Below are positions 1-64,000 of a stretch of DNA of 64,000 nt, one piece after another. Origin of the DNA: Leifsonia sp. ZF2019 (GTDB taxonomy: Bacteria > Actinomycetota > Actinomycetes > Actinomycetales > Microbacteriaceae). Under the pieces are notes generated by a model. It did no database searches. It was not told where the DNA came from and was given only the letters and a program-made list of their open reading frames with translations. Made by a program: the position numbers and the translations under genes. Position 1 is the first letter of the stretch; the number at the start of each line of letters is the position of its first letter. The DNA lies in contig NZ_CP065038.1 in assembly GCF_019924635.1 (NCBI RefSeq), positions 37,777-101,776 on the forward strand. The letters run 5' to 3'.

Positions 1-418
1 GTCGGACTGATCCGATCGCGCCGGCCTCCTGTTCACGGTTGATCAGGTCGAACCGCGAGGGGATGATGTCAATCAGTTGGGCCTCAGCAGTTGGCTCCCC
101 CGACTTCTCGTCGACCCAGTTCGCGCCGAGCACGACTCCTTCTGCTGCGCCGTCGGCGTTCTGCTTGATCGCTTCTGAGACGGTCGCGAAGGGATCATCA
201 TCGTATTCATATCCCAGCCGACGTGTGAGATTTGCCTGTGGGTCCATGTCCACTACGAGGATCCGGAACCCCATCCGCGCTAGCGCAGCAGCAAGCTGGA
301 TCGTCACTGAGGTCTTGCCCACTCCCCCCTTGTGATTCCCGATCATGAACACACGCGGTCGCTTTGTCAGCGCCAACAGGCGTCGTCGAAGAGTTCTAGG
401 TCCCACGAGTCTCCTCAT
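1..418 (-). CDS. parA: ParA-family partition ATPase, 3' part outside the window
   Basis: The N-terminal part of a ParA/MinD-type ATPase; the gene runs off the left edge. A deviant Walker A motif KGGVGKTS is followed by a ParA-typical [11 protein letters not shown] segment. Such proteins move plasmid copies to opposite cell halves together with a ParB partner and a centromere. ATG at 418 is the upstream start; a GTG at 406 preceded by AGGAG at 4-5 nt spacing is an equally good start. The upstream DNA carries a perfect 15-bp inverted repeat that could be its operator or centromere. A second, unrelated-looking parA lies at 36910, so the window holds two partition systems. Its ParB partner would lie outside the window. 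Confidence 0.9.
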
Positions 419-495
419 CTCAAAAACACTTGCCTTTCAAGTCTTGTCTTTCTTGCGTTACTTCGGCGGTAAACACGCCGTCTTCACGCTATTGC

Positions 496-533
496 AAGAT
501 AGACAATAAACCCAAGTCTTTATTGTCTATCTT
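496..533. repeat. Perfect 15-bp inverted repeat upstream of parA
   Basis: AAGATAGACAATAAA at 496-510 is repeated inverted at 519-533 with an 8-nt spacer. It is AT-rich inside GC-rich DNA, lies about 80 bp upstream of the parA start, and is adjoined by related CTTGC/TCTTGTCTTTCTTGCG sequence at 430-475. A ParA/ParB operator or parS-like site is the natural inference; a transcription terminator is less likely because no gene ends here. Confidence 0.7.
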
Positions 534-660
534 TCCTTGCGTTGAATACGTTTGTTACGTGGCTTTCAACTCTTTCTTTAGATGTTGAACGCCATGATTC
601 CTCTTGTGGATCGATACAGGCCAGAAGGGAAAGTCAGCGGATCATGTCGGCGATCTCGCG

Positions 661-744
661 GTCGCTGGTCGCTGGTCGCTGGTCGCTGGTCGCTGGTCGC
701 TGGTCGCTGGTCGCTGGTCGCTGGTCGCTGGTCGCTGGTCGCTG
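661..744. repeat. Twelve perfect tandem copies of the 7-mer GTCGCTG
   Basis: The 84 bases at 661-744 are exactly 12 repeats of GTCGCTG. Because 7 is not a multiple of 3 and the unit holds no stop, five of six frames stay open, giving spurious short ORFs with heptapeptide repeats. No convincing gene covers the block. It lies between the replication-type gene and parA, where iterons would be plausible, but a 7-bp GC-rich unit could also simply be slippage-expanded DNA. The rest of 419-829 holds no recognisable gene. Confidence 0.95.
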
Positions 745-829
745 CGAATGCTACGTCTGTTGACGCGTTCCGGATCGCGTCGATGAAGGGGGCGTAGATC
801 TCGACTCGGGCGGTCTGGTAGGCGTCGAG

Positions 830-979
830 TTACGCGGCATCGCGGATCCGCGCCGTCTCGGCGCACCGCTTCCGCTCAAGACGTATCGACTCGGCACGCT
901 GATCCTGCAGGAGAGCTGCAACCGCCTTGCGTGCGCGTCGGATTCGTCTCGTCGACGTGCGCGGCGTGATGGTGCCCAC
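830..979 (-). CDS. Small basic coiled-coil-like protein (tentative)
   Basis: A 49-aa ORF rich in Arg, Ala and Glu, with composition unlike the frame-shadow ORFs around it. The GTG at 979 is preceded by AAAGGGGG at suitable spacing. The protein has no recognised family; it could be a small DNA-binding or regulatory protein downstream of the replication gene. The frame stays open and protein-like further upstream, but no start codon is seen there, so the true start is uncertain. Confidence 0.3.
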   Translation of the reverse strand: MGTITPRTSTRRIRRARKAVAALLQDQRAESIRLERKRCAETARIRDAA

Positions 980-1021
980 CCGTTTCCCCCTTTGGTGCTG
1001 TGCGGCCTCGGCCGCGGTCTT

Positions 1022-1042
1022 GTATGTTCGCCGAAAACATAC
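1022..1042. promoter_or_regulatory. Operator-like inverted repeat
   Basis: GTATGTT at 1022-1028 and AACATAC at 1036-1042 form a perfect 7-bp inverted repeat with a 7-nt spacer, in the gap between the replication-type gene and the small ORF at 830-979. A dimeric repressor site is the natural reading. The 21-bp spacing does not match a known SOS box. Confidence 0.45.
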
Positions 1043-1083
1043 TGTCTGGAAGCTGCATGGGGACTCGAAACGCCTGGACGGCT

Positions 1084-2898
1084 TCAGTGTCGGCGGTCGA
1101 GGGCGGTGTGGAGTTGGGGGAGGGTGAGGCGGAGGTGGGTTGTGGGGGTACCTGCGGTGTTGAGGTTGTAGTGGGCGTGGGTGCCGGCGGTGCGGGGGAC
1201 GATGAAGGCGATGCTGGTGACCGGTTCCAGGCCGTCGGCGGGGTGGGGAGTGCGGGTGCGTTCGTCGTTCCAGCGGATCTCGCCCTGGGCGAGCTCGTGG
1301 AGGTCGAGCGTCCAGCCGCGGCGGGTGAGGCGCTCGTGGAGGGCTTGGATCTCGGCGTGCAGGTCGCGGGCGGGCGTCTCGAATTCGTGGGGGTGGCGGC
1401 CTTCGCCGAAGAGGACGTCGGTGATCGCGCGCCGGGCGGTGCGCAGCTGCGCACGGCGGGTGTCGCGTTCGGCGGCCGCGGCCGCGTGCAGCTGCGAGAG
1501 GGTGAACTCGGCGTCGACGACGTCGGCCTGGTCGTCGACGGGAGCTGCGGGCGAGGGGCCGGCCGGCGCCGGCCGGGACGCCGTGGCGGCCGCCGGCTGG
1601 TAGGCGGGGTTCCAGGGGGAGGGCGGGGTGATGGTGCGGGGGGTGTCGCCGGCCGTGATGGTGGCTTTGACCATCCACGTGAAGTAGCCGATCGGGTCAT
1701 CGGCGGCGGCGACACGGGCGGCGGCGGTGAGTTTGTCGGTGGCGAAGCGGCGTTCGACTTGCTCGACGATCTGCCACCAGGTCCAGGCGTCCAGGTCGAC
1801 ACCGGCCTGCAGCAGCGCTGCTTCCAGTCGGCCGATCCGGTTGACCAGCGGGAATCCGGACTTCCCGATGCGTTCGCGGGTGAATGCCCCGCGCAGCTGG
1901 GCGGGATCGGCGGGCGCCGCCGTGTCGGGGGAGAGGATCATGTCTTTGCCGGAGCTCCACTGGTCCAGGCGAGCCAGCAGTTCGATCCGTCCCGGCGTTC
2001 GCGGGGTCTCGGGAACGTAAGCTGATGCTTCCTCAGAAACAACCCGCTTTATTCCAGGCTGTGCGCTCGAAGAGCGCTCCATCTCCCGTAGGGGGAGGTG
2101 ATCTAGGTTTTCTGGACCAGTTGTGTTTGAAGAGCGAAGCGGGGATAGGTCGGAAATCGTCGTATCGGTGCAGGACTTATCCACAGGTCGAACCGGGGCA
2201 GCCGTCCGTGCTGCAGGGGAGCTTGCGAGGGGCGTCCCGCCGGCGGCGGCGAGGCGGGCGGGGGTGGTGCAGGCGAAGACGTTGGCGGCCGCGGTCTGGG
2301 TGCCTTCGTGGGTGTGGAACGCTTCGGCGCGCTCCTCGCGGGAGAGCATGTTGCGCCCGGTCGCCATCCGGCGCAGCAGGCCGACGTGCTCGAGCATCTT
2401 CACGCACTTCGCCACGGCGCTGTCCCCGATGCGGATCGGGCGGCCGCTCCCGCGGCTGGTGTTGGCCAGCACCCGGGCGCGGACGGTGCGGTAGGAGATG
2501 GTGACGTGGCGGCCGGTCTTGCCGTCCGCAGCCTCGGAGAGCACGTAGGCGACGGCAAAGGCGGTGCGGTTGGCCATCTTCCACTTCGCCCGTGCTTCCA
2601 GCCACAGCGGGTCGTTGTCGTTCTGCAGGTCCAGCAGGATGTCGCGCCACTGCCGGCGGGACTCCCAGCACGGGACGGCCGCCCAGGCGCCGGGCTCGAT
2701 CGGGATCGACCAGCTGGTCTTCTCCCGCACGCGCCCCTCAGGGGTCGGCGGCGCCTGCCGGGCGAACTCCTCGAGCGAATCCAGCGCCTCCCGCGCCGTC
2801 CGCACGCTGGCGGTGGCGAGCGGGTAGCCGGCCGGGCGCCGGGACGCCTGCGCGGCTGTGAGGGCGCGGCGTTTGGCCTTAGCCGTGGTGGCTCTCAT
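1084..2898 (-). CDS. Putative plasmid replication initiator with helix-turn-helix region
   Basis: A 604-aa protein. The N-terminal half (about residues 60-230) contains a segment predicted by eye to be a winged-helix DNA-binding domain, with a GDSAVAKCVKMLEHVGLL helix pair followed by RMATGRNMLSREERAEAFHTHEG. A long linker then leads to an Ala/Pro-rich C-terminal half. Size, isolation and position near parA fit an actinobacterial plasmid replication protein, but no catalytic motif identifies it and the assignment is inferential. ATG at 2898 was chosen because AAGGA lies about 10-14 nt upstream and the 59 residues before it in the longer frame are low-complexity. It could instead be a plasmid-borne regulator. 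Confidence 0.5.
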   Translation of the reverse strand: MRATTAKAKRRALTAAQASRRPAGYPLATASVRTAREALDSLEEFARQAPPTPEGRVREKTSWSIPIEPGAWAAVPCWESRRQWRDILLDLQNDNDPLWLEARAKWKMANRTAFAVAYVLSEAADGKTGRHVTISYRTVRARVLANTSRGSGRPIRIGDSAVAKCVKMLEHVGLLRRMATGRNMLSREERAEAFHTHEGTQTAAANVFACTTPARLAAAGGTPLASSPAARTAAPVRPVDKSCTDTTISDLSPLRSSNTTGPENLDHLPLREMERSSSAQPGIKRVVSEEASAYVPETPRTPGRIELLARLDQWSSGKDMILSPDTAAPADPAQLRGAFTRERIGKSGFPLVNRIGRLEAALLQAGVDLDAWTWWQIVEQVERRFATDKLTAAARVAAADDPIGYFTWMVKATITAGDTPRTITPPSPWNPAYQPAAATASRPAPAGPSPAAPVDDQADVVDAEFTLSQLHAAAAAERDTRRAQLRTARRAITDVLFGEGRHPHEFETPARDLHAEIQALHERLTRRGWTLDLHELAQGEIRWNDERTRTPHPADGLEPVTSIAFIVPRTAGTHAHYNLNTAGTPTTHLRLTLPQLHTALDRRH

Positions 2899-3469
2899 GA
2901 CCGGGGTGGTCCTTCCTGGAAATGGGCGCAGCAAAGCTGCCGACATGTGCTCGGCACTGTTTTCGGGCGCAACAAGATCGCCGCAGGTGACGGCGCTTCT
3001 GTGATGCGATGTGCCGGAACCGCGCGGAGGCGGGCCGACCGGTGCGGGGGAGGGCGGGCGCTTGGCGCCGGCCACGGTCTCTGCGCTACTGGGTGATGAC
3101 CGTCCTCCTCAGGGTGAGGAGCTGGGCGCACGCGCCGTCGACGGAGTCAATCGGGCGTGCAGGACGGGCGCCACCGGCGGCCGGGCACGACATCGTGCGG
3201 GCCTGCAGCGGGGCAGAAACGGGGGAGAGAGACAGCTGCAGCTCGACGTCGACAAGACGGGCGACGGAGCGGTTCACGGCCGACACGCCGACACGCGGAA
3301 CACGCGCGCACGTGCACGAACCCGAAATCTGGGTTACGATGCTGCCAACTCCTCTCAGAGGGTGTAAAGAAGCCTCCGGCTCCTACCGGATGTGGATTTC
3401 ATTCATGAGATGAAGCTCGAACCTCGCGACCGCCAAGTTTTGAGGGTTTGAGCTCCAGACTTTGGGAGC
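2899..3469. other. Gene-poor stretch upstream of the replication-type gene
   Basis: No convincing coding region; short ORFs here lack ribosome sites and family resemblance. A CTCCTC/GAGGAG hairpin lies near 3103-3121. As the DNA upstream of a putative rep gene this could hold an origin, but I see no iteron array. Confidence 0.4.
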
Positions 3470-3493
3470 GGCCCGTCACTTCGGTGACGGGCC
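3470..3493. terminator. Rho-independent terminator hairpin
   Basis: GGCCCGTCAC at 3470-3479 pairs perfectly with GTGACGGGCC at 3484-3493 around a stable TTCG tetraloop. CTTTCT follows on the plus strand. It lies just beyond the stop of the leftward gene at 3502 and would terminate it, and may work in both directions. Confidence 0.8.
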
Positions 3494-3501
3494 CTTTCTG
3501 G

Positions 3502-3726
3502 TTAAGCGGCTGAGATGGGCAGCTCCTCGTTTGATCCGTGCGTGGGCGCCAGCTCAGGCATGCCGACTTCTTTCGCAAGCACACAGGCGATGAAGTCGTT
3601 AACGGTGAGTCCCTGCCTGCTGGCTCGATGGCGAACAGCATCGCCGATCGCTGGAGCAACCCTCGAAATGAGCGGCTCGCGCTCACCCTTGCTGCGTCTT
3701 CCGCCTCGATACCGTTGAGCTGCCAT
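3502..3726 (-). CDS. Small ribbon-helix-helix-type DNA-binding protein
   Basis: A 74-aa protein with a basic N-terminus (RYRGGRRSKGERE), a short strand-like PLISRV segment and two helices ending in GLTVNDFIACVLAKEVG. This is the layout of Arc/CopG-like ribbon-helix-helix proteins, which repress plasmid copy-control, toxin or mobilisation genes as dimers. ATG at 3726 gives the compact protein; the longer frame adds 73 residues without family character. It is divergent from the XRE gene at 4005 and ends at a strong terminator. No partner toxin is seen. The fold is inferred by eye. Confidence 0.6.
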   Translation of the reverse strand: MAAQRYRGGRRSKGEREPLISRVAPAIGDAVRHRASRQGLTVNDFIACVLAKEVGMPELAPTHGSNEELPISAA

Positions 3727-3992
3727 GCCGTCACCGTATAAGGCGGCAGAATCTGAATCTGGGATGGTGGGCGCGTGTCGGGGAAACATGTGATCCGCTA
3801 TCGAGCGGACCATCCGCCGTCGGGAATTGTCTGTTGGTCCGCTCGCGATTGGGGCCGTGAGCACTGCGCGCATCCCTTCCTTCTTCTGTACCGCTCTCTC
3901 CGCACAGACGTGACAGGTCCACGAAGTGTTACCAATCTTGCACATAAGAGCTTATTCTGCACCTTAGTGGCTTCGGACCAGCATCGCCTACT

Positions 3993-3998
3993 TATGAT
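3993..3998 (+). promoter_or_regulatory. Candidate -10 box for a leaderless transcript
   Basis: TATGAT ends 6 nt before the ATG at 4005, and no ribosome-binding site precedes that ATG. This spacing is typical of leaderless actinobacterial mRNAs, in which transcription starts at or next to the start codon. No good -35 is evident. Confidence 0.4.
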
Positions 3999-4004
3999 CA
4001 TTGA

Positions 4005-4328
4005 ATGAGCGATATGCGTGCCGTCTCGCCACCGACGCTCAACGATGCTCTTGCCGCTGAGCTACGTATGGCTCGCGCACTCGCCGGGATTCCAATAAAG
4101 CAGCTTGCCTCAGAGTTATCCTTGGGGCGTTTTACCGTGCAGCGAATCTTCAAGGGTGAAAAGGAGATCACGGCTGGCGAATTGATCAAGCTGGCCGATG
4201 CCATGCGCGTAGACCTTGGAGAGTTGATCTCGAAAGCCCGCGACAGGGCACGCAACGAGGCCGAGAGAGCAGCCGAGGCCAAAGCCGCGCACGACGCGCA
4301 GTTGCTTAGGGAGATCCAGAACCTCTAA
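4005..4328 (+). CDS. XRE-family helix-turn-helix regulator
   Basis: A 107-aa protein. Residues about 15-65 form a Cro/CI-type helix-turn-helix (IKQLASELSLGRFTVQRIFKGE, then ITAGELIKLADAM). A charged, Ala-rich helical tail follows (about 70-107) that probably dimerises or contacts a partner. It lies 13 bp upstream of the membrane protein gene at 4342 and is almost certainly co-transcribed with it. A likely leaderless promoter precedes it. Twin palindromes at 5092-5134 beyond the second gene are candidate binding sites. In actinobacteria XRE genes are often paired with multi-pass membrane proteins in mobile elements. The trigger is unknown. Confidence 0.85.
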   Translation: MSDMRAVSPPTLNDALAAELRMARALAGIPIKQLASELSLGRFTVQRIFKGEKEITAGELIKLADAMRVDLGELISKARDRARNEAERAAEAKAAHDAQLLREIQNL

Positions 4329-4341
4329 GAGGAGAAACGCA

Positions 4342-5100
4342 TTGTCGTCCTGGAACCTGTTGATAGTTGTTGGGGCAGTGGCGTGCATCGCTGCCGCGGT
4401 GCGGTTGCTCCGAAGCACCGGCGCCCAGTCAGCGTTCGCGATCATGGGCCTTGCCAGCCTCGCGCTCTGCTTGACACTCAACGTCAAGCCAATCTATCTC
4501 GCGATTGATCCAGCGATTGGCGGCAACAACAGCCTCTACTTAGTTGTGCAATTGACCTTCGTTATCGCAATGTTCTTTCTCACATCTTCATTCGCTCCGA
4601 CGCGACACCCCATCACCCCGGGGTCATTGACGTCATGGTCCGGTGTGGCGTTGGCCACAGTGACTCTTGCGCTGGTGTGCATACTTTTCAGCCTCGCTGA
4701 GATGCCCACCACCGCTTACCGCGTCGAGCCCTATCGAGAAGAATGGCAGGTTCTCGCCTTTACGCAGCTGGTCAACGTCTATTCAGCGGGGTGCGCGATC
4801 TTGGTTATTCGTCGAGCCAATGCCCGAGTCCGCGTCTCCCCTCAGCCCATCATGCAAAGGCTGGGGTGTTCGCTCGTCGGGGTCGGCTTTGCCATTGGCC
4901 TCCTGACGGCAATCGAACGCCTGACTCTCGTCGGCTTGACTATGACGACACGGGCAACAGCCCTCGAGGGACTAGACGGGGCGTTAGTCGTTGCAACATG
5001 CCTGAGCCTGGTGGTGGGATTCGCGCTTCTATTTGAAAGCAATCGACAGCTTGCTCGCCGAGGCAGTCCGATCCCAAATGCCAGCTCCATGGCACTATAG
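4342..5100 (+). CDS. Seven-helix membrane protein, distantly like the MAB_1171c family
   Basis: A 252-aa protein starting at TTG 4342 with AAGAGGAGAAA upstream. Seven hydrophobic segments can be seen (about 5-20, 32-50, 66-85, 97-117, 137-152, 170-190 and 215-232) and no signal peptide. The segment VKPIYLAIDPAIGGNNSLY resembles the loop typical of the actinobacterial MAB_1171c-type proteins that sit beside XRE or ImmA/IrrE genes, though this one is shorter. No enzymatic residues are recognised. The stop codon TAG lies inside the first of two identical GCACTATAGTGC palindromes. Likely works with the XRE protein as sensor and regulator; the ligand is unknown. Confidence 0.6.
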   Translation: MSSWNLLIVVGAVACIAAAVRLLRSTGAQSAFAIMGLASLALCLTLNVKPIYLAIDPAIGGNNSLYLVVQLTFVIAMFFLTSSFAPTRHPITPGSLTSWSGVALATVTLALVCILFSLAEMPTTAYRVEPYREEWQVLAFTQLVNVYSAGCAILVIRRANARVRVSPQPIMQRLGCSLVGVGFAIGLLTAIERLTLVGLTMTTRATALEGLDGALVVATCLSLVVGFALLFESNRQLARRGSPIPNASSMAL

Positions 5101-5134
5101 TGCGCTTTCCGCACTATAGTGCATTGTATGCACT
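5092..5134. promoter_or_regulatory. Twin palindromic operators with a third overlapping repeat
   Basis: GCACTATAGTGC, a perfect 12-bp palindrome, occurs at 5092-5103 and again at 5111-5122, 19 bp apart (about two helical turns). A third inverted repeat, AGTGCAT-TGT-ATGCACT at 5118-5134, overlaps the second copy. The cluster spans the stop codon of the membrane-protein gene and the start codon of the next gene, so a bound repressor would directly block initiation. The nearby XRE protein is the obvious candidate. Confidence 0.75.
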
Positions 5135-5592
5135 TACAGGATCTGGGCTTCAAGGATGACAGCGCTACTGCGGCAGAATCCGAGATGCGGAATCCGGTTG
5201 AGCGTGAGCTGATGCGGGAGTTGGTGCGCAAAGGGACGATGCCTGCGTCCTTCCTGGTGGGCACTTCACGTACAGCTCTTGCAACCGCGGCTCACGAGAA
5301 CGACGCGCGCCGTCCCGGTGCTGCCATTGCTGCACAATCACGGGTTCCATGCACGCCTTCTTCGGTGGAGCGGCGGGTGATGCGACAGTTGGTGAGGAAG
5401 GCGACGTTGCCTGCGTCCCTTCTCGCGTTGACGCCGCGCGACGAGCTCGTGGGCGCTATGCGCCACGCGCCCTTGTATGCGGTGTCTGTTCGTGAGTCGT
5501 TGCGTGAGGCGTTGGCGTTGCTGGACGAGGTGGCCGCGCAGGCTGGCTTGGATGATCTGGTAGTGCCGGGGTCGGGGGTGGGTGGTGTTTGA
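5119..5592 (+). CDS. Hypothetical protein with an internal duplication
   Basis: A 157-aa protein, not recognised. It contains two copies of a motif of about 25 residues: VERELMRELVRKGTMPASFL near residue 28 and VERRVMRQLVRKATLPASLL near residue 84. It looks like a duplicated helical unit. GTG 5119 or ATG 5128 could be the start; both lie inside the palindrome cluster and no ribosome site is seen, suggesting leaderless or coupled translation. The end overlaps the next gene by 11 bp, so the two are probably translated together. Confidence 0.65.
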   Translation: MHCMHLQDLGFKDDSATAAESEMRNPVERELMRELVRKGTMPASFLVGTSRTALATAAHENDARRPGAAIAAQSRVPCTPSSVERRVMRQLVRKATLPASLLALTPRDELVGAMRHAPLYAVSVRESLREALALLDEVAAQAGLDDLVVPGSGVGGV

Positions 5593-6532
5593 GCTTTCGC
5601 GTGGTGAAGCGGCGGCGGCTCTGGTAGAGGCTGTCAACATCCTCGCGGGCGGTTCGGACGTGCTGATGGATCGTGGGTGCAGTGCGCGGTACGTGGCGAT
5701 GATCCGTCAGTATCTTGCGGGACCGATCGTGGCGGTCGCTCGTGGCCGGCTTGGAGCATCTGATTTTGATGAGAACCGGGCCGTGAGCATGGTGGTGACG
5801 CGCCTCCAGCTCGAGGCAGAGAGAGATGTTGTTCGTCGCCGTGATAGCCGCCCCTTGGTGTTGCCGCAGATTGTGGCGGCGCAGAGCCCGATCGGGTTTG
5901 TGGTTCGGTGCGCGACAAAACCTCCAACGCCAAAGCAGGGCAGAGGATGGGTGTATGACGAGGTCGCCCAAGACCGCTCACCGACAGCTGAAGTCTCTCT
6001 CGACGAGTTGCGAGAGGCGGGCATTCAACCGGAGGCACCTGCGGCATCGGCAAGCTTAGACCAGGGGTGGGAGGCGTTGGCCGTGCACACGTTCGAGTTG
6101 CTCCGGCCGGAAACACCGCCCGCGCTATGGGAGGCAGTAGGGGAGGCGGTGTGTTGGTTTGTGTCGGCACTCCCAATGGTTGGAGTGTCGCATGAGCTGG
6201 ACAAGGAGTGCGGGGAGACGAACCGTGTCCGGCTGGCGGAAGAGTTATTCCCTGCTTTGACCCGGACGCAGTTGGACGCCCTGTTCAAGGTGTTGTGGGG
6301 TGGGCGGCCGCACCCGGAACGGTCAAGTTTGCTGGCGCATGTGGCGTTACTGCGGAACGCTCATCAATACGGTGAGCACGACCGCAGGACGGTGCTCGGC
6401 GCTCGAGTACGCGACCAGCCACACGCGTGCGGGGCATGCCACTATACCCCGCTTTCCGGGGACCGGTTGCGGGCCCTGGTCGACACGTACGCCTCTCGAA
6501 TAGCGTCCTCCGAGCCTGCTGAGGCCGCCTGA
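5582..6532 (+). CDS. Hypothetical 316-aa protein
   Basis: Not recognised. The start GTG at 5582 overlaps the upstream gene by 11 bp. The protein is mixed alpha/beta in character with no membrane segment. A CGACHYTPLSGD segment near the C-terminus and an invariant-looking ELFPALTRTQLDALFKVLWGGRP helix region are the most distinctive parts. It ends just before a very strong terminator at 6555, so the cassette from 4005 to 6532 looks like a single transcriptional unit with a possible internal operator. The coupling suggests it acts with the duplicated 157-aa protein. Confidence 0.65.
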   Translation: MVFELSRGEAAAALVEAVNILAGGSDVLMDRGCSARYVAMIRQYLAGPIVAVARGRLGASDFDENRAVSMVVTRLQLEAERDVVRRRDSRPLVLPQIVAAQSPIGFVVRCATKPPTPKQGRGWVYDEVAQDRSPTAEVSLDELREAGIQPEAPAASASLDQGWEALAVHTFELLRPETPPALWEAVGEAVCWFVSALPMVGVSHELDKECGETNRVRLAEELFPALTRTQLDALFKVLWGGRPHPERSSLLAHVALLRNAHQYGEHDRRTVLGARVRDQPHACGACHYTPLSGDRLRALVDTYASRIASSEPAEAA

Positions 6533-6554
6533 CCCGGGACGTTCCAAGGGGTGC

Positions 6555-6589
6555 GGGGTGGTGCGCAGTTGTCGACTGCGCACCACCCC
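6555..6589 (+). terminator. Strong terminator with 15-bp perfect stem
   Basis: GGGGTGGTGCGCAGT at 6555-6569 pairs without mismatch with 6575-6589 around a 5-nt loop, followed by CTTTCTATCT. It closes the upstream cassette. The hairpin and the bases after it closely resemble the hairpin at 12250-12296. Confidence 0.9.
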
Positions 6590-6651
6590 CTTTCTATCTG
6601 TGACGCGCGAACGATCGTCGCGCCAAGTCATATAGATAGGAATCCCTCTTC

Positions 6652-9390
6652 ATGTTGTTTCGGAAACGACCAGACGGGACGCTGCCGGTCAAACCCGACC
6701 CATCAGCTGCAAACCACCCGCCCCAGCCGACCACCCGCACCCGGCTAGAGCGACTTCTCCGGGGTGCCGCGACCGTCACGGCCGCGGCCGCTATCGTCGC
6801 GGCCGCAACCGGTGCTGTTCTCCCGGCAGAAAGAGCGGCCGCTCTGACGGCGAAGTCGCCTCAGGTGTTGGCGTCGGAGGGGTTGGGGGTCGCGAACGCG
6901 ACCAAGTTCGGCGGGTACGCCGGTTCGTATAACGCCCCCGGCGGTGTCGACGCCTATTGTGGCGACCCGTCCCGCGCGTGGCCGTCCGGGAACACGGGTG
7001 CCGGGCACACGATCACCTCCTTCGCCTCGGACCACGGATACACGCTCACCGGGCCGGCGATGGCGGGAATCAACGCCGCCTACGACGTGTATGGGCACGG
7101 AGACGCCACCTCGCGGGCCGCGCTCAACTTCCTCATCTACGCCTACACCGGCTCCCACCTCGGCGGCGGCATCCAACAGGGCACCGAGGAAGAAGGTGCC
7201 GGATACATTAGTGCATCGCATCCGGAGATCACGGCGAAGTACCACGAAGTGTGGGCATACGCGCAAGCACACCAGTCTGGTGCACCGGCGGGGACCCCAA
7301 CGGGCAGTTACACGTTCAACGTGGACAGCAACAACTACGCCGGCACGATGACCGCCCACATCGGCATCAGCGGGGGAGTAGCAACCACCACGACCCTCAC
7401 CAACGGTGTCTTCCCCTCCACCGGAACCAACACCATCACCGGGCTGCGGGATGGACAGTCAGTAGCGGTTCAGGGTGTCCCGCCTCAGAACGCGCCGGAC
7501 TATCAGATCAGCGCCACCGGCACCGTCACCTATCCCGGCGGTGCTGCAGCGGAGCTCACCCAGTTCGACACCGGCACCCAGCAACGTCTCCTCGCCGGCA
7601 ACGGGGCACGGACCGGTGGCAGCTACCAGATCAGCGGGCACGACCCCTTCAACCGCACCACCCTCTTCGCACCCGTTGTCGGGACGAGGGTGGCATCGAA
7701 GTTTGTCGAACCGGGCAAGAAACCACAGGACACCCTCACCTTCAACACCACCACCTTCACCGACAACGGACACACCGTGAACAACCCGTGGGCGCAGCGG
7801 TCCGGTGGTGCATTTGCCGTTATCTCAGCGAAGGGCACCCTTGTTGGGCCCTCAACACAACCGTTTACCGAATCAGACCAGATTCCATCGGGTGCGCCCA
7901 TTGCCGGTCACGCCTCGGTAACCACCTCGGATGTGATTGGACCTAACAAGACCTACACGGCCACCAGCGATACCGCGATCAAAGAGGCCGGCTATTACAC
8001 CTGGGTCTGGTCGATTGACGCGCTTGATCAGACAGCTGGCGTAAAGACACAGCTTCCTCCGAATTACGCATTTACGGATCGGTTTGGTCAGGTGGCGGAG
8101 ACAAGCATCAGTCCGTCGACGGTGCACTTCACGACGAGTTTGTCGCCGTCAGACTCCGCCCGTGGCATTACGTTGGCGCAGCGTTTGGATGCGCGTCAGG
8201 TTGCGTTGGGTGGGCAAGTGACGGACATGCTGACCCCGTCCCTGGTCGGTGGTGCGTGGTTGCAGGAAGCCGGGCAGCGGATCCCGGTCACCTTCACCGG
8301 CCGCGCCTACTACACCCCCACCGAGCCCGAACAGGCGGCGAAGCCGTCGAAGGATGCGGTGCTGATCGCCACGGTCACTAAGACGGTGGATGGTCCGGAC
8401 CCGGCGCAGGCCCCACCGGTGGAGGTTGGGTGGAAGCCCGGGTATGTGACGATGCAGTGGAGTATCGAGAAGAGCGCGCAACCACCGCAGTATCAGGGGT
8501 TCTTCACGGACTGGGCTGACGACTTCGCCGTCCCCGCCGAGACCGTGCAGATCGTCGGCCCGAACGTGACCAGCAAGGCGCTGGCGAGTTCGGGCCCGGG
8601 GAGCGCGGCACAGGACATCGCGATTGTGGCTGGGCCGATGCCGACCGGTGGTGTCGATCTGACCTTCGCCGGGTACCTGCAGAAGCCCGGCACCCAACCG
8701 GTGTGCGATGCCACCACCCTCACCTACAACTCCGCCCACCCGGTCACCGCGACGGCAGCGGGGGAGTTCCCGTCTGAGGAGTTCCCGGTCGATGCGGGCA
8801 CCCCTGTCGGGTCGGTGATCAACTGGGTTGTCACCGCAACCTTGCACGACACAGGCCAGGTCATCAGCACCGGTGTGTGCGGGGACACGACAGAACAGAC
8901 GAAGATCATCGCCCCGACTGTCACATCCACCCCACCGGCCGGTCTAGTGGCCGGCACGGTGGGCCATGACACCCTCCATGTCAGCGGGTGGGTTCCCGCC
9001 GGGGCAACCACCACCGTCACCCTCTACCGGCAAGCCGAGAACACCACCCAGCTCGTCTGCACCCCTGCCACGAAGGTGGAGGCCCTCCCCGCCGTCAAGC
9101 TGGCGACAGGGAAAGCGGCTGCGGCCAACCTGACCACCGCCGACACGAAGTCGCTACCTGCCGGGCGATACGGGTTCGTGCACACCACCACCGACAGCAA
9201 CGGTGTTGTGATCGCTGAAGGCGGCTGCCACGACGAACTCTTCACCGTCACCCCCACCGCCGTCCTGGCCCACACCGGCTCGGACACCACCCGGGACGTC
9301 TACCTCGGCATCGGGGCCGCGCTCATGCTCCTAACCGGAGCCGCCATCATGGCCATCTCCCGCCGGAAGAAGGGCGCACACGCCAAGTAA
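6652..9390 (+). CDS. LAHTG-anchored cell-wall surface protein
   Basis: A 912-aa exported protein. The N-terminus has a basic stretch and a hydrophobic signal segment (about residues 35-60) ending in an Ala-rich cleavage region. A Cys-containing AYCGDPSRAWP region follows (about 100), loosely like Cys-rich N-terminal heads of Gram-positive adhesins. Several Thr-rich beta-type repeats come next, then the sorting signal LAHTG, a hydrophobic helix and the basic tail SRRKKGAHAK. LAXTG is the class E sortase signal typical of actinobacteria. ATG 6652 follows TAGGAA. Sitting at the head of a conjugation locus, it may promote donor-recipient contact. No sortase gene is seen nearby, so a host enzyme is assumed. 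Confidence 0.85.
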   Translation: MLFRKRPDGTLPVKPDPSAANHPPQPTTRTRLERLLRGAATVTAAAAIVAAATGAVLPAERAAALTAKSPQVLASEGLGVANATKFGGYAGSYNAPGGVDAYCGDPSRAWPSGNTGAGHTITSFASDHGYTLTGPAMAGINAAYDVYGHGDATSRAALNFLIYAYTGSHLGGGIQQGTEEEGAGYISASHPEITAKYHEVWAYAQAHQSGAPAGTPTGSYTFNVDSNNYAGTMTAHIGISGGVATTTTLTNGVFPSTGTNTITGLRDGQSVAVQGVPPQNAPDYQISATGTVTYPGGAAAELTQFDTGTQQRLLAGNGARTGGSYQISGHDPFNRTTLFAPVVGTRVASKFVEPGKKPQDTLTFNTTTFTDNGHTVNNPWAQRSGGAFAVISAKGTLVGPSTQPFTESDQIPSGAPIAGHASVTTSDVIGPNKTYTATSDTAIKEAGYYTWVWSIDALDQTAGVKTQLPPNYAFTDRFGQVAETSISPSTVHFTTSLSPSDSARGITLAQRLDARQVALGGQVTDMLTPSLVGGAWLQEAGQRIPVTFTGRAYYTPTEPEQAAKPSKDAVLIATVTKTVDGPDPAQAPPVEVGWKPGYVTMQWSIEKSAQPPQYQGFFTDWADDFAVPAETVQIVGPNVTSKALASSGPGSAAQDIAIVAGPMPTGGVDLTFAGYLQKPGTQPVCDATTLTYNSAHPVTATAAGEFPSEEFPVDAGTPVGSVINWVVTATLHDTGQVISTGVCGDTTEQTKIIAPTVTSTPPAGLVAGTVGHDTLHVSGWVPAGATTTVTLYRQAENTTQLVCTPATKVEALPAVKLATGKAAAANLTTADTKSLPAGRYGFVHTTTDSNGVVIAEGGCHDELFTVTPTAVLAHTGSDTTRDVYLGIGAALMLLTGAAIMAISRRKKGAHAK

Positions 9391-9410
9391 CCAAGCGCAG
9401 GCAACACAGC

Positions 9411-9446
9411 AGCGGGGTGGCAGGTCATTTGACCTGCCACCCCGCT
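9411..9446. terminator. Bidirectional terminator between convergent genes
   Basis: AGCGGGGTGGCAGGTCA at 9411-9427 pairs perfectly (17 bp) with 9430-9446 around a TT loop and is followed by GTCTTTTG. It separates the surface-protein gene from the leftward gene ending at 9464. Confidence 0.9.
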
Positions 9447-9463
9447 GTCTTTTGCTCGTGCGG

Positions 9464-10714
9464 TTATTCGTCGCAGTCGTACACCTTCAGCCCCCAGCCG
9501 TCGTCGGTGCTGTAGGTGGTGTACGTGTAGGAGTAGTCGACGTCGATGATGATCCCGCCACCAGAGTTGGTGGACTGCGAATACATGTAGAACCCGTCAC
9601 ATCCCGGGCGGTAATCGCCGTTGGCGGTGACGTGTGGGGTGTGGTCGACAGGGGCCGGCCCACCGCCACCGTTGTTGCCGCCGTCGCCGGCGCCGCCTCC
9701 GCCGTTGGTGCCGGTGCCGGTGCCGCCGGGGTTCCCGCTTCCACCCGTGCTCCCACCATTACCGCCGCCGTTTCCGCTGCTTCCGGTGTGGTGGGTGGTT
9801 CCGCCGCTGGAGTTGTAGTGGGGGTTGGTGATGGTGTGGCCGGTGGTGGGGTCGGTGTAGGTGGGGGTGTTCGCCGCTTGCGCTGCCGCGGCCGCTGCCG
9901 CGGCTTCGGCGGCGAGGGCAGCCTGTTGGGAGGCGACGAGTTGTGTTGCGGCGTTGACGTATGCGGTGAGCGCCGCGGGCAGTTGCGCTGGGTGGTTCTT
10001 GTTGGCTTCAACAACCGCCGTTTCTGCGGTGAACGCGTTCTGGATGTTCTGGTCGGCTTTCGGGTTCGCGGCCAGGAATGCTGCTGCGGGGTCTTTAAGG
10101 GTCGCCGCGATCGTGGCCAAAGCAGCTTGGGCGTGTTGTCGGGCGATGGTGTATCCGTGGGCGATGCGGCTGCTGGTGTCGACGTTGGGTGTTTGCCCGT
10201 CGACGGTGGTTTTCGCGGTCCCGATCGCGTGAATGTAGGTGGGAAGCAGGATTCCGTCCGCTGCCACGTGCTTTGCGGTGATGGGGGTGGCGGGCTTGAA
10301 GTGCAGGAACGTGTTCAACAGGCTCGAGGCGTGCTGGAGTTGCCGCTGCGAGAGAGGGTCGAGGGACCCGGCAGGTGCACCAAGGATCCCGGCCAGTGTT
10401 GCTTCATACCCGGTGGCTGTTCTCGTCGCTGCCGGGTATTCGCGGTGTGCGGTGGCGTCCGTGCGGGCCAGGGTGGCCAGTTGGGTGTTCAAGCTGTCGA
10501 GTTCGTTGCTGGCGGCGCCGACAGTGATCGCGTAGCCGCCGGTGATGCTTCCGCTGACCAGGAGAGCGGCGGTGATGAACCCGATCGCCCGTTTCCGGGT
10601 GCGCCCGTGATCCGTCGTGTCCTCGTCCGCTGGTGTCTGGTTCACAACCAGCGCGCCCGGGTCTGGGTGTGGGGTCTCAGCGGTGGTGGGGGTGGTGTCG
10701 TCGATGACAGTCAT
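9464..10714 (-). CDS. Membrane-anchored, Ala-rich protein with Gly-rich region
   Basis: A 416-aa protein. The N-terminal 40 residues are hydrophilic and cytoplasmic. A single transmembrane helix (about 43-65) is followed by a long helical, Ala-rich ectodomain (about 70-285) with coiled-coil character. A Gly/Thr/Asn-rich flexible region (about 300-355) follows, ending in a compact Tyr-rich domain with two Cys (GCDGFYMY and KVYDCDE) that could form a disulphide. ATG 10714 follows AGAAGGAGTACTAC. It faces the LAHTG protein gene and lies inside the conjugation region, so a surface role in mating is plausible. The family is not recognised. Confidence 0.75.
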   Translation of the reverse strand: MTVIDDTTPTTAETPHPDPGALVVNQTPADEDTTDHGRTRKRAIGFITAALLVSGSITGGYAITVGAASNELDSLNTQLATLARTDATAHREYPAATRTATGYEATLAGILGAPAGSLDPLSQRQLQHASSLLNTFLHFKPATPITAKHVAADGILLPTYIHAIGTAKTTVDGQTPNVDTSSRIAHGYTIARQHAQAALATIAATLKDPAAAFLAANPKADQNIQNAFTAETAVVEANKNHPAQLPAALTAYVNAATQLVASQQAALAAEAAAAAAAAQAANTPTYTDPTTGHTITNPHYNSSGGTTHHTGSSGNGGGNGGSTGGSGNPGGTGTGTNGGGGAGDGGNNGGGGPAPVDHTPHVTANGDYRPGCDGFYMYSQSTNSGGGIIIDVDYSYTYTTYSTDDGWGLKVYDCDE

Positions 10715-10793
10715 GCGTGTAGTACTCCTTCTTCTGTATGGATACCGGGCCAGCAGACAGGTGTGTCTACTGATGGTCGGTGGGGTCGGCTTT

Positions 10794-11354
10794 TCACCCG
10801 AACGGGTGCTGCTGTACGGGGTTGTTCACAGTGGTGGTGTAGGTGGTGGTGCCGGGGATACGGACGGGCGCGTCGCTCCAGGCAGTGACCGGCCGGGTGC
10901 TGGCGGTGCCGGTTGCCGTGCGACGGCGGTGTTCGACCACGTCGAGGTGGTGCAGCACGCTGGCGACGAGTCCCGCAGTGGTGCCGTCGGTCACGGTGTG
11001 TATGCGTTCGAGGTCGAGGACGGTGTCATCGATCTGCTGGCGCAGGTGTGCGCGTTCTTGCAGGGCGGTGCGGATGCCGTGGGTGTAGAGCTGGAGGCCA
11101 GCATCCGTGAGCCGGTCTAGTCGGACGGGCCGGGCGGGGATGGCGACCTCGTCACCGCCGAACCCGGCCGGTGCCGGATGGAACGGCAGCCGGCCACCGT
11201 CACCACAGCTGGCATCGTGGTCGACGAATGCTCGGTGGTATTCGTACGCGGCGCGCTCACGCAGCTCCGCCAACGTGAGGTAGAGGTCGGCGAAGGTTTC
11301 CCGGGTGTCGTTGATACCTGCGGTGATGATCTCGACCGGTGTGTAGGGTCGCAT
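10794..11354 (-). CDS. Hypothetical helical protein
   Basis: A 186-aa soluble protein, not recognised. It is mostly helical (GINDTRETFADLYLTLAELRERAAYEYHRAF and a second helix-rich block, LTDAGLQLYTHGIRTALQERAHL). A CGDGG loop lies near residue 52. ATG 11354 is preceded by a textbook GGAGGAAGC. It probably forms an operon with the small peptide gene 100 bp upstream and with the gene at 9464. Confidence 0.7.
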   Translation of the reverse strand: MRPYTPVEIITAGINDTRETFADLYLTLAELRERAAYEYHRAFVDHDASCGDGGRLPFHPAPAGFGGDEVAIPARPVRLDRLTDAGLQLYTHGIRTALQERAHLRQQIDDTVLDLERIHTVTDGTTAGLVASVLHHLDVVEHRRRTATGTASTRPVTAWSDAPVRIPGTTTYTTTVNNPVQQHPFG

Positions 11355-11454
11355 GCTTCCTCCGTTGTTTGACGGCCTCGCCAAACCGGCCTGGGCGGAC
11401 ACGAGGTGTGCCCACTGGTGGCCATCGGGTTTGCCCGTTCGTGGCCAGTGGCGT

Positions 11455-11556
11455 CTATTGGCACGACTCGCACTGCAGGCCGTCCATCGGGTCGGACGGG
11501 ACCACATATCCGCCGATCTCTTGCGCTTGGTCGTTGATGTCGGTGTTGGTGTTCAC
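11455..11556 (-). CDS. 33-aa peptide with C-terminal CxxC
   Basis: Too short for most gene callers. GTG 11556 has AAGGAG at ideal spacing. The peptide begins VNTNTDINDQ, is acidic and polar, and ends MDGLQCESCQ with two cysteines three apart and a final Gln. The acidic leader-like front and Cys-bearing tail resemble a precursor of a ribosomally made, modified peptide, or a small metal-binding peptide. No modification enzyme is evident in the window. It is co-oriented with the genes at 10794 and 11921. Confidence 0.6.
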   Translation of the reverse strand: MNTNTDINDQAQEIGGYVVPSDPMDGLQCESCQ

Positions 11557-11920
11557 GGTGTTCTCCTTCCTGTGTGTGGTGGGTTGTTCTCTTCCTCAGG
11601 TCGTTTTCCTTGCCGTTCCGGCGCTCTGATCCCGTTTGAGCGGAAGCTGGTGCAGTGCCGTCACGGGCGCGGTTGCTAAGCGGAGGGAGCGCAGCGACCG
11701 GAGTCTGCAAATAGCGGCCGGGACGGCACGGAACCAGTGGGAGCGAAATAGGGTCGGTAGGCCGGATCGGCGAGGATCGCCGACAAGCACGGGGCACGCA
11801 CCGCGTGCTCGATCAGCTGCCGCAGGCAGCACCGGGGAGAGAAGAGGGGCAGGGTTGCCCTTCTTATGGCGCCGGCAGGTGCCATGCCGCGCACGGACAC
11901 CCGAGCCGCTATTTGCCTCG
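11557..11920. other. Non-coding stretch with a dispersed inverted repeat
   Basis: No convincing gene in about 360 bases. GCAAATAGCGGC at 11707-11718 recurs inverted at 11905-11916, enclosing about 190 bases. The left arm follows a GGGAGCGCAGCGACCGG motif that also occurs, slightly altered, beside the long inverted repeat at 34558-34756. This suggests a shared repeat or remnant element. Confidence 0.5.
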
Positions 11921-12151
11921 CTACTTGGACAGGTAGGTGAGGAGTTGGTAGGTACCGCGGGTCGGGTACTCGATTGTCGTGTTCGCGTCCACCGTGTATC
12001 CGCGCTGGGTGAGTTCACGGAGTGCCTCCTCGTGTTGGCGTAGCAGGGATCGTTCCCTCGCTTGCCCGATGTCATCGGTCGGATGCAAAGGAATCCCACC
12101 GGTGGGGATGGTGACCGTTTCCGACACTGCCGCTGAGGTGTTCATCGTCAC
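11921..12151 (-). CDS. Small hypothetical protein
   Basis: A 76-aa soluble protein, not recognised. The central helix QARERSLLRQHEEALRELTQ is followed by a small strand-rich end (RGYTVDANTTIEYPTRG...YQLLTYL). Starts at GTG 12151 or ATG 12145; no strong ribosome site, but a 15-codon upstream ORF ends at TGA overlapping this start, which suggests translational coupling. The C-terminal shape resembles the 79-aa product at 12367 (a helix, then GYRVYGTTRTIEPGQAAF), so the two may be distant relatives on opposite strands. Confidence 0.65.
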   Translation of the reverse strand: MTMNTSAAVSETVTIPTGGIPLHPTDDIGQARERSLLRQHEEALRELTQRGYTVDANTTIEYPTRGTYQLLTYLSK

Positions 12152-12195
12152 CGGGGCATGCCGGTGATCGGTTGGGGGAGCGGTGTGGTGTTCAT
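12148..12195 (-). CDS. 15-codon upstream ORF (leader peptide)
   Basis: ATG 12195 is preceded by GAAAGGCGAG and opens a 15-codon frame beginning MNTTPLPQ. It ends at a TGA that overlaps the GTG/ATG starts of the 76-aa gene. The bases around both starts repeat (GACGATGAACACC). It may exist only to bring ribosomes to the downstream gene. Confidence 0.4.
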   Translation of the reverse strand: MNTTPLPQPITGMPR

Positions 12196-12249
12196 CGTCG
12201 GTCTCGCCTTTCGGTCACGGTGACGGGCTCGTAAACAGTCGTCGAGAAC

Positions 12250-12296
12250 AGAAGGGGTGGGCCGCGCAGTCGTCAACTGCGCGGCCCACCCCTTCT
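12250..12296 (+). terminator. Very strong hairpin with 21-bp perfect stem
   Basis: The arm 12250-12270 pairs perfectly with 12276-12296 around a 5-nt loop (CGTCA). It resembles the 6555 hairpin in stem sequence (GGGGTGG...GCGCAGT) and in the following CTATCT-GTGA context. Located between divergent genes, it cannot be a simple end-of-operon terminator for the leftward gene. It may block read-through into the conjugation operon or attenuate it. Confidence 0.8.
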
Positions 12297-12366
12297 ATCT
12301 CGTGAACGGCAAACACGACCGTGCCGACGACCAACCGAAGACTTCCGTCTCGGGGGAGGAGAACCA

Positions 12367-12606
12367 ATGCAACAGCACCTGCAGCGGCCGGCCCGGTGCA
12401 CGGTAGCGACCCGGCACGTGTCGTTGTTGGACGCCGGACAGCAGACGGAACGGTTGCTGGTTCGCGCGCATCGTTTGGATGCGTTACGGATGCTCGGATA
12501 CCGGGTCTACGGCACTACCCGGACCATCGAGCCCGGGCAGGCGGCGTTCACGATCGAGGACCGACTCAAGCTCGTTGTCTCGGGAGCGCGGGTGTCGTCG
12601 TGGTGA
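12367..12606 (+). CDS. First gene of the conjugation operon, hypothetical 79-aa protein
   Basis: ATG 12367 follows GGGGGAGGAGAACC, a strong ribosome site. The small protein has a helix (LLDAGQQTERLLVRAHRLDALRMLGY) and a strand-rich end, with no membrane segment and no recognised family. Its end overlaps the next frame by GTGA, so it heads a chain of translationally coupled small genes that leads into the channel genes. Confidence 0.65.
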   Translation: MQQHLQRPARCTVATRHVSLLDAGQQTERLLVRAHRLDALRMLGYRVYGTTRTIEPGQAAFTIEDRLKLVVSGARVSSW

Positions 12607-12755
12607 GTGGTGGGGGAGAGCTGTCGGCGGAGACAGCCCCGGCCTCGATCGTTCAGCCGGCAGTTCGGTTGACCTCGGCCGGTGGGCTACTGACCTTCAC
12701 CGCGCACACCCTCCAACTCTTCCCCCACACCCCGACCAGGAAGGGACATCGGTGA
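12603..12755 (+). CDS. Small coupled hypothetical protein (50 aa)
   Basis: GTG 12603 overlaps the previous stop (GTGA) and the frame ends in a TGATG overlap with the next gene. The 50-aa product has no recognised family. Coupling at both ends is the main evidence that it is real. Confidence 0.4.
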   Translation: MSGGGELSAETAPASIVQPAVRLTSAGGLLTFTAHTLQLFPHTPTRKGHR

Positions 12756-12889
12756 TGCCGTCCGTCCTGATCGTCGCCGTTGTCGCCCTTGTGTGGGCGG
12801 CCGGCGTCGGGATCGTGTTCTTCAACACCCGCCACCACCCGGTGCATCCGGTCCGCACCCACCGGGCACCCCCACAGACCTTTCGATGA
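12755..12889 (+). CDS. 44-aa single-pass membrane protein
   Basis: ATG 12755 overlaps the preceding stop (TGATG) and follows AGGAAGG. Residues 3-24 form one hydrophobic helix; the tail is His/Arg/Pro-rich (NTRHHPVHPVRTHR) and probably cytoplasmic. It is likely a small accessory part of the mating channel. Confidence 0.6.
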   Translation: MPSVLIVAVVALVWAAGVGIVFFNTRHHPVHPVRTHRAPPQTFR

Positions 12890-12926
12890 CCACATCCACA
12901 CCGAACACGTAAGGAACCGACAACTC

Positions 12927-13034
12927 ATGCCCACCCTCATCCAGAAGGCAACACTCCTCGCCGCCGCCAGCGGCTGCCTCATCGCCGTCGTCCTCCCCAC
13001 CGCGGGCGCCGTGGTGAAGAAGGGCGGTCGTTGA
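12927..13034 (+). CDS. 35-aa hydrophobic peptide
   Basis: ATG 12927 follows AAGGAACCGAC. The product is one hydrophobic helix with a lysine-rich end (VVKKGGR). The stop is 1 bp before the next ATG (TGAGATG). It may be a small pilin-like or assembly peptide in the channel operon. Confidence 0.55.
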   Translation: MPTLIQKATLLAAASGCLIAVVLPTAGAVVKKGGR

Positions 13035-13035
13035 G

Positions 13036-13245
13036 ATGGATCTGTTGAATTCGATCCTGCAGCTGATCAGCAAGGTCGCGATCCTGGGTGGCAGCTTGTG
13101 GCTGCTGTGGGGTGTGATCGTCCTCGCTGGGGGTTTGAAGAACCATGAGGGGCCGGCGATCCAGGGCGGTATCTGGCAGATCGTGGGCGGAGGGATGATT
13201 ATTTCCGCGGCCGCTCTGTTCACGACGTTGACTGGCGGCTGGTAG
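13036..13245 (+). CDS. VirB2/TrbC-like small two-helix membrane protein
   Basis: A 69-aa protein with two hydrophobic helices (about 12-32 and 45-65) joined by a short loop, GLKNHEGPAIQGG. This is the topology and operon position of VirB2-like pilin subunits of type IV secretion systems, immediately upstream of the VirB6-like gene. No cleaved signal peptide is obvious. Function is inferred from size, topology and neighbours. Confidence 0.6.
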   Translation: MDLLNSILQLISKVAILGGSLWLLWGVIVLAGGLKNHEGPAIQGGIWQIVGGGMIISAAALFTTLTGGW

Positions 13246-13248
13246 TTC

Positions 13249-14094
13249 GTGGACATCACGCCCGGGCTCGTGCTGATGTTGAACGCCTTATCGGCGGGTG
13301 TCAGCGGCGGGACGGACAGCCTCCTGCAAACGCCGGAGCAGTACAACAAGGCGTTGTACGACGCGTCGATCCTGATTCACAACACCGCGGTGAAGCCGAT
13401 CACCGCGATCGTGCTGGCGATCATCTTCATGCTGATGCTGGCATCGAACTCGACCCGGATCGAAGCCGATCGGGAGCTCGGCGTCCGGATCATCTCCGGC
13501 ACGCTGCTGAAGGTCGTTCTCGTGTTCCTGGTCGCCCAGAACGCCACCATCATCCTGAACGCCATCGCCGCCGTGTCCACGATCATCTCCAAGGCCGCGA
13601 ACAATCTCGACGTCGGCACCGGCGCCAGCGGGCAGCAGCTGCTGGGGGAGACGATGAAGGCTGACATCCAGTCCGGCGGGATATGGATGCAGCTGGGCCT
13701 GTTCATCGTGCTGCTGCTGCCGTTCCTAGTGTCGTCGCTGGGAACGGTCGTGGTGATTGTGCTGGTGTTCGTCCGGTTCCTGCAGATGTATCTGATGAGC
13801 GCGTTCGCGTCCCTCCCGATCGCGTTCTTCGGGCACGAGGACACCAAGCAGATCGGCATCGGCTATCTGAAACGGTTCGCGGTCGCAGCGTTCACCGGGA
13901 CGGTGATGCTGATCACCGTGAAGTTCTACCAGGCGCTGCTCGGCGGCTGGCTGGGCGGCCACGCCGGCTACAAAGGCGACCCGTGGGGATTCATCCTCGG
14001 CAACTACGGCAGCTTCTTCATCGCCCCGGCCGTGCTCGTGGTTCTGGTCATCGGCGCGAACGGGGTCGCCAAAGCGATCGTCGGGGAGGGCTGA
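13249..14094 (+). CDS. VirB6/TrbL-like polytopic channel protein
   Basis: A 281-aa membrane protein starting at GTG 13249, 3 bp after the previous gene. About five or six transmembrane segments are visible (near 47-66, 83-105, 148-185, 213-235 and 255-276), with a polar loop (KAANNLDVGTGASGQQLL) in the middle. VirB6 homologues form the inner-membrane translocation platform with VirB3, VirB4 and VirB8. The gene order VirB2-VirB6-PrgI/VirB3-VirB4 matches Gram-positive conjugation loci. Confidence 0.75.
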   Translation: MDITPGLVLMLNALSAGVSGGTDSLLQTPEQYNKALYDASILIHNTAVKPITAIVLAIIFMLMLASNSTRIEADRELGVRIISGTLLKVVLVFLVAQNATIILNAIAAVSTIISKAANNLDVGTGASGQQLLGETMKADIQSGGIWMQLGLFIVLLLPFLVSSLGTVVVIVLVFVRFLQMYLMSAFASLPIAFFGHEDTKQIGIGYLKRFAVAAFTGTVMLITVKFYQALLGGWLGGHAGYKGDPWGFILGNYGSFFIAPAVLVVLVIGANGVAKAIVGEG

Positions 14095-14097
14095 ACC

Positions 14098-14610
14098 ATG
14101 GCACTAGAGATGAAGGTCCCGAAAGAGATCACCGCCTACGAGGCCAAACCGATGTTCGGGCTCTCTTGGCGACGGCTCGGCTCGCTGGTGTTCATGGTCG
14201 TCGTCGGTGGTGGCGTGTTCGCCGCCATCGCGTTCGCGATCGCGACCCCGCAGGACGGAACGAAGGCCGCCTGGGAGCAGGCCACCAACGTGGCCATGTT
14301 CGCCATGTTCGCGATCGATGTCCCCGCGGCGTGGTGGGGATGGTTTCGGCCGATGGGTTTGAAACCCGAGATCCACGCACAGTACTTCCTCCGATTCCAC
14401 TTCCTCAGAAGGGTTATCCCGTATGTCGACACCTACCTCCACCGAAACCGCAAACCCGTACACCAGCCTGCCGAACAGCCAGTCCGCAGGAGCCGAGCAG
14501 ACGCCCGGGCGCAGGCGCGGGCTCGGCGCACCCTTTCCGAGCACCAAGAAGAAGCCCGCCCTGCCAGCTCCCGGAGAGCGGCGCGGCCGCGCCGGACGAA
14601 CCGGCACTGA
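14098..14610 (+). CDS. PrgI-family (VirB3-like) protein
   Basis: A 170-aa protein. The N-terminus KVPKEITAYEAKPMFGLSWRRL matches the PrgI/VirB3-like signature, followed by two transmembrane helices (about 30-50 and 60-80). PrgI proteins are small partners of the VirB4 ATPase. The last 60 residues are basic, low-complexity and overlap the N-terminus of VirB4 in another frame by 188 bp, an unusually long overlap; the family core would end near residue 110. Confidence 0.8.
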   Translation: MALEMKVPKEITAYEAKPMFGLSWRRLGSLVFMVVVGGGVFAAIAFAIATPQDGTKAAWEQATNVAMFAMFAIDVPAAWWGWFRPMGLKPEIHAQYFLRFHFLRRVIPYVDTYLHRNRKPVHQPAEQPVRRSRADARAQARARRTLSEHQEEARPASSRRAARPRRTNRH

Positions 14611-16951
14611 CACCTCCGCGGCGCCGGGCGTGTTCAAGTCGGTGCCGAAGAGCACGCGGGACGTCCTCGGCTACAAGACCATGTTGCCCAACGGTGTCGC
14701 CTGGCTCGGCGCGGACGAATGGTCGATGACGATGCGGGTCTCCGACATCAATTACGTTGCCGCGGCCGAAGAACACCAGGAGTCGATCGTGGACCGGTGG
14801 GCACGGTTCCTGAACAGTTTCGGCGCTGGCACCCGCGTGCAGGAGACCGTCACCAACCGGGTCCTCGCGGATGCGGATGTGGCCGACCTGGTGCAGAAGC
14901 AGCTGCGCGGAGACGAAGGCGATAAGTACCGTTCGGACTTCAATCGCATCGTGCGGGACAAGCTGGCCTCGGCCAGCGGCAACACGGTGACCGAGAAGTA
15001 CGTGACTGTCACCGTGCAGGAGCCGGACGAGGAGAAGGCCAACGCCACCCTGACCCGCATCGCCCACGAGATCGAAGCGTCCCTGCAGAGCATGGACGAC
15101 TGCAAGGCGGAGCGGCTGACCCGGACCGAACGGCTGGCGGCCCTCGCGCACGTGCTGCGCCCGCACGAGCTGTTCGGGTTCACCGAGGACGACTTCGCCG
15201 GCAAACACCGGCAGGCGACCGCGGACTATGTGGCGCCGTGGGGGATCGAAGTGCTCGATAAGGCCGGCCCGCTGCAGTTCCACAACGGCACCGCCGACAC
15301 GTTCCACCAGGTGCTGTGGGTGCGGGACTACCCGGTGTGGCTGTCCGACCGGCTGATCACCGAGCTGACCGAGATCAAATGCGACCTGACGGTGTCGCTG
15401 CACTTGGAACCGTACGACCAGATCGAAGGGATGACCCTGATCGAACGGCAGATCGCCGAGATGGAGATGCAGACGATCACCGAACGGAAGAAGGCGAAGA
15501 AGCAGGGCATTGGGGAGGACATGATCCCCAGAAAGCTCGTCGACGCCCTCGACGAGGGGCGCGAGCTGCGGCAGGAACTGTCGACGTCGAACCAGAAAGT
15601 GTTCAGCACGGTGATGGTAATCGGCATCTCCGCCGGCAGCCGGGCGGCCCTGGAGCAGAACGTCAAGCGGGCGATGACCGTCATCCGCAAACAGTCGGTG
15701 AAGGCGGAAGTCCTGAAGTGGATGCAGGTCGACGGGTTGACCACCGAGCTGCCGATCGGCCGGCGGGCGATCCCGATGCGGCGCACCCTCACCACGGCGT
15801 CCGCGGCGATCATCGTCCCCTTCACCACACAGGAGCTCTTCGTGCCTGGCGGCATCTGGTACGGAGTGAACGCCCAGTCCTCCAACGCCCTGGTCGCCGA
15901 CCGGACCGCCACCCCCAACGGCAACGGATTCTTCTTCGGCACCTCGGGGTCCGGGAAGTCGCAGTTCGGCAAGAACGAGATCGCTCAGATCGTCCTTGAC
16001 CGACCGGATGACGATGTCATCATCATCGACCCGGAACGTGAATACGAGCCAAGCGTTGCCGCATTCCAGGGCAGCACGGCCCGTATTCATGCCGGCAGCC
16101 TCGACAGGGTCAACCCGATGGATATCGACCTGGACGCGGCCACCGACGACGGGGACCCCATCTTGGCCAAGTCGAACTTTGTTCTCGCTGCTCTCGACCA
16201 CCTGATCGGTGGCCAGACAGGGCTGAACGCCCAACAGCGCAGCCTCGCGGATCGTGTCACCGTGGCGTTGTACCGACGTTATGCGGCCGAGCGTGGCCCC
16301 ATGCCGACCTTTCTCGATCTGCGCGACGGCCTCATCGCCACGGGCGATCCGGTGGGCGCCCAGATGGGAGCGGCGTTGGAGCTCTACACGGTCGGCTCGC
16401 TGAACACCTTCTCCCACCAGACGAACGTCGACACCAATGCTCGCCTGTTCTCGTGGGACATCAACCAGCTCGGTAGCGAGCTGAAGTCGTTCGGCATGAT
16501 GGTCGTCCTCGACCAGGTCTGGCAGCGCATCGTCCGAAACCGGGCGATCGGCCGTCGCACCTGGGTGTACATCGACGAGTTCCACCTGCTGCTGGTCGAC
16601 CGCTTCCTGTCCGAGTTCTTCCGCACCCTCTGGGCCCGGGTACGGAAGTACGGGGCGATCGCCACCGGCATCACGCAGAACATCGAAGCGGTACTCGCCC
16701 ACGAGGACGCCCGTCTCATGCTGGCGAACTCGGACTTCCTGGCTCTGTTGGGTCAAAACCCGACCGATGCGGACGCGCTGGTCGAGCTGCTGCACTTCAG
16801 CAGCGAACAGCGGCGCCGATTCACCAACGTGCTCCCCGGGCAGGGGCTGCTCCGCTCCGGTGGCCGGGTCATCCCATTCGACGGCCGGATCCCGGAAGAC
16901 TCCCTTCTGTATTCGTTGTTCTCGACCAAGTTCGGTGAGACGAACGAATGA
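14423..16951 (+). CDS. virB4: VirB4-like conjugation ATPase
   Basis: An 842-aa ATPase energising assembly of and transfer through the mating channel. Walker A GTSGSGKS lies near residue 506, a Walker B-type segment RRTWVYIDEFHLLL near 715, and an arginine-rich C-terminal motor domain follows; residues 70-480 are the VirB4 N-domain. ATG 14423 has AGAAGG upstream; the first 60 residues are Pro/Gly-rich and overlap the prgI gene out of frame. A later start is possible but none is clearly better. The stop overlaps the next start by 4 bp (ATGA). Confidence 0.92.
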   Translation: MSTPTSTETANPYTSLPNSQSAGAEQTPGRRRGLGAPFPSTKKKPALPAPGERRGRAGRTGTDTSAAPGVFKSVPKSTRDVLGYKTMLPNGVAWLGADEWSMTMRVSDINYVAAAEEHQESIVDRWARFLNSFGAGTRVQETVTNRVLADADVADLVQKQLRGDEGDKYRSDFNRIVRDKLASASGNTVTEKYVTVTVQEPDEEKANATLTRIAHEIEASLQSMDDCKAERLTRTERLAALAHVLRPHELFGFTEDDFAGKHRQATADYVAPWGIEVLDKAGPLQFHNGTADTFHQVLWVRDYPVWLSDRLITELTEIKCDLTVSLHLEPYDQIEGMTLIERQIAEMEMQTITERKKAKKQGIGEDMIPRKLVDALDEGRELRQELSTSNQKVFSTVMVIGISAGSRAALEQNVKRAMTVIRKQSVKAEVLKWMQVDGLTTELPIGRRAIPMRRTLTTASAAIIVPFTTQELFVPGGIWYGVNAQSSNALVADRTATPNGNGFFFGTSGSGKSQFGKNEIAQIVLDRPDDDVIIIDPEREYEPSVAAFQGSTARIHAGSLDRVNPMDIDLDAATDDGDPILAKSNFVLAALDHLIGGQTGLNAQQRSLADRVTVALYRRYAAERGPMPTFLDLRDGLIATGDPVGAQMGAALELYTVGSLNTFSHQTNVDTNARLFSWDINQLGSELKSFGMMVVLDQVWQRIVRNRAIGRRTWVYIDEFHLLLVDRFLSEFFRTLWARVRKYGAIATGITQNIEAVLAHEDARLMLANSDFLALLGQNPTDADALVELLHFSSEQRRRFTNVLPGQGLLRSGGRVIPFDGRIPEDSLLYSLFSTKFGETNE

Positions 16952-18414
16952 GAGATCTCCGCAGGCAGGATACCGGCAGCAACGCGACCGACCACCTGGG
17001 CCGGCTCAGCCTGGCCCGCCGGTCACAACGCCTCATCGGCGACACCGCCGCCAGCAGCGCCGGCAAACCGCGCGCTCTCCTGACGGCGATTAGAGGGGCT
17101 GCCAAGGGTGCCGGTAAGACGGTGAAGCACGGCGCTAACGCGGCCACGGCCGGGTACCGGGCCAGCCAGGAGGACCAGGACCTGCAGGAGCGCACCCACC
17201 GCCGCCCCAGTGCCCCTCGGGGTGTCGGTCAGCGGTTGCTTCCAAAAGCGACGGGAGCGAAGAACCTGGTCACGGGCACCCGGGATGGGCGGGCGGCGAT
17301 CCGAACGCAACGCCACGGGTCCGGCCTGGTCCGTGGTGGGATCATTGCCGGCCGCAAACGGGCGAAGGGAGTCGCGAGCGCGCGGAGCGTAGGAGTGAGC
17401 GCGTCGCGTACGGCGGCCGCGGCCTCACGTGCGGCGGCCGCCGCTGCCAACACAGTCCGCGCGATCGTCGCAGCCCTCACCAGTGCGCTCAGCTCTGCCC
17501 CGGTGCTTCTGATCACCGCGATCGTGGTCGTCGCGGTGATGGCGGTCCTGGTGGCGGTGGCCTGGCTGCTGCCAGGGGCGCAGCAAGTGCAGGCCGAACA
17601 GTCCGCTGGGACGAACCTGGCCGGGTCGTTCGGCCTGGTCGACGACTACCCCTACAAGGGCAAGTACTCCGAAGACGCCATGTCCCCGTTGGGGTATGCG
17701 TACGGGAACTGCACCGACTTCGTCGCCTGGCGCATCAACCGCGACGCCGGCGTCAGCACTGCCCCGTGGAAGCTGACCTGGAAGGATCTCACCCCTCACG
17801 GCGGCAACGGGGCGGACTGGGGCAACCTCGGCAACCTGCCCGGCTGGGACTACACCCGCACCCCGGTGCCCGGGGATGTCATCTCCATCAAACGCGCCGG
17901 CGTTCTGGGCTCCTCTACCAGCAACATCGGCCACGTCGGCTATGTGGGCGCCGTAGACGGCGCCGGGACCGTCACGATCGAGAACTACGGCCGCGGCCGC
18001 TACTTCCTCACCACCGTGTCCGTCGCCCAGCTCGGCGCCTACATCGACGACGGTGCGCTCGCGATCAAACACAACCCGGCCGGCCGTATCGGCGGTGTCC
18101 CGAACGGTGACGCCAACGGAGATGCCAAGGCGTACGCGCTGCAGGCGCTCGGTGGGGACACGAACCAGTTCGACTGCCTCAATAACCTCTGGATGGGGGA
18201 GTCCGGCTGGAACCCGCACGCTCAAAACCCGTCATCTGGCGCTTACGGCATCCCTCAAGCGCTCCCGGCCGAGAAGCTCGCCTCCGCTGGGGCGGACTGG
18301 CGAGACAACCCCATCACCCAGGTGAAGTGGGGGCTCGGGTACATCCAAGGCCGGTACGGCACACCGTGTCAGGCCTGGCATTTCTGGCAGCTCAACTCTC
18401 CCCACTGGTACTAG
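16948..18414 (+). CDS. VirB1-like bifunctional peptidoglycan hydrolase (CHAP plus transglycosylase)
   Basis: A 488-aa protein. Residues 1-185 form a long basic cytoplasmic region and one transmembrane helix lies near 190-212. Next is a CHAP amidase/endopeptidase domain with GNCTDFVAW (catalytic Cys near 255) and a downstream His in GHVGYV. The C-terminal lysozyme-like transglycosylase domain has MGESGWNPHAQNPSSGAYGIPQ, the Glu of GES being catalytic. Such enzymes open the cell wall locally for the mating pore in Gram-positive type IV systems. The long basic N-terminus is unusual and may bind DNA or the channel ATPase. Confidence 0.9.
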   Translation: MRDLRRQDTGSNATDHLGRLSLARRSQRLIGDTAASSAGKPRALLTAIRGAAKGAGKTVKHGANAATAGYRASQEDQDLQERTHRRPSAPRGVGQRLLPKATGAKNLVTGTRDGRAAIRTQRHGSGLVRGGIIAGRKRAKGVASARSVGVSASRTAAAASRAAAAAANTVRAIVAALTSALSSAPVLLITAIVVVAVMAVLVAVAWLLPGAQQVQAEQSAGTNLAGSFGLVDDYPYKGKYSEDAMSPLGYAYGNCTDFVAWRINRDAGVSTAPWKLTWKDLTPHGGNGADWGNLGNLPGWDYTRTPVPGDVISIKRAGVLGSSTSNIGHVGYVGAVDGAGTVTIENYGRGRYFLTTVSVAQLGAYIDDGALAIKHNPAGRIGGVPNGDANGDAKAYALQALGGDTNQFDCLNNLWMGESGWNPHAQNPSSGAYGIPQALPAEKLASAGADWRDNPITQVKWGLGYIQGRYGTPCQAWHFWQLNSPHWY

Positions 18415-18423
18415 GAGCCCATC

Positions 18424-19062
18424 GTGGTCAACAAGAAGAAACTCGCCCTCATCCTTGGCATCATCCTCACCGTGGTGCTCGCGCTGGTGCTGGTCATCGT
18501 CCTGGCCGCAACAACTGGCACGACAGCGCACATCTCCAAGCCCCACGAGTCCACCGCGGCGCCATCAGCAAGCGCATCGTCGACGCCCGGCTCTGGGGCC
18601 ACGGAAGGGTCGTACGCGGATGTGGAGGCGTTCACCGAGCAGCTGGCCGAGCATGCCCGGTCGGCGGCGTCGGCCGCCAACGCCTGGTCAAAAGCCGCGC
18701 CAGACCAGAACCGAGTGAACCAGTACCTGCGATCGCACATCAGCCCCGCGACTGCCTCCACGTTCACGCCGGTTTGGGCGGAAATCTTCGCTGCCGCCAA
18801 GACTGCGGAAGTCACAACGTCCCTCGTTGGTGACCCGGCGATCAGCAAGGTCACCGGCACGAGTGGGCACCACACGTTCCTCGTGGGCGTGCCGGTGAAC
18901 TATCAGGCCACCTGGCTCCGCCAGGACGGCACCACGGGCTACCAGGCACCCACCCGCGCTACGTGGTGGGTCACGGTCGATGAGGCAACCGGTCTCATCA
19001 CCGCGATCGCTCAACCGGCGCCGGACGATCTGCAGATCCGGATCGGAGGTGCAGACCAGTGA
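18424..19062 (+). CDS. VirB8/TcpC-like bitopic channel protein
   Basis: A 212-aa protein starting at GTG 18424. A short basic N-terminus (NKKKLA), one transmembrane helix (about 8-30), a Ser/Pro linker and an extracytoplasmic domain of about 140 residues follow. The domain has the size and strand pattern of NTF2-like VirB8/TcpC domains (YADVEAFTEQLAEHARSAASAAN then strand-rich end). TcpC-like proteins bridge membrane and wall parts of the Gram-positive channel. Assigned from topology and position; sequence resemblance is weak. Confidence 0.6.
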   Translation: MVNKKKLALILGIILTVVLALVLVIVLAATTGTTAHISKPHESTAAPSASASSTPGSGATEGSYADVEAFTEQLAEHARSAASAANAWSKAAPDQNRVNQYLRSHISPATASTFTPVWAEIFAAAKTAEVTTSLVGDPAISKVTGTSGHHTFLVGVPVNYQATWLRQDGTTGYQAPTRATWWVTVDEATGLITAIAQPAPDDLQIRIGGADQ

Positions 19063-19955
19063 CGCAGATCTACGCCACCACCGAACGCGATGGGTCGGCG
19101 ATTATGACGATCGACGGCTCCCGCCGCAAAGTCATCGGAGAGGACCTCGACGACGCACGCCGCAAGGTGCTCGGCATCGTGCGTGAGCACGCCGCAACAA
19201 CCGACACGGTGGCAGCGTTCACGTCGAACGACCCCGACGGGACCTGGTCGATGCTCGTCCACCCGGATGGTCACGTCCAAGAAAACGGCAGACACGACAC
19301 GGCAACGTCCATGCCAGCGACGGATGACCTCGCTGATCTGTTCGACACACGGGACGTCGCCCCGGCCGCCGTCGACGACAGCGAAGCCGCTCCCACCTTC
19401 GTCGCGCCCGTATTGCTGAAGCCGCCTGTCGTCGCGCCGACGCTGCCGGTCCTCAGAACACTGCCGGAGCCAACCACAGACACTGTCGATGGCCCAGGAG
19501 AGGAAGATCCGTTCTTCGAGCTGGAGCGCACGATGATCCGGCCGCGGAAGACGCCGCCGCGCGGGCCAGAGCTCCGATTGAGTAGCGGACTCACCATCAC
19601 CCTTGAGGAGACGGTGGTGATCGGCCGGCGCCCGCACGCCCTCGCCGAGGACGGCAGTGCACGCCAGATGAGTATCGACAGCGACCGGGAGATGTCTCGA
19701 ACGCACGCCGTATTCGGTCGCACCAGCATGGGCGAGGTGTGGGTGTTGGACTGCGGATCCTCCAACGGAACCTGGGTGCTCGACGCGAACGGGCAACGTG
19801 TCGCGGAGCTGGAACCGCAGATCCGCTACCGCCTGCGCCCGAGCGACGTGCTGGAGATCGGCAACGTGCAGATCACTCTCCACCCCGACCCCGCGGCCGA
19901 CGATCTGCGCGACCTCCCAACCCACAATCCCATCAACGAAATGAGTTCACGATGA
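19059..19955 (+). CDS. FHA-domain protein
   Basis: A 298-aa soluble protein. The C-terminal forkhead-associated domain (about 175-285) shows the classic GRRP, SRTH and GSSNGTW motifs that bind phosphothreonine. The N-terminal 80 residues form a separate strand-rich domain, joined by a Pro-rich linker. It overlaps the preceding stop by 4 bp and the topoisomerase start by 4 bp. An FHA protein inside a transfer operon suggests that host Ser/Thr kinases influence conjugation; that is inference. Confidence 0.88.
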   Translation: MTQIYATTERDGSAIMTIDGSRRKVIGEDLDDARRKVLGIVREHAATTDTVAAFTSNDPDGTWSMLVHPDGHVQENGRHDTATSMPATDDLADLFDTRDVAPAAVDDSEAAPTFVAPVLLKPPVVAPTLPVLRTLPEPTTDTVDGPGEEDPFFELERTMIRPRKTPPRGPELRLSSGLTITLEETVVIGRRPHALAEDGSARQMSIDSDREMSRTHAVFGRTSMGEVWVLDCGSSNGTWVLDANGQRVAELEPQIRYRLRPSDVLEIGNVQITLHPDPAADDLRDLPTHNPINEMSSR

Positions 19956-22213
19956 CTGTTCTCCTTGTGGCAGAAAAGCCGTCCGCCGCCCGGAACATGG
20001 CCGTCGCTCTCGGTGGGATGGCTGGTGTCTTCCACGGAACCGCCTACGAGATCATCGCCCTCCGTGGACACCTCTACGAGTTCGCGGAGCCGCACGAGCA
20101 GGTGCCGGCGGACCTGGTCGAGAAGTACAAGACGTGGGACCTGGCGTCTCTGCCGTGGGACCCCGCCAAGCTGGCGTGGCGTCGACGGCCGTCGACGGCG
20201 TCCGGTGTGGCGGAGATCCTCGCCAACCTGAAAGCGAAAGCGGCCACTGCGGCGGAGGTCGTGTGCGCGACCGACGTCGACCCGTCGGGGGAGGGCGGGC
20301 TGTTGTTCGCCGAACCGATGCTCGAGCTCGGCATCATCCCGGCCAAGCTGACCCGCATGTACTTCACGGACGAGGCGCCGGCCTCGATCCAGAACGCATT
20401 CCTCGAGCGGCGCGCGATCGCCGGTGGCATCCACCACTTCGACGAGTACAAGAAGGCGGACACCCGGGCCAGGTTCGATTATCTGACGCAGCAGTTCACC
20501 CGGGTCGCTTCGCTGAGCGCGGGGCAGGGGGCCGTGCTGCGGGAGGGCCGGCTGAAGTCGGCGATGTTGCTGATGGTGGGGGAGCAGCTGAAAGCGCACA
20601 CCGAGTGGGTGAAGAAGCCTTTCTTCCAGAACCGGTTCCGGGACGAGAACGGGGTCCTTTACACCGACCCGGACGAGCCCACCTTCCCGGCACCTGGCCA
20701 GGTGCCGGCCACTTACGCGCCGTCGACGGTGGTCGTCGACGAGCGCACCATGAAGCGGGTGCCGCCGCCCCGGCTGTTGGACCTCGCCGCGCTCAGCTCC
20801 CGCCTGTCCGGCAAAGGGGTTAAGGCGGATACGGTGCTCGCCACCTATCAGCGGATGTACGAGGACCAGGTGGTCTCTTACCCGCGCACCGAGGACAAGA
20901 CGATCACCGGGGAGCAGTTCGCCGAACTGCTGCCGCTGGTCGACCGGATCGCGGCTGTCGCCGGCGTCGACTCGGCGTCGCTTGTGCGCCGGGATCCGCG
21001 GCCGACGCACGTGAAGGATGCCGGCGCGCACGGCGCCAACCGCCCGGGGCTGAAGGTGCCGAACTCGATGGCGGACGTCGAAGCGAGGTACGGCGAGACG
21101 GGCGCGTTGATCTACGGCGAGCTCGCCCGCTCGTTCCTGGCGATGTTCGCTGGCGACTACGTCTACGAGTCCCAAGCTGGGCACCTGCAGGAGCATCCCA
21201 CGTTCACCGGAACCGCTGCGGTGCCGAAGGAGGCCGGCTGGAAGCACGTGTTCCTTGAGGACCCTGACGACGAGCAGGCGGACGATGAGCCGAACACTAC
21301 AGGGCTTGGGACCCGTGCGGAGTCGTTCGTGTACGAGGGGGTGAACAAGCGGCCCGAGCACCCGTCGATGAAGTGGCTGATGAAGCAGCTGGAGAAGCGC
21401 GACGTCGGCACCGGCGCTACCCGCACCTCCACGTACGCGGAGGTGACCCGGGAGGAGTCCGAGAAGAACAAGTGGCCGCTGATGGCCGAGACGCGCGGGA
21501 AGGTGACGTTGACGACGTTCGGCGACATGGGGTACCGGCTCCTGCCCGGGACACGGATCGGGGATCTGCGTCTGACCGAGCATGTCTACGCCGAGATGCG
21601 TGGTGTTGCCGCCGGTACCCGCATCGTCGACCAGGTCCTCGCCGTCGTCGCCGGCTGGGTAGCTGAGGACATCCAAACGATGAAGCGCAACGCGGAGACG
21701 ATGCGCGCGGACCTCGGCCTGAGCGTGGTCCAGCCGCGCGAAACCGTGGAAGGTGTCTGGGGCGGTCGGGCCGTCCGGTTCGGGCGGGTGTGGAGCGGAC
21801 ACCGGTTCACCGACCAGGAGTGCGCGGCGCTCCTAGCGGGCGAGGAGATCTCCTTCACCGCGATCTCCGCGAAGAAGAAAGCCGCCGGCGCCGCCGACCC
21901 AACCTTCCCTGTCCGGGGCCGTCTGACCGAGAAGAAGTACCAGGGCGCCCTCCGAGTGATGTTCGAACCCGACTACGGGGAAAAAGACGCCGATAGCACC
22001 GCCGTTCCGCCTGACGCATGGTGCGGTCACCGGTTCACCGAGCAGGAGAAGCAGACGCTCCTCACCGGTGGGGCGGTCACTGCGAGCGACTTCGTCAGCC
22101 AGAAGAACACCACCTTCTCCGCATCCGTCCGGTTCGGGCGTGAGGGCGGGCGAATGCGGATCATCCCGGATTTCGGCAGCAAGCCGAAAGGCCGGGCGCG
22201 CGGAAGGAGATGA
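19952..22213 (+). CDS. Type IA DNA topoisomerase (TopB/TraE-like)
   Basis: A 753-aa enzyme. The Toprim domain begins LLVAEKPSAA and carries CATDVDPSGEGG acidic metal residues. The catalytic tyrosine lies in VSYPRTE near residue 310. The C-terminus has two related copies of a GHRFT-x-QE-x(5)-LL-x-G unit (about 615 and 695), like repeats following plasmid topoisomerases. Type IA enzymes relax or decatenate single-stranded DNA and are common in Gram-positive conjugative plasmids, where they may process transferred strands. ATG 19952 overlaps the FHA stop (ATGA). Confidence 0.93.
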   Translation: MTVLLVAEKPSAARNMAVALGGMAGVFHGTAYEIIALRGHLYEFAEPHEQVPADLVEKYKTWDLASLPWDPAKLAWRRRPSTASGVAEILANLKAKAATAAEVVCATDVDPSGEGGLLFAEPMLELGIIPAKLTRMYFTDEAPASIQNAFLERRAIAGGIHHFDEYKKADTRARFDYLTQQFTRVASLSAGQGAVLREGRLKSAMLLMVGEQLKAHTEWVKKPFFQNRFRDENGVLYTDPDEPTFPAPGQVPATYAPSTVVVDERTMKRVPPPRLLDLAALSSRLSGKGVKADTVLATYQRMYEDQVVSYPRTEDKTITGEQFAELLPLVDRIAAVAGVDSASLVRRDPRPTHVKDAGAHGANRPGLKVPNSMADVEARYGETGALIYGELARSFLAMFAGDYVYESQAGHLQEHPTFTGTAAVPKEAGWKHVFLEDPDDEQADDEPNTTGLGTRAESFVYEGVNKRPEHPSMKWLMKQLEKRDVGTGATRTSTYAEVTREESEKNKWPLMAETRGKVTLTTFGDMGYRLLPGTRIGDLRLTEHVYAEMRGVAAGTRIVDQVLAVVAGWVAEDIQTMKRNAETMRADLGLSVVQPRETVEGVWGGRAVRFGRVWSGHRFTDQECAALLAGEEISFTAISAKKKAAGAADPTFPVRGRLTEKKYQGALRVMFEPDYGEKDADSTAVPPDAWCGHRFTEQEKQTLLTGGAVTASDFVSQKNTTFSASVRFGREGGRMRIIPDFGSKPKGRARGRR

Positions 22214-22268
22214 GTCAGGCAACGGGCATGGTCACCACAGGTTTTCGAACGAGAGAAGGGATTGAGGG

Positions 22269-23273
22269 ATGGATCTGATTGACAAGGTGGGTTCAGAGGC
22301 CCAGCAGTTGGCGTCGCAGACGCTGCGGTTGGGGGTGAGCACGGTGGGCCGGTTCGTGAAGCTGAGCGTGCGCCTGGGCGTGGGGACCGGGCAGCAAAGC
22401 CTCCGCGCGATCGGCGGCCTGCTCGCTGCGGCGAAGGACGCGGCCGCGGCCAAGCGGGAAGAGGGTCAGGTCGGGTTGCGGCAGTTCACCCGCCTGGCGG
22501 ACAGCAAACGCGAGGTCGTCGGCATCAAAGACAGCGACGTCGCCCGCCAGCTCGCCCGCGAGCTGCGCCGGCACGGAGTCCTGTTCAGCATCGAGGCACA
22601 CCAGGACGGCACCCGCTCCTTCCATGTCCAGGGCAAAGACGCCGCCCTGATCGAGCACGCCCTGACCGTCGCATCGACCCGCGTCGACGAGAAGCTCGCA
22701 TCCCGTGACACGTCCAAGACGATCGCGGAAGAGACGAAACCGGGCGAGCGGACCCTGTCTCTGACGGCCGAACAACGCGACACTCTCGGCCAGGAGATCA
22801 GGAGCGCCGGTCTCGACGACCTTGCGAATCAGGTGGAGCGGGATTCGGCGATCACTCTGAGTCGAGAGAACGTGACCGCGCTCGACCGGGCCTTCACCGA
22901 GAAGGGATGGCAGGTGTCGTCCCTGGAGGAGGCGCCGGAGCAGCTGCGCGAGGTGGTGATCGCCGTCGACGAGGAGCGCGTCAGCTTCGAGTCGCAGACG
23001 CTCGACGAGACGCCATCCCTCGAGCGGGCGGCGATCCTCCCCGACAAGGCCGCACCCGCCGAGACGGTGCCGCAGCCGCAGGAGACGACGCAGACCGCCA
23101 CAGTGACCGAGCGGACGACGACCAAACAGTCCGATCCGCAGATGAGCAAGAGGGACGCGACTCGCAAACGGGTCGGCGACCGTATCGAGGCAACGGTCGC
23201 GACCAAGAAGAAGGAGCTCACGCCGACCACCGTCATCAGTCGTGAGCGTCCGCAGAACCTCGGGAGGAAGTAG
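22269..23273 (+). CDS. PcfB-like (DUF3801) relaxosome accessory protein
   Basis: A 334-aa protein. The middle segment DSDVARQLARELRRHGVLFSIEAHQDGTRSFHVQGKDA matches the PcfB/DUF3801 pattern (short helices, then a strand pair presenting a small domain). The N-terminal 60 residues are amphipathic and the C-terminus is Lys/Arg-rich. In enterococcal pCF10, PcfB links the relaxosome to the coupling ATPase, and here it sits immediately upstream of that ATPase. A Thr/Gln-rich linker (about 275-300) precedes the basic end. The family call is by pattern. Confidence 0.7.
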   Translation: MDLIDKVGSEAQQLASQTLRLGVSTVGRFVKLSVRLGVGTGQQSLRAIGGLLAAAKDAAAAKREEGQVGLRQFTRLADSKREVVGIKDSDVARQLARELRRHGVLFSIEAHQDGTRSFHVQGKDAALIEHALTVASTRVDEKLASRDTSKTIAEETKPGERTLSLTAEQRDTLGQEIRSAGLDDLANQVERDSAITLSRENVTALDRAFTEKGWQVSSLEEAPEQLREVVIAVDEERVSFESQTLDETPSLERAAILPDKAAPAETVPQPQETTQTATVTERTTTKQSDPQMSKRDATRKRVGDRIEATVATKKKELTPTTVISRERPQNLGRK

Positions 23274-23277
23274 ACCG

Positions 23278-24972
23278 ATGAAGGGATACACCCCGGGCCG
23301 GATCATCGCCGCCGCCGTGGGGGCGCTGATCGCGTTCTACGTCGTCGACCGGATCGTCGGCTACGTGACCGGCGCCCTCAGCTCACAGGCCGCCGGAAAG
23401 GATGTGCTGGCGCAGCTGGCAGCCAACCCGCTGCTCCCGTTCGGAAACCCGCTGCAACTGGACACAAGTTTGCCGGCGTTGCTATCTGGTGCGACCGCGG
23501 CCGCCGCTGTCGTCCTCGCGGTCATCTACCGGGTCAGTGGCAGGCAGACCACCCGCCCCGGTGAAGAGCAAGGCTCAGCCGAGTGGGGGACACGTCTGCC
23601 GCGCCGGTTCCGTGGCACCGGCGCGGGGCAGCAACTCCGGTTCACCCAGACCGAGGCGATGTCCACCGACACCCATCAAACCAAACGCAACCTCAACGTC
23701 CTCGTGCTGGGCGCGTCCGGATCTCGGAAGACCCGCTCCTATGTGATGCCGAACCTGCGCACCCTGGAAGCCTCCACCGCGACCACCGACCCCAAGGGCG
23801 AGATCATCCGGGAGATCCGCCCTACCCTGGAAGCCCGCGGCATCGCCGTCCGGACGTTGAACCTGATCGACCTGGGCGCCAGCGGCAAGTTCAACCCGCT
23901 GCGCTACGTCAGCCCCGACGAACCAGAGACCGGGCTCGCGCAGCTCACCGAAACGATCATCGCGAACACGACGGGGGAGAAGGAGGGCGGTGGTGACGGG
24001 TTCTGGGAACGCGCCGAGCGCGCCCTGCTGACCGCTCTCACCGCCTACGTGTGGGCCACAACCGCGCAAACCGACACCACCGAACCGAACCTGCCCGGTG
24101 TCCTCGACCTGCAGAAGGGGATGCAAGGCAGCGAGGAGAACAAGGACGCGATGACCAGCGAAACCGATCTCCGGTTCCAGGCCGCCCGAGAGATCGTCAC
24201 TGAATGGCACAGCAACCCGAACCCGGACGATGACCCGGCCGTGATTAAGGTGCTCGACTTCGCCTGCCGGCAGTACCGCATCTACGAACAGGGCCCCGCC
24301 GAAACCCGGATGAGCGTCGTCATCTCCCTCGGTGTGCGGCTGGCGCCGCTGGACATGCACGACGTCCGAAACATCCTCACCACCGACGACCTCGCCATCG
24401 ACAAGATCGGGTACGAGCGCACCGCGCTGTTCCTGCAGATCCCGGACACCCACCGCACATTCAAGTTCATCTCTGCCATGTTCTGGCAGACCCTCTTCAG
24501 CCTCACCGTCTACCAAGCCGACCACGAAGAAACCGGGCACCTGCCCGAGCTGCTGCACATGTTCCTCGACGAGTTCGCGAACATCGGCAAGATCCCCGCC
24601 TTCGAACAAGTCATGGCCACGATCCGCTCTCGCGGGATCAGCGCCAGCATCATCATGCAGTCCCGATCCCAAGGCAAGACCCTCTTCGGTGACGCGTGGG
24701 CGGGCGTGGAGAACAACTGCGACACCAAACTCTTCCTCGGAGGCGACGAGGAAGAAACGACCAAGTGGGTGTCCGGGCTGCTCGGCTACCAGACGATCGT
24801 CACCCCGGAGATCTCCGAAAGCCGCGGCTCGCACGGCTCCTGGTCCAAGTCGATGCGGGTCACCAAACGTGAGCTGATGATGCCCGACGAAATCGGCCGC
24901 CTCCCCGATGATGAAGCGATCTTGAAGATCCGCGGCATGAGCCCGTTCCGGTCGAAGAAGCTCGCCATCTGA
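23278..24972 (+). CDS. VirD4/TraG-type coupling ATPase
   Basis: A 564-aa type IV coupling protein. Two N-terminal transmembrane helices (about 8-30 and 62-82) are followed by the motor domain with a Walker A variant GASGSRKT near residue 143 and DPKGEI downstream. Walker B-like HMFLDEFANIGKIP comes next, then the conserved SIIMQSRSQ and DTKLFLGG motifs. It recruits the relaxase-DNA complex to the channel. ATG 23278 has GGGAGG upstream, 4 bp after the DUF3801 gene. It ends only 39 bp before the tRNA array. Confidence 0.92.
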   Translation: MKGYTPGRIIAAAVGALIAFYVVDRIVGYVTGALSSQAAGKDVLAQLAANPLLPFGNPLQLDTSLPALLSGATAAAAVVLAVIYRVSGRQTTRPGEEQGSAEWGTRLPRRFRGTGAGQQLRFTQTEAMSTDTHQTKRNLNVLVLGASGSRKTRSYVMPNLRTLEASTATTDPKGEIIREIRPTLEARGIAVRTLNLIDLGASGKFNPLRYVSPDEPETGLAQLTETIIANTTGEKEGGGDGFWERAERALLTALTAYVWATTAQTDTTEPNLPGVLDLQKGMQGSEENKDAMTSETDLRFQAAREIVTEWHSNPNPDDDPAVIKVLDFACRQYRIYEQGPAETRMSVVISLGVRLAPLDMHDVRNILTTDDLAIDKIGYERTALFLQIPDTHRTFKFISAMFWQTLFSLTVYQADHEETGHLPELLHMFLDEFANIGKIPAFEQVMATIRSRGISASIIMQSRSQGKTLFGDAWAGVENNCDTKLFLGGDEEETTKWVSGLLGYQTIVTPEISESRGSHGSWSKSMRVTKRELMMPDEIGRLPDDEAILKIRGMSPFRSKKLAI

Positions 24973-25011
24973 CCGTTCGCCCATGCGAGACTGCTACTCT
25001 CGAGAACTGTT

Positions 25012-25093
25012 GCGGTCGTGGCGGAACTGGCAGACGCGGGGCACTTAAACTGCTCTCCCTCCGGGGGTGCGGGTTCGATTCCCGCCGACCGCA
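25012..25093 (+). tRNA. tRNA-Leu(UAA)
   Basis: Acceptor stem GCGGTCG pairs perfectly with CGACCGC. The anticodon loop CTTAAAC gives UAA, a class II variable arm is present, and the T arm is GCGGG-TTCGATT-CCCGC. CCA is not encoded. It reads UUA, the rarest leucine codon in high-GC actinobacteria. Confidence 0.93.
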
Positions 25094-25098
25094 CCCCA

Positions 25099-25183
25099 GG
25101 TGAGTTGTCCGAGCGGCCTAAGGAGCCAGTCTTGAAAACTGGTGAACAGCAATATTCCCTGAGTTCGAATCCCAGACCCACCG
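25099..25183 (+). tRNA. tRNA-Ser(UGA)
   Basis: Anticodon stem-loop CCAGT-CTTGAAA-ACTGG gives UGA, with a long variable arm. The acceptor stem (GGTGAGT/ACCCACC) has one A-C mismatch and the T stem has another, so it may be weakly functional. CCA is not encoded. Begins 5 nt after tRNA-Leu. Confidence 0.85.
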
Positions 25184-25194
25184 CGGCAAGACCT

Positions 25195-25268
25195 GGGGTG
25201 GTAGCTCAGCCGGTCAGAGCAGCGGACTCATAATCCGTCGGTCGCGGGTTCAAACCCCGCCCACCCCA
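25195..25268 (+). tRNA. tRNA-Met(CAU), elongator type
   Basis: Acceptor GGGGTGG/CCACCCC is perfect. The anticodon loop CTCATAA gives CAU, and the T arm GCGGG-TTCAAAC-CCCGC is intact. Overall shape is like elongator tRNA-Met; a tRNA-Ile2 needing lysidine is not excluded. Confidence 0.88.
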
Positions 25269-25295
25269 CAACCGAACATGTGAAGAAAACCCAGC

Positions 25296-25373
25296 CCGGG
25301 TGTAGCTCAGCTTGGCGAGAGCGCCCGCTTTGGGAGCGGAAAGTTGCAGGTTCACACCCTGCCACCCCAACCA
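25296..25373 (+). tRNA. tRNA-Pro(UGG)
   Basis: Anticodon loop TTTGGGA gives UGG, T arm GCAGG-TTCACAC-CCTGC is perfect, and CCA is encoded at 25371-25373. The first two acceptor pairs are mismatched (CCGGGTG against CACCCCA), so the gene looks partly degenerate. Confidence 0.85.
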
Positions 25374-25393
25374 CCGGCAGAACGTCGGCACAA

Positions 25394-25465
25394 TCCGCCT
25401 TGGTGTAACGGCAGCACGACAGCCTTTGGAGCTGTGAGGCCCAGGTTCGAATCCTGGAGGCGGAG
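25394..25465 (+). tRNA. tRNA-Gln(UUG)
   Basis: Acceptor TCCGCCT/AGGCGGA is perfect, the anticodon stem-loop ACAGC-CTTTGGA-GCTGT gives UUG, and the sequence is followed by GCA as in many bacterial tRNA-Gln genes. It closes the five-gene array. Confidence 0.92.
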
Positions 25466-25502
25466 CACAACACACAGACCATCAACCCGCCCGCCGCAGA
25501 CC

Positions 25503-25540
25503 GGGGTTTTGGTAGTAACGGCGTGAAATTGAACGCTAAG
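25503..25540. repeat. 38-bp terminal inverted repeat of a Tn3-family transposon
   Basis: Exactly 38 bases, starting GGGG and ending ACGCTAAG, as is typical of Tn3-family ends, located 48 bp before the transposase start remnant. I see no matching right end downstream, so the element is incomplete. Confidence 0.8.
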
Positions 25541-25588
25541 GCCGACCGAGCGGAGCTGGGGCGCTTCTGGTTTCAATAGCGTTGCGCT

Positions 25589-25817
25589 GTGCCGGTGGAA
25601 CTTCTTAGCGATGAACAGGCGGCTGGGCTTGCGTGTTTTGCTGGGGCACCGTCTCAGTCGGACCTGGAGAGGTACTTCTACCTGGACGACGATGATCGTG
25701 CGTTGATCACTGTTCGGCGTGGTGATCACAATCGTCTGGGGTTCGCGGTTCAGCCTGGGACGGTTCGCTTCCTGGAGTGCGTTCTTGGTGATCCGTTGGA
25801 TGTTCCCGGTGCTGTTC
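25589..25817 (+). pseudogene. tnpA: N-terminal remnant of a Tn3-family transposase
   Basis: From GTG 25589 about 75 codons match the start of large Tn3-family transposases (DUF4158-type N-terminus: PVELLSDEQAAGLACFAG, then RRGDHNRLGFAVQPGTVRFL). The frame then passes into unrelated sequence where the resolvase remnant begins in another frame. More than 90% of a normal transposase of about 1000 aa is missing, so it cannot be active. Confidence 0.85.
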
Positions 25818-26262
25818 GATTACGTCGCCGCTCTCCTGCGCGCCGGCGTCGACGCCGACAACCTTTATGCCGACATCGCCAGCGGCTCCCGCGCCACCCG
25901 TCCGGAACTGGACAGAGCCCTCGCCTCAGCGAACCGCGTTGGCGACCAACTCGTGATCACACGGCTGGATCGGCTCGGCAGATCGGTCCTGCATCTCGTT
26001 ACTCTTGGCGCCACCCTGCAGCAACGAGGTGTGGGGTTACGGGTGCTCGAGCAGGGTATCGACGCCGGCAGACCTGAAGGGCGTGCCATGTTCGGCATGC
26101 TCTCCGTCCTGGCTGAGTTTCAACGTGAACTCATCATCGCCAACACCCGCGACGGCCTCGCCGCCGCTCGCGCACGCGGCCGCACCGGCGGCCGGCGACC
26201 GCGACTCACGCCCGCCCAAGCATCTCTCGCCCAACAGCTCTACGACGGTCACTGGGACCGCC
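25818..26262 (+). pseudogene. tnpR: Serine resolvase remnant, fused out of frame
   Basis: From about 25818 the sequence encodes most of a serine recombinase: ASGSRATRPELDRAL, DQLVITRLDRLGRS, GRAMFGMLSVLAEFQRELI and a C-terminal GGRRPRLTP hinge. The N-terminal strand with the catalytic serine (usually YxRVS) is deleted, replaced by the transposase remnant. Similarity fades near 26262, before the HTH would be complete. It is a relic of the same transposon, joined by one internal deletion. Confidence 0.85.
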
Positions 26263-26322
26263 GAGGGGCCGGGCGGCCGCGGAAGGCGGCTCGGCCCTCG
26301 GCGGTGTGCTGGTCGCTGGCGC

Positions 26323-26955
26323 CTACCGGTCTTCTGTCGCAGGAACGGTCTGAGCGTGGGCGGGGAGGGCCTCAAGGTGAGGTGTGGCGAGTATCTCGTT
26401 GATGGCCGTATTGGTGCCACCGATGTAGGCGCTGCGGGCGTAGATGTCTGCCCCAACAGCCCAGGCGCGGTCGCGGGGGCGCCAGTTCGTGGGCCGACGG
26501 CCGTAGCGAGCATCGGCGCCCGCAGTGACTGGGCCGGTGAAGAGTGCCAGGCTGTCTCGATGACCCGACTGGATCAAGGGAGCGTTGCTAAGGGTGCGGG
26601 TTTCCGCGTATCCGGTCCAGAGCAGGAACGCGCATTCGTCAGGCGTGGTGGTGTAGCCGACAAGGATTCGCGCGAGCTCTGCGGCGACGTGCGGGTGAAG
26701 GTCGCCCATGACCGGTTCGTCCAAATACGGGTCGGCGTGAAGATCGGCCCACTGAGTATCTGCGGTGATGGCTGCCGCGGCCGTGCTGACCTTGGCCCAG
26801 CTGCGCGTGCTCATCCCGGGGGGCGCGATCGGATCAACGGCGGGGTTGAAGACACGAACGTAGGCGTCATACGTGCCGACGAGCTCGCTGACGTTTCCCT
26901 CGAAGGACACGCTAGCGAAGGCCTCGTGGGCCCAGGATGGTTCAGCGGTCGGCAT
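26323..26955 (-). CDS. Hypothetical 210-aa protein
   Basis: Soluble, mixed composition, with no signal peptide and no recognised family. TWSW-free but Trp-containing segments (SWAHEAFASV, NWRPRDRAWAVGADIYARSAY) suggest a folded domain. ATG 26955 lies 10 bp after the lipoprotein gene, so it is probably the last gene of the leftward set 28100-26323. Its 3' end meets the Tn3 remnant. Confidence 0.65.
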   Translation of the reverse strand: MPTAEPSWAHEAFASVSFEGNVSELVGTYDAYVRVFNPAVDPIAPPGMSTRSWAKVSTAAAAITADTQWADLHADPYLDEPVMGDLHPHVAAELARILVGYTTTPDECAFLLWTGYAETRTLSNAPLIQSGHRDSLALFTGPVTAGADARYGRRPTNWRPRDRAWAVGADIYARSAYIGGTNTAINEILATPHLEALPAHAQTVPATEDR

Positions 26956-26964
26956 TTGGTACCT

Positions 26965-27555
26965 TCATCGGTCTGGGATGAGTCGCACACCCCAGGAGGC
27001 GGAGTCCAGGGCGAGTCCGGGGTCTGAGGGGCTGTCGCCCCAGTATCCGACGTGCACGACGATGATCTTGGTACCTGCCGGCAGGGAAGGGTGTAACGAC
27101 AGTGTGGTCGTGGTTCGGCTGATGTGGCAGGGGTCTTGGGGTTCCGTGCAATCGATTTGATGTTCGTCGGCGCTGTTGGGGATCCCGTTGGCGTCGAGTG
27201 ACGTGAATGCTGCGATCACGAGCTGCGAGGGGCGGACCGGGCTTCCCAGAGTGATTGTCGGGTTGGTGGCGGTTGAGGGGATGTGTTGAAGTTTGACGTC
27301 ATCCTGGTTGGGAGCGGCCAGAAACTTCTTGGGCTTTCCGTTGATGATCCAGTCGTAGCTGGCTGGTGAGATCTCGTGGCCTGAGACGGTGAGGGTGGGT
27401 ACGGCCGTAGGTGGCGGTTCCATTTTGGTTAGGGGCTTGTCTGTTTGGGACGACGGGGACGGGGATGCGGTGCACCCGCAGAAGGTGGTGGCAGCGACGA
27501 TCGCTGCCGCCACCCCGAAGCCCGTCCTGGCGTGGCGAGCCTGCGTGATCTGCAT
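26965..27555 (-). CDS. Probable lipoprotein
   Basis: A 196-aa protein from ATG 27555. A short basic start and a hydrophobic segment end in TTFCGC, a passable lipobox with the Cys near residue 28; a Ser/Pro-rich spacer follows. The mature part has two Cys in DCTEPQDPC that may form a disulphide and a strand-rich C-terminal half (IIVVHVGYWG). Function unknown; exported, likely surface-attached, and in an operon with a secreted protein. Confidence 0.7.
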   Translation of the reverse strand: MQITQARHARTGFGVAAAIVAATTFCGCTASPSPSSQTDKPLTKMEPPPTAVPTLTVSGHEISPASYDWIINGKPKKFLAAPNQDDVKLQHIPSTATNPTITLGSPVRPSQLVIAAFTSLDANGIPNSADEHQIDCTEPQDPCHISRTTTTLSLHPSLPAGTKIIVVHVGYWGDSPSDPGLALDSASWGVRLIPDR

Positions 27556-27557
27556 CG

Positions 27558-28100
27558 TTAGCAGCTGAACCGGTTCTCGGACCCGCTGGTCTCGGCGTTG
27601 TACGTCCCGGACGCTTCCCGCGAGTAATGGGTGGAGATGCCGCGGTAGTTCTGGCTTCCCCAGCCGCCGCAACTCCAATGTGGGTGTGCGTCCTGGGAAT
27701 TGTTGGAGTTCGCGCGACTCGAGCTATCCGTGTTCATGGTCTCCCAATAGAGCCATCCCTGCTTCTGAAGAGATGTCGTGACTCCGAGAGCCGAGACGAT
27801 ACCGCGACTGCAGGTGGTTCGGCCATGCACCGATGCTTCCCGGTTGCTCCAGTGCGCGTTGTCGGTCTTGCCGGCACAGCCCGCGGGGCTGAACGCAGCT
27901 TTGGAGCCGCCCGACACGGTTAGTGGCAGGTCCGGCATCGCAGGCACGCCGGTCTCGGTCGCCGTTGGCACCGGGGCGACGGGCAGTGGCCCCGGGTCCG
28001 CGGGTGCGGGTTCGGCCGCCAGCGCGGGAGTGCCCACCGCGATAACTATGGCGAGACCGATCGAGGAAGAGAGGCTAACAATCTTTGCAAAACGGTTCAT
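27558..28100 (-). CDS. Secreted Cys-containing protein
   Basis: A 180-aa protein from ATG 28100, with AAAGGA upstream. The N-terminal signal peptide (hydrophobic about 8-26) ends at ALA-AEP. A Pro-rich spacer is followed by a domain with four Cys (GCAGK, TTCSRG, WSCGGWG and the C-terminal FSC), suggesting two disulphides. The segment GWLYWETMNTDSSSRANSN lies in the middle. It resembles small secreted proteins of actinobacterial plasmids but no family is certain. The next gene begins 2 bp later. Confidence 0.75.
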   Translation of the reverse strand: MNRFAKIVSLSSSIGLAIVIAVGTPALAAEPAPADPGPLPVAPVPTATETGVPAMPDLPLTVSGGSKAAFSPAGCAGKTDNAHWSNREASVHGRTTCSRGIVSALGVTTSLQKQGWLYWETMNTDSSSRANSNNSQDAHPHWSCGGWGSQNYRGISTHYSREASGTYNAETSGSENRFSC

Positions 28101-28275
28101 CGTTGAGTCCTTTCGCGGACGGCGCCTCGGCCGCCCTGATGGGGCTCTACGTTTCCGGTCAGCGCACCAAGAGAACTTGCGGTGGCCGAGGGGATGCGCA
28201 AAATTCACCCTAGGTTGGGTTGCGATGGCTGCCGTAGCACTTCACTCCGTGACCGAGCTCTGCCCGCGCGGCCTC

Positions 28276-29889
28276 CTAGCGGCCTCGGCCGCGGTCGCGA
28301 TTGCCGGAATCGTTCTGCTGCTGGCGACGCTTGAGCTCCGCCAGCTGGACGTCCAAACGCTCCTGCAGAGTCATGGGCTTCTTGGTCGGCTCAGAGGAAC
28401 CATCGCGCTCCGTAGGACCGCGATCTGGTGCAGGCGATGCCGGCCCCGGCTCCTCGACGGATTGCAGTTCGGCTCGCGTGGCAGGCTCCTCGATGTGCGT
28501 CGCCGCAGCAGGGTCCGCGGACAGTTGAGTGAGGGCTCGAAGGTCCGTGCCGACTGTGTTGATGTCGCGTTCGATGATCCGAAGCTGTGCCTGTACGGCG
28601 CGTAGGTCGGTCGGGTCACTCGTCGGGTCGGCTACGAGCTCTGCGGCCGCGACCAGCGTGGTCTGGTAGGCGAGCTGCTGCTCCTGAAGGTGCTCTCTCG
28701 CCTTCTCGACGGCCGCGATGGCGTCGAACATGTAGGGGTTTATCCAGCGTGCCTTCGCGTTCACCCGGTCCTGGAGCTCGCGCAGTTCGCTCATCGCGGC
28801 GCCCCAGCCGGCGAACATCGACCCGTCGACCTGCTTCCGCTTCGCGCCGGTGAGAGCCGCCTGCAGGTCCGGCTCGGAGAAGTATTGATACAGGCCCTGC
28901 GTGCTGACCGTGCGTGCGATGTTGCCCGCCTTATCCGCTAGGCGATGCTGCTCCGCGGCAGGGACGTAGATCCGCAGCGCACGGCCGTGGCGCACGACTT
29001 GTCGTTTCGCGACGGTCATCTGCAGCTCGCGTTTGGTGCCGGGGACGGTGACCGTGAGGGTGTCGCGGGATTCCTTGACGATCATGGACGCGTCGACACC
29101 GACCATGTTGACCACGCTCTTGGACATGCGGGTCATGATCGACTGCTCCGTGTAGGCGGCACCGAGGCGGAAGTCGCGCACGGGTCTGCCCATCGAGATC
29201 TCCCGGAACGAGAGGGTCCCGTTGCGGCCTCCGCGCACGCTTGTCTCGATGCCGGCACGGCCCAAGATGCCCTCGAACTCGCGCCAGCTCGTCGCTCTTG
29301 CGGCCGCCTTGTCGATCTCGCAGCGCAGGAGTTCCTTGGCGCTCTCGCCCTTCAAAGCCCGGTACAGCTCAGCGAACGAACGGCCGGTCGCCGGGGTCTT
29401 CAGCGGCGGGAGAACGCTCAGGCCTTCGGCTTTGCAGAGGTCATCGGAGAGGTCGCGGATCTTTCCGATCGTGTACTTGTCTGTGTGGAACTTGCGTCCG
29501 GTCTCAGAGTTCACCGCGTTGAAGATGATGTGGTTATGAACATGGCCCTTGTCCAGATGGGTCGCGATCATGTATTCGTGTTCACCGCCGGTGATCTGCT
29601 CCGCCAGCTGCACACCCAGGCGATGCGCGAGCTCCGTGGTCATCTCCTCACCCGGCGCGAACGACTGAATGACATGGTGAGCCAGCACCGAACCCTGCCG
29701 CGGCGCGGTGATACCTACCCGCTCGACCGTTGCGGCGAACCGATTGGCGACGGCTTTGAAGTTCGACGGGTCAATCACGGCGGCGTTCGTCGACACCCAC
29801 AAGCCGTCATTGGTCGCGTCAGGACGCGAGATGTACGCCAGCGCCTTCACAACCGTGGACTTGATCTGCCCCATCTTCACGACAGCCAT
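28276..29889 (-). CDS. MOBP-type relaxase
   Basis: A 537-aa relaxase that nicks oriT and pilots the strand. The candidate catalytic Tyr is Y19 in KALAYISRP. H71-H72 lies in the second motif and the metal-binding motif H111LDKGHVHNH120 is intact, followed by IIFNAV. The C-terminal half is charged and helical, likely a coiled coil that contacts partners. ATG 29889 overlaps the stop of the upstream paralogue (TGATG), so the two are translationally coupled. The order MobC, relaxase-like protein, relaxase runs away from the candidate oriT. Confidence 0.92.
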   Translation of the reverse strand: MAVVKMGQIKSTVVKALAYISRPDATNDGLWVSTNAAVIDPSNFKAVANRFAATVERVGITAPRQGSVLAHHVIQSFAPGEEMTTELAHRLGVQLAEQITGGEHEYMIATHLDKGHVHNHIIFNAVNSETGRKFHTDKYTIGKIRDLSDDLCKAEGLSVLPPLKTPATGRSFAELYRALKGESAKELLRCEIDKAAARATSWREFEGILGRAGIETSVRGGRNGTLSFREISMGRPVRDFRLGAAYTEQSIMTRMSKSVVNMVGVDASMIVKESRDTLTVTVPGTKRELQMTVAKRQVVRHGRALRIYVPAAEQHRLADKAGNIARTVSTQGLYQYFSEPDLQAALTGAKRKQVDGSMFAGWGAAMSELRELQDRVNAKARWINPYMFDAIAAVEKAREHLQEQQLAYQTTLVAAAELVADPTSDPTDLRAVQAQLRIIERDINTVGTDLRALTQLSADPAAATHIEEPATRAELQSVEEPGPASPAPDRGPTERDGSSEPTKKPMTLQERLDVQLAELKRRQQQNDSGNRDRGRGR

Positions 29890-30410
29890 CAGAGCGCCAC
29901 CCCCGATGAGGAACCGTCTGCCCGCCGGGAAAGTACGGGCAGACCTTCCGCCTCGTACAGCTCATCCGAGACCGTCCGAATCAGGCCGATGGTGCCACGG
30001 CCGACGCGAAATCGACGCCCAGATTCAAAACTTACCGGGTTGAAAATGATGTGGTTACAGACCGGGGAAGCTGCCACGTGCGTCGCCACCACGTACTCGT
30101 GCTCCCCACCTGTAACCCGCTCGGCCAACTGCACACCGACCCGGTGAACAACCTCCAACGGAACAGGCACGGCCGGATCAAAAGACTGGATGAGGTGATG
30201 TGCCGCCACGGAATTAGTTCGTGGCCGCGTGACCCCGACGCTCTGCACAGTCTCTCCGAACTGTTGAACAATCGCAGCGATGTTTGACGGATCGATCACC
30301 GCGGCATTCACCGAAATCCACAGCCCGCCGCCAGTGAGCTGCGGGTCACTCGCACGCTCCAACGCTTTGGCCAGGCCCCTCTTGATCTGCCACATCTTGA
30401 TCACCGGCAT
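29889..30410 (-). CDS. Relaxase-like paralogue lacking catalytic residues
   Basis: A 173-aa protein that aligns without gaps to the first ~165 residues of the neighbouring relaxase. Shared stretches include NAAVIDPSN, HH-x-IQSF, GVQLAE and GGEHEY. The catalytic Tyr position is Arg (R19) and the metal motif HLDKGHVHNH has become HVAASPVCNH, losing two of the four His. It is coupled at both ends (TGATG overlaps). Precise loss of the chemistry with the fold kept suggests a DNA-binding or regulatory partner rather than decay. Confidence 0.88.
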   Translation of the reverse strand: MPVIKMWQIKRGLAKALERASDPQLTGGGLWISVNAAVIDPSNIAAIVQQFGETVQSVGVTRPRTNSVAAHHLIQSFDPAVPVPLEVVHRVGVQLAERVTGGEHEYVVATHVAASPVCNHIIFNPVSFESGRRFRVGRGTIGLIRTVSDELYEAEGLPVLSRRADGSSSGVAL

Positions 30411-30763
30411 CAGGTCTGCCCCTCAACAACGGAACCCGCAGCGGACTCGATCAGCCCTTGGATCTGATCCAGCAACTTCTTCACGGCCCGCATCTCCTGG
30501 AACGTGACCTGATCCTCAGCATTCACATGCCGAGCGATCTGATTCACGTTGTTCCCGATCCTGGAAAGCTCCACCTTCAACAACTCCGGATCGAACGCGA
30601 TCCGCTGAACAACGATCTCGTTGTCCAACACCGCGCGGCGAGCGAACTCCTCAAACGACCGAGTGTTCGTCAAACCCATCCGCCGATCAACCGCGATCCA
30701 CTCCACCTCCGAGAACGACAACGCCTTGCGCACCGGCCGCGACCGATTCGGCTTGCCGTCCAC
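30410..30763 (-). CDS. mobC: MobC-like mobilisation protein
   Basis: A 117-aa protein from GTG 30763, with GGAGG at 4-nt spacing. The N-terminal ribbon-helix-helix-like region (RKALSFSEVEWIAVDRRM) is followed by the MobC signature GNNVNQIARHVN and a C-terminal helix. MobC proteins bind near oriT and help the relaxase melt the nick site. The gene starts just downstream of a hairpin-rich non-coding region, the likely oriT, and overlaps the relaxase-like gene by TGATG. Confidence 0.88.
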   Translation of the reverse strand: MDGKPNRSRPVRKALSFSEVEWIAVDRRMGLTNTRSFEEFARRAVLDNEIVVQRIAFDPELLKVELSRIGNNVNQIARHVNAEDQVTFQEMRAVKKLLDQIQGLIESAAGSVVEGQT

Positions 30764-30779
30764 GAAACCTCCTACCGGG

Positions 30780-31007
30780 ATTGGGCTGGAAGCCCATATA
30801 GCACTACAGACGGCGTAAGCCTGGATGCGGAGTCTGGCTACCAGACTCAATGCTTGCTACCCTCCGTGAGTCGATCTTAGACCACAATTCCCAACCGCTA
30901 GGGTTGGGAAGAGCACCGGCTCCGCCGGTGCAGCCTTTGACAGGAGAGAGTGAGCCCTCGGTACCGAGTTCGGCTCACCAGATACCGCGACGGGGGACCG
31001 GTCGCGG
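30780..31007. other. Candidate origin of transfer (oriT) with stacked hairpins
   Basis: Between divergent mobC and the gene at 31022 lie four inverted repeats. They are GAGTCTGG/CCAGACTC (30830-30848), TTCCCAACC/GGTTGGGAA (30888-30910), GCACCGGC/GCCGGTGC (30913-30931) and CCGCGAC/GTCGCGG (30985-31007). Stacked inverted repeats beside a MobC gene are the normal shape of an oriT. The nick site is not identifiable by eye. Confidence 0.65.
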
Positions 31008-31021
31008 GGGATGAGGGGACG

Positions 31022-31342
31022 ATGAGCACCGATCACGTCATCGACGAACTGCTGCGCCAGGACGAGGCCGAACTCCGCGCCAAGCGGAAGCGACTGAAGG
31101 CGTTCGCGACTGCGCTCGAGGACGCCCGCCGCGCGAACGACGCAGTCCACCAGGCGGCCGCCGAACTGATGGACGCCGGCGACATGAGCCGAGCTGATCT
31201 CGTTCGAGTGTTCGAGCTCACGGCGACGGAGCGGGGGCTCCTCGCGACCCGCAAGGGCACGCCGACTGCCGGTGCGGAGACCGTCGTCGACGAGCGTGAG
31301 GCGACACAGCCCGACACCGAAAGCGTGTATGCGGCTGCGTAG
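31022..31342 (+). CDS. Small helical hypothetical protein
   Basis: A 106-aa soluble, highly charged helical protein (DEAELRAKRKRLKAFATALEDARRAND...). GAGGGGAC precedes ATG 31022. The helix LMDAGDMSRADLVRVFELT resembles a helix-turn-helix of small plasmid proteins, and its position next to the candidate oriT suggests a relaxosome accessory or regulator role. No family recognised. Confidence 0.65.
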   Translation: MSTDHVIDELLRQDEAELRAKRKRLKAFATALEDARRANDAVHQAAAELMDAGDMSRADLVRVFELTATERGLLATRKGTPTAGAETVVDEREATQPDTESVYAAA

Positions 31343-31383
31343 CGATCACGCAGCTTCCCTCGTCGCCCTATAGGGGCGTGCTG

Positions 31384-31584
31384 TCAGGTACGAACGCCGA
31401 AGTAGAACGCGCGCATCCCGCGCGCGATCGCCACCACGCACCAGAACACCACTCGGACGAGTCCGAACGTGATCCACACCGCCACACGCAGAACGAGCCC
31501 GAATGCGCCCAGCCCCAGGCGAAGCACGAGGCCGACGACGGCGATCACGATCGCGACCAGGACCGGGATCACGACGGCGAACAT
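31384..31584 (-). CDS. Small membrane protein (66 aa)
   Basis: ATG 31584 has GGGAGGAGG upstream. The protein is almost wholly hydrophobic (two helices, about 3-25 and 28-55) and ends GMRAFYFGVRT. Not recognised; convergent with the gene at 31022. Confidence 0.6.
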   Translation of the reverse strand: MFAVVIPVLVAIVIAVVGLVLRLGLGAFGLVLRVAVWITFGLVRVVFWCVVAIARGMRAFYFGVRT

Positions 31585-31639
31585 GCACACGCCTCCTCCC
31601 GGCCCACGACCTGTCGGATCAGAGTGATGTGCTGGCCCG

Positions 31640-32431
31640 TCATCGTGCCGGTCCGGTCCGCGGCGGACGCCGCTCCTCAGCTCCACCGCCGACGGCCTCT
31701 TCGCCCTCGATCCTGTGATCGATTCGTGCCGCCACATCGCGACGGGAACGCTCGCGATGCTCATCCGTCGACGCGCCCATCGACAGCCGGCCCAGCTCCT
31801 GCGCCGGCCATCCGGGATGCGTGGTGCGCCCCACGGGGATAGGTTCTGCGATGCTTTCGAACATCACCCGCAACGGGCCGAAGTCGCGCTCCTCGGCCGC
31901 GGCACGGCAGGCCGCGTCGTTCGTTCGTCCCTGCACGGTTTGCCAGTCCAGCTGCCAACCAGCGTCGCGGGCGACACGGTTCCAGAACACCCGCTGCGTG
32001 CGGCCGTTGCCCTCACGGAACGGATGGATGTAGTTGACGCTGTCGTAGTGATACGCCAGCCGCTCGATGAACTGCGCACGCTCCATTTGGCGGAGCAGAC
32101 CATCCGCGCGCAACTCGCCCACGGCGAAGTCGGCGGCGCGCTCGATCATCGACACCGGCAGGAACGGTTCACCGTCCGGCTTACGAATATCCACCGTGCG
32201 CAGTTGGCCGGCCCACGCATACACGTCGCCGAACAAACGGCGATGGATCTCGCGGAGCTCGGTCAGGTCATTCGACGCCGCCTGCGGCTTATCCATCAGC
32301 TGCATCGCACGGGCAACGGTCAGCGCACCCTCGGCGGCGTTCAACGCTTCTCGCGTGGTCGCACCGACGAGGTTTCGGAGAATGCCGGTCTGCGGGTCGA
32401 GGTAGGGATCTACGAAATCAGCGGAGTCCAT
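31640..32431 (-). CDS. fic: Fic/DOC-domain AMP-transferase toxin
   Basis: A 263-aa protein with the complete Fic motif H136PFREGNGRTQR147, where His is catalytic and the acidic residue binds metal. Fic enzymes transfer AMP or another group to host proteins. The fold-typical LREIHRRLFGDVYAWAGQLR precedes it, and a basic tail (RRDVAARIDHRIEG...RPPRTGPAR) follows. Its start overlaps the antitoxin gene by 14 bp. An antitoxin with an inhibitory helix in front makes it a class I Fic system like VbhT/VbhA, here beside a relaxase locus. Confidence 0.92.
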   Translation of the reverse strand: MDSADFVDPYLDPQTGILRNLVGATTREALNAAEGALTVARAMQLMDKPQAASNDLTELREIHRRLFGDVYAWAGQLRTVDIRKPDGEPFLPVSMIERAADFAVGELRADGLLRQMERAQFIERLAYHYDSVNYIHPFREGNGRTQRVFWNRVARDAGWQLDWQTVQGRTNDAACRAAAEERDFGPLRVMFESIAEPIPVGRTTHPGWPAQELGRLSMGASTDEHRERSRRDVAARIDHRIEGEEAVGGGAEERRPPRTGPAR

Positions 32432-32660
32432 ACCGGGCCCGCGCGCGCTCGACGAGCTCGTCCGAGTCGATCCGCCCCGCGATGTAGTCCTCCGTATCGG
32501 CACGAGTGTAGACGTCGACGCTGACACCCTCCATCTCGCCGGAGTGAATCGCCTCCTCAACGAGACGACGCCGCTCGACTTCCCCCGACACAGTCAGTCG
32601 TGAAAATGCCATCCGAACGCTCCCCTCCACTCCGAACTGCAACGACGAATCCATCGCCAT
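32418..32660 (-). CDS. VbhA-like Fic antitoxin
   Basis: An 80-aa protein (start ATG 32660; ATG 32654 has better spacing to GGAGAGG). The helix VEEAIHSGEMEG contains S40-x3-E44-G45, which fits the (S/T)xxxE(G/N) motif that blocks the Fic ATP site in class I antitoxins. The C-terminal part (VYTRADTEDYIAGRIDSDELVERARARYG) resembles antitoxin domains fused to such helices. The end overlaps the toxin start by 14 bp. Confidence 0.88.
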   Translation of the reverse strand: MAMDSSLQFGVEGSVRMAFSRLTVSGEVERRRLVEEAIHSGEMEGVSVDVYTRADTEDYIAGRIDSDELVERARARYGLR

Positions 32661-32717
32661 CTCTCCTCTCCATTCTACCAAACAGGCCCTCAGAGACCAT
32701 CGAAACCGAGGCTGCCG

Positions 32718-32748
32718 CCGGCTACAGATCAGTTGGATCTGTAGCCGG
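32718..32748 (-). terminator. Hairpin terminator
   Basis: CCGGCTACAGATC (32718-32730) pairs perfectly over 13 bp with 32736-32748 around AGTTG. It lies just past the stop of the leftward DUF3560 gene. Confidence 0.7.
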
Positions 32749-32757
32749 GTCGGGCGG

Positions 32758-33711
32758 TTAGACCGCGTGGGTGCTCTTGTGGGCCGTGACTTCGCCATAG
32801 GTGTACCGGATCGGGAAGGGCATGTGCCGGGATTGCACGTCGAGGGTCTTGGCGTTGGTCTTGGTCACGGCCTCCCAGTCGCGGCCCTTGATGCGGACGA
32901 GGTCGCCGACCTTGATGGTGTTGCGGCTGGCGTCGGTGGTGAGGCCGTCCGCGATCTGCTGGGCGCGGACCGCGGTCCAGTAGGCATGCTGGTTTTCGGC
33001 TTCGGCGCGCATCCTGGTGAGCCGGTCGCGGTAGTCGCCGGTGGCGGCGGGGATGGTCTCGCGGTAGGGGCTGCGGGGGTGGCGGGTGTGCCCGTCGAGC
33101 TTGCGCGTGTAGTCGCGAATGTCGGCGGCGAGCTTGTCGATGCGGTTCGCGACAGTCACGGGGGCGTTGCGGCGGTCGGTGGCGTCGGCCGCGATCCGCG
33201 CACGGCGGGCGGCTTCGGTGGCGGCCTTGTCGGCCTGCACGCTCGCACCGAGCGCCCGCCATGCCTTGTCGATCGCGTTCCGGTGGCGGCGCTCGGAGTG
33301 GTGGCCGACCTTGATGGGTTCGCCGCCTTCGGGCAGCGCCGCCACGGCGCGCTCGTGCATGGCATCCACCCGGGTGGCGGCGTCGGCCTTCCGGTCGGCC
33401 TTGGCGTCGAGGGCGTCGGCGCGGTCGGTTGCCCGGGCGGCCTTGTCGGCCTCGACGTCGGCGGCGGTGCGGAAGCTGTGATCGATGTCGAGCTCCACGT
33501 TGTGTCCGGCGGTGCGGAGCGCGGCCGCGACGCCCTCGATCCGGTAGGTGTCGGGGAGCCGGTCGCGGGTGTGGGGCTTGTACCAGGCGGTGATGCTGCG
33601 GCCCCACCGGTAGCCGTGCTGCTTGAGGGTGGTGCCGGTACCGTCGTCGCGGGACGTGCCGTGGACGATGGTGCCTTCGGCGTGGGTGTGGGTGATGGTC
33701 AACTCGGCCAT
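32758..33711 (-). CDS. DUF3560-domain protein
   Basis: A 317-aa protein. The N-terminus (THTHAEGTIVHGTSRDDGTGTTLKQHGYRWGRS...AWYKPHTRD) matches the DUF3560 signature common on actinobacterial plasmids. A helical, Ala/Arg-rich middle (coiled-coil-like) and a C-terminal SH3-like segment (IKVGDLVRIKGRDWEAV) follow. The function is unknown; the pattern and plasmid context suggest nucleic-acid handling. ATG 33711 chosen; upstream frame is low-complexity. Confidence 0.85.
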   Translation of the reverse strand: MAELTITHTHAEGTIVHGTSRDDGTGTTLKQHGYRWGRSITAWYKPHTRDRLPDTYRIEGVAAALRTAGHNVELDIDHSFRTAADVEADKAARATDRADALDAKADRKADAATRVDAMHERAVAALPEGGEPIKVGHHSERRHRNAIDKAWRALGASVQADKAATEAARRARIAADATDRRNAPVTVANRIDKLAADIRDYTRKLDGHTRHPRSPYRETIPAATGDYRDRLTRMRAEAENQHAYWTAVRAQQIADGLTTDASRNTIKVGDLVRIKGRDWEAVTKTNAKTLDVQSRHMPFPIRYTYGEVTAHKSTHAV

Positions 33712-33799
33712 GTGATGTGTCCTTCCGGATAGGGTGAGAAGCCGGTCCGGAACCGAGGCAGTACGAATGCTTCGGTCCCGGACCTTTCGCGTGTACGGG

Positions 33800-34162
33800 T
33801 CAGCGGGTGCGGCGCGGGCCGGGCACGCTCTGCACCTGGTGCAGTTCGACGGCAGCGAGCAGGCACGGGGCGAGGAAGAACACGATCGCGGCGATCGCGG
33901 CCGCGTACGCGGCGGTTGCCGCTGCGTCGTTCTTGGTGATCGCGAACGCGATGAACAGGCCGAGGGTGGCCGTTGCGAGGATCCCGAACACGCCCCCCAG
34001 CACCCGGTAAGCGCGGTGGTAGCGGGCGCCGACCTGTGCGGTGTGCGCCTGGTGTGCGGTGAGGCGGACACGGTAGTTCTCGGCGGCGATGATCGCGGCG
34101 AACTCCGCGTGGGTGTCACGGACTGCGGCCGCGGGGTGAGCGGCGATGGTGGTCTGGGTCAT
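33800..34162 (-). CDS. Two-helix membrane protein (120 aa)
   Basis: A soluble helical N-terminus (about 1-50) precedes two transmembrane helices (about 55-75 and 80-105) and a short basic tail. ATG 34162 has GAAGGA upstream. Not recognised; in the accessory set 34534-32758 transcribed leftward. Confidence 0.65.
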   Translation of the reverse strand: MTQTTIAAHPAAAVRDTHAEFAAIIAAENYRVRLTAHQAHTAQVGARYHRAYRVLGGVFGILATATLGLFIAFAITKNDAAATAAYAAAIAAIVFFLAPCLLAAVELHQVQSVPGPRRTR

Positions 34163-34195
34163 GGTGTGTGTTCCTTCGTGCTGGTCTGGTCGGTT

Positions 34196-34534
34196 CTAGC
34201 GGGCGTCCGCGCCGGTGGCGGCGGCGCGGGCCTGGTCGGCGGCGGCGCGGTGGGCGACGGCTTCGGCCTGGTCGGCGAAGCGGAACCACCCGCCGTCGAA
34301 GATCAGCCGAGAAACACGGGCCTGCCCGACGTTCTGCTCGGCCCACTGGTCGCGGTCGGCGAGAGCCTGGTCGGCGGCTTCGCGCGTGGTGTAAACGACG
34401 GCTGCCCCCTGGGAGGGGTCGTCCACGATCACGCCGTGGAACTGCCCGAAAAGGAGTGGCCTGTTGGAGGCGAGTGAGCACGGCGCGTAGTAGGTCGCGC
34501 CGTTCTTGGGACGTGTCGGTGGCTTGGTGGGCAT
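34196..34534 (-). CDS. Hypothetical 112-aa protein
   Basis: A soluble protein with a strand-rich centre (RPLLFGQFHGVIVDDPSQGAAVVYTTREAADQALADRD) and Ala-rich end; not recognised. ATG 34534 lies next to a GGGAGAACC ribosome site. It is the first gene of the leftward accessory set, immediately beside a long inverted repeat. Confidence 0.6.
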   Translation of the reverse strand: MPTKPPTRPKNGATYYAPCSLASNRPLLFGQFHGVIVDDPSQGAAVVYTTREAADQALADRDQWAEQNVGQARVSRLIFDGGWFRFADQAEAVAHRAAADQARAAATGADAR

Positions 34535-34557
34535 GGTGGTTCTCCCTCATCGTTGTT

Positions 34558-34756
34558 TTGCCATTTCCGGCGCATCGCGCCGTTTCAGCTCACCCTCACC
34601 GCCGGGCCGGGTACCCGGGCGGACGTGAAATCTCTGCCGGCGAAATCAGGGAGCGTAGCGACCGCGTCGGCTGAGATTTCATGTGCGGTCGGGCGCTGCA
34701 AGCGCCGGGTCGGCGGTGAGGGTGAGGTGAATAAGCTCGTCAGGCGGAAATGGCAA
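34558..34756. repeat. Long imperfect inverted repeat
   Basis: Outer arms TTGCCATTTCCG (34558-34569) and CGGAAATGGCAA (34745-34756), next arms CTCACCCTCACCGCCG (34589-34604) and CGGCGGTGAGGGTGAG (34711-34726), inner arms GTGAAATCTC and GAGATTTCAT. The centre holds GGGAGCGTAGCGACCG. It could form a large cruciform, or be a non-autonomous mobile element or a replication or transcription signal. No gene within. Confidence 0.75.
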
Positions 34757-34882
34757 CAAGAGGTGCGAGCGCAGCGAGCTCCGCCGCCGGCGCTCCGTCG
34801 ACGGCGCCGACCGCAGGGAGGCCATGGGGGAGCGCGAGGGGGCCGGGTGAAGTGCGCCCCAATCGTTGGACACCCATAGCTG

Positions 34883-35040
34883 ATGTGGAGGTCTCTCTTG
34901 GCTCACTCGAACGAAATGCGTCTGCACTTTGCTCGCCTACTTGATGACGGTCTGGGGCACCGCAAAGCGGCTCGAACCGTTGGTATCAGTGAGAAGTGCG
35001 CATGGTCTTGGATGCAGTTGTACCGGTCAGGCGGGCCTAG
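34883..35040 (+). pseudogene. HTH-protein gene interrupted by the IS5-type element
   Basis: From ATG 34883 or 34916 the frame encodes a helix-turn-helix (RKAARTVGISEKCAWSWMQL) resembling transposase or regulator HTH domains. It is cut at CTAG 35037-35040. Joining to the base after the right CTAG (36593) restores the same frame to a TAA at 36663-36665. The intact product would be about 65-76 aa. It lay just upstream of the repeats before parA, so it may have been a partition-region regulator. Confidence 0.6.
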
Positions 35041-35073
35041 GGCGTGTTGCTAAACGCATTTGGGTGCGTTGGG

Positions 35074-35466
35074 GTGAGTCTTGGACCCGTGTCGCGTGAT
35101 GTGATCTCGGATGAGGCGTGGGCGGTGATCGGTCCGTTGTTCCCATCGGTGAAGTCGACGGGTCGGCCGCCGGTGGATCGGCGTACGGTGGTCGAGGCGA
35201 CGGCGTGGCGGTTCCGGACCGGGGCGCCGTGGAGGGATGTGCCGGAGCGGTTCGGGAACTGGAACACGATCTACAAGAACTTCAACCGGTGGTCCGGGCA
35301 GGGTGTGTGGGCGCGGGTGTTGGAGAAGACGCAGTCGCTCGCGCAGCGGTCCGGAGATTTGGACTGGGTCGCGTCGATCGATTCCACGATCGTGCGCGTG
35401 CACCAGCACGGAGCGACCCTGCCACGCGCCACGGGGGGCTACATCGAACTACAAGAAGTTTGGTGA
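35074..35466 (+). CDS. IS5-family transposase, frame A
   Basis: N-terminal transposase part with the DUF4096-like domain (DEAWAVIGPLFPS, RTVVEATAWRFRTGAPWRDVPERFGNWNTIY) and the first catalytic Asp in SIDSTIVRVHQHG. It runs out of frame at a G6 run (35433-35438); a -1 slip there joins frame B. GTG 35074 or 35089 may start it. Confidence 0.85.
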   Translation: MSLGPVSRDVISDEAWAVIGPLFPSVKSTGRPPVDRRTVVEATAWRFRTGAPWRDVPERFGNWNTIYKNFNRWSGQGVWARVLEKTQSLAQRSGDLDWVASIDSTIVRVHQHGATLPRATGGYIELQEVW

Positions 35467-35971
35467 CGAGCCGCCCGATCACGCGATCGGTCGCTCCCGC
35501 GGCGGTCTGACGACCAAGAGCCACCTCGTCTGCGACGGGAAGGGCCGCGCGCTGGCGTTCGTTCTCACGTCAGGGCAGACGGCGGATACGAGCATGCTGA
35601 CCGCGACGCTCAGCGAGATCCGCGTCCCCGGTGCCCGCGGCAGACCACGCTCACTCCCGGACCGAGTGCTCGCGGACAAGGGCTACCCTTCGAAGGCGAA
35701 CCGGGCTTGGTTGCGGGAACGAGGGATCGCCGCGACGATCCCCGAGCGCGACGATCAGATCACGCACCGACGCAAGCGGCGCGGGCGGCCGATCGACTTC
35801 GGTGAGCAGCAGCGGGCCCGCTATCGCGGCCGCAACGTCGTCGAGCGGTGCTTCAACAAGCTCAAGCAATGGCGCGGGATCGCGATGCGCTCAGACAAGA
35901 CCGCCCGCAACTACTATGCCGGGCTCTGCCTCGCCGCCACCCTCCACTGGGTAGGGACGCTCACGACCTGA
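35435..35971 (+). CDS. IS5-family transposase, frame B
   Basis: C-terminal DDE part (DHAIGRSRGGLTTKSHLVCDG, LADKGYPSKANRAWL, RYRGRNVVERCFNKLKQWRGIA), with the second Asp in LADKGY and the Glu in VERCF. Translation requires -1 frameshifting from frame A at the G run, as in IS427-group elements. Confidence 0.87.
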   Translation, partial: GATSNYKKFGDEPPDHAIGRSRGGLTTKSHLVCDGKGRALAFVLTSGQTADTSMLTATLSEIRVPGARGRPRSLPDRVLADKGYPSKANRAWLRERGIAATIPERDDQITHRRKRRGRPIDFGEQQRARYRGRNVVERCFNKLKQWRGIAMRSDKTARNYYAGLCLAATLHWVGTLTT

Positions 35972-35990
35972 CGAGCGCGAGGTCGGACCT

Positions 35991-36512
35991 TCAGATGTCG
36001 AGGTCCTCGACGTCGGGGACCGTGAGCGCTGTCATCGTGGCTTGGACCAGCTCTGGCGGTAACTCGTTCGCCATCGCCGCAGTATCGGGGAAGACCGACA
36101 GAGATCGTTGACCTGACCGCCACCAGTCTTCCGACCACGTCCTTGGGTTGTTCCATACGGGGGCGTCCTCGTGTGGTGAGATGAAGAGTCGCCAGTTCGG
36201 ACCCTCGCGCTGGTAGACCGCGATCTGTCCTCCGGAGGTCGCATACACGCGGTAGGTGATCGAGCGCGAACCGTCCTGACTCTCGAACCGCAAGAGCTGA
36301 CGCCCCGTAAAACGCTTCACCGTGATCACCGGGCCATCGCTGACGTCGACTTCGACTTCGCCCATCTTCTCCGCTCCTCGCTCCTGCTCTCGTGCTGCGA
36401 CGAACAACCGCAGGCCTGAAGCCACTGCGGCAGAGAGCCCCCCGGCAAGTTCCGCCGCCCGGTCGAATAGCGCCGCATCGTCAGCAGACACATACACGTT
36501 CCGAGTAGCCAT
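35991..36512 (-). CDS. EXLDI-type passenger protein
   Basis: A 173-aa protein from ATG 36512. An N-terminal ribbon-helix-helix-like segment (RNVYVSADDAALFDRAAELAGG) is followed by a strand-rich domain (VITVKRFTGRQLLRFESQDGSRSITYRVYATSGGQIAVY) ending in EDLDI, the C-terminal motif that names the EXLDI family. That family is of unknown function in actinobacteria. Here it is inside the inverted repeats of an IS5-type element, convergent with the transposase. It may regulate transposition or protect the element. Confidence 0.75.
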   Translation of the reverse strand: MATRNVYVSADDAALFDRAAELAGGLSAAVASGLRLFVAAREQERGAEKMGEVEVDVSDGPVITVKRFTGRQLLRFESQDGSRSITYRVYATSGGQIAVYQREGPNWRLFISPHEDAPVWNNPRTWSEDWWRSGQRSLSVFPDTAAMANELPPELVQATMTALTVPDVEDLDI

Positions 36513-36640
36513 GCGCATAAGTATGCGCACATCTTGGAGCCGAGTCAACCGGCCATCTCGATCGCACGACGCTCTTTAGCAACACGGCCTAGTCCGGACG
36601 CTGGAAGGGGTGTTGCTGTTCTGGAGGTTGCAACTCCCCC

Positions 36641-36900
36641 AGTCTGTAAGTCACTAACTTCGTAACTCTGGGAGTCAGAAAGTCTGTATGTAGCGAACTC
36701 TGTAACTATGTTAAGCTTGTAAGGAACAGAGTTACAGACGCACGAAGTGACGAAGATACAGACATACAAACTACGTGCGTCTGTAAGTAACGGAGTTCGA
36801 TACTTACGACGTTCGGAAGTTCGTGACTCGCGGAGTTGCGTACTTACAGATTCGCGACACGCCGCCAGCGGAACTCTGTAATTACCAGACATACAGATTG
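36641..36900. repeat. Centromere-like array of TCTGTAAGT repeats
   Basis: AT-rich DNA before parA with many direct and inverted copies of TCTGTA(A/T)GT and its complement ACTTACAGA (for example 36643, 36683, 36780 and 36842), mixed with CTCTGTAAC/GTTACAGA. It matches the iterated parS sites of small ParA / RHH-type ParB systems. A further copy, TCTGTAAGTAACGG, lies inside the 3' end of the parB-like gene. Confidence 0.75.
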
Positions 36901-36909
36901 GATACGGGC

Positions 36910-37572
36910 ATGAGAATCGTTGCTGCAGCTGGACAAAAGGGCGGCATCGGAAAGACGACGAGCGTCATAAACCTATCGGCGGTCCTCGCGAAAGGCGGGA
37001 GCCGTGTGCTCGTTGTCGATGCTGATGCCCAACGATCCACCACTTGGTGGGCTGAGAACGCGGGGGAGGACCTGCCGTTCGACTTCGCACCGGACGTCGA
37101 TCCGGCAAACCTCTCTCGTCTCCGGGAGCTCCCGTACGACCTCGTCATGGTTGACACGCCAGGCAACCTCGAAGCGACGGCGACTCTCTCTGCCGTCCTT
37201 GACTCCGCCGACTTCGTGATCCTCCCGCTCGCGCCTGAACCGTTGGCTGTGCAGCCTCTGGTTCGAACGGTCAAGTCTCTCGTCGAGCCCCGTGGGCTGG
37301 ACTATCGAGTGCTGCTCAACAACATCGACCGTCGCCGAGGGGACTCGCACCTGGACGATTGGGAGAGCATCGTCGATAGCGTGCCGCTCAAGCGATTCCG
37401 AAATCATGTGCGCAAGTCTGCGAGCGTTATTGATGCGTCCATCAAGGGGCGTGTGGTGACCGACTTCAATGACACCCGTGAGAATCGTGCTGCGATCTTC
37501 GACTACAACGCTGTGGCGCTCGAGCTGCAGTCCATCTGGGCGAATGCCCCCGTATCGGCGGGAGTCAACTGA
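36910..37572 (+). CDS. parA: ParA partition ATPase (short type)
   Basis: A 220-aa ATPase of the short, no-HTH type. Walker A KGGIGKTTS lies near residue 10, with VVDADAQRSTTWW and the Walker B-like DLVMVDTPGNLEA following. Short ParA proteins work with ribbon-helix-helix ParB proteins that bind arrays of short repeats, which is exactly the context here. The stop overlaps the next ATG (TGATG). It is distinct from the ParA at the left edge. Confidence 0.92.
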   Translation: MRIVAAAGQKGGIGKTTSVINLSAVLAKGGSRVLVVDADAQRSTTWWAENAGEDLPFDFAPDVDPANLSRLRELPYDLVMVDTPGNLEATATLSAVLDSADFVILPLAPEPLAVQPLVRTVKSLVEPRGLDYRVLLNNIDRRRGDSHLDDWESIVDSVPLKRFRNHVRKSASVIDASIKGRVVTDFNDTRENRAAIFDYNAVALELQSIWANAPVSAGVN

Positions 37573-38024
37573 TGGCGCGCGCTGACCTCTCGAGCCTCCT
37601 CGGCAAAATCGACACTGAGGATGTTGTTTCGCCGGCACCAGGCATACCAGACGCGCCCGCATCACCACCGGTCACTGATCGAAAGCCGGCGAAACAAAGC
37701 GCGCGGGGGAGCGCCCAGTCTCAATCGGGCAGCGCAACGGTCACTCCCAAAGTTGAGTCGGCCATCCCGCCGGATGAACGCAGCAGGGTCTCCTATCTGG
37801 AGTTCGTCCGGAAGGAAACGCGACTTCGAGAGGACCAGTACGAGACTCTCACCGAGTACGCGCGCAAGCTCAATCGTGCGAAGAGCGTGCCAGGCGGTGA
37901 GCGAATTACCGAGAACACACTCATCCGGATCGCGATAGACCTCCTCATCCCACACCTTGACCAGCTTAGGGGCGATGATGAAACGGCACTTCGTAAGTCT
38001 GTAAGTAACGGGGTGTCTCCCTAG
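37572..38024 (+). CDS. RHH-type centromere-binding ParB-like protein
   Basis: A 150-aa protein. The N-terminal 70 residues are disordered and Pro/Ser-rich, with an Arg-finger-like basic stretch (DRKPAKQSARGSAQ) that could stimulate ParA. The C-terminus (YLEFVRKETRLREDQYETLTEYARKLNR...RITENTLIRIAIDLLIPHLDQL) has ribbon-helix-helix form. It is coupled to parA. The codons for RKSVSNG near its end contain a copy of the centromere repeat. Confidence 0.8.
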   Translation: MARADLSSLLGKIDTEDVVSPAPGIPDAPASPPVTDRKPAKQSARGSAQSQSGSATVTPKVESAIPPDERSRVSYLEFVRKETRLREDQYETLTEYARKLNRAKSVPGGERITENTLIRIAIDLLIPHLDQLRGDDETALRKSVSNGVSP

Positions 38025-38047
38025 CGCTCGATAACGGAGGTGCACGC

Positions 38048-38701
38048 GTGGTGACCGAGAAAGAGCTGCGGCGGCTGGGGGAGCGGTGTCAGGGTGTCGC
38101 CCGACTGTTGGCGGAGGTGCATGCTGAGGCGGCTTCGTATGGAGAGCTCGACGAGCTGACTCGTCGGCGGGAGTTGAAGCAGTTCGCGCTGCTGCAGGGC
38201 GCCCTGTGGGTGGCGGCGTCGCAGCTGGTGGAGGAGTTGTTCGAGGAGCAGGGCCGGGCCGTCGCCGCCGTCGCTGCGGGGCGAGCGTGGGGCTGGGAGC
38301 AGGAGCCGGTGTGTGGCGGCCTTCCGCGACGCTTCGCGGCCCACTACACGCCGCACTTCGTCCGGCAGCTGGTCGTGGCCGCTGGGGCGGTCACGGCGCG
38401 CCTGACGGGGGAGTGGGCGCATCCGGTGTCGGTGCTCGAGGAGATCGCGCTCTGGCTGCTGATCGGGCAGGTCCAGGTCGTCGTCGACGACAACGGGATA
38501 CGGCTCGATCCGGGGTGGCGCGACGAGCTCGGCGGGCTGCTGTTCGAGGACGACGACGTCCAGGTGTTGTTCGACGACCCGGACGATGTCGGTAACCAGG
38601 TCCTGTTCCAGGCGGCGGGGGAGCACTACCTTCCCGAGAACTGGACGATGCCGTTCTCAGGCGCCGCGAATCAGGCGCCCTATCTCGCAGGGAACGCCTG
38701 A
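38048..38701 (+). CDS. Hypothetical 217-aa protein
   Basis: A helical, acidic soluble protein, with a Gly-rich LIGQVQVVVDDNGIRLDPGWRDELGG segment and an FEDDDVQVLFDDPDDVGNQVLF acidic region. Not recognised. GTG 38048 or 38051 follows GGAGGTGCAC. It is the third gene of the partition operon (24 bp after parB). A 50-bp segment of its 3' end recurs degenerately at 40895-40944. Confidence 0.7.
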   Translation: MVTEKELRRLGERCQGVARLLAEVHAEAASYGELDELTRRRELKQFALLQGALWVAASQLVEELFEEQGRAVAAVAAGRAWGWEQEPVCGGLPRRFAAHYTPHFVRQLVVAAGAVTARLTGEWAHPVSVLEEIALWLLIGQVQVVVDDNGIRLDPGWRDELGGLLFEDDDVQVLFDDPDDVGNQVLFQAAGEHYLPENWTMPFSGAANQAPYLAGNA

Positions 38702-38725
38702 GTACTGGCTTCCTGGTAGGGGCCG

Positions 38726-39076
38726 TTATGTGATCGCGGGCTCTGGAGTCAGCGGCCGAGCGCCGGTAGTGCGGGGTCGGGGTTGCTGCCGTAGTCGACG
38801 TCGATAAGGATGAGCGCGCAGGAGGTCGCCGAGGGTGTCCGCGTCGAGGTGGAGGAGCGCGCCCGCCTCGTTGGCCGTGGCGATCTCGATACGCGCTGTG
38901 CCCTTCATGGTTCCATGGTCGCGGCCCGCACCAGCTGATGCCAGTGAGGGAGCGCGGGAGGGGAACTGGATCGAGGGGCCTTCGATCTGGAAGGAGATCT
39001 GTAGGGTTTCGTAGTTCTCGCCCGCGGCGGAGAGCTCGTTATGAGGGTGGAGAACCCCTTCTGCGAAGTCCCACAC
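38726..39076 (-). CDS. Small hypothetical protein, start uncertain
   Basis: A 116-aa frame whose middle and end (SFQIEGPSIQFPS..., MKGTARIEIATANEAGALLHLDADTLGDLLRAHPYRR) look protein-like. No ribosome site is clear; ATG 38908 is an alternative start giving 60 aa. It is opposite to the exported amidase upstream region, so it may be non-coding. Confidence 0.3.
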   Translation of the reverse strand: MWDFAEGVLHPHNELSAAGENYETLQISFQIEGPSIQFPSRAPSLASAGAGRDHGTMKGTARIEIATANEAGALLHLDADTLGDLLRAHPYRRRLRQQPRPRTTGARPLTPEPAIT

Positions 39077-39159
39077 GAAGGTGGACAGCGGTCTCTATCG
39101 TGCGTTTTGCTGGCGGATGGGGACCTCGCGCAGGTGCGGGGCGAAAGCTAGGGGGACTA

Positions 39160-40380
39160 GTGAGATCTCGTACGTTCTTGGGGGCCGCATCGGCGGCTAT
39201 GGCGGTCGTTGTACCGATGCTCGGATTCGCGCCGGCCTCAGCGGCCACGCAGACGCCTACGCCGGTGGTTTCCGCTGCGACGGCTGCTGAGATTCGGTCG
39301 GTAATCACTGCGGACATCACGCACCGTAACCAGATGACGGTGGCGCCGAGTGGGAGGGCGGCTGTGCCCGCGACGAAGGCATTCGCGTCGTCTGCTCACG
39401 CCCAACAGGTCGCTCTCGATGACACAGCGTTGAGCTCGCAGCGGAACGAGCTCGCTAAGTACGGTGAAGCTTTCACGAGCTCGAGTTCGGTCATTACCAT
39501 CACAGCGCTGCAGGTGACGGGAGCGACCGCGTCCGCAACGGTGGATGAGGTCACGACGATGAAGCGAACTCCCGACGCGACGGGAGCAGCACGGCCTGAT
39601 TACGCCTACCAGTGGGATCAAGCCGTCACCTTGAGCCAGGAGGGAGGTGCCTGGAAAGTGGACACGATCTCATCGCTGGGCTCGCCCAACGATCAGCCGG
39701 AGACAGCTGTCCCGTCGGCTGGGACGGTCGCCGCGTGGTCGGACCCTGCAACGGCCGCGCGCATTGACCAGGCTGTGAAGCATGGAATCACTCGCGACAG
39801 CAAGAAAGTCCCCGACGCCTTGGTCGGAACTGCGGCCTCGGCGGCTGTGACGCCCTTGGCCGCGGCCACCACGACCGTGAATCCCGCGGGAGTCGTGCAG
39901 TATGCGTCGAAGTACTGGCAGCAGTGGAACCCCTACTACAAGGGTCTGCCCGACGACGATTGCACCGATTTCGCTTCGCAGGCGCTCTTCGCTGGCGGAT
40001 GGACGATGGTGCACACGGGGAACTACAACCAGCCCGACCAGTGGTGGTACAGCGATGGGGGAGGGGTCGCCCCCGCGCAACAGAGCTACCCGTGGGAGAA
40101 CGCGCAGCAGCTCGCTGATTTCGGCGGCCATTACTCGCCGCGGTTCTACGCGGACGTCGCCACCCCCAAGTGGAAGGCCGGCGATATCGCCTTCTGGATC
40201 TGGGACCAGACCACCACCTTCAAGTACAACCACACCACGATCGTCACCTACGTCGACTCCAGCGGCAGCCCGTACTTCACCCAGCACTCGGCCAACCACT
40301 ACAACCAGGCATACTCGGCCTATATCGTGGCTAATCCGCACGCGTATGTTGCTGACATGCACCTGCGCACCAGCTACTAA
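39160..40380 (+). CDS. Exported amidase-domain protein
   Basis: A 406-aa protein from GTG 39160 (GGGGGACTA upstream). The signal peptide (residues about 5-28) ends at ASAAT. The N-terminal half is strand-rich and unassigned; the C-terminal half (about 250-406) matches the putative amidase domain (Amidase_6 type): YWQQWNPYYKGLPDDDCTDFASQALFAGGW, with the catalytic-type Cys in DDDCTDFASQ and His in YNHTTIVTY. It probably remodels cell wall. A lipoprotein gene follows 11 bp later, likely an operon. Confidence 0.85.
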   Translation: MRSRTFLGAASAAMAVVVPMLGFAPASAATQTPTPVVSAATAAEIRSVITADITHRNQMTVAPSGRAAVPATKAFASSAHAQQVALDDTALSSQRNELAKYGEAFTSSSSVITITALQVTGATASATVDEVTTMKRTPDATGAARPDYAYQWDQAVTLSQEGGAWKVDTISSLGSPNDQPETAVPSAGTVAAWSDPATAARIDQAVKHGITRDSKKVPDALVGTAASAAVTPLAAATTTVNPAGVVQYASKYWQQWNPYYKGLPDDDCTDFASQALFAGGWTMVHTGNYNQPDQWWYSDGGGVAPAQQSYPWENAQQLADFGGHYSPRFYADVATPKWKAGDIAFWIWDQTTTFKYNHTTIVTYVDSSGSPYFTQHSANHYNQAYSAYIVANPHAYVADMHLRTSY

Positions 40381-40391
40381 GGAGTGCCACG

Positions 40392-40826
40392 ATGCAGCCC
40401 GCCAAGGCCCGAGTCCTCCGCGTCACCGCGGTGATGGGTCTCCTTCTCGCTTTGGCGGGCTGCACCTCCTCGAACATTGATACCGGCGGCGCGCCTCCAC
40501 AAGACAGTGCTTCACAGCTTGTGCCCAAGCTGCTCCGGGCGCTCGAGTCCGGCAACAGTGGTTCCGTCGAGAAGCTCGTCCCCGGATCACGCGCAGACGA
40601 CGTGACCGCCGTCATGGCCGCCTGCGCTTACCTGGACGGGCACGCGAGTCACACCAGCTTGGATGAACCTAACGGCCCCCAAGCCGTGCTCGTCATCGCC
40701 TACAGCGACCTCAAAGGCTCCGATCCCTGCAGGTGGTGGATGTACTGGGACCAAGATCGTCGGTCCTGGACCATCGGGGCAGTCACAACCCCATCGCCAA
40801 CACCGCAGGAGACGACGGCGCGCTGA
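40392..40826 (+). CDS. Small lipoprotein
   Basis: A 144-aa lipoprotein with a signal segment (VMGLLLALAGC) and lipobox LAGC. The mature domain resembles NTF2-like folds by pattern (LLRALESGNSGSVEKLVPGSRADDVTAVMAACAYLDGH, then strands). It directly follows the exported amidase, suggesting a partner role at the membrane. Confidence 0.8.
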   Translation: MQPAKARVLRVTAVMGLLLALAGCTSSNIDTGGAPPQDSASQLVPKLLRALESGNSGSVEKLVPGSRADDVTAVMAACAYLDGHASHTSLDEPNGPQAVLVIAYSDLKGSDPCRWWMYWDQDRRSWTIGAVTTPSPTPQETTAR

Positions 40827-40894
40827 CCGCGCTCGGGCGAACCATCGAGCGCCGGTCTCCTCGCCGGCGTCCTCCGCCACTCCACCTACCGATA

Positions 40895-40944
40895 GGTCCT
40901 GTTCCAGGCCGCGGGGGAGTGCTATGGGCTTAAGAGCTGGACGA
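40895..40944. repeat. Degenerate copy of a gene 3' end
   Basis: Fifty bases align without gaps to 38599-38648, the 3' part of the partition-operon gene, with the first 25 bases nearly identical. It is a footprint of an earlier duplication or recombination, immediately before another junction. Confidence 0.6.
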
Positions 40945-40946
40945 CG

Positions 40947-41108
40947 TTATCGGTTGGTGGGTCGGTCGAATCGGCGGCCTTCGGTCTTGGGTGGCAGCAG
41001 GTTCAGGATCATCACGATCGGGGTCCCTGCGTAGGGGATGAGGGAGGTGAGGAAGAGCGGTCCGGGCAGGTTTGCGTCGTGGAGTCGTCGCCAGCTGATT
41101 GCGAGGGT
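40947..41108 (-). pseudogene. C-terminal fragment of a DUF805 membrane protein
   Basis: In the minus frame ending at TAA 40947 the sequence encodes AISWRRLHDANLPGPLF...LIPYAGTPIVMILNLLPPK, the DUF805 core with its RRLHD signature. It is cut at about 41108, where the AraC-type gene fragment starts on the other strand, so most of the N-terminus is missing. Confidence 0.75.
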
Positions 41109-41112
41109 GGGG

Positions 41113-41991
41113 ATGCCGTTCCATGTCTTCGACCAGCCGGGGCTCGGCTACGAGGTCACGCTCTGCGGGCGCGCTCCCGGTCCGGTCGAGACGCACAATG
41201 GATGGCCTCTCGTGGCACCCTCCGGCCTGGAGGCGCTCGACGCCGCAGACACGGTGATCGTTCCGGCGTTCAGTGGATTCCCCGACGGCCTGCCGGCCGA
41301 CGTCATCGACGCGCTCCGCGCCGCCCATCGCGGTGGGGCTCGCATCGTCTCCATCTGCACGGGTGCGTTCGCGCTTGCCGAGGCCGGCCTGCTGGATGGG
41401 CGGAGGGCGACCACGCATTGGGAGTTCACCGATGAACTGGTCCGGCGGTACCCTGCGGTCAGTGTCGATCCCGATGCTCTCTATGTGGACGAGGGTCGCG
41501 TGGTCACGTCCGCGGGCGTCGCGAGCGGGATCGATCTCTGCCTCCACCTGTTGCGGGCCGATCGCGGCGCCGCCGTCGCCAACTCGGTGGCGCGACGGAT
41601 GGTGGCGGCACCGTCGCGAGAAGGCGGGCAGACCCAATTCATCCGCAGGCCCCCCACGACTCCGGCTTCTGCGAATCTCGCCGCGACGGTGGAGTGGGCG
41701 CTGGGGCGTCTCGACGACGTAGTGACCGTGGCGGACCTCGCTCGTCATTCTCGGCTGTCGGCGCGCACCTTCGCCCGGCGATTCGTCGCCGAGATGGGCT
41801 CGACACCGATCAAGTGGCTCAACGGAGTGCGTGTCGATCGCGCCCGCGAACTGTTGGAGACGACGAACGCGAGCATCGACGACATCGCACGCGCGAGCGG
41901 GCTCGGCAGCGCCGCCAACCTGCGCGAGCACTTCCGGCGCGTCACCGGCACGTCCCCGCGCGCCTATCGACGCGCGTTCATGGCGACCTGA
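41113..41991 (+). pseudogene. GlxA/FtrA-type AraC regulator, 5' truncated
   Basis: From 41113 the product is a DJ-1/PfpI-like domain followed by an AraC helix-turn-helix pair. Key parts are ADTVIVPAFSGF, VSICTGAFALAEAGLLDGRRATTHWEF with the nucleophile-type Cys, then RLSARTFARRFVAEMGSTPIKWL and IARASGLGSAANLREHFRRVTGTSP. The first ~35 residues of the DJ-1 fold are missing, replaced by DUF805 sequence at the junction. A chimeric start at ATG 41038 could still yield a 317-aa protein. It precedes the copper genes by 47 bp. Confidence 0.8.
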
Positions 41992-42013
41992 TTTCGGAGG
42001 AGGTGAACCGTGT

Positions 42014-42030
42014 CTCTACATCATGTAGAG
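42014..42030. promoter_or_regulatory. Palindromic operator of the copper operon
   Basis: CTCTACAT-C-ATGTAGAG is a perfect 8-bp inverted repeat 7 bp before the start codon of the first copper gene. It holds the TACA...TGTA core of BlaI/CopY-family operators. The BlaI-type repressor encoded at 50499 is the obvious ligand. Confidence 0.75.
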
Positions 42031-42037
42031 TGAGCTG

Positions 42038-42688
42038 GTGATTCCCGACCCTGCCCTCGCGTGGACGTTCACCGCGTGGTTCACCGTCACCGGGGCGGTC
42101 GCGCTCGTGGCGCTCGTGCGCTCACGCAGCCGGGCCGATCGCGGGTCGTATCTCGCCCATGTCCTCATGAGCCTGTCGATGGCGATCATGCCGTGGGCGT
42201 GGTCGACCGCCGTTCCTCCGTTGCTCCAGATCGTCGTCTTCACCGTGGCGGCCGTATGGTATGCCGGGCTCGCGGTCTTCCGTCCGCGCGTTCACGCCGG
42301 CCCGGAGACGGGCGGACACCACAGCGGCCCGCTCCTGCTGTCGTATCACGCGGCGATGATGGCGGCGATGGTGTGGATGAGCGCGTTGATGACGCTCATG
42401 ATGGGCGGATCGACCTCCGGCCCCGGGATGCACATGCACGGCGGTGACATGGCGGGGATGGCATCGGGCGCGTCGATGACCGATCTCTGGCAGCAACCGG
42501 TCTGGGCCGTCGTCATCACTCTCGCCTTCGTGTTGCTGTTCGCCGTCGCGACTGTGTGGTTCCTCGTCGAGCTGACGTCTGCTCCGGGCTCGTCCCGCGG
42601 CACCGAGCCGCTGTCGCCCATCGTGCAGACCCTGCTGAACTTCGTCATGGCGATCGGGATGGGCGTGTCCTTCTTCGTCATGTCGTGA
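42038..42688 (+). CDS. DUF5134 membrane protein, copper-associated
   Basis: A 216-aa protein (GTG 42038). About six transmembrane helices are seen, with a Met/His-rich extracytoplasmic loop (GPGMHMHGGDMAGM) that is suited to bind copper. DUF5134 proteins are found with copper genes in actinobacteria. It is the first gene of the copper operon, directly after the operator, and a truncated second DUF5134 copy lies at 50952. Confidence 0.8.
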   Translation: MIPDPALAWTFTAWFTVTGAVALVALVRSRSRADRGSYLAHVLMSLSMAIMPWAWSTAVPPLLQIVVFTVAAVWYAGLAVFRPRVHAGPETGGHHSGPLLLSYHAAMMAAMVWMSALMTLMMGGSTSGPGMHMHGGDMAGMASGASMTDLWQQPVWAVVITLAFVLLFAVATVWFLVELTSAPGSSRGTEPLSPIVQTLLNFVMAIGMGVSFFVMS

Positions 42689-42720
42689 ATCCCGCTCCAT
42701 CCCCACCGAAAGGAACCGCA

Positions 42721-43464
42721 ATGGCAGCACCTCGCCGACGCCGCATCGGCGTCATCGGCACCCTCGCCGCGGCGGCGGCCGCCGCTCTCGTCTTGGCCGT
42801 CGCCGGTCCGGCCTCCGCGCACGTCCACGTGGACGGCCCGGTCACCGCAGGCGGGTACGGTGTGCTCACCTTCCGCGTCCCGACCGAGTCGGCCACGGCC
42901 TCCACCGTCAAGCTGCAGGTGACCTTCCCGAAGGACATGCCGATCATCACGGTCTCGACTCAGCCGAAGGCCGGCTGGACCGCGGAGGTCGCCACGGACA
43001 AGCTGGCGAAGCCGGAGAAGGACGACGACGGCAACACCATCGACACCTACATCTCCTCGGTGACCTGGACCGCGACTGCCGGCGCCGGGATCAAGCCGGG
43101 CGAGTTCGACACGTTCGCCGTCTCGGTCGGTCCCATCCCCGAGGTGAAGGAGCTGACCTTCCCCGCCGCACAGACCTACAGCGACGGTTCGGTGGTGGAC
43201 TGGAACGAGACCCAGCAGGGCAGCGCCGAGCCCGAGCACCCCGCGCCGACCCTCGCCGTGACCCCGGCGACCTCCGGCGGTTCGGACAGTACCTCCACGG
43301 CGACACCGATGACCATGGGCGGCATGGACATGTCATCGTCCTCGGGCGACGGTTCAGGGACGGGGCTCGGGATCGCCGGGCTCATCGCCGGCGTGCTCGC
43401 CCTGATTCTCGCGATCGTCGCACTGGTGCGCGGCAGCCGCGGAAAGGCAGCCGAGATCAAGTGA
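42721..43464 (+). CDS. ycnI: YcnI-like (DUF1775) copper-binding protein
   Basis: A 247-aa protein with an Ala-rich signal peptide (about 1-33) cleaved before HVHVDGPV. The N-terminal His (H34) and following strands form the DUF1775 domain that binds copper(II) in YcnI. A linker with PMTMGGMDMSS (Met-rich) and a C-terminal transmembrane anchor (about 218-240) follow. GAAAGGAAC precedes the ATG. It overlaps the CopC start by 4 bp. Confidence 0.9.
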   Translation: MAAPRRRRIGVIGTLAAAAAAALVLAVAGPASAHVHVDGPVTAGGYGVLTFRVPTESATASTVKLQVTFPKDMPIITVSTQPKAGWTAEVATDKLAKPEKDDDGNTIDTYISSVTWTATAGAGIKPGEFDTFAVSVGPIPEVKELTFPAAQTYSDGSVVDWNETQQGSAEPEHPAPTLAVTPATSGGSDSTSTATPMTMGGMDMSSSSGDGSGTGLGIAGLIAGVLALILAIVALVRGSRGKAAEIK

Positions 43465-45121
43465 CCTCGGTCCACCTGGGACTCCGACGGGGAGGCGGCC
43501 GGCTCATACCGGTCGCCTCCGCCGTCGCGGTCACACTCTTCCTGCTCTGGCAGCTGCTCGTCGTCGCCACCCCGGCGGCGGCGCATGCCGTTCTCGAATC
43601 CAGCGACCCGGTCGACGGATCGAGGATCGCCGCAGCGCCGGGGCAGGTCACATTCACCTTCGACGAGTCGGTTCAGCTTCCCGAGAATGCCACCGCTTCA
43701 CTCTCGGATCACGGCACGCGCGTGGACGCCGGCGCCGCCCACCTGACGGGCGGCGGCAAGACGGTCGTCGTCCCGCTCGAGAAGGGCCTGGCCGACGGAG
43801 CGTACACGGTCAGCTACCGCGTGGTCTCGGCCGACGGTCATGTGGTCACCGGTGCGATCCGGTTCGGGCTCAACGCCGACCCGTCGACCGCTCCCGTGAC
43901 GGCGCAGGCGCCGCTCGATCCCGTACAGGTGGTGTCGGAGGCCGCGCAGGGTCTCGTCTACGCCGGTATCGTCCTGCTCATCGGCGTGGCGTTCGCCCGC
44001 TCGGTGCTCTGGCCGGCCGCCGGAGGGCGGCGCGGCGCGCTGGCCCTGCGCTGGCTCGGCTGGTCGCTGCTGACCGGGGGAACCCTGCTGCGGTCGGTGC
44101 TCGCCGGTCCGGCCGCCGACGGCAGCGGATGGGGCGGCGTCCTCCGCTTCGACGGCATCGGCACGGCGCTCGCAGAGATCGGTGGAATCGCCGGGCTGGT
44201 GCGACTGGCCCTGCTGCTGATCGCCCTTCCGTGGGTCGTGCGCCCACGCCGCGGCGGCCCGCTCGCCCGTGCTGCGGCTGCCGTGCTCGCCGTCGCGGTG
44301 CTCTGCTCCGTGGCGGTGGACGGGCACGCTGCGGCGGGTTCGGACGCATGGCTCGCGGTCCCTGTCACCACCATCCACCTGACGGCGATGGCGGTCTGGG
44401 AGGGGGCCTCCTCGTTCTCGCCGCCCTGGTGGTGCCGCGGCTGGAGGGAGACGCCCTCGATCTCGCACGGCTGCGCCGCTGGTCGATCGCGGCTTTCGCC
44501 GCCGTCGCCCTGCTCCTGGTCACGGGCGAATACCAGGCCTGGCGACAGCTCGACCCGCTGCAGTCGCTGACCTCGACATCCTACGGAGTGACACTGCTGC
44601 TCAAACTGGCGCTCGTCGCCGTGGCACTCGCCGCCGCCTTCGCATCCAACCGTCTGCTGGTTCGGCTCGAGCCGCCACAGGGCCCCGTCGAGCGGCGACG
44701 CGTCCGCATCATCGTCTCGGCCGAGGCGGCCGTCACTCTCGCGGTCGTCGTCGTGACCACCGTCCTCGTCGCCCTGCCTCCCGCGCGGACGACCTACGGC
44801 CCGCCGACCACGCTCACCGCTGCCGCGGGAAGCGGCACCGCGCAGATCGCCATCGACTCCACGCACGCCGGCCCGCAGACGATCACCGTCACCCTCGAAG
44901 GTCCGTCGGGCTCTCCGGTGTCCGCACACGGGATGACCGGCACGCTCGGAACCACGACCGTGGCCGGAGTCGCGCTCCATTTCGAACGGAGCGCGACAAG
45001 AGCCTGGGTCGCTCATGCGATCGCCCCGGTCGCAGGCGACTGGACGGTGCAGCTCTCCATCGACCTGGGCGGTGGTGAACGCTACGCCACGTCGGCGACG
45101 TATCGCGTCTGGTCGGGATGA
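43461..45121 (+). pseudogene. copCD: CopC-CopD fusion with a frameshift
   Basis: Frame 1 (43461-44406) encodes a signal peptide, a CopC domain (HAVLESSDPVDGS...VSADGHVVTGAIRFG) and the first helices of CopD. At a five-G run (44402-44406) the frame breaks; the rest of CopD (VPRLEGDALDLARLRRWSIAAFA...VRLEPPQGPVERRR) and a C-terminal domain continue in the next frame to 45121. One added G restores a single ORF of about 553 codons. It may be a real mutation or an assembly error in the homopolymer. The product would import or handle periplasmic copper. Confidence 0.85.
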
Positions 45122-45127
45122 CCACCC

Positions 45128-45146
45128 ATTCGACAAGATGTAGAAT
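45128..45146. promoter_or_regulatory. Second copper operator-like palindrome
   Basis: ATTCGACAAGATGTAGAAT is an imperfect inverted repeat (7 of 9 positions) with the ACA...TGTA core of the first operator. It lies just before the CopZ-like gene, giving the downstream genes their own regulated promoter. Confidence 0.6.
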
Positions 45147-45172
45147 CGTCACGGACATCGGAAGGGAACGTG

Positions 45173-45379
45173 ATGGAGACCAGCTACCAGGTCGTCGGAA
45201 TGACCTGCGATCACTGCGAGCGACGCGTGCAGGGCGAGGTTTCGCTCATCCCGGGCGTGGAGTCTGCGCGCGCCGATGCCGCCGCGGCGACGCTCGTCGT
45301 GGTGAGCTCGGCCGCCATCGACGAGCGCAGCGTCCGCGAGGCCGTCGAGGAAGCGGGATACGAACTGGCGCATGGCTGA
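45173..45379 (+). CDS. copZ: CopZ-like copper chaperone
   Basis: A 68-aa heavy-metal-associated domain with GMTCDHC (Cys12 and Cys15) that carries Cu(I) to the CopA ATPase. GAAGGGAA precedes GTG/ATG 45170-45173. The end overlaps the next gene by 8 bp. Confidence 0.93.
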   Translation: METSYQVVGMTCDHCERRVQGEVSLIPGVESARADAAAATLVVVSSAAIDERSVREAVEEAGYELAHG

Positions 45380-47396
45380 CGCGCCGCTCCGTCAGGTCGT
45401 CCGGCATCCCCTCCTGCTCTGGGCGATCGCCGGTATTCCGCTGGTCATCGTCGTCGTCACGGTCGCTGTGCTCGGCAGTACGCCGTACGACTGGCTGAGC
45501 CGGGAGTACCCCGGACTTCCGACCTCCTACGCCAGCGCGCTGCTGCGCCTCGTCACGGATTCGGCGACGGCGGTCACTCTCGGCAGCCTGGTCGTCGTCG
45601 CCTTCGTCGTCGCGCGCAGATCCCGGGACCGGATCGACAACGGCCGCGACCTGGCGGTCACCCGGATCGGCGCGACAGTGTGGCTCGCGGGGAGCGTCCT
45701 GCTGATCCCGGTGGATGCTGCCGACGCGAGCGGACGCGGCCTCTCGACCCTGCTCGAGCCCGGCGCGTTCGGCTACCTGGTTACCGCCAGCTATCTTCCC
45801 GGGGCGTGGATCGTCTCCGCCGTCTGCGCGCTCGTGGTGCTGATCGCCGCCAATACGATCCACGGCTGGATCTCCGCCGTCGTGCTCGCCGCGGTGAGCG
45901 CGCTCGGGATACTGTCGCCCGTCATGGTCGGGCAGGTGCTCGTGGGTCCCAACCATGATTTCGCCGGCGATGTCGCGATCTTCGGCACTCCGGCCGCCGG
46001 GATCCTCCTCGGCGCGACGGTGACGATGCTCGCCCGTTGGTCGAGAGTCGGTCCTCCGGGTCCGCGCACCGCGGCGCGGTTCCGAACGCTCGTGCTCTGG
46101 TGCTGGGCCATCGCGCTCGGGGCCGATGGCGTCCTCTATTACGTGCAGAGCGCAGGAGAGCCGTTGACGAGTGCGACGGGGATCCTGTTCATCGTGCGCA
46201 TGCTCGTCCCGACGGCGTTCGTGCTCGGCGCGTTCGTGGTGCCGCGCGCCCTCCGCACGGGGCTTCGTCGCGGGCAGCTGGTCGCGCTGCTGATCTCCTG
46301 CGCGACCGTGCTGGGCATCACGGGCGCGATGCTCCGCATCCCCCCGCCGGTCTACTTCGTGCCGACCTCGACGCAGCAGCTGTTCCTGGGCTACGACGTC
46401 GACACCCCGATGACGCCGGTCTCGCTCTTCCTCGACGGCCGTGTCAACATCCTGTTCCTGGTCATCTCGGTCGTCGGGACGGTGGTCTACCTCCGGGGAG
46501 TGCGCGCGCTCCGCAGGCGCGGAGACGCGTGGCCGGTCGGGCGCACGATCACCTGGGTCCTGGGCTGGGTGAGCGTGGTCATCACCACCTCCAGCGGAAT
46601 CGGTCCCTACTCGTCCGCCTCCTTCGCGGTGCACATGGGCCTGCACATGAGCCTCAACATGCTGGGCCCCCTCCTCCTCGTGCTCGGCGGTCCGGTCACG
46701 CTCTTCCTCCGTGCGACGACGGCGCATCGCAAGGACGACCTCGCCGGCCCGCACGAATGGCTCACCACGGCCCTCCACTCGGGCGCGACGCGGTTGGCCT
46801 TCAACCCGCTCTACGCGCTCGTCATCTTCGTCGGTTCGTACTACGCGATCTACATGACGCCGTTCTTCGACTGGGCGATGCGCTACCACTGGGCGCACCA
46901 GGCGATGACCGTCCACTACCTGCTCATCGGGTACATCTTCTACGCCCTGGTGATCGGTGTCGACGCCCCGCCGCGGCCCCTCCCGCATCTCGGGAAGCTC
47001 GGCCTGGTGCTGGCGGCCATGCCGTTCCACGCGTTCTTCGGCGTCATCGTCATGACGAGCACGACTTTGCTCGCCGGCACGTATTACAAGTACCTCGACG
47101 TGTCGTGGATCGGCAGCCTCCACAACGATCAATACGTCGCCGGAGGCATCGCCTGGTCCGCGGGGGAGGTGCCGCTCGTGATCGTGGTGCTCGCGCTCGT
47201 CACCCAGTGGGCGCGGGCCGACGCGCGCGTCGCCGCCCGCACCGACCGGCACCTGGACGCCGGGCTCGACGACAGCTACGAGGCGTACAACCAGATGCTC
47301 GCGAAGCTGGCCGAGCGCAAGCCGCCTGCCGCAGCGACGACCTCCACGACCTCCGCCGCTTCCCCCGTCCCCGCACCCGCTGAGGAGCCGCGATGA
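45372..47396 (+). CDS. CopD / CtaG fusion membrane protein
   Basis: A 674-aa polytopic protein. The N-terminal half (about 1-325) is CopD-like with eight or nine helices; the C-terminal half has the cytochrome-oxidase assembly (CtaG, caa3-type) pattern with His-rich helices (HMGLHMSLNMLGPLLLVLGGPVT, YHWAHQAMTVHYLLIGY, PFHAFFGV). Such fusions are common in actinobacterial copper loci and probably deliver copper to or from the membrane. A His-poor Pro/Ala tail ends in ATGA overlap with copA. Confidence 0.88.
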   Translation: MADAPLRQVVRHPLLLWAIAGIPLVIVVVTVAVLGSTPYDWLSREYPGLPTSYASALLRLVTDSATAVTLGSLVVVAFVVARRSRDRIDNGRDLAVTRIGATVWLAGSVLLIPVDAADASGRGLSTLLEPGAFGYLVTASYLPGAWIVSAVCALVVLIAANTIHGWISAVVLAAVSALGILSPVMVGQVLVGPNHDFAGDVAIFGTPAAGILLGATVTMLARWSRVGPPGPRTAARFRTLVLWCWAIALGADGVLYYVQSAGEPLTSATGILFIVRMLVPTAFVLGAFVVPRALRTGLRRGQLVALLISCATVLGITGAMLRIPPPVYFVPTSTQQLFLGYDVDTPMTPVSLFLDGRVNILFLVISVVGTVVYLRGVRALRRRGDAWPVGRTITWVLGWVSVVITTSSGIGPYSSASFAVHMGLHMSLNMLGPLLLVLGGPVTLFLRATTAHRKDDLAGPHEWLTTALHSGATRLAFNPLYALVIFVGSYYAIYMTPFFDWAMRYHWAHQAMTVHYLLIGYIFYALVIGVDAPPRPLPHLGKLGLVLAAMPFHAFFGVIVMTSTTLLAGTYYKYLDVSWIGSLHNDQYVAGGIAWSAGEVPLVIVVLALVTQWARADARVAARTDRHLDAGLDDSYEAYNQMLAKLAERKPPAAATTSTTSAASPVPAPAEEPR

Positions 47397-49636
47397 CCAC
47401 GACCACTCCGCTCGCCGTCGAGGACCGCCTCGAGCTGGACATCGGTGGCATGACCTGCACCGCGTGCGCGAACGCGGTCGAGCGCAAGCTCAACAAGATC
47501 GACGGGGTCACCGCCTCCGTCAACTTCGCCACCGAGCGCGCCGTCGTGAGCGGGCTGGGCGAGCGCGATGCCGCCGCAGCGATCGCGGCGGTCGAACGCG
47601 CCGGCTACACGGCCGCCGTCCACGTCCCCGGCGACGACGCCTGGAGCACCCGCGCCGCCGAAATGCGCACGTCGTCGCTGCGCCGACGGCTCGCGGTGTC
47701 GGCCCTGTTGGCCATCCCCCTGTGCGACCTCACCATCCTGCTCGCACTCGTTCCGGCCTGGCGCTTCCCCGGCTGGCAGGCCCTGTGCGTGCTGCTCGCG
47801 TTGCCGATCGTGACCTGGGCGGCCTGGCCGTTCCACCGGGCGACCCTGCGAGGCCTGCGCCACGGCACACTGAGCATGGACACGCTCGTCTCGCTCGGTG
47901 TCGTCGTGTCGTTCGGCTGGGCGCTGTGGACGCTCCTCGTCGCGCCCTCCGATCAGCCCGGCTATTGGCTCGGCTTCGGCCGCACTCCGGCGGGGGCGGA
48001 CTCGATCTATCTGGATGTGGCCGCGGGAATGGTGACCTTCCAGCTCGGCGGGCGCTACTTCGAGAGTCGGTCGCGCCGTCGTGCGGCCGACGTGCTGGAG
48101 GCGATCGGCGACCTCGCGGCGCGTGAAGCCACGGTCCTCTACCCAGAGGGGCGTGAGCGTACGGTGCCGATCGGTCAGCTGCGAACCGGAGACACTGTCG
48201 TCGTGCGGCCGGGAGAGCGGATCGCAGCCGACGGCACCGTCATCGACGGCGCGTCGACCGTCGACACCTCCGCCATGACGGGGGAGTCGGTCCCGGCGGA
48301 GGTCGGCGCAGGCGACGCGGTCATCGGCGGCACCCTCAACCTCTCCGGTCGGCTCTTCGTGCGCGCGGACGCCGTCGGCGCTCGCTCGCGGCTGGCGCAG
48401 ATGGCCGCCCTGGCCGAGGACGCGCAGCGACGCAAGGCCTCGGTCCAGCGCTACGTCGACCGGGTCACGGCGGTGTTCGTCCCGACCGTGATCGGCCTCG
48501 CCGTCCTGGTCTTCGCCGGTTGGCTGGTCGGGGGCGCGACCTTCAACACCGCGATCACGAACGGGGTCGCGGTCCTCATCATCGCCTGCCCGTGCGCACT
48601 CGGGCTCGCCACTCCGACCGCGCTGATGGTCGGCGTCGGCCGGGGAAGCCAGCTCGGCATCCTCATCAAGGGTCCCGACGCCCTCGAGGCGTCCGGCGCG
48701 ATCGACACCGTCGTGCTCGACAAGACCGGCACTGTCACGGAGGGACGGATGCGCGTGGTCGCCGTCGAGGTGTTCGAACGTGACGAACTCGACGCGGTAC
48801 GGATCGCCGCAGCGTTGGAGGCCGCCTCCGAGCACCCCATCGCCCGCGCCGTCGTGGACCACGCCTGCACCCTCGTGGCCGATCTGCCCGACGTCAGCGG
48901 CTTCACAGCGCGAGCCGGTCTCGGCGCGGAGGGCGTCGTGGGGGGAGAGGCCGCCCTCATCGGCAGCCCCCGGCTCGTCGAGGAGTCCGGTATCGCATTG
49001 CCTCCGGCGCTCACCGCTGCGGTCGACCGTCACGCGGCTGCCGCCCACACCCCCGTCGTCCTGGCCGTCGGCGGCAGCGCCGTCGCCGTGCTGGCGGTCG
49101 AGGACACCGTGCGCGCGTCGGCGGCGCCGGCCGTCGCCGAACTGCGGAGGCTCGGGCTGAGGACCGTCCTGCTCTCGGGCGACACGCCGGCCGTCGCGGA
49201 GCCCGTGGGGGCCGCGATCGGCGTCGATGAGGTGATCGCCGGAGTACTGCCCGAGCGGAAGGCGTCGATCGTCGACGAGCTGCAGCAGGCGGGGCGCCGG
49301 GTCGCGATGGTCGGCGACGGGGTGAACGACTCCGCCGCGCTCGCCACCGCCCGGCTCGGGCTCGCCGTGGTCCAGGGCACCGACATCGCACTCAAGTCGG
49401 CCGACGTCATCATCGTGCGCGACGACCTGATGGCCGTGCCGGACGCCGTCCGGCTGTCGCGGGCGACGCTGCGCACCATCCGGATGAACCTGATCTGGGC
49501 ATTCGGCTACAACGTCGCCGCGATCCCACTGGCGGCGGCCGGTCTGCTCAACCCGCTGATCGCGGCGGCGGCGATGGCGCTGTCCTCCACCCTGGTCGTG
49601 GCGAACAGCCTGCGGCTGCGGTCGTTCGGAGGCTGA
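47393..49636 (+). CDS. copA: Copper-translocating P-type ATPase (CopA)
   Basis: A 747-aa P1B ATPase. It has an N-terminal metal-binding domain GGMTCTACANAVE (Cys22, Cys25), the actuator with MTGES, the membrane motif IIACPCALGLATPTALM with CPC near residue 400, the phosphorylated Asp in DKTGT near 442, SEHPIARAV, and GDGVNDSAAL. CPC with a CxxC domain indicates Cu(I) export. It overlaps the previous gene by 4 bp and ends the rightward copper operon, converging on the regulator genes. Confidence 0.95.
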   Translation: MTTTTPLAVEDRLELDIGGMTCTACANAVERKLNKIDGVTASVNFATERAVVSGLGERDAAAAIAAVERAGYTAAVHVPGDDAWSTRAAEMRTSSLRRRLAVSALLAIPLCDLTILLALVPAWRFPGWQALCVLLALPIVTWAAWPFHRATLRGLRHGTLSMDTLVSLGVVVSFGWALWTLLVAPSDQPGYWLGFGRTPAGADSIYLDVAAGMVTFQLGGRYFESRSRRRAADVLEAIGDLAAREATVLYPEGRERTVPIGQLRTGDTVVVRPGERIAADGTVIDGASTVDTSAMTGESVPAEVGAGDAVIGGTLNLSGRLFVRADAVGARSRLAQMAALAEDAQRRKASVQRYVDRVTAVFVPTVIGLAVLVFAGWLVGGATFNTAITNGVAVLIIACPCALGLATPTALMVGVGRGSQLGILIKGPDALEASGAIDTVVLDKTGTVTEGRMRVVAVEVFERDELDAVRIAAALEAASEHPIARAVVDHACTLVADLPDVSGFTARAGLGAEGVVGGEAALIGSPRLVEESGIALPPALTAAVDRHAAAAHTPVVLAVGGSAVAVLAVEDTVRASAAPAVAELRRLGLRTVLLSGDTPAVAEPVGAAIGVDEVIAGVLPERKASIVDELQQAGRRVAMVGDGVNDSAALATARLGLAVVQGTDIALKSADVIIVRDDLMAVPDAVRLSRATLRTIRMNLIWAFGYNVAAIPLAAAGLLNPLIAAAAMALSSTLVVANSLRLRSFGG

Positions 49637-49669
49637 TCGACGGCGTGTCCGTGCGACCGGTACGCCGGA

Positions 49670-50494
49670 TCAGCGGATGACGACGCTGACCGCGGACAGC
49701 TTGCGCTTATCGGCGTGACCGAAGACGGGCACGGCGGCGAGGCGCTCGGCCCGCAGCAGCATCCCTGTGTCGCCTGTCGCGGTTCCGAGGCGGCTGAGTG
49801 CGTTGCACAGCACGGCGCGTCCGCACACGCGAGCCGCGTCGTCGTCGGCGACGAGCTCGGTGAGGAGGCTGACCGTGCGCGCGAACTCGCGCGCGGATGG
49901 CAGCAGCGGGAAGCAGGCCGCGTTGAGCCGCGCGAGCTGGAGCACCCGTGCGTGGCGACGGCGGAGGTGCGATCGCTCGTGCTCGACGATCGCGCGCACC
50001 TCCTCGCGCGGAAGAGCGTCTTCGACTGCGGACGAGATCAGGATGCGGCCGTCCGCGGTGCAGCAGGCCAACAGTCTGTCCTCGCGCACATACGTCACGT
50101 GCTGCCGGCCGACGCACTCCACCCGGTAGCGGGCGCGCGCGGCCAGCAGGATCGCCGCGCTGTCGGTGCTGCGCTGCGCCTCCGACAGCGGCTCGGAGCG
50201 GGTGACCGCCAGTGCGACGAGCGCTCCCACCCCGCCGAGGCCCACCCAGACGAAGAGGGACGCGATGGTGGGGGCGTAGGCGCCGAGCCAGGAGGTGTGG
50301 AGGTTCGCCATGACGATCACCGCTGCGGTCGCCACGCTGCCGAGCAACGACAGAGCTCCGGCGGCGAAGGCCGCGAGCCAGAGGGCGATCGCCACGCGGG
50401 GGTGCCGTACGCGCCAGGATCCTCGTGCGAGAACGAGGGGGGCGGCCGCCGTCACGAGGACGGCGGAGCCGAGCAGCGCGAAGACGACGACCAC
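49670..50494 (-). CDS. M56-family membrane peptidase (BlaR1-like)
   Basis: A 274-aa membrane protein with four hydrophobic helices (about 3-25, 35-62, 78-98 and near 205) and a zinc-protease motif HERSH (HExxH) in IVEHERSHLRRRHARV. M56 peptidases act with BlaI-type repressors, cleaving them or relaying a signal. It begins 4 bp after the repressor gene. It would link an external cue, perhaps copper stress, to operon induction; no sensor domain is seen. Confidence 0.88.
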   Translation of the reverse strand: MVVVFALLGSAVLVTAAAPLVLARGSWRVRHPRVAIALWLAAFAAGALSLLGSVATAAVIVMANLHTSWLGAYAPTIASLFVWVGLGGVGALVALAVTRSEPLSEAQRSTDSAAILLAARARYRVECVGRQHVTYVREDRLLACCTADGRILISSAVEDALPREEVRAIVEHERSHLRRRHARVLQLARLNAACFPLLPSAREFARTVSLLTELVADDDAARVCGRAVLCNALSRLGTATGDTGMLLRAERLAAVPVFGHADKRKLSAVSVVIR

Positions 50495-50498
50495 GGGG

Positions 50499-50861
50499 CT
50501 ACTTGCCGAGCGCCTTGCGGAGGATCGAGAGGTCGTCGTCGTCGAGGGAGCCGGTGAACTGCATCAGCACGGCTTCTCGATCCGGTGCGTCCGCGAGGGC
50601 GGAGGTCATCGAGGTGACTGCGCGTTCGGACGGTGTCTGCGCCGCTTCGAACAGCCAGAGCCGGGACGTCGGACCGGGAAGACGGTTGACGACGCCCTTC
50701 TGGGTCAGCCGTTGCAGTGCGGTGATCACCGTGGTCAGGGCGAGTGTCATTCCCTGCGCGTCGAGCTCCGCGAGCACGTCCCTGCTCGCCATCGGCGTCG
50801 GTGAGGCCGACAGGATGGCGAGGACGCTCGCTTCGAGCGTCCCCCTGTCGCGCCTGGCCAT
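50499..50861 (-). CDS. BlaI/MecI/CopY-family repressor
   Basis: A 120-aa winged-helix repressor from ATG 50861 (GAGGAGCGG upstream). The N-terminal HTH (GTLEASVLAILSASPTPMASRDVLAELDAQGMTLALTTVITALQRLTQKGVV) and the C-terminal dimer helix match BlaI/CopY. It probably binds the TACA...TGTA palindromes before the copper genes. The pair with an M56 peptidase is typical of BlaI systems. Confidence 0.92.
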   Translation of the reverse strand: MARRDRGTLEASVLAILSASPTPMASRDVLAELDAQGMTLALTTVITALQRLTQKGVVNRLPGPTSRLWLFEAAQTPSERAVTSMTSALADAPDREAVLMQFTGSLDDDDLSILRKALGK

Positions 50862-50951
50862 GTCCGCTCCTCGTCCGGGGTTGTTCGTCGGCGCCAGTTT
50901 AACATCCGACACGTGCTGAGTGCTCATGAGGGCCTTTCGTCCGGGGGAGGA

Positions 50952-51345
50952 TCACCAGGGAATGAACGCCAGGCTCATGCCGGCGCTCATGCTGAGGAGC
51001 AGGAAGGAGTTCACGCGGTCGGCCGCCGCCCCCGTCGACCCGGCCCGCACGGGTGCGAAGAGCCGCACCAGGAATACGAGGGCACCAGCGGCGAAGAGCA
51101 CCGCGACCACGACGCCGAACACGCCCCAGCCGGGACCGGACGCCATCGTCATCGGGTGGCTCACTGTTGCGTCCATGTCCATCGTGCCGTCGAGGTGCGT
51201 CCCCGCCTGGAGCATCTGGACGGCCATGACGACCATCGCCGCCATCATGAACGCGTGATAGCTGAGGAGGGCGCGGCCCCCGTGAAGCGCGTGGGTGTCG
51301 GTCGCGGACGGTGCGACGATCGCCAGGATGGCGTAGTGGTGAATT
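50952..51345 (-). pseudogene. DUF5134 protein fragment cut by a transposon
   Basis: The C-terminal two-thirds of a DUF5134 membrane protein, with GRALLSYHAFMMAAMVVMAVQML and a Met/Asp-rich loop (DGTMDMDATVSHPMTM). The 5' end stops at the CTAG where the 4.3-kb transposon begins (51346). No complementary 5' part is visible at the far side, so the transposon was followed by a deletion or rearrangement. Confidence 0.8.
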
Positions 51346-51520
51346 CTAGAGGTCGTTGCAACACGACGAGTTTCTAGCCTAGTTGTGTGAGAGCGGTGCT
51401 GGTTGACGGAACGGTACCGTTCTCACACGGTGTGCGTGGTTTGTGTGAGGCGCCGAGAAGGCGCCGATTCTGGCTGTGCGGGACGCAGCGCTTGGTGGCG
51501 GCGCGCGTCGTCAGAATTGG

Positions 51521-52642
51521 TTACGGCTCGTTAGCTGTGTTCTGTGTGTCTCTTGTATCGGCCGGGGTGGCGCGTTGTTGAAGGAGTGGGCATTCGAACG
51601 GGTCTCGTTTGCCGAGGCCGACGCGGTTGATATAGCGGAGGACGATTCCGTAGCTGTGCCACAAGCCGGTCTCGGTGTAGGACACTCCGTGTTCGACGCA
51701 GTAGGTGCGGATGAGCGGTGCGGCCTGGCGCAGGTGCGGCCGGGGCATTGAGGGGAAGAGGTGGTGCTCGATCTGGTAGTTGAGGCCGCCCATCGCGACG
51801 TCGAGGAGGCGGTTGCCGTGGATGTTGCGGCTCATCAGCACTTGGCGGCGCAGGAAGTCGAGCTTCAGTCCTTTCGGTACCAGGGGCATCCCTTTGTGGT
51901 TCGGTGCGAAGGAAGAACCCATGTAGACGCCGAAGAGTCCGAGTTGAACGGCGAGGAACACGGCGGCTTTGTCTGGTGAGAGGACGAAGAATACGAGTCC
52001 GAGGTAGCCGAGGAGGCGTACCGTCAGGAAGGCGATCTCCGTTGGTCTGCGCGGGACCGGCTCGCGTGCGAAGACCCGCCGAATACTCGATGCGTGCAGA
52101 GACACGCCCTCCAGCAGCAGGATCGGGAAGAAGAACACCCCCTGATGGCCGATTATCCAGCGCAGCACGAGTGGCCGCTCTTGTGCTGCTTTCTCGGGGG
52201 TGAATGCCACCACGGGCAGTTCGAGGTCGGGATCGGCGCCGAGTTGGTTCGGAGCGGCGTGGTGTCTGGTGTGCTTGTGCTGCCACCAGCCGTAGCTCAT
52301 TCCGACGAAGAGGTCGCCGATGATCAGGCTGATCCAGTCATTCCATCGGCCAGAGCGGAAGATCTGCCGGTGCGCAGCATCGTGGCCGAGGAATGCTGTC
52401 TGGGTGAACAGTACGGCGAACCCGACGGCAGTGAAGAGCTGCCACCAACTGTCGCCGATCCACAGAAACAGCAGGATACCTGCCGTGAACAGAACGGGCA
52501 CGGCTGCGAGGTTTGTCCAGTAGTAGCCGTAGCGGCGGCGCATCAGCCCACGTTCACGAACGATGCGCGCGAGCCCGGTGAAATCGCTGTTCGAAACTCC
52601 GCGCGCGGCGACAGGCTGAACCGCCGCGCTCTCGCCAGTCAC
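51521..52642 (-). CDS. Membrane fatty-acid desaturase
   Basis: A 373-aa acyl desaturase with the three His boxes: HDAAH (87-91), HKHTRHH (122-128) and QIEHH near 290. Four or more membrane helices surround them. The enzymes use two iron ions to insert a double bond into fatty acyl chains, adapting membrane fluidity. GTG 52642 overlaps the upstream gene by 4 bp. It is carried inside a transposon, next to small stress or envelope genes. Confidence 0.93.
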   Translation of the reverse strand: MTGESAAVQPVAARGVSNSDFTGLARIVRERGLMRRRYGYYWTNLAAVPVLFTAGILLFLWIGDSWWQLFTAVGFAVLFTQTAFLGHDAAHRQIFRSGRWNDWISLIIGDLFVGMSYGWWQHKHTRHHAAPNQLGADPDLELPVVAFTPEKAAQERPLVLRWIIGHQGVFFFPILLLEGVSLHASSIRRVFAREPVPRRPTEIAFLTVRLLGYLGLVFFVLSPDKAAVFLAVQLGLFGVYMGSSFAPNHKGMPLVPKGLKLDFLRRQVLMSRNIHGNRLLDVAMGGLNYQIEHHLFPSMPRPHLRQAAPLIRTYCVEHGVSYTETGLWHSYGIVLRYINRVGLGKRDPFECPLLQQRATPADTRDTQNTANEP

Positions 52643-52878
52643 GATTCCTCATCGGCGCGGGCCTGCGTCGCGGCCGTGTAGCCGCTGTTGTGCCAATGCC
52701 GGGATTTCTCCACGCGCCACTCCTGGTCGTGTCGCGCGGTCGTCACATCGTCGGTGAGAGTCGGGTCGAACCCGACCGCCCCGCCCTCTGTGTCCCAGCG
52801 TTCGTCTGCCTCGTCGCCCTCGGGGGTCTGAGGGCGGATCTCCGCGCTCGAACCGCCAGCATCGTTAATCGCGCTCAT
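52639..52878 (-). CDS. Small acidic hypothetical protein (79 aa)
   Basis: ATG 52878 follows GGAAGGGAAGG. It is acidic and probably disordered (EGDEADERWDTEGG), ending in EEWRVEK-like and TGY segments. Coupled to the desaturase by a 4-bp overlap. Not recognised. Confidence 0.6.
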   Translation of the reverse strand: MSAINDAGGSSAEIRPQTPEGDEADERWDTEGGAVGFDPTLTDDVTTARHDQEWRVEKSRHWHNSGYTAATQARADEES

Positions 52879-53086
52879 CGGACCTTCCCTTCCTCCAACC
52901 ACTGCATGAAGTGGTGCGTCGGTTCTCACCGCCCGTATCGTCACGGGTGTCTCGGGGGTCGTCTCGGGCCTTCGAGCACGGCGCTATTGCCGCTTCTTTC
53001 CAGGTTACGCTCCGGCAGCGCCCGCGTCCGGGGTGGCCGGCAACTCCCAGTTTCGCCGCCTCTCGTCATCGGTGACACCGGGGGGT

Positions 53087-53263
53087 ATGGTGTGGACCAT
53101 GTTGGCCGTCATCGTGATCCTGCTTGTCGTGTGGGCGATCCTCGCCGTGGTCGGATTCGCAATCAAAGGCCTGCTCTGGTTGGCGATCATCGGGCTGATC
53201 CTGTTCGTCGGAACAATCGTTTTCGGCTTCGTTCGCCGTGCGGCTGGCAGAAACAAGGCGTAG
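53087..53263 (+). CDS. Small two-helix membrane protein
   Basis: A 58-aa hydrophobic protein (VVWAILAVVGFAIKGLLWLAIIGLILFV) with a basic end (RRAAGRNKA). It is like the short hydrophobic stress proteins common in actinobacteria. Start ATG 53087 or 53099; ribosome site weak. Confidence 0.6.
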   Translation: MVWTMLAVIVILLVVWAILAVVGFAIKGLLWLAIIGLILFVGTIVFGFVRRAAGRNKA

Positions 53264-53302
53264 CCGTCCCTCCGCTTGGCGGAGCCACCCGGAACGGTTT
53301 CA

Positions 53303-53509
53303 TCAGTCGCTAGGGTGCTCCCGGAGGCCTTCCTTCGCGCGGTTCCGGTGGCTGACCGAGTCCCGCTCCGCCTCTGCTTCTTTGACTTTCATATCCGCTT
53401 TGATCTCGGCGGTTTTGTCCTTCACGCGGTCAACCCCGTCCTCGACAGCGCGTGTAGCCTTCCGCGCAGCCGAACGAGCTGTCTCTTTCGCATCATCCGT
53501 GAATCCCAT
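53303..53509 (-). CDS. CsbD-like or LEA-like small stress protein
   Basis: A 68-aa, all-helical, charged protein (DDAKETARSAARKATRAVEDGVDRVKDKTAEIKADMKVKEAEAE) with the repeating pattern of CsbD/LEA-type stress proteins. ATG 53509 follows AAAGG. Within the transposon. Confidence 0.7.
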   Translation of the reverse strand: MGFTDDAKETARSAARKATRAVEDGVDRVKDKTAEIKADMKVKEAEAERDSVSHRNRAKEGLREHPSD

Positions 53510-53555
53510 GACCCTTTTCCTCTTTCCTCATCTGTGCCGTCCCCACCGCCGTCAC

Positions 53556-54098
53556 TCAGGGTGCGGCGGGGTCCGTGTTTTGAACGTCATACCAAACCGG
53601 CTCCTGTGGACTACTTTCTCCGTCCTGTGTGCGCTCGGCGAGGGCGTCGCCGGTGGGTCGGGCGAACGCCACCGCCGCGGCCGCCAGCGCCACCAGTGCG
53701 GCACGGTCGGTCTCACGCTGCGTGCGGTCCAGCACCTCCGCGGCGAACGCATCGTGCTCTGCCTGCGACTTCACGCTGATGATGTGCAGTTGCTCTGCAA
53801 TCACCCCGGCCAAACCGCCAGAGAGTTCCTCAAGATTCGTGTTCGAGATTTCCAGACGGCGATCCGACACCCTCAACTCGACCGTTGAGTATCCCGCAGC
53901 CGTTAACGCGGAACGCGTGTCGCTGTCATGGATACTGTCGATCTCTCCGCGGCTCGGACGCCGGGTGAACACCGCCGAGACGGTGTAACGCTCCGGAGCA
54001 TTCGGAGTCAGCAACGTGGACGGCAGGGCATCCGAAAGGACCGCACCTAACCCGAGTTCTGTGTTCGCCACCGGGGGCGAACCAGTTTGTGTATTCAT
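53556..54098 (-). CDS. Hypothetical 180-aa protein
   Basis: Soluble, strand-helix mixed, with an N-terminal unstructured part and a helical middle (GVIAEQLHIISVKSQAEHDAFAAEVLDRTQRETDRAALVALAAAAVAF). Not recognised. Part of the transposon's cargo. Confidence 0.65.
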   Translation of the reverse strand: MNTQTGSPPVANTELGLGAVLSDALPSTLLTPNAPERYTVSAVFTRRPSRGEIDSIHDSDTRSALTAAGYSTVELRVSDRRLEISNTNLEELSGGLAGVIAEQLHIISVKSQAEHDAFAAEVLDRTQRETDRAALVALAAAAVAFARPTGDALAERTQDGESSPQEPVWYDVQNTDPAAP

Positions 54099-54200
54099 GA
54101 TCGGACGTTACGCGCCGAACATGTGCACGCACACATCTTCACATCTCGAAAGTGGACACGCCAAGAGTCCGACTGGAATCACACACGAACTCTGACGGAC

Positions 54201-55439
54201 TCAGCGGCCAACGGCGAGGAGCGTGTTGAGGCGTTCGGCCGGGGTGTCCCAGTCGAGGGTTTTACGGGGGCGGGTGTTGAGTTCGTGGGCGACATTGGAG
54301 AGGTCGGTGGCGGTGAAGCGTGACAGGTCGGTGCCTTTGGGGAAGTACTGGCGCAGGAGCCCGTTGGTGTTCTCGTTACTGCCGCGCTGCCAGGGACTTG
54401 CAGGATCGCAGAAATAGATCGGCATGTTGGTGGCCATCGTGAAGGACTTGTGCGCCGCCATCTCCGAACCCTGGTCCCAGGTGATCGACCGGCGTAGCTC
54501 ACGCGGGAGAGTCTTCACGGCGGTGATCAGGCCGTCTCGGACGGATTCCGCCGTCCGATCGACGGGAAGGTGGATCAGCATCAGGAACCGTGTAGAGCGC
54601 TCCACGAGGGTCCCGATCGCGCTGTTGCGCTGCGCGCCGATAATGAGGTCCCCTTCCCAGTGCCCGGGAACAGCGCGATCCTCAACTTCGGCGGGGCGGT
54701 CGGAGATCATCACCATCGGGTCCGCGAAACGGGGTCTGCGGGTATTGAGGGTGCGGTGCGGTTTCCTTCGCGCGCGGCCGGTTCGCAGCACACTGGCGGG
54801 TCCCCGTCGGAGTTGTCCGCGACCTTGGAGATAGAGGTCCTGGTAGATCGTCTCGTGGGTCACTCGCATCTCCATGTCGCTAGGGAACTCACGGATCAGC
54901 GTTCGGCTGATCTGTTCCGGCGACCACCGTAACGTCAGCTTCTGTTGAACGTAAGAATGCAGCCGCGGATTCGCAGCCAGTTTCCGCTGCTTGGGTCGCG
55001 GCCGACGGGCGGCCGCACTCCGGTGGGCGGCGTAGGGGTGGTATCCGCCCTCTCTCGGGAGCTGGTTCCGGCGAACCTCACGGCTGATCGTTGACGGGGA
55101 GCGCCCCAACCGTGATGCAATCTGCCGCAACGAAAGGCCCGCTTTCGTCAGATCTCGAATCAGCTCCCGCTCAGGTAAGGAGAGAAACCGTGGATGGATC
55201 GAAGCTTCGAGCGAACGCATCGACGCCCGCTGAACAGGATCAACAACGACAGGCACCCTGTTTTTGTAATCGACCACGCGACCATCCGGGTAAATGCGTC
55301 GCCCATTCGACTTCCGAATCCCGTTATCCCAGAGGTACCCGGTGTTGCGGCCGACTCCGACTTGCTTCACCGCTTCCCGGCGTGGAACACCATCACGTCG
55401 AAGCTGAAGATACTCATCCTTCCGCGGATGAGCGCTCAT
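54201..55439 (-). CDS. IS30-family transposase, main frame
   Basis: A 412-aa product from ATG 55439. HTH region (RQIASRLGRSPSTISREVRRN) and DDE core: HWEGDLIIGAQRNSAIGTLVER (first Asp), TWDQGSEMAAH (second Asp) and NENTNGLLRQYFPKGTDLS (Glu), all IS30-type. The N-terminal 80 residues of a normal protein are in the preceding frame (55414-55668); a +1 shift in the overlap would join them. Confidence 0.9.
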   Translation of the reverse strand: MSAHPRKDEYLQLRRDGVPRREAVKQVGVGRNTGYLWDNGIRKSNGRRIYPDGRVVDYKNRVPVVVDPVQRASMRSLEASIHPRFLSLPERELIRDLTKAGLSLRQIASRLGRSPSTISREVRRNQLPREGGYHPYAAHRSAAARRPRPKQRKLAANPRLHSYVQQKLTLRWSPEQISRTLIREFPSDMEMRVTHETIYQDLYLQGRGQLRRGPASVLRTGRARRKPHRTLNTRRPRFADPMVMISDRPAEVEDRAVPGHWEGDLIIGAQRNSAIGTLVERSTRFLMLIHLPVDRTAESVRDGLITAVKTLPRELRRSITWDQGSEMAAHKSFTMATNMPIYFCDPASPWQRGSNENTNGLLRQYFPKGTDLSRFTATDLSNVAHELNTRPRKTLDWDTPAERLNTLLAVGR

Positions 55440-55668
55440 CCCACCACCGGTGTAGCCGTGGCTGGTCAAGGCCAGCCTTGCGAACCCATTGCGCGCACGT
55501 CGCCGGATTGAGACCGAGTTCGCGCGCAGCGACCGCTGTGCTCTTGCACTCCTCAAACAACACGAAGAACGCTTCACGCTCCACCGGTGTGTACGTCCTC
55601 TTCTTCCCCGAACTATGCCTCAAACGCGACACGGTCGTTGCAACTCCCAGAAACTCCAGGTGTTGCAA
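55414..55668 (-). CDS. IS30-family transposase, N-terminal frame
   Basis: An 84-aa frame with the N-terminal HTH (YTPVEREAFFVLFEECKSTAVAARELGLNPATCAQWVRKAGL). It diverges from the main frame at RKAGL, after which the main frame reads SHGYTGGG. Either programmed frameshifting or a mutation separates the two. It lies directly inside the right end repeat. Confidence 0.75.
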   Translation of the reverse strand: MQHLEFLGVATTVSRLRHSSGKKRTYTPVEREAFFVLFEECKSTAVAARELGLNPATCAQWVRKAGLDQPRLHRWWDERSSAEG

Positions 55669-55737
55669 CGACCGCTAGAACCCAAGAATGGCCCGGCCCC
55701 CCTCTTTTTGCTGTCTGGGAGGCCGTCTAGGTATAAA

Positions 55738-56301
55738 CTAGCCGCGTGTCGTGATGTGGGCGCTGATCGCGTGCTTGTAGGCGGTGGCGTCGTCCCGGAG
55801 TGTGGTGTCGACCAGGAGGAGGTCGGGCGCAGCCTGCCAGATCCTGGGTTGGGTGGCCGGGATCAGTACGACCTTCAGGCTGAACGGGTTCACGGGTCGG
55901 CCGAGTGTTGCCGCACGGTCAGTGACGATGTCCAGGTAGGGCGCCGCCGGCGGTGTCGTGTGGGTGTCACGATAGGTGTCTCGCCACCGGCTGATGCTGT
56001 CGTGGATCGTCGCTTGTATTGGCTCGATAGCTGCAGCAAGACCGGCGTAGGAGAGTGTCGCGACGTTGACAGGCCACTCATCCATGGCCTGGGGGAGGCT
56101 TCTCCACCAGCTCTTCCATTCACGGTCGAGACTCTCGACATCACCGACGTGGACTGCTTCGGAGTGCAGTTGATCCGGAATTGTCGGGAGATCCGCTGAA
56201 GGGTGCATACCCAGGACGGTTCGCGCCCAGAGCGCGAAGTGGATGACGGTCGGTCCATCTGTTTCCGTGATCTGCCACCGCGGGCCATTCTTGGTGTACA
56301 T
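55738..56301 (-). CDS. Hypothetical 187-aa protein
   Basis: A soluble protein from ATG 56301, with a Trp-rich centre (EWKSWWRSLPQAMDEWPVNVATLSYAGLAAA) and a PRIWQAAPDLLLVDTTL end. Not recognised. Lies between the transposon and a toxin-antitoxin pair. Confidence 0.65.
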   Translation of the reverse strand: MYTKNGPRWQITETDGPTVIHFALWARTVLGMHPSADLPTIPDQLHSEAVHVGDVESLDREWKSWWRSLPQAMDEWPVNVATLSYAGLAAAIEPIQATIHDSISRWRDTYRDTHTTPPAAPYLDIVTDRAATLGRPVNPFSLKVVLIPATQPRIWQAAPDLLLVDTTLRDDATAYKHAISAHITTRG

Positions 56302-56542
56302 GACCACGAGTGTAAAGCGGAAACGGTCAGAGCCCGGGTAAGGAGTTTGGCTGGATGACGAACTCACCCTCACCGCGGTAGGCCTATGGGCGAAGCACTT
56401 TGGGGCCTGGGTGGGCGCCTCCGGTAGCAGCTGCGGCGGGCGCTCAACTCCACCTAATCTGAGCCCCTGCTGGGGGTGACCGAGAAGTACGTGACTGGTG
56501 GCAGATTCGCATCCGACGGGAATAAGCCATCTTCAAACTGAC
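56302..56542. other. Intergenic region before the toxin-antitoxin genes
   Basis: About 240 bases with no convincing coding potential; GC-rich at left, AT-rich at right as it approaches the promoter. Nothing else recognised. Confidence 0.5.
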
Positions 56543-56576
56543 ATAATAAATATTATCGGCTATAGCTTGGGCTATA
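56543..56576. promoter_or_regulatory. Operator pair of the toxin-antitoxin promoter
   Basis: ATAATA-AA-TATTAT (56543-56556) and TATAGC-TTGG-GCTATA (56561-56576) are two neighbouring inverted repeats just upstream of the antitoxin gene. They are AT-rich and centred 19 bp apart, fitting an autoregulated YefM-type operator. Confidence 0.6.
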
Positions 56577-56607
56577 AAAGTGGCCGGAAATCTGGCATGA
56601 TCGTAAC

Positions 56608-56877
56608 ATGCAGACGATGTCGGTGAGTGAAGCGAAGGACAAGCTGTCGAACCTGGTTGAGGGTGTCGAAGCGACGCATGACGCCGTGGTGATCACGCGC
56701 CATGGGAAGCCGGCCGCCGTGCTGATCTCTCCCGAGGATCTGGATGCCCTGCAGGAGACGCTGGCCTGGCTGTCTGATCCGTCGCACGCGGCCGAGATGG
56801 CTGAAGCTGAGGAGGATGCTGCCGAGGGGCGGATGCTGTCCTTGGATGAGGTTCGAGCGCAACTGGCGAATCGGTGA
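56608..56877 (+). CDS. YefM/Phd-family antitoxin
   Basis: An 89-aa protein: the N-terminal Phd/YefM DNA-binding domain (SVSEAKDKLSNLVEGVEATHDAVVITRHGKPAAVLIS) and an acidic C-terminal tail that neutralises the toxin. It overlaps the toxin gene by GTGA. Confidence 0.9.
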   Translation: MQTMSVSEAKDKLSNLVEGVEATHDAVVITRHGKPAAVLISPEDLDALQETLAWLSDPSHAAEMAEAEEDAAEGRMLSLDEVRAQLANR

Positions 56878-57152
56878 AGGACCCGAGCTACCGCATCGAG
56901 CTGTCTCGGCCAGCGGCGCGCGCCCTGGCTCGGTTGACGCCGAAGATGGCGGACGCCGTGTTGCGGTTCCTGGATGGACCACTGTCGGACAACCCGATGC
57001 GAGTGACGAAGCCGTTGGGTGCCGAGCTGCAGGGGATGCGGTCTGGCTACGTGGGCATCGCTTACCGGGTGCTGGTTCGCGTCGACGAAGAACAGCGATT
57101 GGTTGAGGTGATGCGGATCGCGCATCGCTCAGATGCCTACCGCGGCTTCTAG
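56874..57152 (+). CDS. RelE/ParE-family toxin
   Basis: A 92-aa toxin from GTG 56874: SYRIELSRPAARALARLTPK, RSGYVGIAYRVLVRVDEEQRLVEVMRIAHRSDAY match the RelE fold with Arg/His near the end for mRNA cleavage. Coupled behind the antitoxin by a 4-bp overlap. It stabilises the mobile region. Confidence 0.9.
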   Translation: MKDPSYRIELSRPAARALARLTPKMADAVLRFLDGPLSDNPMRVTKPLGAELQGMRSGYVGIAYRVLVRVDEEQRLVEVMRIAHRSDAYRGF

Positions 57153-57196
57153 CCGGCCCGTGAACAATGTCAGCGGATCCGAGGAGGATTGAGGAT

Positions 57197-57511
57197 ATGA
57201 GCAAGAAGGCCTTCAGGCTGCTGGAGTCGATGGACCTCTGGGATGGGCCATTGGGTGGTGGAGAACTGGTCAACTTCCGCGAGGCGGTGGCCCAAGGGCA
57301 TGCAAAGCTTCCGGGGTTCGATGATCGTGAAGTCGCACTCGACTACATCGACTCCTACACCGCCGCGCGGGTAGCCTTCGCGCGCGACGAGGAACGCGCA
57401 CGCTCAAAGCGTGTCATCATCCGTGTCACCGCTTTCTCAGCAGGGCTTACTTTCCTCGCCGGGGGAACGCTCTACCTTTACGGAGACATCACGCGGATGC
57501 TCGGCTCCTAA
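57197..57511 (+). CDS. Small protein with C-terminal membrane helix (104 aa)
   Basis: ATG 57197 has GAGGATTGAGG upstream. A helical soluble N-terminus (KKAFRLLESMDLWDGPLGGGELVNFREAVAQGHAKLPG) leads to one transmembrane helix (about 72-92). Not recognised; 45 bp after the toxin gene, so possibly in the same operon. Confidence 0.65.
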   Translation: MSKKAFRLLESMDLWDGPLGGGELVNFREAVAQGHAKLPGFDDREVALDYIDSYTAARVAFARDEERARSKRVIIRVTAFSAGLTFLAGGTLYLYGDITRMLGS

Positions 57512-57536
57512 CGGAGACTGTTGCTAGCCTGACGAC

Positions 57537-57752
57537 ATGACGAGACTCCCTCAGCCGCGTGGAATGACTCGGTCGGAGCGCGTCTTTGTCGTGGTCGCAC
57601 TGACGTCAATCCTGCTCGGATGTATCGCGGGCGGGCTCGCCTATGTTCTGGATCCAAACGTCATGGTCCCTACAACCATCGCCCTGTTCGCGACCGCGGG
57701 CATCACCAGTTGGATCGGGACGACCCGAAGCGAACGATCGGCGACGCGCTGA
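57537..57752 (+). CDS. Two-helix membrane protein (71 aa)
   Basis: Two hydrophobic helices (about 17-37 and 44-62) with a basic tail. Not recognised. Twenty-five bp after the preceding gene. Confidence 0.6.
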   Translation: MTRLPQPRGMTRSERVFVVVALTSILLGCIAGGLAYVLDPNVMVPTTIALFATAGITSWIGTTRSERSATR

Positions 57753-57867
57753 CGACAGGTTCGGCCCGACGACGGTGACGCTCTGTATGCCGTTGCCGTC
57801 ATGAGATCGATTCACCTGGCCGCCGCCTCCCGCGCGACGATGACAACCACCTCGTGAGGCGCAACGT

Positions 57868-58374
57868 CTAGGGGTTCTGGCGTTTGCGCTGCTCTTTTAC
57901 CTGGTGGGCGTGGAGACGGGCGTCGGAGAGGCGCACCTGGTCCCGGAAGTCGGGGAGGGAGACGAGGCGTGCGCCGGACAGGTACTCGAGCTGCACCATC
58001 CGCTGCCCGGTCGCACCGGGACGGATCGTCTCGGCCAGAGAGGCGCTGTGGGAGAGGCGCCAGCGGCTTGCGTCGCTGATCTGCCAGCTGGTGTTCCGGG
58101 TGCGGCCGAGCATGTTGAACAGGTACACGTAGTCCTGTTCCTCGCCGGTCGACTTCCATTCCCACCATCCTTCGGGGGACTGGACGGCTTCGGCGTCGTG
58201 CACGATGCGCAGGAGCCACGCGTGTGTGCCGTTGATCGTCGGGCGGAAGCTGGCTTTGGTGAACCGCAGTGCAAGCTCGCCCAGGCGCGCGCTGTCGAAG
58301 AAGTCCCACGTCTCAACGAGATTCAGCATGTCGCCCATGTGCACGCCGTCCCCGCGCGCGATTACCGTGATCAC
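57868..58374 (-). CDS. Hypothetical 168-aa protein
   Basis: A soluble protein from a GTG start at 58374, with DMLNLVETWDFFDSARLGELALRFTKASFRP, a Trp-rich GWWEWKSTG and a basic tail (VKEQRKRQNP). No family recognised, though the composition is typical of a small folded domain. Confidence 0.65.
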   Translation of the reverse strand: MITVIARGDGVHMGDMLNLVETWDFFDSARLGELALRFTKASFRPTINGTHAWLLRIVHDAEAVQSPEGWWEWKSTGEEQDYVYLFNMLGRTRNTSWQISDASRWRLSHSASLAETIRPGATGQRMVQLEYLSGARLVSLPDFRDQVRLSDARLHAHQVKEQRKRQNP

Positions 58375-58509
58375 GCCCTCATCCTTCCAGCAACCCGCGG
58401 GCGCTCGCGTAACGGGCCACCTTCTGGAAGTGGCTCTGCCGTGGCAAGCTGCCCGACGAGGCGGCCGACGACGCCGACGCCATGCAGGGTCGTCGACCGC
58501 CCGGTTCCG

Positions 58510-58698
58510 TCAGCCGGGGAAGCCCATCAGCGCTGCGGTTGCGATGCCGAGGGCTGAAGCCACGGTGGTGATGAGCAGGTTCCACAGGCGGCCGAGCCAC
58601 CTGTTCCGACTGTCCTCCTCGGCCGGGCGACCGGGGTCCTGCCCGGGTGGGAGGGTGGCGTTGTGGATGGTGATGTTGACGAGCACGGAGACGGTCAT
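58510..58698 (-). CDS. Small membrane protein (62 aa)
   Basis: ATG 58698 follows AGAAGGGCGG. Polar N-terminus, then one transmembrane helix (WNLLITTVASALGIATAALMGFPG). Not recognised. Confidence 0.55.
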   Translation of the reverse strand: MTVSVLVNITIHNATLPPGQDPGRPAEEDSRNRWLGRLWNLLITTVASALGIATAALMGFPG

Positions 58699-58962
58699 GT
58701 GAGCCGCCCTTCTGGGGCGTTGCCCCGGGTTTGGGGATGGACTGCGAACCCATGTGGGTTCGGGTGTGGCTATGCCTGCAGGCGCGGCCGAAGCTGGGGG
58801 CGGACGCGGCGGGGCCCCTTGACGAGTCGGCGGTCCTCGGATGGTCATGCATCGGCAGATGCGGCGACGCGCGCGACGTCGGGGAGGGAGGGGCGCTTGG
58901 ATGAGGGATGGCGTTGACACGTTGAGCTCTATGCGGCCTATGCCTCACCGGTTGGGTGCTAG
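58699..58962. other. Region with no recognised gene
   Basis: About 260 bases between a small membrane-protein gene and the IS5-type element. CTAG at 58959-58962 is the IS target. I see nothing else that can be supported. Confidence 0.45.
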
Positions 58963-59930
58963 GGCGTGTCTTCTAACCGTTGTTGTGGTCGTGGTGCAGG
59001 CTGGGCGTTGTGTTGCGGTCTCGGGTGTTGTCGGATTCTCAGTGGGAGCGGATCGCGTCGTTGATGCCGGCCCCGTCGCCGAAGGGCGGTCGCCCGTTCG
59101 GTGATCATCGTTTGGTGGTCGAGGCCATCATTTGGCGGTATCGGACCGGGATTCCGTGGCGGGATCTGCCGGCGGAGTTCGGTCCCTGGCAGACGGTCTG
59201 GAAGCGTCACAACCGATTCAGTCACGACGGCACCTGGGACCGGGTGCATGCTGCGCTGTTGACTGAGGCCGACGCGGCCGGGGTGCTGGATTGGACGGTG
59301 AGCGTGGATTCCACGATCAACCGAGCCCACCAGCATGCGACCACCTTCGCCCGTGTCGAGGAGCCCGCGGGCCGCCGCCCCACCAACACCCCAGGGGGCA
59401 CGATCGAATCACAAGAATCTTCGTCAGGAACCCGCTGACCACGCGATCGGCCGCTCGCGTGGCGGCCTGTCGACGAAGATCCACCAACTCGTCGATGGCA
59501 ACGGACTCCCGCTTGTCGTGCTCCTCACGCCGGGCCAGTCCGGTGATTCGCCGATGTTTGACGCCTTGATGGGACAGCTCCGAGTAGATCGAATGGGTCG
59601 AGCTCGCACCCGGCCCGACGCCGTCCGCGGCGACAAAGCGTATTCATCACGCGCAATCCGCTCCCACCTCCGCCGACGCGGTATCGCGGCAGTCATCCCC
59701 GAACCCGACGATCAGAAGCGACACCGCCTCAACCGCGGCAGCGCGGGCGGCAGACCACCCCGATTCGACGCGATCAACTACCGAGGACGGAACGTCATCG
59801 AACGCGGCTTCTGCGACACCAAGCAATGGCGAGGCCTCGCCACCCGCTACGACAACCTCGCCGTCACCTACCGGGGAGCAGTCGTCCTCCGCGCAATCAC
59901 ACTCTGGCTCAAACGGTTAGAAGACACGCC
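58963..59930 (+). mobile_element. IS5-family element, 968 bp, perfect ends
   Basis: Perfect 19-bp terminal inverted repeats (GGCGTGTCTTCTAACCGTT) flanked by CTAG at 58959-58962 and 59931-59934. The two-frame transposase fills the element. It is inserted at the CTAG that is also the left flank of the IS481-type element. Confidence 0.92.
59010..59438 (+). CDS. IS5-family transposase, frame A
   Basis: N-terminal domain (SQWERIASLMPAPSPKGGRPFGDHRLVVEAIIWRYRTGIPWRDLPAEFGPWQTVWKRHNRFSHDG) and the first Asp in SVDSTINRAHQHA. A five-G run at 59394-59398 (CCAGGGGGCA) is the likely -1 slip site joining frame B, as in its relative at 35074. Confidence 0.88.
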   Translation: MLRSRVLSDSQWERIASLMPAPSPKGGRPFGDHRLVVEAIIWRYRTGIPWRDLPAEFGPWQTVWKRHNRFSHDGTWDRVHAALLTEADAAGVLDWTVSVDSTINRAHQHATTFARVEEPAGRRPTNTPGGTIESQESSSGTR

Positions 59931-59934
59931 CTAG
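59392..59934 (+). CDS. IS5-family transposase, frame B
   Basis: C-terminal DDE part (DHAIGRSRGGLSTKIHQLVDG, VRGDKAYSSRAIRSHLRRRG, NYRGRNVIERGFCDTKQWRGLATRYD), with the second Asp and the Glu. The stop TAG at 59932-59934 comes from the CTAG target itself, outside the element. Confidence 0.9.
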   Translation, partial: QGARSNHKNLRQEPADHAIGRSRGGLSTKIHQLVDGNGLPLVVLLTPGQSGDSPMFDALMGQLRVDRMGRARTRPDAVRGDKAYSSRAIRSHLRRRGIAAVIPEPDDQKRHRLNRGSAGGRPPRFDAINYRGRNVIERGFCDTKQWRGLATRYDNLAVTYRGAVVLRAITLWLKRLEDTP

Positions 59935-61047
59935 GTGTACTGTCCGGGGAGGTTGGTTGAGCTGTGACGACTCGCTGTAGTCGTTGAGGTGTTGGGAGGA
60001 CCTGCCGGGGTGGAGTGGAACTGTCTAGATTCCGCTTCCCCAGGAGGTCTTCATGTCCCACGCTAATGCTGCTCTGACTCCGCGTCACCGTCTTCGGATC
60101 GCACGCCTGATCGTTGATGAAGGCTGGCCGGTCGCTCACGCGGCAGCGTTCTTCCATGTCGCCTGGCCGACCGCGAAACGGTGGGCAGACCGATACCGGG
60201 CCTTCGGGGGCAACGGGATGATGGACCGATCCTCGAGACCACACCACAGCCCGAACCGAACATCGCAGGTGATGGTACGCAAGCTTGCGCATTTGCGGTG
60301 GAAGAAGCGGTTGGGTCCGGTCGCGATCGGCGCCCGACTCGGCATGGCGCCCTCAACGGTTCACGCTGTCCTGGTCCGCTGCCGGCTCAACCGGCTGCGC
60401 CACGTCGACGTTCGCACCGGCGAGGTTGTCCGCCGCTACGAACACGAGACACCCGGTGCGATGATCCACGTCGATGTGAAAAAGCTGGGCAACATCCCCG
60501 ATGGTGGCGGATGGCGATTTGTGGGCCGTGTCCAGGGCGAACGGCACCGGGAAGCAACCGCAACCCGAACTGGGAACCGCAACACCCGCTGGGAACCGCG
60601 CCTGGGCACCGCGTTCGTCCACACCGTGATCGATGACCACTCCAGGGTCGCCTACGCCGAGATCCACGACGACGAAAAGGCGGTCACCGCGATCGGTGTT
60701 CTCCGGCGCTCCGTGGCCTGGTTCGCAGACCGCGGCGTCGTAGTTCACCGCGTTCTGTCCGACAACGGGTCTGCCTACAAATCCCACGCCTGGCGGGACG
60801 CCTGCGCCGAACTCGGCATCACCGCGAAGAAGACCCGCCCCTACCGGCCACAGACCAACGGAAAGATCGAGCGCTTCCACCGCACCCTCGCCGACGGATA
60901 GGCATTCAGCCGCCACTACACGTCGGAGTCAGCCCACCGCAAAGCACTGCCAGCATGGCTGCACGAATACAATCATCATCGGCCCCACACCGCCATCCGC
61001 AACCAACCACCCATCACCCGGTTAACCAACCTCCCCGGACAGTACAC
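59935..61047 (+). mobile_element. IS481-family element, inactive
   Basis: Terminal repeats GTGTACTGTCCGGGGAGGTT (left, 59935 on) and its complement at the right end (to 61047) are flanked by CTAG (59931-59934, 61048-61051). The transposase carries a stop mutation. The IS5-type element abuts the left end, sharing the CTAG. Confidence 0.88.
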
Positions 61048-61051
61048 CTAG
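60053..61051 (+). pseudogene. IS481-family transposase with nonsense mutation
   Basis: From ATG 60053 the product has an HTH (SHANAALTPRHRLRIARLIVDEG... VAHAAAFFHVAWPTAKRW) and DDE integrase core (MIHVDVKKLGNIPDGGGW, VIDDHSRVAYAEI, SDNGSAYKSHAW, TKKTRPYRPQTNGKIERFHRTLADG). At 60899-60901 a TAG replaces the usual Trp codon (LADG-stop-AFSRHY). The last ~48 residues (HEYNHHRPHTAI...GQYT) remain readable and its stop lies in the flanking CTAG. Confidence 0.88.
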
Positions 61052-61184
61052 ACCATCAACCGTGCATCCGAGAGCATTTGGAATCGCGACACGATCACAG
61101 ACTCTCAGCACACCGCCGGCCCATTGGCAGACACACCCTAGCCTCAGAGCGTCTCTGATCCGAATAAATCCATCCTTCCCGGAA

Positions 61185-63530
61185 TTAGTTTTGGACGATG
61201 AGTTCTACTGGGTCTGTGTAAGCGGTGTTGCCGTAGGTGTCGACGATTTCGAGGATGTAGAACCCGGCGTCGGAGAACGAGACGCCGTGGGTTTTCCCGT
61301 TGTTGTCGACGTACCCGAAGGTGAGGGTGTGGTAGCCCTCTTCAAGGTCATCTGTTTGGAGTGTGGTGTCCGGGTTCGCGATCTGGGTGAAGAAGTTCGT
61401 GTCGGGGTCCATTTTCAACCACCTGTAGGTGGATGGGGTGAGGTACTTCTGGCCCGTCGTGTCTCCCTGCCCCGACCCTGTTGGGTCTGGGTGGGTTTGG
61501 GGGGTGCGGGTTTCTTTGGGCGGTTCGGGGTAGCTTTGCCCGGTGATGGACGCATCCCCCACGGTACCCAGGTTCGCGACCAGTGCGTCGCCTGGTTGTG
61601 GTGCTTGATCCAGCAGGTCGGGCAGGTCGTAGGTAGATACGGTGACATGGATGGGCCCAGCATGGATTTCACCGAATCCGGTGGTCACTCGCACCTGGTA
61701 CCACCCCTCGTGAAGATCCCTATCGATCGGTGTTTGTGCTGTCCCGAACGTGAGAGTGTCCGTGGTTTCTCCCGTAATACCGGGAACATCAGTGATGGGT
61801 GCGAACGATACCCCGGTTGTGGAGTGTTCCCATTGGTACCGGGTGGTGACCTCATCAACCCATACCAGGTCGGGAGATATTTCGCTGCCTACTTCTCCCT
61901 GGACGATGTACTGGTCTGTTGGGCCCCCAAGCTGGGCAGGGGGACCATAAATGGCCCGGTAGTTACCCGGGAGAGCCTCCGGGGGGTACCCCGTATCCGA
62001 ACCAATTAGTTGATTGTTCTCATCGTAGGCAAGGACAGCGACCTGGAACCTGCGTCCGAAATCGTTCACCCCTAACTCCTCCGTCAACGAGGAACTATCA
62101 GCTCCAGGCGCGTTATGGCTACTAGTAGTAGCCGATCCCCAGGCCGGCAAAGTCCCGTCTGCGTTGTAGTACCTCATGAACACCTGGTGCCCCGCAATCA
62201 CAGGGGAGTACGGGTTTGTTCGAACAGCAGGATCCCAAGTCACTGTGAATAGCGGCACCAACGGGCTGGTCGGTGTGATCCGCACATTATTGGGATAATC
62301 GTAGTTCTCTGTGAAAAGTTCCATCGGGCCGCTCGCGTCCCCGGGTAACGGCAACCCGTTTGGTTGCGTCTGAGAGTAGCCGGGAATCAGTGCGACACTT
62401 TGCAGAGTCTGATTTGTGGCCACGTTCAACGAGGCCACGTTCACCTGTGTGTTTGTTGTGTGGGAGCTTGGGGTCATGGTTATCGGAGTCTGGTTGATAA
62501 CCGTTCTGCTGCTTTCTTGCACAAACGACAGGTCAGAGGCTACCGGGGCGGTGTAAATAGTTGCCGGCGGCGGGGTTGGGACGGTGTGAGACGCGGACGT
62601 TGTCACCGCATCCCGCACCACATCCGCACCCTGCCCCCCCGAGGATCCCAACACTGGTTGCACAGACGCGGACGCCATCGGATCCATTCGGGCAAACGGA
62701 GCCCAAATATTCCTGCGAGACGTCATAGCAGTTCGGTCACCGAGACGTGGTTCCCTAGCGGGTAGCACCTCCACTACGATCCCTGCCGGCACCAACTCCG
62801 TCGGGTTGTCCGGGTTGGGGAGCATCACCACTGACCCCAAATCAGTTTGATTGGTCAAATAGCTCTCCACTGCGTTCGGATCCCCCGCATTGGCCGGGTT
62901 CACCCGGTTCTCATCCAGCACATACAAAAAGGGATCATCGTCCGAACGTCGATACGCCGGATTTATCACCCGGCCCCACCCCTCCCGCTGAGTGTTTACC
63001 CCAGCCCGGGCGTTACCTGTGCCGCGTCCCCAGTAGACGGTTCCTGCTCCTGCCGCCGGTACCGGCGCCGACGGGTCAGGAAACGGAGTATTAGTCACCG
63101 GGTTGTCACTGCCGCCGCGGCTCCTTCGCCAAGTTGTGAGTCTCAACTCGGCCACCCCGCCTCCCAACGATCGCCAACTGACCACCGTCGACACCTGATG
63201 CCCCAGTCCTGTCCCATTGCCTACTGTCCTGACTGATAAGCGTGTCAAGTCGGGTTCCGGATGGGGATTCTCACCGGTCGCCTCGGGGGTAACTGCGTCT
63301 AACACCCTCTGAGGAACCCGCACCATCCCCTCGGCTGTTGTTCCCCAATACAACCCAAGTACCGTCACAGACGATCGGGCCCTTCCTTCAGGGGCGGCGA
63401 CCATGACGCGCAAAATCCAGGGGACGGGTTCCCGATCGCCACTGTTGGTTATGGCATGGGAACCCCGACCCGGGACGGGACCGTCGACAGAATTGCGGCC
63501 GGTGGATGTGGTGTGTGCTCGGTTTCCCAT
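61185..63530 (-). CDS. Large strand-rich surface/exported-type protein
   Basis: A 781-aa protein, Thr/Pro/Gly-rich, mostly beta-strand in character with several Ig-like or SpaA-like segments (for example YRWLKMDPDTNFFTQIANPDTTLQTDDLEEGYHTLTFGYVDNNGKTHGVSFSDAGFYILEIVDTYGNTAY). No sorting motif, and the N-terminus as called lacks a signal peptide. The frame is open further upstream, so the true start may lie beyond 63530 or have been lost by rearrangement. A signal-peptidase fragment lies upstream on the other strand. Not recognised. Confidence 0.65.
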   Translation of the reverse strand: MGNRAHTTSTGRNSVDGPVPGRGSHAITNSGDREPVPWILRVMVAAPEGRARSSVTVLGLYWGTTAEGMVRVPQRVLDAVTPEATGENPHPEPDLTRLSVRTVGNGTGLGHQVSTVVSWRSLGGGVAELRLTTWRRSRGGSDNPVTNTPFPDPSAPVPAAGAGTVYWGRGTGNARAGVNTQREGWGRVINPAYRRSDDDPFLYVLDENRVNPANAGDPNAVESYLTNQTDLGSVVMLPNPDNPTELVPAGIVVEVLPAREPRLGDRTAMTSRRNIWAPFARMDPMASASVQPVLGSSGGQGADVVRDAVTTSASHTVPTPPPATIYTAPVASDLSFVQESSRTVINQTPITMTPSSHTTNTQVNVASLNVATNQTLQSVALIPGYSQTQPNGLPLPGDASGPMELFTENYDYPNNVRITPTSPLVPLFTVTWDPAVRTNPYSPVIAGHQVFMRYYNADGTLPAWGSATTSSHNAPGADSSSLTEELGVNDFGRRFQVAVLAYDENNQLIGSDTGYPPEALPGNYRAIYGPPAQLGGPTDQYIVQGEVGSEISPDLVWVDEVTTRYQWEHSTTGVSFAPITDVPGITGETTDTLTFGTAQTPIDRDLHEGWYQVRVTTGFGEIHAGPIHVTVSTYDLPDLLDQAPQPGDALVANLGTVGDASITGQSYPEPPKETRTPQTHPDPTGSGQGDTTGQKYLTPSTYRWLKMDPDTNFFTQIANPDTTLQTDDLEEGYHTLTFGYVDNNGKTHGVSFSDAGFYILEIVDTYGNTAYTDPVELIVQN

Positions 63531-63699
63531 ACAACCCTGTCTACCAGCCCCACCTGCCTGCCCACCAGCCCCACCCGGTTGCGGTCACAAAACCATCATG
63601 CCCACGTCCACCGAGTTCATGACGCATCCCCCCGCGCCGGCTAAGAAGAGCCCACTTTCCTAGCCCGTCTTCTAAGGCTCAGACCGGCTCGACCGCCCT

Positions 63700-63940
63700 C
63701 GCCGAGCTTTCCTGTGAGCAGGGGAGATGTTGTGGTCTTCAGGGATCCAGGCGGCTGGCTCTCTGGATCTGCACATTCTAAGCAGCCGCTAACCCCGGCA
63801 GAAGCAATTTTGTCTCTTGTGGGGATTCCTTCGGCTGAAGAAGGTGGCCATCTGATCAAACGAATCATTGGTATGCCAGGTGACAAAGTCATGTGCTGCA
63901 ACACCCTCGGACAGATAACGGTCAACGAGCCGCTGATCAC
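63700..63940 (+). pseudogene. lepB: Signal peptidase I fragment
   Basis: The frame reads SRGDVVVFRDPGGWLS, then HLIKRIIGMPGDKVMCCNTLGQITVNEPL. This is the catalytic-lysine box (RGDVVVF...KRIIGMPGD) of type I signal peptidases. The N-terminus with the membrane anchor and Ser box is missing. The frame is broken after VNEPL where an IS5-type fragment begins, so the gene is truncated at both ends. Confidence 0.8.
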
Positions 63941-64000
63941 GGGTTCGGCCGCTCCCGCGGCGGACTGTCCACGAAGCTGCATCACCTGGTCGACGGGCGC
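63935..64000 (+). mobile_element. IS5-family transposase fragment at the window edge
   Basis: The last ~65 bases encode GRSRGGLSTKLHHLVDGR, closely matching frame B of the transposase at 59392. It fuses to the signal peptidase at a shared GATCACG. The rest lies outside the window. Confidence 0.75.

Follow-up and report, generated by a model that had tools for sequence, protein, structure and literature searches.

Organization of the mobilization operon

The window, that is, the whole 64,000-base stretch analyzed here, forms the terminal 64 kb of contig C2, which is 101,776 bases long and one of the two contigs of the genome. Its minus strand carries, in this order, an oriT-like region, mobC, a short relaxase-like gene, and an intact relaxase gene (Table 1). 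The mobC/short gene/relaxase layout had been proposed in the original prediction and is present, as are the TGATG overlaps claimed for both junctions: the stop codon of mobC has one base in common with the start codon of the short gene, and the stop codon of the short gene has one base in common with the start codon of the relaxase gene. The frame of the short gene is uninterrupted from ATG to stop.

Table 1. Coordinates of the mobilization and transfer features in the window
Feature	Position	Strand	Remarks
VirB4-like ATPase	14519-16939	plus	70% identical to MST3P homologue
VirD4-like coupling protein	23284-24963	plus	outer limits of two matches, not gene ends
Intact relaxase	28276-29889	minus	537 aa; MOBP-type; HLDKGHVHNH and Tyr19 present; PF03432, 109.3 bits
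Short relaxase-like gene	29889-30410	minus	173 aa; relaxase domain lacking catalytic residues (pseudo-relaxase)
mobC	30410-30763	minus	GTG start; relaxosome accessory protein; PF05713, 40.1 bits (cut-off 23.2)
Probable oriT core	30827-30913	minus	84/87 bases identical to Leifsonia xyli triad locus
Perfect inverted repeat GAGTCTGG/CCAGACTC	30830-30848		beside conserved GGGTAGC(A/C)AGCAT
Second perfect inverted repeat TTCCCAACC/GGTTGGGAA	30888-30910		identical in L. xyli triad locus
Small ORF	31022-31342	plus	divergent from mobC across oriT; relative in Microbacterium MST3P

The short protein shares 90 of 160 residues (56%) with the neighboring relaxase, and the BLASTP E value of 7e-61 rules out a chance likeness. 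Their alignment was expected to run without gaps over the first ~165 residues; it is gapless, and it covers relaxase residues 1 to 160. Homology stops at this point, near the end of the Pfam nuclease domain (residue 157), and the short protein has no C-terminal part beyond that domain. PF03432 is its sole Pfam match (65.9 bits, cut-off 24.6), and no MobC or ribbon-helix-helix domain was found in it.

Loss of the active site in an otherwise relaxase-like domain

Tyr19, His111, Asp113, His116, His118, and His120 each occur in all 124 relaxases of an alignment built from a protein search (119 sequences) and from loci read directly (five), which are not independent because near-duplicates are included. 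From RP4 TraI and VirD2, we take Tyr19 and the HUH-motif residues to be the catalytic tyrosine and the metal ligands. As predicted, Tyr19 is replaced by Arg in the short protein of the window and HLDKGHVHNH has become HVAASPVCNH, which places Ala at positions 113 and 114, Pro at 116, and Cys at 118. The second known short protein, from L. xyli subsp. xyli (see below), has His at position 19 and HVDAYPVVNH in place of the motif. The catalytic tyrosine is thus missing from both proteins and their set of HUH metal-binding histidines is incomplete, with His111 and His120 kept, His116 replaced by Pro, and His118 by Cys or Val. Four residues, Thr65, Val88, Ala114, and Pro116, are common to the two short proteins and occur in none of the 124 relaxases, suggesting that the ancestor of the two already carried changes in its active site; the shared changes at positions 114 and 116 in particular suggest that the lineage was inactive before it split.

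Outside the active site, the short protein of the window keeps 49 of the 67 columns that are at least 95% conserved in relaxases, as well as basic residues at 9 of 11 conserved positions. It is not more basic than relaxases, its net charge over residues 18 to 157 being -4 (relaxase mean, -1.6). An AlphaFold2 model built from 67 sequences reached a mean pLDDT of 89.9 and a pTM of 0.85, with residues 163 to 173 below 50, and its best matches among solved structures were relaxase domains, namely, MobA (2ns6) and MobM. The sequence of the short protein is therefore predicted to be compatible with a complete relaxase fold, which in part is that of relaxases because nearly all sequences of the AlphaFold alignment are relaxases. 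No solved structure was found by sequence search.

A second triad in Leifsonia xyli and relatives without the short gene

An initial protein search returned only the window's own short protein, but the view that it is a singleton was dropped once a search of the genus (28 genomes) turned up another mobC/short relaxase-like frame/relaxase triad in L. xyli subsp. xyli. The relaxase at this locus is identical over 519 residues to an L. xyli subsp. xyli protein and is intact (524 aa), and the mobC genes of the two triad loci are 64% identical. The L. xyli short frame, similar in length to that of the window and likewise devoid of the catalytic residues, opens at the mobC overlap, breaks after about 13 codons, continues as 156 open codons from a TTG, and ends three bases before the relaxase start. 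Its open part corresponds to entry P0002 of the protein collection, which has three member sequences and agrees with it at 151 of 152 residues, all but the start; the start predicted for this entry likewise falls downstream of the break, which is compatible with a real break without proving one. This chromosomal element is decaying, and other transfer genes on it are broken as well: a T4SS protein matches in three pieces and three frames, and nothing matches the first 214 residues of the VirD4 query. At positions 3603 to 5723 of the same locus (L016), a single long ORF contains a VirD4 match in its middle and a different protein ahead of it, as though a deletion had fused two genes of the decaying conjugative element.

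The original prediction took the short gene to encode a conserved DNA-binding, decoy, or dosage-control subunit, perhaps heterodimeric with the relaxase; these roles are hypothetical. A second occurrence was indeed found, but "conserved" is too strong a word, as two occurrences stand against five relatives in which mobC lies directly before the relaxase gene, namely, MST3P, pARLON1, pTZC1 (one of four records opened), G1120, and a remnant on the chromosome of the window's genome. It had also been proposed that homologues with premature stops, or a protein confined to this locus, would point to simple decay of a duplicated gene; the protein is not singular, but its lone homologue is frame-broken. 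The chromosomal remnant (C1:657046-657739) comprises a mobC end close to that of the window and, immediately behind it, relaxase residues 1 to about 70, which are 96% identical to the window's relaxase over 70 residues and are joined by internal deletion to the C-terminal part. Since this remnant falls inside the clade of the triad relaxases (see below), the short gene either disappeared from that locus or was gained and lost by exchange; recombination between the starts of the two genes, which are similar, could conceivably have removed it cleanly. On the plasmid itself, a second relaxase C-terminal piece lies at C2:3129-3413 (residues 385 to 482, 62% identical).

Wider searches gave no further case. 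With four relaxase-domain queries, tblastn matched 50 of 61 loci (64 fetched; L018, L019, and L059 left out), and two adjacent matches occurred only in the window's genome and L. xyli. The same was true across overlapping sets of genomes searched at the genus (28), family (398), and order (396) levels at E 1e-3, and in four further genera (366, 60, 11, and 57) and at the class level (296) at E 1e-15; the family, order, and class sets are samples, in which L. xyli gave no row, and for many genomes only some first-look candidates were scored. A profile search yielded eight proteins, which are the window's protein, L. xyli P0002, and six others (P0003 to P0008) with an intact histidine motif, and hence no third dead copy. 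Among 60 listed plasmid records (1035 more exist), the annotation of the five with matches in two places shows no additional relaxase between mobC and the relaxase gene. A scan of genome contigs gave five distant loci that do not include the L. xyli locus, and no relaxase relatives were found in viral contigs. In Enterococcus mundtii pPe10302, a block of two hypothetical genes and mobC is present twice in tandem, and the relaxase gene behind the first mobC copy has only 951 bases.

Origin of the short gene and selection acting on it

In a tree of 22 rows, the two short proteins are sisters with a support of 99/97, whereas the two triad relaxases and the chromosomal remnant form a clade of their own (98/95) that excludes both. 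Eight of the rows derive from the order-level search, from which ten loci were taken and two then dropped (L021, and L024, which is the same stretch as L023); the other loci of that search were left out of the tree. Removal of the active-site segments retained the sister pair at 74/84 (not starred), and forcing the window's short protein onto the neighboring relaxase in this reduced tree was disfavored (15.6 lnL, p-AU 0.04). Because the short proteins are sisters and the triad relaxases form a separate clade, the duplication seems to predate the divergence of the two relaxases. A recent tandem duplication of the neighboring relaxase is disfavored both by the tree and by the 60% nucleotide identity between the copies; by these relationships, the short gene is an old lineage and no recent local duplicate.

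The two short proteins are identical at 52% of residues, and their differences are unevenly distributed. Columns that are at least 95% conserved in relaxases are equal between them in 42 of 57 cases, compared with 14 of 42 for variable columns (below 70%; Fisher p 8.6e-5), while equal divergence across conservation classes would be expected had there been no constraint since the split. The middle classes, which stand outside the Fisher test, give a less clear picture, with 1 of 7 columns equal at 90 to 95% conservation and 15 of 33 at 70 to 90%. If the ancestor was still active at the split, part of this constraint dates from then.

An analysis of dN/dS, proposed in the original prediction, pointed to purifying selection on the window's copy and not on the L. 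xyli tip taken alone. The pairwise omega between the short genes was 0.09 (dS 4.5), and a branch model with seven sequences on a fixed tree gave an omega of 0.10 on the two short tips. The model rejected an omega of 1 when both tips were tested jointly (2dlnL 68) and when the tip of the window was tested by itself (2dlnL 11.0); for the L. xyli tip by itself, it did not (2dlnL 1.7). All these omega values are rough because synonymous sites are saturated and the stem branch of the short genes hit its upper bound. By these rough values, neutral evolution is rejected for the window's copy. The open frame by itself is weak evidence, as neutral simulation with substitutions alone, at 0.33 per site, left it open in 117 of 2000 runs. 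Third-position GC content is lower in the short genes (0.69 and 0.64) than in their neighbors (0.76 to 0.82), as under weaker selection.

The oriT-like region and the surrounding transfer genes

Upstream of mobC, a segment that is probably the oriT core, as judged from its position, hairpins, and conservation, is far more conserved between the two triad loci than the adjoining genes. As single-stranded DNA, positions 30820 to 30935 are predicted to fold strongly (z -5.7). The motif GGGTAGC(A/C)AGCAT is common to six aligned loci, and the short inverted repeat adjoining it varies in sequence (repeats confirmed by repeat search in four of the six); in the window, this first repeat is probably the hairpin recognized by the relaxase. 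The second repeat was considered a possible target of the dead relaxase alone, an idea that was dropped since pARLON1 of Gulosibacter, which lacks the short gene, has by eye a repeat of different sequence at that place. The 23-base repeat of the window had no match in viral contigs, and no Rfam family was found within 26000-34000.

The presence of PrgI, topoisomerase, and DUF3801 relatives beside those of VirB4 and VirD4 on C2 indicates that the plasmid of which the relaxase is part has its own transfer genes. AAA_10 had no match in the window's genome or in that of L. xyli, and it is a poor probe because VirB4 relatives are nonetheless present in both. The small ORF across oriT has its MST3P relative at the same place (55% identical), and pARLON1 and pTZC1 carry annotated ORFs alike in size and orientation.

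A possible role of the pseudo-relaxase in the relaxosome

Three plasmids, MST3P of Microbacterium sp. TPU 3598, Cutibacterium pTZC1, and Gulosibacter pARLON1, resemble the window in that mobC is followed by the relaxase gene and preceded by similar blocks; the two genes overlap at a TGATG in MST3P and pTZC1 and lie 4 bases apart in pARLON1. Unlike in the window, no gene stands between them. MST3P and pTZC1 are typed in PLSDB as MOBP, and pARLON1 as non-mobilizable. The L. xyli element shares with the window mobC, the dead short frame, the intact relaxase, and the oriT core, and differs from it by the break near the start of its short frame and by its other broken genes. In streptococcal 89K/SAG1250-type elements, the relaxase likewise adjoins the accessory protein MobC, MobA and MobC are both required for nicking, and an N-terminal relaxase fragment nicks together with MobC; no inactive relaxase copy is described in the parts of this source drawn on here (PMC3132442). 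The window's relaxase scored 78.4 bits against NCBIfam SAG1250, far under the 575-bit cut-off. Among the matches listed in a literature search lying mostly outside subscription journals, we found no description of an inactive relaxase paralogue.

Taken together, we consider that a protein under selection is rather likelier than genetic debris, and we judge the chances to be about even that the product of the short gene is a pseudo-relaxase that has been retained, probably as a subunit of the relaxosome. Its position in the operon, its predicted fold, its kept basic residues, and the adjoining oriT-like region would make the relaxosome its likeliest site. Such a protein would be a MOBP nuclease domain retained without a working active site or C-terminal part, presumably made between MobC and the active relaxase in step with both, and sitting in the relaxosome at the adjoining oriT. 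There, it might occupy the oriT hairpin or single strand without cutting, or it might pair with the active relaxase, and either action could set how frequently nicking starts.

The main alternative is decay, in which an old duplicated or captured relaxase has shed its C-terminus and catalytic residues and is disappearing, its frame being open by chance or through residual constraint by polarity, as a stop inside the short gene could hurt translation of the downstream relaxase. The frame break in L. xyli, the absence of the gene from five relatives, the lower GC3, and the other relaxase remnants in the window's genome all agree with this explanation, and pseudogene relaxases are also reported from streptococcal integrative and mobilizable elements that carry two relaxases, where they make up three of 154 relaxase genes (PMC5357655). 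However, the differences between the short proteins avoid relaxase-conserved columns, which polarity alone would not achieve, and an omega of 1 is rejected for the window's tip. The shared changes at positions 114 and 116 suggest inactivity before the split, and the L. xyli break occurs in an element with further broken genes. We regard decay as a serious but rather unlikely explanation.

Two other explanations appear improbable. The short gene could act as a translational spacer whose frame matters and whose protein does not, the insertion lowering relaxase translation through coupling and thereby limiting nicking. The TGATG at both of its ends and the end of the L. xyli frame, also near the relaxase start, would fit such a spacer, but the constraint at relaxase-conserved columns and the predicted complete fold would be left unexplained, and the L. 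xyli frame that begins at the mobC overlap stops after about 13 codons. Just as improbably, the dead relaxase could act in trans on the oriT or relaxosome of related plasmids and block the transfer of competitors. The gene does lie beside an oriT-like region with conserved hairpins, and the remnant of a closely related mobC-relaxase module in the same chromosome indicates that related elements have met this host; yet a gene in its own plasmid's transfer operon would block that plasmid itself unless its specificity differs.

Within the preferred reading of a retained relaxosome subunit, a more specific and tentative version, which we hold to be possible though unlikely as a whole, is that a dead subunit derived from an ancient relaxase duplication gates nicking in the manner of a prozyme, either within a heterodimer with the active MOBP relaxase or from a position on the same oriT. 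Trypanosomatid prozymes are also dead paralogues that accompany their active enzyme, although the enzymes are unrelated to relaxases and activation by heteromer formation has been shown for the prozymes (PMC5201418, PMC3663545). For TraI of the F plasmid, two relaxase molecules must occupy one oriT (PMC12857230); there, both molecules are the same protein, whereas the second molecule in the window would be the product of a separate dead gene. If the prozyme-like model holds, pseudoenzyme control, known for some eukaryotic enzymes, would extend to plasmid transfer. To our knowledge, the restraint of relaxases until a mating signal and the presence of two relaxase molecules on one oriT are open questions of the field, and a natural dead relaxase domain in the same operon, recognizable by sequence, would give a genetic handle on both.

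A Fic-domain protein is also encoded near the mob region, at positions 31640 to 32560 of the window; in MST3P and pARLON1, a Fic protein accompanied by a VbhA-type antitoxin likewise lies close to the mob region.
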